From: Bosea sp. 29B
GTDB lineage: Bacteria > Pseudomonadota > Alphaproteobacteria > Rhizobiales > Beijerinckiaceae
Assembly: GCF_902506165.1 (NCBI RefSeq)
Contig: NZ_LR733817.1
Coordinates: 2,684,091 to 2,712,500 of the forward strand
Direction: 5' to 3'
DNA: 28,410 nucleotides
Part shown: in pieces, positions 1 to 28,410 of the stretch
Numbering within the stretch: position 1 is the first letter of the stretch
Layout: every line of letters starts with the position of its first letter
Translations under genes and position numbers: made by a program
The notes under the pieces: generated by a model
The model's input: only the letters and a program-made list of their open reading frames with translations
The model's database searches: none
Told to the model about the DNA's origin: nothing

Positions 1-274
1 GGGCCGGGAGGGGGGCGGGGGTCGGCGCAGGCACGGCAGCCTGCGAGGCTCCCGGCGCGGGAGCCGGCGCGACCTGGCCAGTCGGCGCCCCGGCTGCTGG
101 CGCGGGGTTCGAGGTTGCGGGAGCCGGCAGCCCGCCGCCATGGGCGCCGGATGGGCTCTGCTGCTGCGCCGGCGCGGTCTCGGCCGGGGCGGTCTGGGCC
201 AGGGCGACGAAGCTTGCCACGGGCGTGGCGACGATGGCTGTCGCGAGCAGAACTGTGCCGATCAAACGCTGCAT
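1..274 (-). CDS. Exported Ala/Pro-rich protein, N-terminal part only (runs off left edge)
   Basis: The frame is open from an ATG at 274 down to the window edge, giving 91 codons without a stop. The first ~27 residues look like a Sec signal peptide: MQR, then a hydrophobic stretch (LIGTVLLATAIVATPVASF), then an ALA-Q cleavage site. After that the chain is low-complexity Ala, Pro, Gly and Gln (for example QTAPAETAPAQQQ), which is typical of a disordered linker behind a signal peptide in an envelope protein. The folded part lies outside the window, so function cannot be named. An exported adaptor or envelope protease are possibilities only. No good Shine-Dalgarno sits at the usual distance; the nearest AGGAGG is about 25 nt upstream of the ATG. 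Gene existence is inferred from the signal peptide and the upstream AT-rich promoter region. Confidence 0.6.
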   Translation of the reverse strand, partial: MQRLIGTVLLATAIVATPVASFVALAQTAPAETAPAQQQSPSGAHGGGLPAPATSNPAPAAGAPTGQVAPAPAPGASQAAVPAPTPAPLPA

Positions 275-437
275 CGAATTGGGTCCGTGGTCTTGCGGCG
301 CTCCTCCTTGACGGGAGCGCTTTCCGACCAGAGCCACGTCCGCTGAAGCAGCTCCGGTCGACCGCACGACGAGGCTGGCTGAGCACATCGTCTGCGCGAT
401 CGTCCCCAGCAGTTAAACCAGAGCGAATTGGTTAGCA

Positions 438-468
438 AATACAATAGTTTACACGTATTCTAAAGTAA
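438..468 (-). promoter_or_regulatory. Candidate promoter with a small dyad, upstream of the exported-protein gene
   Basis: This is the only markedly AT-rich stretch in the first 500 bases. On the minus strand it offers TTACTT (463–468) and TATTGT (441–446) with a 16-bp spacer. An AATAC/GTATT inverted repeat (438–459) overlaps it and could be an operator. The assignment is inference from composition and hexamer fit. Confidence 0.3.
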
Positions 469-487
469 CGCGCCCGCTGCTCTTGGT

Positions 488-532
488 CCGGAACAGTTCA
501 AGTATTCCGGGTGCTTCGCTCGGCCGCGAGCG
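488..532 (-). terminator. Two short hairpins at the end of the catabolic operon
   Basis: Just beyond the stop of the last operon gene are CCGGAA/TTCCGG (488–493 and 505–510, 11-nt loop) and CGCTCG-GCCG-CGAGCG (517–532). There is no T-run on the minus strand, so this is at best a weak or factor-assisted terminator. Bases 275–437 show nothing further that I can name. Confidence 0.25.
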
Positions 533-535
533 TGG

Positions 536-1948
536 TCACCTCTGCGCGAGGACCGTGCCGGGATTGAGGATGTCGAGCGGGTCGAAGGCCTGTTTGACCG
601 CTCTCATCAGCTCCAGCGCCTCCGGCTGTGCATGCCCTGCCAGCATGCCGACTAGGCTACGCCCGATGCCATGTTCGGCGGTGATGCTGCCGCCGAAATC
701 CCCGACGATCGCGAAGACCTCTGCATTCACGGCATGGCCGATATCCGCAAGCTGCTCCGCCGGCGTCTGTCCGGGAAGGAGCAGGATGACATGGATGTTG
801 CCGTCGCCGACATGGCCGACGAAGAGGGGGCGCGCTTCGGGGAAGCGCTCGGCAGCCATCGCTTCGATTGCCGAGATGAAGGCCGGGACATCGGCGACCG
901 CGACGCTGGTGTCGTGCGAGACGATCGGGCCTGCGCGGCGGTTCGCTTCCGCGACGGCGAAGCGCAGATGCCAGATCGCCCTGGCCTGCGCCTCGCTTTG
1001 CGCGATGGTTGCGTCCTGGAGCATCCCCTGTTCCAGCGCTATGGCGAGAACTTGCGTCAGCATCTCGCCGATGGGGCTGCTCGGATCGCTGTCCCCGAGC
1101 TCGACGAAGACGTACCAGGCATGGCGTCCGTCGAGCGGCAGGGTCGTTCCGGGCACGAGGTCGAGGGTGAGGCCCATCTCGCCGTCGCACATCAGCTCGA
1201 AGCTGGAGATGCGCTCGCCTGCGCTCTGCCTCAGCAGGGCGAGCAGCCGCAATGCATCTACCGGACTCGCCAGGCCGCACAGCGCCGTCACGCTCGCCCG
1301 CGGCCTTGGAAACAGCCTGAAGGTCGCCGCGGTCACGATCGCGAGCGTGCCTTCCGAGCCGATCACCAGCTCCTTGAGCGCATAGCCGGCATTATCTTTC
1401 CGCAGTGGTTTGAGGCCGTGGATCACGGCGCCATCGGCGCGAACGTATTCGAGGCCGAGCACGAGATCACGCACCGTGCCGTAACGGATGACGTTGATGC
1501 CGCCGGCATTGGTCGAAACCACCCCGCCGATCTGGCACGAGCCTTCGCTGCCGAGGCTGAGCGGGAAGAGCCGCTCCTCCCCCGCGGCCGCCTGCTGGAC
1601 ATCGGCGAGGATGCAGCCGGCCTCGGCGGTGAGCGTGTCGCCTTCTAGGTCGATTGCCCTGATCCGATTGAGGCGCGCCAGTGAGAGGACGACGGCTTCG
1701 CCGGAGCCGTCCGGCGTCGCCCCGCCCGACAGGCCGGTGTTACCGCCCTGCGGCACGACCGGCGTGCGTGTCGCACTCGCCCAGCGTAGGATAGCCGAGA
1801 CCTCCTCGACGCTGCGCGGGCGGAGCAGGGCGAGCGCCGCACCGCGATGCTTGCCGCGCCAGTCGCTGAGATGCGGCGCCATCGCCTGCGGATCCGTGAC
1901 GATGGCGGCCGGGTCGAGCGCGGTGCGCAGGTCGTCGAGTGGGCTCAT
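536..1948 (-). CDS. FAD-linked D-2-hydroxyacid dehydrogenase (GlcD / D-lactate / D-2-hydroxyglutarate dehydrogenase family)
   Basis: 470 residues, the normal length for this flavoprotein family, which oxidises D-2-hydroxyacids to 2-oxoacids and passes electrons to a flavoprotein, cytochrome or quinone acceptor. The FAD-binding type-4 (PCMH) fold is at the N-terminus: VVPQGGNTGLSGGA at about 64–77, and GSEGSCQIGGVVSTNAGG at about 133–150. The C-terminal FAD-oxidase domain has HVGDGNIH (379–386), EHGIG (425–429) and LNPGT (461–465), which carry the metal and substrate ligands of the family. No Fe-S domain is attached. It is the last gene of the catabolic operon, starting 4 nt after the SDR stop with no clear Shine-Dalgarno of its own, so coupled translation is likely. 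In this context it could oxidise a hydroxyacid from the sugar-acid pathway, such as lactate or glycolate formed after aldol cleavage. The exact substrate is not predictable. Confidence 0.9.
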   Translation of the reverse strand: MSPLDDLRTALDPAAIVTDPQAMAPHLSDWRGKHRGAALALLRPRSVEEVSAILRWASATRTPVVPQGGNTGLSGGATPDGSGEAVVLSLARLNRIRAIDLEGDTLTAEAGCILADVQQAAAGEERLFPLSLGSEGSCQIGGVVSTNAGGINVIRYGTVRDLVLGLEYVRADGAVIHGLKPLRKDNAGYALKELVIGSEGTLAIVTAATFRLFPRPRASVTALCGLASPVDALRLLALLRQSAGERISSFELMCDGEMGLTLDLVPGTTLPLDGRHAWYVFVELGDSDPSSPIGEMLTQVLAIALEQGMLQDATIAQSEAQARAIWHLRFAVAEANRRAGPIVSHDTSVAVADVPAFISAIEAMAAERFPEARPLFVGHVGDGNIHVILLLPGQTPAEQLADIGHAVNAEVFAIVGDFGGSITAEHGIGRSLVGMLAGHAQPEALELMRAVKQAFDPLDILNPGTVLAQR

Positions 1949-1952
1949 CGCG

Positions 1953-2717
1953 CTAGACCGTGCCGGCGTCGACGATGAAGTTCTGGCCGGCGCACATGCG
2001 CGAGACGTCGGAGCAGAGGAACAGCACCATCTGCGCGATGTCCTCCGGCAGGATCTCGCCCTTCAGCGCCTGCGCAGCCTGGTTGGCCGCGCCCTTCTCC
2101 GGCGTCCACCAATGGCTGCGCTGGCGCTCGGTCATCACCCAGCCCGGCGTGACGCAGTTGACCCTGATGCCATCAGGCCCCAGCGCCCGCGCCAGCGAGC
2201 GGGTGAAGCCGATCACCGCCGATTTCGCCGTGGTGTAGGCGATCATATGCGGCGAGCCCTTCATCCACGAGGTCGAGGACAGATTGACCAGCGCCCCGCC
2301 GCCGAGGTCGCGCATATCCGACGTCAGCGCCTGCGCCACGAACATCATCGGCCTGAGGTTCACGGCGAGGCGATCGTCCCAATAGGCCTCCGTCACCGCC
2401 TCGAAATCATGCCGCTCGTCATGGCCGGCATTGTTGACGCCGATGGCGAAAGGGCCGTGAATGGCCCGCGCCGCTGCGATAGCCGCTTGTGTGGCCCGGA
2501 CGTCGCGCAGATCGGTGTGGTGGAACGAGACCCTGCGACCGGCAGCCGTGAGCTCGGCGGTCAAGCGCTCGCCGCGCTCGGCATCGATGTCGAGGAAGGC
2601 GACCTTGGCGCCCTGCCGCACCAGTGCCTCGACGATGGCGCGGCCGATGCCGTCGGCGCCGCCGGTGACGAGGGCCGCCTTGCCGGCGAGATCGGGATAG
2701 CTGGCTTCGATCCTCAC
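1953..2717 (-). CDS. Classical SDR oxidoreductase, probably NAD(P)-dependent sugar 1-dehydrogenase
   Basis: 254 residues, standard for classical short-chain dehydrogenases. The nucleotide-binding TGGADGIGR is at 18–26, NNAG at 95–98, the catalytic Ser near 148 (NLSSTS), Tyr161 and Lys165 (YTTAK). The following stretch GWVMTERQ and a downstream HWW resemble bacterial aldose 1-dehydrogenases that make aldonolactones (D-galactose, L-arabinose or L-fucose dehydrogenase-like SDRs), but this is recognition by eye. The start is a GTG at 2717 that overlaps the upstream stop as GTGA. Its neighbours are a lactonase domain upstream and an FAD dehydrogenase downstream, which supports a role in making the lactone that the neighbouring SMP-30 domain would open. 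A 3-oxoacyl-reductase-type substrate cannot be excluded from motifs alone. Confidence 0.88.
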   Translation of the reverse strand: MRIEASYPDLAGKAALVTGGADGIGRAIVEALVRQGAKVAFLDIDAERGERLTAELTAAGRRVSFHHTDLRDVRATQAAIAAARAIHGPFAIGVNNAGHDERHDFEAVTEAYWDDRLAVNLRPMMFVAQALTSDMRDLGGGALVNLSSTSWMKGSPHMIAYTTAKSAVIGFTRSLARALGPDGIRVNCVTPGWVMTERQRSHWWTPEKGAANQAAQALKGEILPEDIAQMVLFLCSDVSRMCAGQNFIVDAGTV

Positions 2718-4453
2718 CCGCCGAACTCCGCTGCCGGCAATCCGGGCACGTCGACCGGCAAGGTGAAGAGCCCGCCCGAGAACGGCGCCTCGGCCAGCAC
2801 CCGCGAGGGCAAGCGGATGCGCGCCGTGGTAATGAACAGCGTCTTCAGGTCGGGTCCGCCGAAGGCGAGGCTGGTCGGGCGTGGCACCGGCAGCCAGACC
2901 TCACGATCCAGCCTGCCGTCCGGCGCATAGCGGTGCAAGCACCAGCCATCCCAGATCGCGCACCAGACGAAGCCCTCGGCATCGACCGCGAGCCCGTCGG
3001 GGCGGCCGGCGACCTCGGCGAAGACGCGGCGATTGGCGAGCGTCCCGGCCTTGGCCTCGAACTCGTAGGCATAGATGCGGCTATGAGCGGAATCGACGAA
3101 GTAGAACATACGGCCATCGGGACTCCAGTCGAGGCCGTTGGCGACGGTCAGTCCGCTCTCCTGGCGCTGCCAGGAGAGGTCCGGTGCGATCGCGTAGAGC
3201 GCGCCTGAGGCGCGGCTGGCGTCGAGCCGCATCGTGCCGGCCCAGAGCCGGCCCTGCCGGTCGCATTTGCCATCGTTGAAGCGGTTGTCAGGGATGTCGG
3301 CCTCGGGGTCGGCGAGCGGCGTCAGCCGGCCGCTGGCGAAATCGAAGGCCTCCAGCCCTTCCTGCGTCAGCACGACGAGCCCACCGCCGCGGCGGCCGAG
3401 CACGGCGCTGACCAGGCGCGGCAGCGTCACCTCCTCATTGTTCCCGGTCGCCGGATCGAAGCGGTTGACCGAGGGCGCGAGGATGTCGACCCAGTAGAGC
3501 CGCTGCTCGCCGGCCGACCAATAGGGTCCCTCGGCGAGATGCGCGCCCCAGGGCAGCACGCATTGGACGTTGGGATCGACGGGACGCGCCGAGCGCGGCG
3601 CTGGGCTGATGTTCATCTGCGTCGCGCCGACATTGCCGGAGATCTGCCTGGCAGCCGCCATCAGGTCGCGGCCGGTGGTGTGCAGGCGCTCGCGCGTCAG
3701 GCGCGAGGACGGGCCGAACACGCCGATCGCGGCGACGGCCCGGCCGGTATGGTCGAAGATCGGCGCTGCGACCGAGGCGACGCCGGCGACATGCTCCTCC
3801 TGCGAGACGGCATAGCCGCGGGCCCGGGTCAGAGCGAGGTCGGCCGCGAGCGCTTCCTCTTCGGTGATCGTCGTCTCGGTGAAGCGCTCGAACTTCAGCC
3901 GGTCGACGAGGGCGCGCTGCTCATGCGGCTGGACGAAGGCGAGCAGGGCCTTGCCGCCGGCGGTGCAGTGCAGCGGTGCGCGCCGGCCGATCTCGATGCG
4001 GAAGCCATAAGGGCCGCCGCGGCTGCGCTGGTCGATATAGAGCACCTCGCCATTGTCGATGGCGCAAAGGGCGGCGGTCTCGCGCGTCTCCTCGGCGAGC
4101 CGGTCGAGCGCCGGCGCGCCGGCGCCGCGCAGGTCGAAGGATTCCCAGACGCGGTGGGCGAGCTCGAACAGGCGGTGGCCGAGCCGGTAGGTGTTGTCGC
4201 TCTCCTCGTGCCGGATCAGGCGGAAGGTCAGGAGCGTGTTGAGCATGCGCGCCAGCGTGCCCTTGGGCAGGCCGGTCGCGGCCTGCAGGTCGCGGAAGCG
4301 CGGCGGTGCCGGCGCCTCGCCGATCACGTCGAGCAGATAGAGGCCCTTGGCGAGGGCGGCTGCGCCGGTCGGGACATCGCGCTCGTCCGGCGTCAGGACG
4401 CGCGCTTCACCCGCGCCTGCGCCGCCTCGCCGATCATGCGCTCGAAGGTCCAT
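2714..4453 (-). CDS. IclR-family regulator fused to an SMP-30/gluconolactonase domain
   Basis: 579 residues in one uninterrupted frame. Residues ~28–90 form an IclR winged helix-turn-helix (ALAKGLYLLDVI, then LPKGTLARMLNTLL). Residues ~105–275 are the IclR effector-binding domain (PLHCTAGGKALLAF, GYAVSQEEHVAGVASVAAPI). After a short linker, ~300–575 is a complete SMP-30/regucalcin six-bladed propeller. The metal and substrate residues known from regucalcin are all recognisable: Glu308 (HLAEGPYW), Arg391/Asn393/Asp394 (RFNDGK), Asn439 (ANGLDWS) and Asp486 (RPDG). SMP-30 lactonases open aldonolactones; IclR domains bind small metabolites and DNA. One polypeptide could therefore control the operon and act in it. 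The ATG at 4453 overlaps the upstream gene by 61 nt with only a weak Shine-Dalgarno. No later ATG, GTG or TTG would keep the DNA-binding domain whole. The 3' end overlaps the SDR start by 4 nt. Each domain call is secure; the dual role is inference. Confidence 0.9.
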   Translation of the reverse strand: MDLRAHDRRGGAGAGEARVLTPDERDVPTGAAALAKGLYLLDVIGEAPAPPRFRDLQAATGLPKGTLARMLNTLLTFRLIRHEESDNTYRLGHRLFELAHRVWESFDLRGAGAPALDRLAEETRETAALCAIDNGEVLYIDQRSRGGPYGFRIEIGRRAPLHCTAGGKALLAFVQPHEQRALVDRLKFERFTETTITEEEALAADLALTRARGYAVSQEEHVAGVASVAAPIFDHTGRAVAAIGVFGPSSRLTRERLHTTGRDLMAAARQISGNVGATQMNISPAPRSARPVDPNVQCVLPWGAHLAEGPYWSAGEQRLYWVDILAPSVNRFDPATGNNEEVTLPRLVSAVLGRRGGGLVVLTQEGLEAFDFASGRLTPLADPEADIPDNRFNDGKCDRQGRLWAGTMRLDASRASGALYAIAPDLSWQRQESGLTVANGLDWSPDGRMFYFVDSAHSRIYAYEFEAKAGTLANRRVFAEVAGRPDGLAVDAEGFVWCAIWDGWCLHRYAPDGRLDREVWLPVPRPTSLAFGGPDLKTLFITTARIRLPSRVLAEAPFSGGLFTLPVDVPGLPAAEFGG

Positions 4454-5376
4454 TGCGGCTCAAATCCCAGTTCGGTCCGGATCCTGGCGTTCGACGTCTC
4501 GTAGAAGACGCCGGCGCCCGGCAGGTCGATGGTCTTCAACGGCAGTCCCGTCAACTCCGCCATCATCGACAGTGCGGCGGCGAAGTCGACCGGCTCGGTC
4601 GCGCCGAGATTATAGGTGCGCCCGGCGGCGCGCTCGTCGGTGAGCGCGAGCAGGATGCCGGCGACCATGTCGCGCGTGTCAGTGATGTGCATGCGGAAGG
4701 GCCGGCCGGCTTCGCTGCGTGACAGCACCAGCGCCTCGCGCCCATCGTCGATGGCCCGCAGCGCTGCGACAGCCGCCGCATTTCCGAAACCTTCCTGCTG
4801 GCGGATCTTCGGCTGCAGGAAGAAGCGCGGGCCGGAGAAGAAGCTGCCGGGATCGAGCAATTCGCTGGCATCCTGCGTATGCGAGAAGCGCAGGATCGTC
4901 GCAGGGACGCCGCTGGTCCGCTCGAAGAAGCGCACGATCTCTTCGCCGAGAAGCTTACTCAGTCCGTAGGGCGAGCGCGGCTTCAGCGGGTGATCCTCGT
5001 CGATCGGTTGGTAATCCGGCACGTTCTCCGGGTAGACCTCGCCAGAGGAGGCGAAGACGAGGCGCTTTGGCTTCACAGCCGCCGCTTCTTCGAGCAGCAC
5101 GCGCGTGCCCTCGACATTGGCGGAGAACAGCCTGTCGCGATCGGCCGGCAGCCAGGACATGAAGGCGCCGAGATGCAGGATCGCGGCGCTATCGCGCACG
5201 GCCTCCCTTGCGGCGGCGCGATCATCGAAGCCGCCGAGCACTTCGCGATAGGCCGCATGATCGATCCCGCTGGCGCGCAGATCGAATCCCGTGACGCGGT
5301 GGCCCGCTTCGAGCAATTGGCGGGCAACGCGCGAGCCGACACGCCCGGCGCTGCCGGTGACCAGGATCGTGCTCAT
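4393..5376 (-). CDS. Extended SDR: NAD(P)-dependent epimerase/dehydratase or uronate-dehydrogenase-like protein
   Basis: 327 residues, the length of extended SDRs. The N-terminal Rossmann motif is VTGSAGRVGSRVAR (about 5–18), followed by the acidic FDLRA that favours NAD. The active site is SSGEVYP, with Tyr and Lys in YGLSK about 25–30 residues later. The later VRD-type segment is present as ITDTRDMVAGI. The fold can serve a nucleotide-sugar epimerase, a uronate or aldose dehydrogenase, or an aldehyde or ketone reductase. Placement inside a sugar-acid operon favours oxidation or epimerisation of a free sugar or lactone. The start ATG overlaps the stop of the ABC ATPase gene (ATGA), and its end overlaps the start of the IclR–SMP-30 gene by 61 nt, so translation is coupled on both sides. 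Confidence 0.85.
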   Translation of the reverse strand: MSTILVTGSAGRVGSRVARQLLEAGHRVTGFDLRASGIDHAAYREVLGGFDDRAAAREAVRDSAAILHLGAFMSWLPADRDRLFSANVEGTRVLLEEAAAVKPKRLVFASSGEVYPENVPDYQPIDEDHPLKPRSPYGLSKLLGEEIVRFFERTSGVPATILRFSHTQDASELLDPGSFFSGPRFFLQPKIRQQEGFGNAAAVAALRAIDDGREALVLSRSEAGRPFRMHITDTRDMVAGILLALTDERAAGRTYNLGATEPVDFAAALSMMAELTGLPLKTIDLPGAGVFYETSNARIRTELGFEPQWTFERMIGEAAQARVKRAS

Positions 5377-6494
5377 CGGATCGCCTCGCCGCTGGCGGCA
5401 TCGAAGACATGCAGTCGCGCCGGGTCGAACGAAAGCGTCAATGTCGCCTCCGGCGGCCTTGGATCGGGATTGATCAGGCGTGCGATCAGCGAAGTCCGCC
5501 GTGCCTCGTCCTCGCCGCCGGAACTCGCCTCGCGACGGTGCTCGTCGGGCAGATCGACATAGACATATTGCTCGCTGCCGAGGCTCTCGATCAGCCGCGG
5601 GCTGACCGCGAAGGAGACCTGCCCTGGTCCCGCGGCGATGTGCTCAGGCCTGAGCCCGACGACGATCTCCTTGCCGGCGAGCGCAGCGGCGTTCGGGACC
5701 GGCAGCGTCACGGCGTGACCGAACAGGTTCGCTGTCACGCCGCCGCCTTTGGCTTCGGCCTTTGCCTTGAGGAAGTTCATGCCGGGCGAGCCGATGAAGC
5801 CGGCGACGAAGAGATTGGCCGGCTCGCGGAACATCACATCGGGCGAGGCGATCTGCTGGATGACGCCGTCCTTCATGATGACGATACGGTCGGCCATCGT
5901 CATCGCCTCGGTCTGGTCGTGGGTGACGTAGATCGTCGTCACCCGCAGCCTCTTGTGCAGGGCGCTGATCTCGGCCCGTGTGTGGACACGCAGCTTGGCG
6001 TCGAGGTTGGAGAGCGGCTCGTCCATCAGGAAGGCCTGCGGCTCGCGCACGATCGCCCGGCCGAGCGCGACGCGCTGGCGCTGGCCGCCGGAGAGGGCGC
6101 GCGGCCGGCGTTCGAGGAGATGGTCGATGCCGAGGATTTTTGCGGCCTCGGCGACCCGCCGCTCGATCTCGGCCGCGTCGGTGCCGCGCATCTTCAGGCC
6201 GAAGCCCATGTTCTTGGCGACCGTGAGATGCGGGTAGAGCGCGTAGTTCTGGAAGACCATGGCGATGTCGCGATCGCCGGGGGCGAGGTCGGTGACATCT
6301 CGCTCGCCGATGCTGATCGTGCCGGAGGAGGCTTCCTCCAGCCCGGCGAGGATCTTCAGCATCGTCGACTTGCCGCAGCCTGACGGGCCGACGAGGACGA
6401 CGAACTCGCCATCGGCGATGTCGAGCGAGAACGCCTTGAGGACGGTGAGCCCGCCATAGGATTTGGTGACGCTGTCGATGCGGATTCCGGCCAT
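5373..6494 (-). CDS. Sugar ABC importer ATPase (MalK/UgpC family)
   Basis: 373 residues from the ATG at 6494; the open frame extends further upstream but that part overlaps the permease gene and is not homologous. Walker A is GPSGCGKST (36–44), the Q-loop Gln is near 82, the signature LSGGQ is at 134–138, Walker B is FLMDEP (Asp158, Glu159), and the switch His is His192 (VTHDQTEAM). The C-terminal third is the TOBE/MalK regulatory region (VVGLRPEHI). This cytoplasmic subunit would energise the two permeases encoded directly upstream, 8 nt away. MalK-type ATPases sometimes serve several importers. The substrate is judged from operon context to be a sugar or sugar acid. Confidence 0.95.
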   Translation of the reverse strand: MAGIRIDSVTKSYGGLTVLKAFSLDIADGEFVVLVGPSGCGKSTMLKILAGLEEASSGTISIGERDVTDLAPGDRDIAMVFQNYALYPHLTVAKNMGFGLKMRGTDAAEIERRVAEAAKILGIDHLLERRPRALSGGQRQRVALGRAIVREPQAFLMDEPLSNLDAKLRVHTRAEISALHKRLRVTTIYVTHDQTEAMTMADRIVIMKDGVIQQIASPDVMFREPANLFVAGFIGSPGMNFLKAKAEAKGGGVTANLFGHAVTLPVPNAAALAGKEIVVGLRPEHIAAGPGQVSFAVSPRLIESLGSEQYVYVDLPDEHRREASSGGEDEARRTSLIARLINPDPRPPEATLTLSFDPARLHVFDAASGEAIR

Positions 6495-6502
6495 GAGACT
6501 CT

Positions 6503-7333
6503 CTACTTCTCGGCCCCGGCCGTCAGGCCGCCGACGAGATAACGTTCGAGGAAGAGGTAGATCGCGAGGATGGGCAGGGCGACGAGGATGGATGCGGCGG
6601 AGATGTCGCTCCAGTTCGAGATGTACTCGCCCTTCATCGTGGTAATGCCGAGATTGGCGGTCCAGTTGCCCTGGGCGTTGGTCAGGAAGGTGCGGGCATA
6701 GGCATAGTCCGACCAGGACAGGACGAAGCCGTAGAGCGCGGTTGCCGCCAGTCCCGGCGCCGAGACCGGCAGGATCACCCGGACCATGGCGCCGAGCGGC
6801 GAGCAGCCATCGACCATCGCCGCCTGTTCGAGCTCGCGCGGGATCGTGTCGAAATAGCCCTTCAGCATCCAGGTGGTGAACGGGATGATCAGCGTGGCGT
6901 GGGCGAGGATGATCGACCACAGGCTGCCGATCAGTTCGAGATTGCGGAAGATGCCGAAGAGCGGGATCACCAGCAGCGTCGCCGGCAGCATCTTGGCGGT
7001 CAGGATGAAGAGCCCGAGCGACTGGCCGCCACGCACGCGAAAGCGTGACAGGCTGTAGCCGGCGAGCACCGAGACGACCATGGACAGGCTGACCGCCCCG
7101 ATCGCCGCCAGCGCCGAGTTGCCGAGCCAGAGCAGGATCGGCTTCTCCGCCATGATCTGGCCGAACACGCCCCAGCGCGGCTCGCTCGGCCAGAAGCTCG
7201 GCGGCAATTGCCTGAGCAGGCTCGGCTCGGAGAGCGCGGTGACGACGAGCCAGTAGATCGGGAAGACCAGGATGGCGCAGGTCAGGGCAACGCCGGCATA
7301 GAGCAGGACGCGCTGCGGGGTTTTCCGTCTCAT
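6503..7333 (-). CDS. Carbohydrate ABC transporter permease (MalG type)
   Basis: 276 residues with about six hydrophobic segments: near 9–33, 70–95, 105–128, 138–155, 190–212 and the C-terminal 240–265. The cytoplasmic EAA loop, which docks on the ATPase, is at about 167–188 (ELEQAAMVDGCSPLGAMVRV). This is the inner-membrane subunit usually encoded second in CUT1-type sugar importers. The start is supported by AGGAGG positioned 5 nt before the ATG and overlapping the stop of the upstream permease. It lies 10 nt after that gene and 8 nt before the ATPase gene, so all three are one transport unit. Confidence 0.93.
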   Translation of the reverse strand: MRRKTPQRVLLYAGVALTCAILVFPIYWLVVTALSEPSLLRQLPPSFWPSEPRWGVFGQIMAEKPILLWLGNSALAAIGAVSLSMVVSVLAGYSLSRFRVRGGQSLGLFILTAKMLPATLLVIPLFGIFRNLELIGSLWSIILAHATLIIPFTTWMLKGYFDTIPRELEQAAMVDGCSPLGAMVRVILPVSAPGLAATALYGFVLSWSDYAYARTFLTNAQGNWTANLGITTMKGEYISNWSDISAASILVALPILAIYLFLERYLVGGLTAGAEK

Positions 7334-7343
7334 CGCCGCCTCC

Positions 7344-8249
7344 TCAGATATTGTCCGGCGCGCGGGCGATCATCAGCCGGCTCGCGATCACGCAGACGAT
7401 CAGGGTGATGACGCCGATGGCCGAGGCGTAGCCCATCTTGAAGAAGCCGAAGGCCTGCTCGTAGGTCATGATCGAGAGCGATTGCGTCGCCTTCAGCGGC
7501 CCGCCGCCGGTCAGCACGTAGATGATCGAGAAGTCGCGGAAGACCCAGAGCATCACCAGCACCAGCGTGACGCCGATCACCGGCATCAACGAGGGGATGG
7601 TGATGTGGAGGAGCCGCTGCCAGGCGCGGGCGCCGTCGACCTTGGCGGCGTTGTAGAAGTCCTCGGGGATCGACTGCAAACCGGCCAGCATCATGATCGA
7701 GACGAAGGGATAGCCCTTCCAGACCATCACCGTGCAGACCACGGCGAAGGCGGCATCGGGCGAGGAGAACCAGTTGATCGTCTGGTCGACGAGGCCGAGC
7801 TTGATGAAGAGCCAGTTCATCAGGCCGAAGGAGGAATCGAACAGCCAGGCGAAGATCACGACCGCGATCACTTCCGGGATCGCCCAGGGCAGGGCGACCA
7901 GCAGCCGCGCCAGCGCCTGGCCCTTGAAGCGGTTGTTGACCAGCAGCGCCGTGCCGAGGCCGAGCAGGAAGCAGAAGAAGGAGACGATGGTGACGAGCTT
8001 GAACGTCACCCAGCAGGCGTTCCAGAAATCCTCGGAGGCGAAGAGCCGCTCGTAATTGGCGGTCGTGAACGGCCGGCGCGGCTGGTCCAGCCGGGCGATG
8101 TTGACGTTCTGGAAGGAGAGATCGACCGAGACGAACAGCGGATAGACGATGATCAGCGCGATCAGCAGCACCGCCGGCGCCAGCAGGAGATAGCCGAGCC
8201 AGTGCCGCCGGCTCGGGCGGGCGAGGTCGAGGAAGGCTGATCGGGGCAT
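7344..8249 (-). CDS. Sugar ABC transporter permease (MalF/UgpA type)
   Basis: 301 residues from the ATG at 8249, which follows AGGAGG with 4 nt spacing; a longer open frame to 8312 reads through an intergenic repeat and was discarded. The first membrane segment is YLLLAPAVLLIALIIVYPLF, typical of MalF/UgpA-type permeases, followed by about five more. The EAA loop is IPEDFYNAAKVDGARAWQRL. It pairs with the MalG-type permease downstream. The 123-nt gap between this gene and the binding-protein gene holds a palindromic repeat and a hairpin, which probably reduces expression of the membrane subunits relative to the binding protein. Confidence 0.93.
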   Translation of the reverse strand: MPRSAFLDLARPSRRHWLGYLLLAPAVLLIALIIVYPLFVSVDLSFQNVNIARLDQPRRPFTTANYERLFASEDFWNACWVTFKLVTIVSFFCFLLGLGTALLVNNRFKGQALARLLVALPWAIPEVIAVVIFAWLFDSSFGLMNWLFIKLGLVDQTINWFSSPDAAFAVVCTVMVWKGYPFVSIMMLAGLQSIPEDFYNAAKVDGARAWQRLLHITIPSLMPVIGVTLVLVMLWVFRDFSIIYVLTGGGPLKATQSLSIMTYEQAFGFFKMGYASAIGVITLIVCVIASRLMIARAPDNI

Positions 8250-8270
8250 GGTGCCTCCTGGCCGAAGCTC

Positions 8271-8315
8271 GTCATTCTCGGGCGGAGCGAAGCGCAGACC
8301 CGAGAATCTCATGAC
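8271..8315. repeat. Intergenic palindromic repeat, copy A
   Basis: ATTCTCGGG (8274–8282) pairs perfectly with CCCGAGAAT (8299–8307); the outer GTCAT/ATGAC (8271–8275 and 8311–8315) can also pair after a short bulge. The loop contains CGGAGCGAAG (8283–8292), which also occurs in the two repeats near 24 and 25.7 kb. This looks like a dispersed intergenic element of the kind common in Hyphomicrobiales. Confidence 0.6.
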
Positions 8316-8336
8316 GAGAGAGCGCTGGTTTCCGAG

Positions 8337-8359
8337 ATGGCCGGGTCAAGCCCGGCCAT
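8337..8359 (-). terminator. Hairpin between binding-protein and permease genes (attenuator or mRNA stabiliser)
   Basis: A perfect 9-bp stem, ATGGCCGGG (8337–8345) with CCCGGCCAT (8351–8359), and a 5-nt loop. It lies 13 nt past the stop of the binding-protein gene on its transcript and has no T-run. By analogy with malE-type operons it may protect the upstream mRNA or partly stop transcription, giving more binding protein than permease. Confidence 0.5.
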
Positions 8360-8372
8360 GACGGCACTCCGG

Positions 8373-9644
8373 TCACTGCTTCTGCAGTGCCTCGGCCTTG
8401 GCCTGCATCGTCGCCGCGACGGTCTTCGGGTCGAGGTCCTGGATGATCATGCGCTGCGACTCTTCCATGACCATCTTGGCGAACTCGTTGAACTGCAGCT
8501 CAAGTCCCTTCGGGATGCGGTCGACCTTGGCCTCGGCCGCCGCCTTGGTCGCCTGCACCAAGAGGTCGAAATGCGGCGTGTCCTTGGTCGCGGCCGAGGT
8601 GTCGGCGCGTGGGCTGGGCGGCGGCGAGGCGCCGAGCGTCGCATAGCTCGACTGGAACTTGTCCGAGGTCGCGATCGCGATGAAGTCCCAGACCAGCTTC
8701 TTGTTCTCCTTCGGCGCATCGGCGGCGATGCCGAGCACGTTGGAGGAGCCGCCGACCGGCGGCTTGAACGGCACCATGCCGAGCTTGATCTGGTCCTTGG
8801 CCTTGCCCTTCTGGATGATCGGGTAGAGCCAGGGCCCGTCCGTCTTCATCGCGATCTTGCCGTCGGCGAACATCTGGCGGACCTCGCCGGCCGCCAGATC
8901 GCGCGGGGTCAGGCTGTTCTTGACGATGGTCTTCCAGCGCGACAGGCCCTCGATCATCTCGGGCGTGTTGATCGTCACCTTGCCGGCATCATTGGTCCAG
9001 CGCCCGCCGGCATCGAGCGTGTAGTTCATCATCTCGCTCATGTACTGGCCGCCGCCGCCCTTGGTCTCGTGGCCGGTGCCGAACTGGTCGGTGATGCCGT
9101 CGCCGTTGAGGTCCTTGGTCAGTTTCTGCGCGGCGGCGAGGAACTCGGCATAGGTCTTGGGGACGGAAAGACCTTCCTTCTTCAGCAACTCTTCATTGTA
9201 AGCGAAGATGTAGCCGAAATAGAGCATCATCGTGCAGACGGTCTGCTTGTTCCAGCTGCAGGTGTCCTGCCCGGCCCAGCCCTTGAGGTCGAGTTTCGAC
9301 TCCTTGATGTAAGCGTCGAGCGGCTCCAGCCAGCCATTATCGGCGAATTTCTGGAACTCGAAGGAGGCGAGGTGGACGATATCCGGCGGCTTGCCGCCGG
9401 CGAACAGGGTCGTCATCGTGTCGGCATAGGCACCGCGCTCGACCTTGGTCCATTCGATCTTGACGCCGGGATGGGTCGCCTCGAACTCCTTGATCACCGA
9501 GCCCCACCAGTCACCGACGCCGCGCTCGTCCTTCTGCCAGGAGACGAATTTCAGCACCTTGCCCTGCGCCAGCGCGGCGCCGGGGAGAAAGCCGGCGGCG
9601 AGCGCGAGCGCAGCCGCGGAGAATGCAAGCCTTGTCCTCGTCAT
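8373..9644 (-). CDS. Sugar ABC transporter substrate-binding protein (family 1 extracellular)
   Basis: 423 residues, usual for CUT1 solute-binding proteins. The signal peptide is MTRTRLAFSAAALALAAGF with cleavage at about ALA-QG (residue 26). The mature chain begins KVLKFVSWQKDERG, continues with FEATHPGVKIEW and has the conserved AGGKPPDIVHL and later FADGKIAMKTDGPW segments of the MalE/UgpB group. It would capture the sugar in the periplasm and deliver it to the two permeases. A strong GGAGGAG lies just before the ATG. It sits 27 nt after the dehydratase gene, so the enzymes and importer share one transcript. The protein family does not reveal the ligand. Confidence 0.95.
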   Translation of the reverse strand: MTRTRLAFSAAALALAAGFLPGAALAQGKVLKFVSWQKDERGVGDWWGSVIKEFEATHPGVKIEWTKVERGAYADTMTTLFAGGKPPDIVHLASFEFQKFADNGWLEPLDAYIKESKLDLKGWAGQDTCSWNKQTVCTMMLYFGYIFAYNEELLKKEGLSVPKTYAEFLAAAQKLTKDLNGDGITDQFGTGHETKGGGGQYMSEMMNYTLDAGGRWTNDAGKVTINTPEMIEGLSRWKTIVKNSLTPRDLAAGEVRQMFADGKIAMKTDGPWLYPIIQKGKAKDQIKLGMVPFKPPVGGSSNVLGIAADAPKENKKLVWDFIAIATSDKFQSSYATLGASPPPSPRADTSAATKDTPHFDLLVQATKAAAEAKVDRIPKGLELQFNEFAKMVMEESQRMIIQDLDPKTVAATMQAKAEALQKQ

Positions 9645-9671
9645 GGTCTCCTCCTTCCTTTGTTGTCGTTG

Positions 9672-10841
9672 CTAAAGCCGTTTCAGCAGCTTGAGCGCTT
9701 CCTTCGACGGCTCGACGCCGAGGCCGGGCCCGCTCGGCAAACGGTAGAAGCCTTCGCTGCAATCCATGTCGCCCTGGAGCAGCCGCCGGTTAGGCTCGAA
9801 GATCGAATGCTGGAACTCGTGGCACTCGACCGCCGCAAGCGCCGAGGACGCATGCAGGCTCGCCGCCAGGAACAGGCCGATGCCGATGGTGGCGTGCGGG
9901 ATGACCCGGAGGTGATGCGCCTGGGCATAGAGGCCGATGCGCATGAACTCGGTCACGCCCTTATGGCCCATTTCCGGCTGCACGATCGCGCAGGCACGCC
10001 GGGCGGCGCGCGGCACGAGATCATAGACGGTGCGCCATTCCTCGCCGGCCGCGACCGGCGTCGAGACCTTCGCAGCGACATGGGCGAGGCCGTCGAGATC
10101 CTCCGGTTTCACCGGCGCCTCGGCGAACCAAAGACCGTGCGGCTCCATCGCTCGGATCGCCGCGACGGCTTCTTCGCCGGTATGGACCCAGTGCAGGTCG
10201 CAGGCGATGCGCGCCTGCGGCCCGAGCCGCTCGCGCAGCGTCCTGATTTCCGCGACATTGCCGTCATCGGCGACGGGGGCGGCGAACTTGAAGCTGTCGA
10301 AGCCCTTTGCCTGCCATTCCGCCGCGAACTCGGCCCGTTCCACCAGCGTCGGCTTCGGCAGGCCGGAGATGTAAGCCGGCAAACGCTCATACTTTTGCCC
10401 GCCGAGCAGCTTGACCAAAGGCAGGCCGGAGAGCTTGCCGCACAGGTCCCACAGCGCGATGTCGATCGCGGCGAGCGCGTCGAGATAGAAGCCGCCGGTA
10501 TAGCCGCGCACCCGCATCAGATCGTAGAGATCGTCATGGATGACGCTGACGTCGCGCGGATCGCGCCCGACGACGAAAGGGCCGAGCAGGTCGTCAATGA
10601 TCGCCATCGCCGCGCCGGGCGCGACGATGCCATAGGTCTCGCCCCAGCCGACCGCGCCGCTTGCCGTCTCGATCCGGACGACCACGGTACGGTCGACCGT
10701 CGGATAAACCGTGCGGTTGCCCTTGCGGACGATATAGCCGTGATCGTTGATGCGCTCGCCCTCGCGCAGGGCGCCGAGATAGGGCGTCTCGCGCGGGATG
10801 GTGATCGAGAACACCTCGACGCGGGCGACACGCTCGGCCAT
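9672..10841 (-). CDS. Mandelate racemase / muconate lactonizing enzyme family protein, probable sugar-acid dehydratase
   Basis: 389 residues from the ATG at 10841, which forms TGATG with the upstream stop and has GGAGG 6 nt away; a GTG one codon earlier is less well placed. Numbering here includes that GTG. The N-terminal capping domain is followed by the enolase-superfamily barrel. Metal ligands appear as Asp216 (CDLHW), Glu242 (FAEAP) and Glu268 (AAGEEW), and the general-base His as His317 (IPHA). At the usual KxK motif the sequence reads KFA (Lys186), so the second Lys is missing, and the Asp paired with the His appears as Glu291 (QPEMGHKG). These differences from mandelate racemase point to an aldonate or aldarate dehydratase subgroup. 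In the pathway it would turn an aldonate into a 2-keto-3-deoxy acid. The specific substrate is unknown. Confidence 0.9.
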   Translation of the reverse strand: MAERVARVEVFSITIPRETPYLGALREGERINDHGYIVRKGNRTVYPTVDRTVVVRIETASGAVGWGETYGIVAPGAAMAIIDDLLGPFVVGRDPRDVSVIHDDLYDLMRVRGYTGGFYLDALAAIDIALWDLCGKLSGLPLVKLLGGQKYERLPAYISGLPKPTLVERAEFAAEWQAKGFDSFKFAAPVADDGNVAEIRTLRERLGPQARIACDLHWVHTGEEAVAAIRAMEPHGLWFAEAPVKPEDLDGLAHVAAKVSTPVAAGEEWRTVYDLVPRAARRACAIVQPEMGHKGVTEFMRIGLYAQAHHLRVIPHATIGIGLFLAASLHASSALAAVECHEFQHSIFEPNRRLLQGDMDCSEGFYRLPSGPGLGVEPSKEALKLLKRL

Positions 10842-11767
10842 CACGCGCCTCCGCCGAGCTTGGGCTCGCGCGGCTCGACCGTCATGAGGTCGGCGCAGGC
10901 GTCGAGCCAGGCGTCGATCTCGGCGACATCAAGCGCATCCATCGGCGGCACCTTGGCCCGCACGACCTGGTTGGTCAGCACGCCGCGCCGCGTCAGCACA
11001 TGCTTGGTGAAGGCCATGCGGAAATTGAACTGAATCACCAGCAGCGGCAGCGTGCGCATATAGAGTTCGCGCGCGCGCTCGATGTCGCCACTGCGATAGG
11101 CCCGGTCCATCGCGACATGGACATCGGCGAGCTCGACCGCCGGCATCGCGCCGCAGGCACCGCGATTGTATTCGTCGATCAGGTAGCGCGCCCCGCCGCC
11201 GCCGATCACGCCCTTCAGATGCGCCGGCATGCCGGCCGCGATCGCCGAGATGGCGAGGCCGGACGGCAGCGTCTCCTCCTTGACATAGGTGATCGCCGGA
11301 TTGTCGCGGACGATTTGGAGGATCGCCTCGGGCTTGAGGTCGGAGCCGCGCGGCGCCGGCGCGTTCTGCAGCACGATCTCGATGCCGGGCACTGCCGCAG
11401 CAATCTCGCCATAGAAGGCCGAGACGGCCTCTGTCGTGGTGCCGACGCTCTTCGGCGCCTGGATCATCGCATGGCGGATGCCGTTGGCGAGGGCCTCGCG
11501 GCAATGCGAGATGGCCTCGAGGGCGGTCGGAGCGCTCGCGCCGGCGACGATCGGCAAGCGTCCGCCGACCCCGGTGACCACCACCTTCAGCAGTGTCGTC
11601 CGTTCGGCCGCAGTGAGCTCGTCGACCTCGCTGGCGAAGCCCGGGAACACGACGCCGTCGACGCCGCTGGCGACGGCGAAGTCGACGATCCCCGCCATCG
11701 CCTCGGGATCGACGGCTCCAGCCTCGGTGAACGGCGTCGGCAACACCGGGAGCATGCCCTGCAGCAC
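10841..11767 (-). CDS. DHDPS/N-acetylneuraminate lyase family aldolase or dehydratase
   Basis: 308 residues, normal for this TIM-barrel class I aldolase family. The Schiff-base lysine is Lys163 (TYVKEE). The catalytic tyrosine motif of DapA (YNxP) reads QNAP here (Gln134), so the usual Tyr relay is absent. That argues against a true DapA and for a 2-keto-3-deoxy sugar-acid aldolase or dehydratase. The C-terminal stretch GGGGARYLIDEYNRGACG is typical of the family. It would act after the enolase-superfamily dehydratase. The start is a GTG at 11767 with AGGAGG 6 nt upstream; an ATG four codons later has a poorer site. This is the first gene of the operon, directly behind the candidate operator. 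Confidence 0.9.
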   Translation of the reverse strand: MLQGMLPVLPTPFTEAGAVDPEAMAGIVDFAVASGVDGVVFPGFASEVDELTAAERTTLLKVVVTGVGGRLPIVAGASAPTALEAISHCREALANGIRHAMIQAPKSVGTTTEAVSAFYGEIAAAVPGIEIVLQNAPAPRGSDLKPEAILQIVRDNPAITYVKEETLPSGLAISAIAAGMPAHLKGVIGGGGARYLIDEYNRGACGAMPAVELADVHVAMDRAYRSGDIERARELYMRTLPLLVIQFNFRMAFTKHVLTRRGVLTNQVVRAKVPPMDALDVAEIDAWLDACADLMTVEPREPKLGGGA

Positions 11768-11781
11768 TGCGTTCCTCCTAT

Positions 11782-11800
11782 TGATCCATATTGTGGATCA
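11782..11800 (-). promoter_or_regulatory. Candidate operator of the catabolic operon
   Basis: TGATCCA-TATTG-TGGATCA is a perfect 7-bp dyad with a 5-bp spacer, 15 nt upstream of the first start codon in the only AT-rich spot of the area. A further half-site, AATATGGA (11811–11818), is the inverse of TCCATATT inside the dyad (11785–11792). It fits a repressor site covering the promoter or transcription start. The in-operon IclR–SMP-30 protein is the obvious candidate binder, but this is inferred. Confidence 0.6.
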
Positions 11801-11855
11801 TTTGTTTTCTAATATGGACCGTACTTCTCAGGGCAGGAATGGTCAAGCGCGCATG

Positions 11856-11885
11856 AAAAAAGCCGCCGGGCTTGCACCCGGCGGC
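11856..11885 (-). terminator. Intrinsic terminator of the copper cluster
   Basis: On the minus strand a 9-bp GC stem (GCCGCCGGG / CCCGGCGGC, 6-nt loop) is followed directly by six T residues. It lies 29 nt past the PCu(A)C stop and separates this transcript from the catabolic operon promoter. Confidence 0.92.
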
Positions 11886-11914
11886 CTCCGCGATTTCGCA
11901 GCCTTTGGCGACGG

Positions 11915-12394
11915 TCAGTGCTTGTGCGCTTCGGCCGGGGCACGGGCGCCGACCGACTGCACGGAGAACTCGACCGGGACCGCTCCGGCCTTCTCGAAGG
12001 TCAGGGTGCCCTTGATCGTCTCGCCTTCCTTGAGCTGGCGCTTCAGATCCATGAACATGATGTGGTAGCCGCCGGGCTTCAGCTCGAGCTTGGCGCCGGG
12101 CTTGAGCTCGACGCCCTCGGGCAGGCCGCGCATGGTCATCACGCCGTTGTTCATCGACATCTCGTGGATCTCGACCTTGCCGGCGATCTCGCTGCTGCCG
12201 CCGAGCAGGCGGTCGGGGGCACTGCCGGTGTTGGTGACCGCGACATAGCCGCCAGCGACCTTGGCGCCACCGGGGGTGGCGCGCGTCCAGGGCTGCTCGA
12301 TCTTGAGCGGGCCGGCCGTGTAGTCCTGCGCGAGGGCGGTGCCGCAGTTCAGCGCGAGGGCTGTGGCGGCGAGGGCGAAGCGGAACTTGGTCAT
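11915..12394 (-). CDS. Periplasmic copper chaperone PCu(A)C
   Basis: 159 residues starting at the ATG at 12394, which has AAGGAG 8 nt upstream and opens directly with a signal peptide (MTKFRFALAATALALNCGTA, cleaved near ALA-QD). The mature protein has the cupredoxin-like PCu(A)C fold with its copper motif: His77 and Met79 (HEMSM), Met88, then His111 and Met113 (GGYHIMFM), plus a short AHKH tail. PCu(A)C proteins bind Cu(I) in the periplasm and hand copper to the CuA site of cytochrome oxidase, often together with SCO1; a SenC/SCO1 gene lies at 23366. It is the last gene of the copper cluster, 19 nt behind the DJ-1-like gene. Confidence 0.93.
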   Translation of the reverse strand: MTKFRFALAATALALNCGTALAQDYTAGPLKIEQPWTRATPGGAKVAGGYVAVTNTGSAPDRLLGGSSEIAGKVEIHEMSMNNGVMTMRGLPEGVELKPGAKLELKPGGYHIMFMDLKRQLKEGETIKGTLTFEKAGAVPVEFSVQSVGARAPAEAHKH

Positions 12395-12413
12395 CTTGAG
12401 GCTCCTTGGGTGA

Positions 12414-13211
12414 TCAAAGCGAGAGTCGGGACTTGGCGAGGTCGGCATTGCGCCGGGCGGCATCGATCAGGGGCTTGCGCCGCGCCAGCACATCGCCGGT
12501 GAGCTTGGCACCGGCGCGCTCGGGCGAGCCGGCGTCGAAAGGCGGTTGCGGATCATATTCCAGCACGAGCTGGATCAGGCGCGCCGTCTCCTCATCACGC
12601 AATTTGGCGGCGACCGTCAGGCCGAAATCGATTCCGGCCGTGACGCCACCGCCGGTGATGCGGTTGCGGTCGGTGACGACGCGGCTGTGCTCGACGCTCG
12701 CTCCCATCGCTGCCAGAAGGTCGCGAATGTACCAGTGGCCAGTGGCGCGATAGCCCTTCAGCAGTCCGGCGGCGCCGAGCAGCAGCGAGCCTGTGCAGAC
12801 CGCGGTGACATAGCGGGCCCGGGCGCCGCGATCGGCGAGGAAAGCGAGTGTCTGCGCATCCTCCATCAGCGCGACGCTCCCCTTCAGCCCGCCGGGGATG
12901 AACAGGACATCGAGATCGGCCGGGCAGTCGGCATAGCTCGTCGTCGGCGTGACCGGCAGGCTAAGATCATTCGCGACCGGCTGCCGGTCCTTCCAGACCA
13001 GGTGCAGCTCCGCCCGCAGCAGTGAGAACACGGTCAGCGGACCGACCAGGTCGAGCATGACCATATCGGGGTGCACCAGCATCGCGATCCGCGGTGTGCT
13101 CGCGCCGGCAGGCTGGGCCAGCGCGGCTTGCGGCAGCCCGGCGAGCAATCCGGAGAGCGCGCCGGCCGCTGCCAGGCCCGTCCAGTCGCGTCGTGTCATG
13201 TCACCTGTCAT
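12414..13211 (-). CDS. Tat-exported DJ-1/PfpI family protein resembling isonitrile hydratase
   Basis: 265 residues. The N-terminus MTRRDWTGLAAAGALSGLLA is a twin-arginine signal with cleavage near ALA-QP, so the enzyme should act in the periplasm. The rest is a DJ-1/PfpI glutamine-amidotransferase-like fold with a nucleophile elbow AVCTGSLLLG (Cys139, Thr140) and MLDLVGP (Asp54). Asp, Cys and Thr in these places match the catalytic set reported for Pseudomonas isonitrile hydratase (Asp17, Cys101, Thr102), and GYRATGHW and DRNRITGGGVTAGIDFGL also fit that subgroup. The start at 13211 overlaps the CopC–CopD stop (ATGA) and has GGAG 8 nt upstream; a second ATG at 13199 begins MTRRDW. Other DJ-1-type chemistry (for example a glyoxalase) remains possible. 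Its position between copper genes is unexpected. Confidence 0.85.
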   Translation of the reverse strand: MTGDMTRRDWTGLAAAGALSGLLAGLPQAALAQPAGASTPRIAMLVHPDMVMLDLVGPLTVFSLLRAELHLVWKDRQPVANDLSLPVTPTTSYADCPADLDVLFIPGGLKGSVALMEDAQTLAFLADRGARARYVTAVCTGSLLLGAAGLLKGYRATGHWYIRDLLAAMGASVEHSRVVTDRNRITGGGVTAGIDFGLTVAAKLRDEETARLIQLVLEYDPQPPFDAGSPERAGAKLTGDVLARRKPLIDAARRNADLAKSRLSL

Positions 13212-14797
13212 GGCCTGATCTCCACGGTCTCCTTGAGACGGGTCATCTCGAAATCCGAGACCAGGATCTCGAGCTCGATGGTCCAGCGTCCGGCGACGGG
13301 AAGCGTCAGATCGCCGACTCGCCAGCTGCCGTCTGCTTGCTTGGTGGCCTGCCGCTCGATCGGCTCGATGCCGGCTTCCGGCCGTGACAAGGCAAGCCGC
13401 AATTCCTTCGCCGCAAGCGGGCCGAACTCGCCGTCGAGCAGCGAGACGGTGATCGTCACCGGGCCAGCGCGGCCAGGTGTCAGGCTGATGTCGGCCATCG
13501 CCTTTTCGGTATGGATATGGACGCTGGCTGGCTGGGCAGCCGCAGCGAAGAGGGCGCGCGGCGGCGGCGTAAAACGCCAGAGCGCGACGACGGCGAGGAT
13601 GGCGACGATGATCGCGATCTCAGCCGCGATGATCCGGGTCAGCCGCGAGCGGGTGTTCGCCCGCCCGGATACGGCCGCGTCCGTCAGCCGGTAGCGGTTG
13701 AAAGCGCCGAGGCCGATCAGCGCCGCGACCAGCGCGAGCTTGCCGGTGAGTACGAGGCCGTAGGGAGTGGTCAGCAACGCCTGCGGGCGCTCGACTTGGA
13801 CGATGGCCAGAGCGAGGCCGCTGAGCAGGATGAAGAGCAGCAGCACCGGAATGCGTCGCGAGAAACGCTGCAGCGTCTGCGCCCCGTCGGGCTGTCGCAA
13901 GGCGAGAGCGAGAGGCAGCAGCGCGCCGGCCCAGCCGGCCATGCCGATCGCGTGCAGGAACACGGCCGGGCGGGTCAGGAATTGCGGTTCAGCGGCGCTG
14001 GCGTGGCCGCTGGCGGCAAGCGCCGCGCCGGTGCCGAGCCAGGCAATGATTGCGAGCAAGCGTCCACTCCGACCGGGCACGCCGAGCGCGATCAGTGCGA
14101 CGAGCAAACCGAGCGTCGCGATCAACGCGGTGCGGCCGAAACTGCTCGCGGCGGCCGCCTGCCAGGCCGCTGGCTGAAGCGCACCGGAAAGCGGCAGTGT
14201 CAGAGCGTCGAGCCCCTGTGCCGCGAAGGCGATCGGCAGCGACAGCAGCCCGAGCGCGAGGAAGCCCGCTATCGGCCGGCGCACGGGTGCGGGCAGGGGG
14301 GCGGCCCAGGCCATGAAGGCCACGCCGCCGATGCCGAAAGCGAGCCCGAGATAGAGCCCGAACTTGCCGAGCCAGAGCGCGATGCGGACGGCCGGCTCGG
14401 TCTGGCTTGCGGTGATGGCAGGCGCTGCGCTCGGTGCACCCACCGAGAACAGCACCGAGCCACCGACGGGATGGCCGTCCTCGGAAACGACACGCCAACT
14501 CAGCACATGCGTGCCAGTGGCGAGATCGGACGGTGCCGTGATCGCGAGCGTCCGATCCGTGAGCGTGAAGCGCGTCAGCGCGCGGCTCGTCCCGTCCGGG
14601 CCGATCAGCTTCAGCACCAGCGGCGAGACCGGCTCGCTGAAGCTCAGGCTGAACTCGGCGGGCGCGCTGGCGACGACCGAGCCGTCGGCCGGAACAGTCT
14701 TCGTCAAGGCGGCATGCGCCATCGCCTGTCCCGCCGTCGCGAGCGAGGCGACGGCGAGGCCGAGCAGGATGAGAAGGAGGTGAAGTTGCCGGGTCAT
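13208..14797 (-). CDS. CopC–CopD fusion, copper resistance/uptake membrane protein
   Basis: 529 residues with three parts. After a signal peptide (cleavage AMA-HAAL at 27/28), residues 28–120 are a CopC domain: mature N-terminal His28 plus Asp107 and His109 (SEDGHP) form the expected Cu(II) site. Residues ~145–410 contain about eight membrane segments of the CopD type. The last ~100 residues return to the periplasm as a beta-rich YtkA/FixH-like domain (PVTITVSLLDGEFGPL, then GRWTIELEILV). CopC–CopD fusions are believed to carry copper across the inner membrane or buffer it in the periplasm. The gene lies 40 nt after YcnI and overlaps the DJ-1-like gene by 4 nt. Confidence 0.92.
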   Translation of the reverse strand: MTRQLHLLLILLGLAVASLATAGQAMAHAALTKTVPADGSVVASAPAEFSLSFSEPVSPLVLKLIGPDGTSRALTRFTLTDRTLAITAPSDLATGTHVLSWRVVSEDGHPVGGSVLFSVGAPSAAPAITASQTEPAVRIALWLGKFGLYLGLAFGIGGVAFMAWAAPLPAPVRRPIAGFLALGLLSLPIAFAAQGLDALTLPLSGALQPAAWQAAAASSFGRTALIATLGLLVALIALGVPGRSGRLLAIIAWLGTGAALAASGHASAAEPQFLTRPAVFLHAIGMAGWAGALLPLALALRQPDGAQTLQRFSRRIPVLLLFILLSGLALAIVQVERPQALLTTPYGLVLTGKLALVAALIGLGAFNRYRLTDAAVSGRANTRSRLTRIIAAEIAIIVAILAVVALWRFTPPPRALFAAAAQPASVHIHTEKAMADISLTPGRAGPVTITVSLLDGEFGPLAAKELRLALSRPEAGIEPIERQATKQADGSWRVGDLTLPVAGRWTIELEILVSDFEMTRLKETVEIRP

Positions 14798-14837
14798 GGC
14801 GGGAAGGCGGCCGGGCGGAAAACCCGGCCGCGCTCGC

Positions 14838-15356
14838 TCACTTCTTCGGCGTCAGCTTCACGCCGGGCGCCGGGAACTTGTAATCGTCAGCCGACTTGCC
14901 GGCCGCCGGGATCTCGATCCAGCGCTCGACCGCACCGCCCTCGCATTCCTGTACCACTGGTACGTAGAGCGTCGTCTCCGGCTTGAGGTCGGCGGCGAGA
15001 TAAGCGCGCAGGACGAACTCGTCATAATGCTCGTCGAGCAGCTTGCCGCCGCTCCAGCTGACCTCGGTGACGCCCTCAGCCGTCGGTGTGCCGTAATAAT
15101 CGTAGGACTTCTCGTACTTGCCCTTGGTCGTCTCCAGCGTCCAGCCGGGCTTGGGCATCGGCTTGACCGCGATGACGCCCTCGGGAATGCGGACGCGGAC
15201 CTTGGTCGTGGCCGCGCCCTTGCAACCATGCGGCACGCGCAGCACCGCCTTGTAGGTCGAGCCGACCGGGGCCTGCTGGGTTTCCAGCGTGACATGGGCG
15301 AAGGCCGGGCCGGCAGTGAAAGCCGCGACGAGGGCGGCGAGCGAAAGCGATTTCAT
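14838..15356 (-). CDS. YcnI-family (DUF1775) periplasmic copper-binding protein
   Basis: 172 residues from the ATG at 15356, chosen because it begins exactly at a signal peptide (MKSLSLAALVAAFTAGPAFA). The predicted mature protein starts with His21 (HVTLE), the copper-binding N-terminal histidine known for the YcnI/DUF1775 family. Conserved parts include VPHGCKGAATTKVRVRIPEG and the Trp-bearing PGWTLE. A longer frame to 15416 would bury the signal peptide. YcnI genes usually neighbour copC/copD, as here. The likely role is a copper chaperone working with the CopC domain in the periplasm. The 180-nt gap upstream (15357–15536) contains nothing I recognise. Confidence 0.92.
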   Translation of the reverse strand: MKSLSLAALVAAFTAGPAFAHVTLETQQAPVGSTYKAVLRVPHGCKGAATTKVRVRIPEGVIAVKPMPKPGWTLETTKGKYEKSYDYYGTPTAEGVTEVSWSGGKLLDEHYDEFVLRAYLAADLKPETTLYVPVVQECEGGAVERWIEIPAAGKSADDYKFPAPGVKLTPKK

Positions 15357-15536
15357 CGTCAGGAATCCCTGCGGAAAGGACGCCGGCACGGCCGGCGCAG
15401 CCGCGTTCGGCGGCATGAATTTGGAAGGAGCGCGCGAGTCGGCAGGGTGCCGTCGCGAGCGAATGGGGCGAGGAAAGGCCGTTGGCGACCGTCAGCAAGG
15501 GGAGGCGGCGCGACCTTGCGCGCAGGCCTGTCCTGT

Positions 15537-15929
15537 TCAGAGGCCGGCGGGCGGTGCGCGTGGATTGGCCGGGGAGCGGCCGGCGACGAAGCCGGATGGC
15601 AGGTCGAGCCGGCGCTGGAAGGCGACGAGGTCGACGGCGCGATGCACAACCGGTAGCGAGTTGGTCGGGGCGGCTGGTGCGCCGGCGCCGGTGAAGGCGC
15701 AGCCGAGCATGCAGCAGCTCATCAGCTCATGCGCCGCAGCGCCGTCGCCTTGGCTCATCGGCTGATCGCCGCCGGCGCAGAGCGTCATCGCCAGCGAACG
15801 GTCGAGGCTGAAGCTTGCCGCATTGGCGCCGGAGGCAAGGCCCGCGAAGATCGCCTGCAGCACGACGAGATAGGCCGCGACCAGCGCAACCCAGCGTCTC
15901 ATCCCTGTCTTGCTGCGCCCTGCGGACAA
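15537..15929 (-). CDS. Small membrane-anchored DUF2946-like protein
   Basis: About 130 residues. A single hydrophobic segment (WVALVAAYLVVLQAIFAGLA) at the N-terminus is followed by a periplasmic part with LCAGG and a Cys/His/Met-rich patch, HELMSCCMLGCA. This is the arrangement of the DUF2946 family often found in copper loci, where it is presumed to bind metal. The TTG at 15929 is proposed as start because AGGAGG lies 7 nt before it; an ATG at 15902 (MRRW) would remove only nine residues and is also possible. It sits between the MerR gene and YcnI on the same strand. The family call is by recognition of the pattern, without a search. Confidence 0.7.
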   Translation of the reverse strand: MSAGRSKTGMRRWVALVAAYLVVLQAIFAGLASGANAASFSLDRSLAMTLCAGGDQPMSQGDGAAAHELMSCCMLGCAFTGAGAPAAPTNSLPVVHRAVDLVAFQRRLDLPSGFVAGRSPANPRAPPAGL

Positions 15930-15990
15930 AACCAACCCTCCTGCGATTTCGATAGCATGGCTGCCGGCAGGGTCAATTTGCGTTGATGTC

Positions 15991-16437
15991 TCAGTGGCCG
16001 TGGTGCTCGCAACGGCTGTGGTCGGCCAGCGCTTCGATCACGGCGCAGTCGCTGGCGGCGACCCCGCCCGAGCAAACCGTTGCGATCCGGGCAAGTTCGG
16101 CTTCGAGCGAGCGCAAACGCGCGATCTTGTCGCGCACTTCCTCGAGATGCTCGGCCGCGATCGCATGCGCTTCGTCGCAGGCCATGCCGGGTGTGTCCGA
16201 AAGCCGCAGCAGGGTGCGGATGCTCTCGACCGCGAAGCCGAGATCGCGCGCATGCTTGATGAAGGCGAGCCGCTCGACATGGGCACGGCCGTAGCGGCGC
16301 TGGTTGCCCTCGGAGCGCTCCGGCTCCGGCAGCAGGCCGACCTGCTCGTAATAGCGGATCGTCTCGACCTTGACCCCGGTCCGCTCGGCCAGCGTCCCGA
16401 TCGGCACCACGCGCTCGAGAGATTTCGCTGGCTGCAT
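15991..16437 (-). CDS. MerR-family heavy-metal sensor (ZntR/CadR/PbrR-like)
   Basis: 148 residues. The winged helix-turn-helix is at ~12–80 (IGTLAERTGVKVETIRYYEQVGLL, split here by the recognition helix) with the long dimerisation helix after it. Metal ligands: Cys87 (GMACDEA) takes the place of the ZntR Cys79 that is absent from Cu(I) sensors, and the metal loop has Cys122 and Cys131, spaced as in ZntR rather than CueR. This favours a divalent Zn/Cd/Pb sensor. The C-terminus adds SRCEHHGH, an extra soft-metal tail. It is divergent from zntA across a 78-bp region containing a MerR box, and would bend that promoter when metal binds. Downstream on the same strand are the copper genes, which may share its transcript. 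Confidence 0.9.
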   Translation of the reverse strand: MQPAKSLERVVPIGTLAERTGVKVETIRYYEQVGLLPEPERSEGNQRRYGRAHVERLAFIKHARDLGFAVESIRTLLRLSDTPGMACDEAHAIAAEHLEEVRDKIARLRSLEAELARIATVCSGGVAASDCAVIEALADHSRCEHHGH

Positions 16438-16448
16438 GATTTTCCCTC

Positions 16449-16479
16449 TTGAAGCTGTAGTGGCTACAGGTTGTAGGTA
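16449..16479 (+). promoter_or_regulatory. MerR-type promoter/operator of zntA
   Basis: TTGAAG (−35, 16449–16454) and TAGGTA (−10, 16474–16479) are separated by 19 bp, the overlong spacer that MerR activators correct by twisting DNA. The spacer holds a perfect dyad CTGTAG-TGG-CTACAG (16455–16469), very like cadR/pbrR-class boxes. The first codon of zntA lies 36 nt past the −10 element. Confidence 0.9.
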
Positions 16480-16515
16480 GGTGGTCCCGCAACGCTGTCA
16501 AGCGGAGACGAGAGC

Positions 16516-18819
16516 ATGGCCACCGCCGCAAAAACCGAAACGGAAACGCTGTCCTGGAAGGTCGGCGGCATGGATTGCGCCAGCTGCGCGGCGAAGATTC
16601 GCGGCGCGGTCGAGCGCTTGCCCGGCGTTTCCGATGTGCGTCTCTCGGTGATGTCCGAGACACTGACGCTCGCCCTCGACGAGAGCCGGACCCGGCGCGA
16701 CGTCATCGAGAAGCGCGTCGCCAGCCTCGGCTACAAGACGACGCCGGCGAGTGCGCCGCGCGTGGCCGCCTCCGAGCCGAGCGCGGCTTGTGGCTGCGGC
16801 CATGACCACGGCCCGGCAGAGAAGGCGCAGGGCCACGCGCACAAGCACGACCACAAGCACGATCACGGCCATGACCATGCCCACGGCAAGGGTGCCGACC
16901 ATGGCCACAGCCTGCCCGGCCATGTCCACGAGCCGACGCCGGACGGCGTCTCCTGGTACCAGACCGGCAAGGGCAGGCTCGTCCTCCTGACCGGCGCGCT
17001 GCTCGCCGGCGCCTGGCTCGCCAAATTCACGATCTCCGAGACCGCCGCCTATTGGGCCTTCGTCGTCGCCTGCGTGATCGGCGTCGTGCCGGTGGCCCGG
17101 CGCGCTTTTGCGGCGGCGGCGGTCGGCCAGCCATTCACCATCGAGATGCTGATGACGATCGCCGCGACCGGCGCGCTCGTCATCGGTGCGGCCGAGGAGG
17201 CGGCGTTGGTCGTCTTCCTCTTCGCCGTCGGCGAGGTACTGGAAGGTGTCGCCGCCGACCGTGCCCGCGCCTCGATCCGGGCGCTGGGCGATCTCGTGCC
17301 CAAGACAGCAATTGTCGAGGAGAACGGCGAGACTCGCCAGGTCGACGCTGCCGGGCTGAGGGTCGGCCAGATCGTGCTGGTGCGCCCGGGCGACCGCATC
17401 CCGGCCGATGGTGCGATTACCGACGGCGTCTCCGGCATCGACGAGAGCCCGGTCACTGGCGAATCCGTGCCGAAGACCAAGGGCATCGGCGAACAGGTCT
17501 ATGCCGGCTCGGTCAATCGCGAGGCGGCGCTGCGCGTGCGCGTCGAGAAGGCGGCTGAGGACAACACCATCGCCCGCATCATCCGCCTGGTCGAGGAAGC
17601 CCAGGAGGCGAGGGCACCGACCGAACGCTTCATCGACCGCTTCTCGCGCATCTACATGCCGGCGATCGTAGGGCTCGCCATCCTGGTCGCGCTGGTGCCG
17701 CCGCTCGCCTTCGGCGGCGAGTGGTCGGTCTGGATCTACCGGGCGCTGGCGCTGCTGCTGATCGGCTGCCCCTGTGCGCTGGTCATCTCGGTGCCGGCCT
17801 CGATCGCGGCGGCGCTCTCGACCGGCGCGCGCCAGGGCCTGCTGCTCAAGGGCGGCGTGGTGATCGAGGCTGCGGCGCGCACCGGCGTCGTCGCCTTCGA
17901 TAAGACGGGAACGCTGACCGCGGGCGAGCCACGCGTCACCGAAATCGTTGCGCTCGGCCATGACGAGCGCAAGCTCATCGAGCTCGCCGCTGCGGTCGAG
18001 ACCGGTTCCAGCCATCCGCTGGCGCTCGCCATCCTCGCTCGCGCCAAGGCGGATGGTGTCCCGGTGCGTGCCGCTGCCAATGCGGCCGCGATCGCCGGCA
18101 AGGGCGTCACCGGCGAGCTCGACGGCGTCGCCATCTTCGTTGGCGCGCCGCGCCACGCCAAGGATCGCGCCAGCTTCGACGCAAGTGCACTGGAAGCGGT
18201 CGAGCGGCTCGAAACGGCCGGCAAGACCGTCGCCGCCGTCATCGCCGACGGCCAGCTCGCCGGCCTGATCGCCCTGCGCGACGAGCCGCGCGAGGACGCT
18301 GCCGCCGCCATCGCCGAGCTCAAGGCGCTCGGCATCCGCTCGGTGATGCTGACCGGCGACAATGCCCGCACCGGCGCGGCCATCGCCGGCTCGCTTGGCC
18401 TGGAGCACAAGGCCGAATTGATGCCGGACGACAAGGTCACGGCGATCAAGGCTCTGTCGCGCGAGGCGCCGGTGATGATGGTCGGTGACGGCATCAACGA
18501 CGCCCCGGCGCTGGCCGCCGCCAATATCGGCGTCGCCATGGGCTCCGGCACCGATGTCGCGCTCGAGACCGCCGATGGCGCCGTGCTGAAGAGCCGGGTG
18601 CGCGATATCGCCGCCATGATCCGGCTGGCACGGGCGGCGATGGGCAATATCCGCACCAATATCGCGCTCGCGCTTGGCCTGAAGGCGGTGTTCCTGGTCA
18701 CCAGCGTGCTCGGCTATACCGGCCTCTGGGTCGCGATCCTCGCCGATACCGGCGCGACCGTGCTGGTCACCGCCAACGCGCTGCGCCTGCTGCGCTTCAA
18801 CGCCGGCAAGGCCGGCTGA
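16516..18819 (+). CDS. zntA: Zn2+/Cd2+/Pb2+-exporting P1B-2-type ATPase
   Basis: 767 residues, full length. One N-terminal HMA domain (12–75) carries GMDCASC (Cys21, Cys24). Residues ~92–139 are a His-rich linker with many HDH and HGH repeats plus CGCG, a likely metal sponge. The core has the membrane CPC motif (418–420), the phosphorylated Asp462 (DKTGTLT), SSHPLA, and the hinge GDGIND (657–662). Asp744 in LADTGAT of the last membrane helix is the P1B-2 signature for Zn/Cd/Pb specificity, in contrast to copper pumps. GGAG lies 8 nt before the ATG. It is the first gene of an operon with a methyltransferase-like protein, LspA and a CDF exporter, and is controlled by the divergent MerR sensor. 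Confidence 0.96.
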   Translation: MATAAKTETETLSWKVGGMDCASCAAKIRGAVERLPGVSDVRLSVMSETLTLALDESRTRRDVIEKRVASLGYKTTPASAPRVAASEPSAACGCGHDHGPAEKAQGHAHKHDHKHDHGHDHAHGKGADHGHSLPGHVHEPTPDGVSWYQTGKGRLVLLTGALLAGAWLAKFTISETAAYWAFVVACVIGVVPVARRAFAAAAVGQPFTIEMLMTIAATGALVIGAAEEAALVVFLFAVGEVLEGVAADRARASIRALGDLVPKTAIVEENGETRQVDAAGLRVGQIVLVRPGDRIPADGAITDGVSGIDESPVTGESVPKTKGIGEQVYAGSVNREAALRVRVEKAAEDNTIARIIRLVEEAQEARAPTERFIDRFSRIYMPAIVGLAILVALVPPLAFGGEWSVWIYRALALLLIGCPCALVISVPASIAAALSTGARQGLLLKGGVVIEAAARTGVVAFDKTGTLTAGEPRVTEIVALGHDERKLIELAAAVETGSSHPLALAILARAKADGVPVRAAANAAAIAGKGVTGELDGVAIFVGAPRHAKDRASFDASALEAVERLETAGKTVAAVIADGQLAGLIALRDEPREDAAAAIAELKALGIRSVMLTGDNARTGAAIAGSLGLEHKAELMPDDKVTAIKALSREAPVMMVGDGINDAPALAAANIGVAMGSGTDVALETADGAVLKSRVRDIAAMIRLARAAMGNIRTNIALALGLKAVFLVTSVLGYTGLWVAILADTGATVLVTANALRLLRFNAGKAG

Positions 18820-18830
18820 GGAGGCGGCCG

Positions 18831-19460
18831 ATGTCCGGCATGGAGATCGCCAGCTATCTGATGGCCGTCGTCTACGTCATCAGCTTCTTCGTCCTGTCGA
18901 CGCTACTGGCGGAGGAGGCCGGTCGCCCGGTCTGGCTCTTCGGCAGGGGCAAGGAGAAGCAGACGCTGCCGGCGCTGCTTTTCCGCCTCGCCTTCGCCGG
19001 TGCCGTGCTTTGGCCGCTCTGGCTCGCCGCCTTCGGCAATCCGGTAAAGGACGATCCGCTGGCGGCGGCGCTGGACGGGCCCTGGTTCGACGTGCTCGGC
19101 CATCTCCTCGTCGTCATCGGCGCCGGTGTCGCGCTGTTGTCGCAACGCGCCATGGGCTCCTCCTGGCGTATCGGTGCGGCCGAGGGCGAGCAGGGCGCGA
19201 TCGTCGACAGCGGCCCCTTCGCGATCTCGCGCAACCCGGTCTTCGTCGGTCAGGCCCTGCTGTTCATCGGCCTCTTCATCGTTCTGCCGAGCCTCGTCCA
19301 GGCGGCGCTGACTCTGGCGCTGCTGATCGCGATCAGGCTGCAGGTGGCGATCGAGGAGCGCGTGCTCAGCGCTTCGCTCGGTCAGCCCTATCTCGTCTAC
19401 AAGGCCCGCGTCCGGCGTTGGCTCGGCGTCAGTGGCGGCACTGCGGGAGAGGCCGCATGA
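18831..19460 (+). CDS. Isoprenylcysteine carboxyl methyltransferase-like (ICMT/PEMT family) membrane protein
   Basis: 209 residues with about five hydrophobic segments. The C-terminal half has the family signature: GAIVDSGPFAISRNPVFVGQ, then EERVLSASLGQPYLVYKARVRRW, which in ICMT/NNMT-type methyltransferases forms the S-adenosylmethionine site. Substrates of bacterial members are mostly unknown; lipids or membrane proteins are candidates. It begins 11 nt after zntA, with AGGAGG overlapping the zntA stop, and its TGA overlaps the lspA ATG. It therefore belongs to the metal efflux operon. A link to lipoprotein or membrane modification under metal stress is inferred from context only. Confidence 0.82.
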   Translation: MSGMEIASYLMAVVYVISFFVLSTLLAEEAGRPVWLFGRGKEKQTLPALLFRLAFAGAVLWPLWLAAFGNPVKDDPLAAALDGPWFDVLGHLLVVIGAGVALLSQRAMGSSWRIGAAEGEQGAIVDSGPFAISRNPVFVGQALLFIGLFIVLPSLVQAALTLALLIAIRLQVAIEERVLSASLGQPYLVYKARVRRWLGVSGGTAGEAA

Positions 19461-19963
19461 GCTGGTCGCGCAGGCTAAGCTTTGCCGTTGCCGTCGCGCT
19501 CGCGGCCGCCGGTCTCGATCAGGCCAGCAAATGGCTGATGCTGGAGATCGTGCTGAACCCGCCCGAGCTGATCGAGCTCACGCCCTTCCTCAATTTGCGC
19601 CTCGGGTTCAACACCGGCGTCAGCTTCGGCCTGTTCCGCGACACGCTCGAAGCCTGGCCCGGCCTGCTCGGGCTGTTCAAGTTCGCGGCCGGCCTCGGCC
19701 TGCTGGCCTGGGCGGCGTTCGCAGGGCACCGGCTCGAACGCATCGGCTTGGCGCTGATGGCGGGCGGGGCCTTCGGCAATGCGATCGACCGTTGGCGCCA
19801 GGGCGCGGTCACCGATTTCCTCGACCTGCATTGGGGCGACTGGCACTGGCCGACCTTCAACGGCGCCGACATCGCACTGAGCTGCGGCGTAGCGCTGATG
19901 CTGCTGGCCGCGCTGCCGGTGATGAACCGGGCGCCGGCCCAGCGCACGAACGGAGCATCCTGA
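19457..19963 (+). CDS. lspA: Lipoprotein signal peptidase (signal peptidase II)
   Basis: 168 residues from the ATG at 19457, which overlaps the upstream stop (ATGA). Four membrane segments are visible. LspA motifs are present: LDQASKWL near the start, FNTGVSFG, GGAFGNAIDRWRQGAVTDFLD with the first catalytic Asp (NAIDR), and FNGADIAL with the second. It cleaves the signal peptide of diacylglyceryl-modified prolipoproteins in the inner membrane. A metal-operon LspA is known from the pbr lead-resistance system of Cupriavidus (PbrC), so this is probably a dedicated extra copy rather than the housekeeping one. That second point cannot be tested within the window. Confidence 0.94.
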   Translation: MSWSRRLSFAVAVALAAAGLDQASKWLMLEIVLNPPELIELTPFLNLRLGFNTGVSFGLFRDTLEAWPGLLGLFKFAAGLGLLAWAAFAGHRLERIGLALMAGGAFGNAIDRWRQGAVTDFLDLHWGDWHWPTFNGADIALSCGVALMLLAALPVMNRAPAQRTNGAS

Positions 19964-20877
19964 TGGGAGCCGGACATTCGCATGGCGGCAGCGCCGGCAC
20001 GGCGGCGGGGCGGCACAAGTCGCGGCTCGCCATGGCCTTCGGCCTGACCTTCTCCTTCATGCTCGCCGAGGTGATCGGCGGCCTGTGGACCGGCAGCCTC
20101 GCGCTGCTGGCCGATGCCGCGCATATGCTGACCGATGCCGGCGGGCTTGCCCTGGCGCTGGTCGCGATCCGCTTCGCCGAGAAGCCGGCGACGCCGCAGC
20201 GGACCTATGGCTATGTCCGGATGGAGATCCTGTCGGCGCTCGCCAACGCCGTCGTCCTGCTGCTGCTGACGGTCTACATCCTCTACGAGGCCTATCAGCG
20301 CTTCCTTGATCCGCCGCCGATCCTCGGCGGGCCGATGCTCGCCGTCGCGGTGGTCGGGCTGATCGTCAATCTGATCAGCATGAAGCTGCTCGCCGGCGGC
20401 TCCTCCGAAAGCCTCAACGTCAAGGGAGCCTATTTCGAGGTGCTGAGCGACATGCTCGGCTCGCTCGGCGTCATCATCGCGGCCGTGATCGTGATGGCGA
20501 CCGGCTGGACGCTCGCCGACCCGATCGTCGGCGCCGGCATCGGCCTGTTCATCGTGCCGCGAACCTGGATCCTGCTGAAGCAGGCGGTCCACATCCTGAT
20601 GGAAGGCACGCCGCCGGAGGTCGATATCGCCTTCTTGGAAAAGTCGCTGCTGGCGTTGCCGGGCGTCGCCGCCGTCCACGACCTGCACGTCTGGACGCTG
20701 ACCTCGGGCCTCGATGCGATGAGCGCGCATATCGTCGTCGCCGACATGGCGCAGGGGCGTGAGACGCTCGTTCAGGCCAATCGGCTCCTCGCCGAGGAGT
20801 TCGGGCTCAGGCACACCACCATCCAGATCGAGGACGAGGCGATCCGCCGGACCGATGGTCACGAGCAGCGCCTCTAG
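19963..20877 (+). CDS. Cation diffusion facilitator (CDF) family zinc/cadmium exporter
   Basis: 304 residues from the ATG at 19963, which shares a base with the lspA stop (TGATG). Six membrane helices are followed by a cytoplasmic ferredoxin-like domain (PGVAAVHDLHVWTLTSG). In helix II the metal motif is intact: His54-x3-Asp58 (AHMLTD). In helix V, where many Zn-CDFs have His-x3-Asp, it reads Glu159-x3-Asp163 (EVLSD). A short N-terminal GHSHGG may bind metal. CDF proteins export Zn2+ or related ions in exchange for protons, complementing the ATPase. This is the last gene of the operon. Confidence 0.92.
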   Translation: MGAGHSHGGSAGTAAGRHKSRLAMAFGLTFSFMLAEVIGGLWTGSLALLADAAHMLTDAGGLALALVAIRFAEKPATPQRTYGYVRMEILSALANAVVLLLLTVYILYEAYQRFLDPPPILGGPMLAVAVVGLIVNLISMKLLAGGSSESLNVKGAYFEVLSDMLGSLGVIIAAVIVMATGWTLADPIVGAGIGLFIVPRTWILLKQAVHILMEGTPPEVDIAFLEKSLLALPGVAAVHDLHVWTLTSGLDAMSAHIVVADMAQGRETLVQANRLLAEEFGLRHTTIQIEDEAIRRTDGHEQRL

Positions 20878-20885
20878 AGCCGGGT

Positions 20886-20912
20886 CCGATCGGATTGGAT
20901 CAATCTGATCGG
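20886..20912 (+). terminator. Imperfect hairpin after the CDF gene
   Basis: CCGATCGGATTG and CAATCTGATCGG form a 12-bp stem with one mismatch and a 3-nt loop, 9 nt after the CDF stop. No T-run follows, so termination is uncertain; it may instead be an intergenic repeat unit. Confidence 0.4.
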
Positions 20913-20979
20913 TGAATCCGTCTCTGACTTCAAGATTGAACACCGCAATTCCGACACAGGCAAAGCTGAAAGCCGCACC

Positions 20980-21282
20980 ATGGAATCGTTCATCGCCGCC
21001 TTGGTCTCGCTCCTGATCCTCAATCCGATCCAGGGCGCCATCACCAGCCAGCTCTCGGCCCTCGGGATTCCGCGCGACCGCGCCGAGAAGGTCGCGACGT
21101 GCGCCCGCGCTGCGGCGCCGACGATCGTGACACGTGTTGGCGAGAATCCGGGCTGGGCGGTGGTCCAGGTCGTCCGCTTCTGGACGGGGGCGGCGACCCC
21201 GGACGCCGTGCTCGTCGAGATCGCGCCGCAATGCGCCGGCGCTGTCGAGACCGCCAAGCGCGCCATTGGCCGCTCGGCCTGA
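20980..21282 (+). CDS. Small hypothetical protein with N-terminal hydrophobic segment
   Basis: 100 residues. The N-terminus FIAALVSLLILNPIQGAI is a membrane anchor or uncleaved signal, followed by a mixed region with two cysteines (VATCARAAAP, APQCAGAVE) and a WAVVQVVRFWTG segment. I do not recognise a family. The reading frame shows the same GC-rich third-position bias as its neighbours, and a protein with start, anchor and soluble part fills the gap well, so it is probably real. No clear Shine-Dalgarno lies upstream. It converges on the 54-residue gene that ends at 21287. Confidence 0.6.
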   Translation: MESFIAALVSLLILNPIQGAITSQLSALGIPRDRAEKVATCARAAAPTIVTRVGENPGWAVVQVVRFWTGAATPDAVLVEIAPQCAGAVETAKRAIGRSA

Positions 21283-21286
21283 TGTC

Positions 21287-21451
21287 TCAGGGCCTGGGAC
21301 TGGCCGGTTCTGTCGGTACCGCGTGCGCCTGGGGATCATTCAAGTGCCGCCGATCCTCGGTCTCGCGCATCCGCACGACGGTGACAGCGTAGAACAGGAT
21401 CGCCAGCGCCGTCAGTGATGCCGCGAGCGCAAGGTTTCTTGACCTCACCAT
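21287..21451 (-). CDS. 54-residue single-pass membrane protein downstream of the DsbA-like gene
   Basis: An ATG at 21451 opens a 54-residue frame: MVRSRN, then a hydrophobic segment LALAASLTALAILFYAVTVV, a charged RMRETEDRR and a Pro-rich tail ending SPRP. The positive residues before the segment and the clean length of ~20 make it a convincing single-TM protein. The LFYAVTVV(R) pattern recalls tiny CoxF-like proteins beside cytochrome oxidase genes, but that is only a resemblance. It begins 7 nt after the DsbA-like stop on the same strand, so coupled translation is likely; its own Shine-Dalgarno is weak. Confidence 0.65.
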   Translation of the reverse strand: MVRSRNLALAASLTALAILFYAVTVVRMRETEDRRHLNDPQAHAVPTEPASPRP

Positions 21452-21458
21452 GGCGAGG

Positions 21459-22082
21459 TCAGCGCCCGGCTAGCAGCGGCGCCAGGATCGCGTCGAACTG
21501 CTCGAGCGAGAGTGCGCCGACCTCCTTCTTGCCGTTGACGAAGAAGGTCGGTGTCGACTCGACGCCGAAGCCCTTGCCGCGCTCGGAGACCTGCTTGATG
21601 CCCTGATAGATGTCCTCGCGCTTCAGGCAGGCCTCGACGCCGTCCTTGCCCATGCCGGTCTGGCGCATCGCCTGGGTCAGCCCGTCCAGCGGATTGTCGG
21701 AGTGGGCCCAGCTTTCCTGCGTGCGGTAGAGCATGTCGACGACCGGGTACCATTTATCCTCGCCGGCGCAGCGGGCGAGCATGAACCCGGCCATCGCCAG
21801 CGGATCGAGCGGGAATTCGCGGATGATGAAGCGCACCTTGCCGCTGTCGACATACTTCCCCTTGAACTCCGGCCAGGTCTTCATGTGGAAATTCATGCAG
21901 TGATGGCAGGTGAGCGAGGCGTATTCGATCACCGTCACCGGCGCCTCCGCCGCACCGAAGACCTTTTCCGGCAGCGGTCCGGGGTCGAGCAGGGCGGTTG
22001 GTGCCTGGGCGAGCGCGGGCAAGGAGAGCGAGCCGGCAAGGCCGAAGGCGAGGGACTGCAAAATGAGGCGGCGGTCGAGCAT
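21459..22082 (-). CDS. DsbA-family thiol:disulfide oxidoreductase
   Basis: 207 residues. The signal peptide (MLDRRLILQSLAFGLAG, cleavage near ALA-QA at 25/26) exports it to the periplasm. The thioredoxin-like DsbA fold has the active site Cys59-His-His-Cys62 (LTCHHCMNFH) and the cis-Pro loop at STPTF (Pro178). It belongs to the single-domain DsbA/BdbD-like group that oxidises, or with a partner reduces, cysteine pairs of exported proteins. The promoter upstream contains a close copy of the zntA MerR box, so metal control is likely. A role in keeping cysteines of copper or zinc proteins in the right redox state is inferred. Confidence 0.92.
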   Translation of the reverse strand: MLDRRLILQSLAFGLAGSLSLPALAQAPTALLDPGPLPEKVFGAAEAPVTVIEYASLTCHHCMNFHMKTWPEFKGKYVDSGKVRFIIREFPLDPLAMAGFMLARCAGEDKWYPVVDMLYRTQESWAHSDNPLDGLTQAMRQTGMGKDGVEACLKREDIYQGIKQVSERGKGFGVESTPTFFVNGKKEVGALSLEQFDAILAPLLAGR

Positions 22083-22105
22083 GGCGTGATTCCCCTTTCG
22101 CCGCC

Positions 22106-22136
22106 GTTCTGCGACCTGAAGCCACTAGAGCTTCAA
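22106..22136 (-). promoter_or_regulatory. Second MerR-type box, upstream of the DsbA-like gene
   Basis: On the minus strand TTGAAG (22131–22136) is followed by 19 nt and then CAGAAC (22106–22111). Over the 25 nt from the −35 hexamer to the end of the spacer it matches the zntA box at 22 positions. The −10 hexamer is weak. It also has a TGAAGC-N7-GCTTCA dyad. The rest of 22083–22271 shows no other clear element. Confidence 0.7.
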
Positions 22137-22271
22137 GTACTGAGCATCGGGGCGGCGGCAGGCGTTGTTCACGAAAACGTCAATTGAACCTCGACCGGCC
22201 TGAGGTTGCAGGGTCGCGCGGGTTCAAACCCGTTCACGAGTCGTTAGCGCCAGACGCCGATAATTTTAGCC

Positions 22272-23333
22272 ATGTCCGATCGCTCTCTCTTCCAGCGTCT
22301 CCGGCGCTTCGCTCTGCTCGGCGTCGCCGCCGTTGCCCTGTCGTCCTGTGTCGGGATGGAGGGCGACGGCCGGGGCAACCAGCCTTTGCCGGCTGCGCTC
22401 GTCTCGCAGATGTCGAACAAGGGCATGAGCCAGGCCGACCCGATCGTCGTGCGCCTCTACAAGAAGGAGAGCGAGCTCGAGGTCTGGAAGCGCGACCGCT
22501 CCGGCCAATACGCCCTGCTCAAGACCTATCCGATGTGCCGCTGGTCCGGCCAGCTCGGTCCCAAGAAGCGCGAGGGCGACCGGCAAGCGCCGGAGGGCTT
22601 CTATACGGTGACGCCGGAGCTGATGAATCCGAGGTCGCAGTTCTACCTCTCCTATAATCTCGGCTATCCCAATGCGCTGGAGAAGGCGCAGGGTTATACC
22701 GGCTCGGCTCTGATGATCCATGGCGCCTGCACCTCGGCCGGCTGCTATGCGATGACCGATGACGGCGTCACCGAGATCTACGGGCTGGCGCGCGAGGCGT
22801 TCGCGGGCGGTCAGCGCAGCTTCCAGGTCCAGGCCTTCCCCTTCCGGATGACGCCCGAGAACATGGCGCGCCATCGCAGCAATCCGAACATCGCCTTCTG
22901 GCGCAATCTCAAGGAAGGCTCGGATCATTTCGAGGCGACCCGCCAGCCGCCGAAGCTGGCGACCTGCGGCGGCCGCTATGTCTTCAACCCGGCCGGCGAT
23001 GCCTCGGCTTTCGTTCCTGGCGCGCCGTGCCCGGCCTATGAGACCGATCCGGAGGTCGCCTCGCTGGTCTCCGCGCGCAGCGCCCGCGACGATGCGCGGC
23101 TCGCCGAGCTCTCCGGCAGTACGCCGGCGATGAGCTATGCGCTGATGGATGGCGGCATGCACCAGAGCTTCCGCAAGATCCTGCGCAATATCGGGCCGGA
23201 GCGGATGCAGACCATGGTCGCCGGCAAGGTCGAGATCAGCCAGCCGCAGGCGGCTCTGGCCGACCCCTATGGCGCCGGCGGCGACGATGAGCCGCAGCAG
23301 GCATCGGCGACCGGGTCGATCTTGTCGCGTTGA
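22272..23333 (+). CDS. YafK-like murein L,D-transpeptidase (YkuD domain), probable lipoprotein
   Basis: 353 residues. The N-terminus MSDRSLFQRLRRFALLG leads into VALSSC, a lipobox with Cys26, so it is likely lipid-anchored to the envelope. The YkuD catalytic domain spans about 55–205; the active site is His150-Gly…Ser155-Ala-Gly-Cys158 (HGACTSAGCYAM), with Cys158 the nucleophile. Such enzymes form or remodel peptidoglycan cross-links or attach proteins to murein. The ~150 residues after the domain are not recognised. Only TAATTTTAGCC precedes the ATG and no Shine-Dalgarno is visible, so initiation may be leaderless or unusual. The next gene starts 32 nt after its stop. Confidence 0.9.
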   Translation: MSDRSLFQRLRRFALLGVAAVALSSCVGMEGDGRGNQPLPAALVSQMSNKGMSQADPIVVRLYKKESELEVWKRDRSGQYALLKTYPMCRWSGQLGPKKREGDRQAPEGFYTVTPELMNPRSQFYLSYNLGYPNALEKAQGYTGSALMIHGACTSAGCYAMTDDGVTEIYGLAREAFAGGQRSFQVQAFPFRMTPENMARHRSNPNIAFWRNLKEGSDHFEATRQPPKLATCGGRYVFNPAGDASAFVPGAPCPAYETDPEVASLVSARSARDDARLAELSGSTPAMSYALMDGGMHQSFRKILRNIGPERMQTMVAGKVEISQPQAALADPYGAGGDDEPQQASATGSILSR

Positions 23334-23365
23334 CGCCGGGCAAGCCGGCCGCCAGACAAAAGCGC

Positions 23366-23989
23366 ATGCCGATCCTCAAGATCATCCGTTACGGCGCCTG
23401 GGCTGCCGTTGTCCTCGTCGCCTTCGCCGCCGCCGCGATCACGCTCGGCTGGTGGCGCGTCGACGGACCCGGCCGGCCGAGCTCGGGCGTGGCCGTATCG
23501 ACGCCGCTGGCCGATGTCGGCGGTCCGTTCACCTCGACCGACCATACCGGCCGCAAGGTCTCGCAGGCCGATTATCTCGGCAAGCCGACGCTGGTTTTCT
23601 TCGGCTTCACCCATTGCCCGGAGGTCTGCCCGACCACGCTGTTCGAGCTCACCACCCTGCTCGGCAAGCTCGGCCCCGAGGCCGACAAGCTCAACGTGCT
23701 CTTCGTCTCCGTCGATCCCGAGCGCGACACGCCGGCGCAGCTTGCGCTCTACCTGCAATCCTTCGATCCGCGCATTGTCGGGCTCTCCGGCACGCAGGCC
23801 GAGCTCGACGCGGCGCTGAAGGCCTTCAAGGCCTATGCCAAGCGCATCCCGACGCAGGACGGCTACACCATGGACCACACCGCCTCGGTCTATCTGATGG
23901 ACGCGGAGGGTCGCTTCCGCAGCCTGATCGACTATCACGAGGAGCAGGACTCGGCGCTGGCGAAGGTCAAGCTGCTGCTGAAGCGCTGA
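23366..23989 (+). CDS. SCO1/SenC family copper chaperone/thiol oxidoreductase
   Basis: 207 residues from the ATG at 23366; a TTG twelve codons earlier overlaps the previous stop but lacks support. One N-terminal membrane anchor (IIRYGAWAAVVLVAFAAAAI) is followed by a thioredoxin fold. Copper ligands are Cys84 and Cys88 (THCPEVCPTT) and His171 (TMDHTASVYL), the full SCO1 set. VSVDPERDTP is also typical. SCO proteins deliver copper to, or reduce, the CuA centre of cytochrome c oxidase, working with PCu(A)C, whose gene lies at 11915. It follows the L,D-transpeptidase gene closely. Confidence 0.94.
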   Translation: MPILKIIRYGAWAAVVLVAFAAAAITLGWWRVDGPGRPSSGVAVSTPLADVGGPFTSTDHTGRKVSQADYLGKPTLVFFGFTHCPEVCPTTLFELTTLLGKLGPEADKLNVLFVSVDPERDTPAQLALYLQSFDPRIVGLSGTQAELDAALKAFKAYAKRIPTQDGYTMDHTASVYLMDAEGRFRSLIDYHEEQDSALAKVKLLLKR

Positions 23990-23998
23990 GCACTGTCT

Positions 23999-24135
23999 TT
24001 CCGGGGCTTCGCGGAGCGAAGAGCCCGGAACCCAGAACCGATGCGCTTTATTGTGAAGGCGCGAAGATGAGGGAGCCAATCCTGAGCCGGCATCGGCTCT
24101 GGTTTCCGGGCTCGCTGCTGTGCAGCGCCCCGGAA
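23999..24135. repeat. Nested palindromic intergenic repeat, copy B
   Basis: The outer arms TTCCGGGGC/GCCCCGGAA (23999–24007, 24127–24135), middle arms GAGCCCGGAA/TTCCGGGCTC (24021–24030, 24104–24113) and inner arms CCGATGC/GCATCGG (24038–24044, 24090–24096) fold into one long structure. The 10-mer CGGAGCGAAG is at 24012–24021. It lies between convergent genes and could terminate both transcripts. Confidence 0.7.
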
Positions 24136-24165
24136 TGACGGCGAGGTTCCGAAGCTAAGATCGCC

Positions 24166-25548
24166 TCAGCGCCGGTTCATCAGGATCATCTTCTCCTGCG
24201 TCATGTCGCGCATGGTGTAGGGGATGCCGCCGGTGCCGTAGCCGGATTCCTTGCGGCCGGCGAAGGGCATCCAGTCGGTGCGGAAGGCGGTGGGGTCGTT
24301 GACCATCACCGCCGAGGCATCGAGCCGCTCGGCGACGTGCAGGGCAACGTCGATGTCCTGCGCAAAAACGCTGCCCTGGAAGGCGACGTTGAGCGAATTG
24401 GCCCGGGCGATGGCCTCGTCGAGCTTGCTGTAGCGGTAGACGCAGACCAGTGGGCCGAAGACCTCGAGCTGCGAGACCTTGGCGTCGACGGCGGGGTCGA
24501 GCAGCACAGCCGGCTCCAGCGTCGTCTCCGACAGCCGCTTGCCGCCGAGCGCGAGCTTGGCCCCGCCCTTCACGGCTTCGTCGATCCAGCTTGCCACCCT
24601 ATCCGCTTCCTTGGGCAGGATCAGCGGGCCGACCTCGGTCTCCTTCAGCGTGGGATCGCCGGTGCGCAATTTGGCGACACGCGCCACCAGCCGCTCGGTG
24701 AAGGCGTCGGCGATCTCTTCATGCACATAGATGCGCTGCGTCGACACGCAGACCTGGCCGGCATGGTAGAAGCCGCCCTTGACGACAGGCTCGATGATCC
24801 GGTCGAGATCGGCGCTGCGGTCGACGATCGCCGGCGCCGCCCCGCCATGCTCCAGCGCCGAGCGCGCGCCGTGCGCCAGCTTGGAATGCAGGTACCAGCC
24901 GACCTTGGCCGAGCCGATGAAGCTGAGGAAGGCGACGCGCCGGTCGGTGGCGAGCGCCTCGGCGAGCTCGTTGGTCTCCGGCAGGAAGGTCTGGCACCAG
25001 GCTTCCGGCAGGCCGGCCTCGTGCACCAGCGCGACGAAGTCGCGGCAGCACAGCGGCGTCGTGCTCGCCGGCTTGATGATGACCGGACAGCCGACCGCGA
25101 TCGCCGGCGCGACCTGGTGGACGATCAGGTTGAGCGGGTGGTTGAAGGCCGAGATCGCCGCGACGATGCCGATCGGCTCCTTGGTGGTGAAGGCCCAGCG
25201 GTTCACGGCCGCCGGCGTCAATCCCATCGGGATCTCGCGCCCGCCGAAATTCCGGAGTTCGTCGGCGGCATTGTAGATGCCGTCGACGGCGCGCGTCGCC
25301 TCGACGATGGCGTCGGGCAGCGGCTTGCCGCCCTCGCGCGCGATCAGCCGGGCGAAATGGTCGCGCTTGGCGTCGAGCAGGCCGGCGAGCCTGCGCAGGA
25401 TCGCAATCCGCTCATGGGTTTTGAGCCAGTTGCCGCGGTCGCGGAAGACCTTGTCGGCCGCCTGCAGTTTGGCTTCGAGCGCCGCCGCATCGTCGGTGGC
25501 GATCTCCTCGATCGGCGCGCGATCATAGGCCTGGACCACTGTCAGCAT
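24166..25548 (-). CDS. NAD(P)-dependent aldehyde dehydrogenase
   Basis: 460 residues, slightly shorter than the typical ~480–500. Key residues are present: Asn136 (AFNHP), Lys159 (IIKPAS), Glu233 in LEHGG and the catalytic Cys267 (GQVCVST), with the C-terminal PFAGRKESGYG. Having His after the glutamate (EHGG, where most members have ELGG) marks a subgroup distinct from betaine or succinate-semialdehyde dehydrogenases. It oxidises an aldehyde to a carboxylic acid in the cytoplasm; the substrate is unknown. AAGGAG lies 7 nt before the ATG. The upstream gene on the same strand is the ThDP enzyme, 209 nt away with a repeat between them, so they may be co-transcribed. Confidence 0.92.
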   Translation of the reverse strand: MLTVVQAYDRAPIEEIATDDAAALEAKLQAADKVFRDRGNWLKTHERIAILRRLAGLLDAKRDHFARLIAREGGKPLPDAIVEATRAVDGIYNAADELRNFGGREIPMGLTPAAVNRWAFTTKEPIGIVAAISAFNHPLNLIVHQVAPAIAVGCPVIIKPASTTPLCCRDFVALVHEAGLPEAWCQTFLPETNELAEALATDRRVAFLSFIGSAKVGWYLHSKLAHGARSALEHGGAAPAIVDRSADLDRIIEPVVKGGFYHAGQVCVSTQRIYVHEEIADAFTERLVARVAKLRTGDPTLKETEVGPLILPKEADRVASWIDEAVKGGAKLALGGKRLSETTLEPAVLLDPAVDAKVSQLEVFGPLVCVYRYSKLDEAIARANSLNVAFQGSVFAQDIDVALHVAERLDASAVMVNDPTAFRTDWMPFAGRKESGYGTGGIPYTMRDMTQEKMILMNRR

Positions 25549-25620
25549 CTTGGTCTCCTTGGCGGTTTTCTTACTAACGGCTTGGATGAGGGCGTTCGCC
25601 GCGAAACATGAGCGCGAGTC

Positions 25621-25719
25621 GTCCCGGGCGACCGGAGGGAGACCCGGGACCCATTCCGGAACCTCTATCGGAAAGGCTCCGGAATGGATCCCGGATCTTC
25701 GCTTCGCTCCGTCCGGGAT
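25621..25719. repeat. Palindromic intergenic repeat, copy C
   Basis: Three hairpins in a row: GTCCCGGG/CCCGGGAC (25621–25628, 25643–25650), CCATTCCGGA/TCCGGAATGG (25651–25660, 25678–25687) and ATCCCGGA/TCCGGGAT (25688–25695, 25712–25719). The last loop holds CTTCGCTCCG (25702–25711), the complement of the 10-mer shared with copies A and B. Confidence 0.7.
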
Positions 25720-25757
25720 GACAGGGTCTGTCCGGCTGAGTGTAACGGGTCTCGGGG

Positions 25758-27419
25758 TCAGGCCAGCTCGATATCCGGCGTCTTGTTGCGCAGCTCCTCG
25801 ACGAGCACGCGCGTGTTCTCCGAATAGTCGATGGGAACCTCGACGAGATGGACGCCGCCGCCCTTGAACGCAGTTTCCAGCGTCGGCACCAGCTCGGCCG
25901 CCGAACCGACGCGCGAGCCCTTGGCGCCATAGGCCTTGGCATAGGCGACGAAATCGGGATTGCCGAAGCTCATGCCGTAATCCTGGAAACCGTCGACCGC
26001 CTGCTTCCAGCGGATCATGCCATAGGCGCTGTCGTTGAGGACGACGACGACGAGGTTGAGGCCGAGGCGGACGGCGGTCTCCATCTCCTGGCTGTTCATC
26101 ATGAAGCCGCCATCGCCGCAGACCGCCATGACCCGGCGCTTGGGATGCAGCATCGCCGCCATCATCGCCGAGGGCAGGCCGGCGCCCATCGTCGCCAGCG
26201 CATTGTCGAGCAGCAGCGTGTTGGCGACATGGGTGCGGTAGTTCCGCGCGAACCAGATCTTGTACATGCCGTTGTCGAGACAGACCATGCCGTCCTCCGG
26301 CATCACCGCGCGGATGTCGTGGACGATGCGCTGCGGCGTGATCGGGAAGCGGTCTTCTTCCGAGCGGTCGTTGAGATGCGCGAGGATCTTCTGGCGCAGC
26401 TCCAGCATGACCGGATCGGCTTCGACCCGGCCGCCTAACAGCTCCGCCAGCGCCGTGACGGTCGCGCCGATATCGCCGATGACCTCGGCATCGGGGTGGT
26501 AGACCTGCTCGACTGTCGCCGACTGGTAGGCGACATGGATCACTTTCGGCCCGCCGGCGCTCTTCATCAGGAAGGGCGGCTTCTCGATCGTGTCGTGGCC
26601 GATCGCGATGATCAGGTCGGCCCGGTCGACCGCCTGGTGGACATAGTCGCCCTCTGACAGGGCGGCCGTGCCGACGTAGAGGTTGGAGCCGCCGGTGACG
26701 GCGCCCTTGCCCATCTGGGTGTTGAAGAAGGGCAGCTTCACCCGCCGCACGAAATCGGAGAGCGGCTCGACCAGCCGCGGCCGGTTGCCGGCGGCGCCGA
26801 TCATGATCAGCGGCCGCTTGGCGGCGAGGATCATCTCGGCGGCGCGTGCGATCGCCCTCGGATCCGCCACCGGCAGCTCCAGCGGATGCACCGGGATGAT
26901 CGGCACGTCGGCGACCTCCTCGCCGGCGATGTCCTCCGGCAGTTCGAGATGGACCGGGCCGGGCCGCTCCTCCATCGCGACGCGGAAGGCGTCACGCACC
27001 ACCGACGGGATGCTGGCGGCGCTGACGATCTGCCGGGTCATCTTGGTCAGGGGCTTCATCGAGGCGACGACGTCGACGATCTGGAAGCGCGCCTGCTTGG
27101 CGCTCATGATCGCCTTCTGTCCGGTGATCAGGATCATCGGCATGGCGCCAAGATGGGCATAGGCCGCACCGGTCGAGAAATTGAGCGCGCCGGGGCCGAG
27201 CGTCGCGATGCAGACGCCGGGACGCCCGGTCAGCCGGCCATGCGTCGCCGCCATGAAGGCGGCGGCCTGCTCGTGCCGGGTCAGGACGAGCTCAATCTTC
27301 GAGGTCCGGAGCGACTCGACCACGTCGAGGTTTTCCTCACCGGGAACGCCGAAGATGCGGTCGACGCCCTCGTTCTCGAGCGCGGCCACCAGGAGATCGG
27401 AACCCTTCGTCATTGCCAT
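25758..27419 (-). CDS. Acetolactate synthase-like ThDP-dependent enzyme
   Basis: 553 residues with the three-domain layout of the acetohydroxyacid synthase/pyruvate oxidase family. The Pyr domain begins with FGVPGEEN and has the cofactor-activating Glu50 (TRHEQAAAFMA). The ThDP/Mg site is CGDGGFMMNSQEME with Asp436 and the downstream Asn of LNDSAYG. It joins or decarboxylates 2-oxoacids such as pyruvate. No small regulatory subunit gene is adjacent, and its neighbours are an aldehyde dehydrogenase and an ornithine-cyclodeaminase-like protein. That context favours a catabolic role or another 2-oxoacid carboligase over branched-chain amino-acid synthesis. ATGs at 27419 and 27413 are both usable starts. 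Confidence 0.88.
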   Translation of the reverse strand: MAMTKGSDLLVAALENEGVDRIFGVPGEENLDVVESLRTSKIELVLTRHEQAAAFMAATHGRLTGRPGVCIATLGPGALNFSTGAAYAHLGAMPMILITGQKAIMSAKQARFQIVDVVASMKPLTKMTRQIVSAASIPSVVRDAFRVAMEERPGPVHLELPEDIAGEEVADVPIIPVHPLELPVADPRAIARAAEMILAAKRPLIMIGAAGNRPRLVEPLSDFVRRVKLPFFNTQMGKGAVTGGSNLYVGTAALSEGDYVHQAVDRADLIIAIGHDTIEKPPFLMKSAGGPKVIHVAYQSATVEQVYHPDAEVIGDIGATVTALAELLGGRVEADPVMLELRQKILAHLNDRSEEDRFPITPQRIVHDIRAVMPEDGMVCLDNGMYKIWFARNYRTHVANTLLLDNALATMGAGLPSAMMAAMLHPKRRVMAVCGDGGFMMNSQEMETAVRLGLNLVVVVLNDSAYGMIRWKQAVDGFQDYGMSFGNPDFVAYAKAYGAKGSRVGSAAELVPTLETAFKGGGVHLVEVPIDYSENTRVLVEELRNKTPDIELA

Positions 27420-27497
27420 CGCCTATCCGGAACGCCTCGATGCCCGGAAAGGTAGGCTTCCTGCAGGCGAAGGGAAAGCCGGCGCATGGCAGGGTTG

Positions 27498-28410
27498 CTA
27501 TCTGGGCAGGGAGGTTCCGATACCGGCGGCGCGCGCCTTCTCCAGGACGAGATGCGCGAGCGCGAGATCGGCCAGTGCAAAACCGCGGAAGCAGAACAGC
27601 GAGCGCTTAGTCCCGGCATCGGCCAACGGTGTCTGCGAGAGTCCGGCAAGGTCATGGCCGAAGCGGACGCTCGTCACCGGCTGCCCCTCGACATCATAGG
27701 GCGCCTGCGATTGGGCGAGGCTGTCGGTTGCCAGGATGTCGAAGGCAGGCAGCGCCTCGGGCAGCCAACTGCGGCCTGTGTCGACCGCCGCAGCAAAGGA
27801 AGCAGGCTTCATCCGCCTGGGATCGAGGAAGGCGCGCAGGCCCGGCGTCGCCGGAATCATGGAGATGACGATGTCGCTGCGGGCGAGCAGCATGTCGGCA
27901 TCGTCGACGATCTCTGTGGCGAGGCCCCGCGCTGCGGCAGCTTCCGCCAGGCGTTCGGCCGAGCTCCGGCTGCGGCTCAGCATCAGGGCGTTGTCGAGGC
28001 TGGGAAAGAGATCGTGGAAGGCGGCGAGATGGGCATGGGCCTGCAGGCCGCAGCCGACGAAGCCGATCGTGCGTGCATCCGGCGGCGCGAGCAGCGAGGC
28101 GGTGGCTGCCGACATCGCCGCGGTCCGCACCAGCGTGATCTCGTCGCCGTCGAGGACGGCGAGCGGCGCGCCGGTGGCATAGTCGCTGACGCAGATCAGA
28201 GCGCTCACGCTCGGTACGGTGCTGCCCGCCTGTGTCGGAGCGGAGGCGACCCACTTCACCGTGGCGATCGCTTGCGCTTGCGAGGCTGCCGTCATCGCCT
28301 GGAAGGCGTGGCCGGGTCCGAGTGACAATGCAGTCTTGGGCAGGCTCCGGTTGCGGCCGGCGGCATGGTCACGGAAGGCGCCGAGCACGGCCTCGCGCGC
28401 CTCGCGCGGA
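27498..28410 (-). CDS. Ornithine cyclodeaminase/mu-crystallin family protein, N-terminus beyond right edge
   Basis: The frame is open through the right edge; a GTG at 28388 is not a credible start because codons upstream of it (PREAREA) continue the family's N-terminal helix. About 304 residues are visible, near the full length of ~310–340, so only the first few dozen are missing. The Rossmann motif is GFVGCGLQAHAH, and VKWVASAP plus the preceding GHAFQ region match the substrate pocket of the family. Members include ornithine cyclodeaminase, alanine dehydrogenase and imine or ketimine reductases, which cannot be told apart here. It stops 78 nt upstream of the ThDP enzyme gene on the same strand. 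Confidence 0.88.
   Translation of the reverse strand, partial: PREAREAVLGAFRDHAAGRNRSLPKTALSLGPGHAFQAMTAASQAQAIATVKWVASAPTQAGSTVPSVSALICVSDYATGAPLAVLDGDEITLVRTAAMSAATASLLAPPDARTIGFVGCGLQAHAHLAAFHDLFPSLDNALMLSRSRSSAERLAEAAAARGLATEIVDDADMLLARSDIVISMIPATPGLRAFLDPRRMKPASFAAAVDTGRSWLPEALPAFDILATDSLAQSQAPYDVEGQPVTSVRFGHDLAGLSQTPLADAGTKRSLFCFRGFALADLALAHLVLEKARAAGIGTSLPR

Follow-up and report, generated by a model that had tools for sequence, protein, structure and literature searches.

Can one polypeptide chain both repress a sugar-oxidation operon and perform one of that operon's enzymatic steps? The question is raised by a gene in a 28,410-nucleotide stretch of the Bosea sp. 29B genome (the window, whose numbering is used throughout), for which the initial annotation had claimed one uninterrupted frame joining a complete IclR regulator to a complete SMP-30 lactonase. 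Our analysis bore this out: a single ORF of 579 residues contains both domains in full. It lies on the minus strand, a detail absent from that annotation; the plus-strand reading of 2714-4453 contains a stop. The gene and the parts of its product are:

2714..4453, minus strand: fusion gene, IclR regulator plus SMP-30 lactonase, 579 aa (ORF, Pfam, phmmer, AlphaFold2)
4208..4357, minus strand: IclR helix-turn-helix domain, HTH_IclR, residues 33-82, with recognition-helix residue A68 (Pfam)
3638..4150, minus strand: IclR_C effector/oligomerisation domain, residues 102-272 (Pfam)
3560..3625, minus strand: linker of about 22 residues, residues 277-298 (alignment; low pLDDT at 274-281)
2819..3538, minus strand: SGL (SMP-30/gluconolactonase) propeller, residues 306-545, with E308, N393, N439 and D486 (Pfam, phmmer)

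HTH_IclR and IclR_C both exceed their Pfam cut-offs, and the N-terminal half matches IclR-family structures by phmmer while reaching the cut-off of none of the listed NCBIfam IclR equivalogs. The SGL domain is complete (profile positions 1-246 of 246, E 3.7e-86), and the C-terminal half matches the Caulobacter crescentus xylonolactonase 7plb (E 6.8e-53) and regucalcin (E 1.7e-45) by phmmer. Judged by these sequence comparisons, each half is a member of its own family. An AlphaFold2 model of the fusion (24 sequences) had a mean pLDDT of 84.2 and a pTM of 0.62, with strands along residues 297-566 and a poorly defined linker at 274-281. The length of the linker is steady at 17-25 residues across 58 aligned fusions.

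The database check for this architecture that the initial annotation had proposed was run on ~5.8 billion proteins, and the architecture is common to the best 120 of 649 scoring homologues (56-98% identity): precomputed domains gave IclR_C plus SGL in 120/120, with a few short proteins lacking the HTH. The nearest named relatives among the matches listed are from Bosea and Boseaceae. We also scanned one genome per species, using as probes two peptide patterns taken from its lactonase portion, which gave at least 80 loci; because one pattern contains N393, this residue is partly conserved by construction in that set, and the scan disfavours the dead-lactonase forms described below. The fusion is present in a single frame in at least 56 loci besides the window's own genome, as 57 ORFs because one locus (L050) carries two divergent copies. 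By order, these loci belong to Hyphomicrobiales (38), Rhodobacterales (9), Rhodospirillales (2), Acetobacterales (2) and Burkholderiales (2), with 3 unplaced. In L050, from Paraburkholderia, the two divergent fusion genes (L050:7927-11665) share an intervening region with GTTCCA-type dyads. Whole-genome samples, each including the window's own genome, gave low counts, which indicates a patchy distribution: 16 of 397 genomes order-wide, all full length; 6 of 385 class-wide, where G543 matches over the SGL half only and another has an in-frame TGA; and 6 of 398 phylum-wide, three of these over the SGL half only. Among plasmid records, 126 matched at E<=1e-60, of which 123 covered 80% or more of the query; Sinorhizobium contributed 57 and Agrobacterium 46 of the 126. 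As the same single frame recurs at no fewer than 56 other loci, in four alphaproteobacterial orders plus Burkholderiales, and in 16/397 genomes of the order as well as in the other samples, neither a local frameshift nor an assembly error can account for it, and the probability that the fusion is an artefact of sequencing or assembly is negligible.

A further claim of the initial annotation was that all regucalcin-type metal residues are kept, and this held in nearly all of the close family. Residues E308, N393, N439 and D486 of the fusion align by phmmer with the E, N, N and D of regucalcin, which we take to be its metal and substrate residues. Across the window protein and the best 120 of 649 homologues, E308 is present in 121/121 and N393, N439 and D486 in 120/121 each. 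All four residues occur in 53 of the 58 aligned fusions, the window protein (ENND) included, and in the pSymA copy of Sinorhizobium meliloti 1021 (L117); the exceptions among the 58 are L030 (D486G), L045 (D486N), L056, L061 and L077. In L030 the D486G fused copy and an intact standalone SMP-30 gene share a cluster (9899-11695 / 7092-8075 region); as this is a single metagenome-assembled genome, the pair possibly reflects a division of labour or possibly an assembly error. The window's own genome has further SMP-30 genes, two at 40-43% identity and others that match more weakly, so other proteins there may also act as lactonases.

The fusion gene lies in a minus-strand operon in which a DHDPS-family gene is followed by genes for a dehydratase, a solute-binding protein, two permeases, an ATPase, an epimerase-family protein, the fusion, an SDR enzyme and an FAD oxidase:

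10841..11767, minus strand: DHDPS-family enzyme (aldolase or dehydratase), operon gene 1 (Pfam, NCBIfam, PDB comparison)
9672..10844, minus strand: enolase-superfamily sugar-acid dehydratase (Pfam, NCBIfam, PDB comparison)
8373..9644, minus strand: sugar ABC transporter solute-binding protein (Pfam, PDB comparison)
7344..8312, minus strand: ABC permease (Pfam)
6503..7333, minus strand: ABC permease (Pfam)
5373..6920, minus strand: ABC ATPase ORF (Pfam, NCBIfam)
4393..5376, minus strand: NAD-dependent epimerase/dehydratase family protein (Pfam, PDB comparison)
1953..2717, minus strand: SDR, nearest NCBIfam model D-xylose 1-dehydrogenase, below cut-off (NCBIfam)
536..1948, minus strand: FAD-linked oxidase, GlcD-like, below cut-off (Pfam, NCBIfam)

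The SDR and fusion genes overlap by 4 nt. About 142 extra N-terminal residues of the ATPase frame overlap the permease gene; because the profile is matched only from residue 143 onward, translation probably starts near 6494. The ATPase match of S. meliloti 1021 pSymA shifts frame at about 10342 of L117, which looks like a frameshift or a sequence error. A terminator-like hairpin separates the operon from upstream copper genes, which adjoin it at 11915-18819 and encode PCuAC, CopC/CopD and a heavy-metal P-type ATPase.

This gene content fits a route from sugar to lactone, aldonate and keto-deoxy acid with the fusion as lactonase, and the sugar-oxidation operon named in the initial annotation is accordingly supported: the genes fit dehydrogenase, lactonase, dehydratase and aldolase steps plus uptake, with an IclR-type operator at the promoter. 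The proposed check of operon contexts showed the fusion near dehydratase or DHDPS-type relatives in 52 of the 56 other loci listed. Many of these loci are cut by contig ends, and with that limit relatives of the individual genes were found for the dehydratase in 51, DHDPS in 47, the ATPase in 51, each permease in 47, the binding protein in 31, the epimerase-family protein in 26 and the FAD oxidase in 7; the SDR has relatives in 35 (26 at >=40% identity) and so is absent in 21, some of them contig-end cuts. The fusion is the sole SMP-30 match of the examined flanking DNA in 54 of these 56 loci, the extra match being standalone in L030 and fused in L050, and the window operon likewise has no other SMP-30 gene. 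With respect to the sugar, PDB and NCBIfam comparisons of the operon enzymes fix no identity: the dehydratase is close to 4h1z and 2ppg and the epimerase-family protein to 4id9, all with molecule names that give no substrate. Guessing the names of the S. meliloti genes by their map position led to no paper relevant to sugar identity. A 2-keto-3-deoxygalactonokinase gene is a neighbour at the three loci examined for it (L012, L018 and L037), a hint of a hexonate substrate.

Upstream of operon gene 1, the dyad that the initial annotation had placed at 11782-11800 is present in the sequence, and inspection identified a second, outer site and a promoter-like pair beside it:

11783..11799, minus strand: inner operator dyad GATCCACAATATGGATC (inspection, consensus scoring, genome pattern search)
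11804..11820, minus strand: outer operator GGTCCATATTAGAAAAC, its centre 21 nt upstream of the inner centre (inspection, consensus scoring)
11818..11846, minus strand: promoter-like pair TTGACC-N17-TACGGT, next to the operators (by eye; under scan threshold)

The promoter scan reported no promoter-like site at the TTGACC-N17-TACGGT pair, and on the plus strand the 11782-11800 dyad was also called a terminator-like hairpin. Suvorova and Gelfand (PMC8222616) describe the types of IclR operator consensus and report tandem sites spaced by 18-22 nt; for scoring we used this independently published consensus. In silico, the window operators match the types published there and their tandem spacing of 21 nt falls within the published range. 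In a test of consensus scores against dinucleotide shuffles, p<=0.05 was reached by 20 of the 31 promoters with DHDPS first (11 misses) and by 15 of the 25 regions that precede other fusions (10 misses); L035 and L063, cut at contig ends, were dropped. The misses include L036 (a clear case) and L026, L030 and L033, where the fusion gene is not operon-first. For 30 loci, promoters outscored the stretch preceding the fusion gene in mid-operon (Mann-Whitney p 1.7e-9). A score of at least 16 was reached by 53% of the promoters vs 2% of 600 random 120-mers, and the score of a second site peaked at offset -21 (7.61 vs a mean of 4.49, sd 0.91), with this second site weak in several loci (e.g., L023, L028, L048 and L057). 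In many loci with fusion-first operons the other published type, TGGAACTNAGTTCCA, lies upstream of the fusion. Since sites precede DHDPS-first as well as fusion-first operons, their position follows the operon start and not one particular gene. Upstream of the operon, the tandem arrangement recurs in different genera.

Two further observations connect these sites with the protein. Residue 68 of the recognition helix is His in 17/17 rows with a GTT-type half-site and Ala in 18/18 others, a comparison of hand-entered sites in rows related by ancestry that covers the 35 of 58 rows with a site judged clear and leaves out 23. Elsewhere in the 6.3-Mb genome the core GRTCCAN5TGGAYC of the dyad recurs once, within a long reading frame, and the reversed control pattern likewise has one match in the genome; the near-uniqueness of the core suggests a local regulator. 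Given the tandem operator and a residue 68 that varies with the half-site, the DNA-binding half probably works. The operator also offers a handle for asking which sugar induces the enzymes close to 4id9, 4h1z and 2ppg.

Both halves of the fusion are under purifying selection, as dN/dS over three pairs was 0.01-0.14 for the IclR half and 0.06-0.16 for the SGL half. The exceptional L077, used as a query, led to a second IclR+SGL fusion family with a very different propeller. Among its best 120 of 608 scored proteins (the query's own included; P0122-P0241, with loci L118, L119, L138-L143 and L147-L151), 119 have SGL, and E308 and D486 are both absent throughout; 5 proteins retain a single one of the four residues and the other 115 retain none. 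The 308 and 486 columns are anchored by neighbouring prolines in 119/120 and 115/120 of the proteins among the matches listed. The size of the protein is kept (median length 548, propeller median 265, best 120 of 608), the family profile still matches 7plb and regucalcin, and a model (mean pLDDT 85.0) places the propeller on Caulobacter xylonolactonase with a TM of 0.77 (target length) and an rmsd of 2.7. This retention of a propeller in a dead-lactonase branch lends indirect support to a non-catalytic role for the domain. A further subfamily, in seven loci of the window's own genus, has Lys at 308 and none of the four residues; loci of the Lys-308 kind in Bosea-like genomes are L144, L152-L157 and L174. 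We considered whether a basic residue replaces the metal, as K or R stands at one of the four sites in 84 of the 120 dead proteins among the matches listed, but do not claim this, since 12% of random column quadruples do the same. All seven plasmid regions examined are of the dead kind, with an enolase-superfamily gene within 8-9 kb, an annotated RraA-like gene in 5/7 and an aldehyde dehydrogenase in 4/7. No operator was found for the dead branch, the best consensus scores upstream of 7 genes being 12-14 vs a random mean of 12.9. At equal IclR identity (60-70%), SGL identity is 61% in the catalytic family (1391 pairs) vs 41% in the dead one (1011 pairs), so a propeller without catalysis changes faster yet is kept, which fits either a new sensor role or slow decay.

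In an IclR tree of 73 rows, a branch found in 98% of 200 bootstrap trees places 40 fused rows on one side and 33 standalone rows on the other (bootstrap/SH-aLRT 99/83), 30 of the 33 having been collected with the catalytic IclR half as query. Support for the 22 dead rows is 100/99 and for the 18 catalytic-type rows 97/73. As this tree unites active and dead forms in one clade, an origin of the two by separate fusions is not favoured. In a quick SGL tree the sampled dead rows form one group, the catalytic label needs four changes and standalone lactonases are nested among the catalytic fusions; owing to this nesting and to the seeding of the standalone rows, swaps or fissions of the SGL half may have occurred. 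Most simply, the trees would reflect one fusion, after which one branch lost catalysis and a few other members lost it independently. A search with the IclR half gave 86 proteins (lengths 154-490 as listed), among which we saw no close IclR half that is complete and lacks a propeller: of its matches above 55% identity, P0242 and P0250 end in out-of-frame tails and several others list a partial SGL, and full-length standalone IclR proteins have at most 39% identity to the IclR half.

We consider it likely (probability roughly 0.77) that an old gene fusion gave rise to a bifunctional protein, in which an IclR-type repressor of the sugar-oxidation operon that encodes it is joined to that operon's aldonolactonase. 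Dimers would bind the two sites 21 nt apart on the same face of the DNA and block RNA polymerase, and the propeller would hydrolyse the lactone made by the SDR enzyme. The repressor would be released by a pathway compound, most likely an aldonate or 2-keto-3-deoxy acid in IclR_C; this domain is where effectors usually bind and it is complete here, so an intermediate further along the pathway may be the ligand. Release by lactone bound in the propeller is a less secure suggestion. Coupling between the two halves is possible but on the unlikely side. In the built-in off-switch put forward by the initial annotation, the protein would be a true trigger enzyme: the propeller would also be a sensor, lactone or acid bound there would alter the IclR half, and by hydrolysing its own signal the chain would restore repression. 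The dead branch (E308 or D486 in none of the best 120 of 608), which keeps the fold in one clade with the active forms, is consistent with this, as are the steady linker length and the D486G fused copy beside an intact free lactonase in the metagenome-assembled L030. That IclR_C could sense alone, that the faster change of dead propellers also fits slow decay, and that the linker is poorly defined in the AlphaFold2 model leave us doubtful of such an arrangement. The same flexible linker, and the ordinary appearance of each half within its family, suit a fusion that serves co-expression only, two independent functions in one chain with no signal between them; we give this somewhat less than even chances, as it sits poorly with a dead branch that keeps the domain without catalytic use and with the lack of a complete close propeller-less IclR half among the 86 proteins.

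Two other readings concern what the gene makes and what its lactonase half does. An internal start at Met280 would yield a free lactonase besides the full-length regulator, and a Met is aligned at 280 in 28/58 fusions and in 65/121 (window protein plus best 120 of 649). By eye there is no clear Shine-Dalgarno sequence before it, and the remaining rows have other residues at 280, though a valine could hide a GTG, so that we think two products improbable. It is more improbable still that the propeller of the window protein is already a sensor only: other fusion members have lost catalysis, but the four residues are kept here and in 53/58, and the operon has no other SMP-30 gene. Returning to the bifunctional repressor-lactonase, its clade might then hold a natural enzyme-to-sensor series, in which the propeller of the old fusion serves as hydrolase and as reporter of the lactone or acid (a self-clearing signal) and that of the other branch, having lost catalysis, became a purely sensory second input to a two-input regulator. 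We offer this as a tentative scheme, possible rather than probable.

Trigger enzymes such as PutA combine an enzyme and gene control in one protein, and the fusion likewise pairs an enzyme domain with a regulator, between which a coupling of catalysis to DNA binding is hypothetical. It shares HTH_IclR and IclR_C, the operator consensus and the tandem spacing with the sugar-acid regulators KdgR, BhcR and PcaR/PcaU, and differs from them in having a whole lactonase after the effector domain. With Caulobacter xylonolactonase (7plb) and regucalcin (3g4e) it shares the full SGL domain and the four aligned residues, and it differs in that its SGL sits behind a transcription factor. The initial annotation knew of no characterised IclR+SMP-30 fusion, and we too encountered none in open-access papers, most subscription papers lying outside the search; some databases give these proteins names that mention both halves, so the architecture has been seen before and is undescribed within the papers searched. 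The dead-lactonase branch of the same fusion, of which open-access papers gave no description either, is to that same extent new here. The closest parallel is the BzdR study (PMC3602430), which built active and inactive synthetic Q1/Q2 chimeras that mimic a path from enzyme to regulator. There, too, an enzyme fold sits on a DNA-binding regulator in catalytically active and inactive versions; the active intermediate was lab-built, whereas here both forms are natural and a separate effector domain is present. The loss of catalytic residues that marks BzdR-like enzyme-derived regulators is absent from the window protein (ENND) and present in its sister branch. How an enzyme becomes a transcriptional sensor has been approached with built chimeras (PMC3602430), and the fusion with its dead branch looks like their natural counterpart; as active and dead forms both occur in the window's own genus, and the active kind has candidate operators, a direct comparison of the steps is possible.
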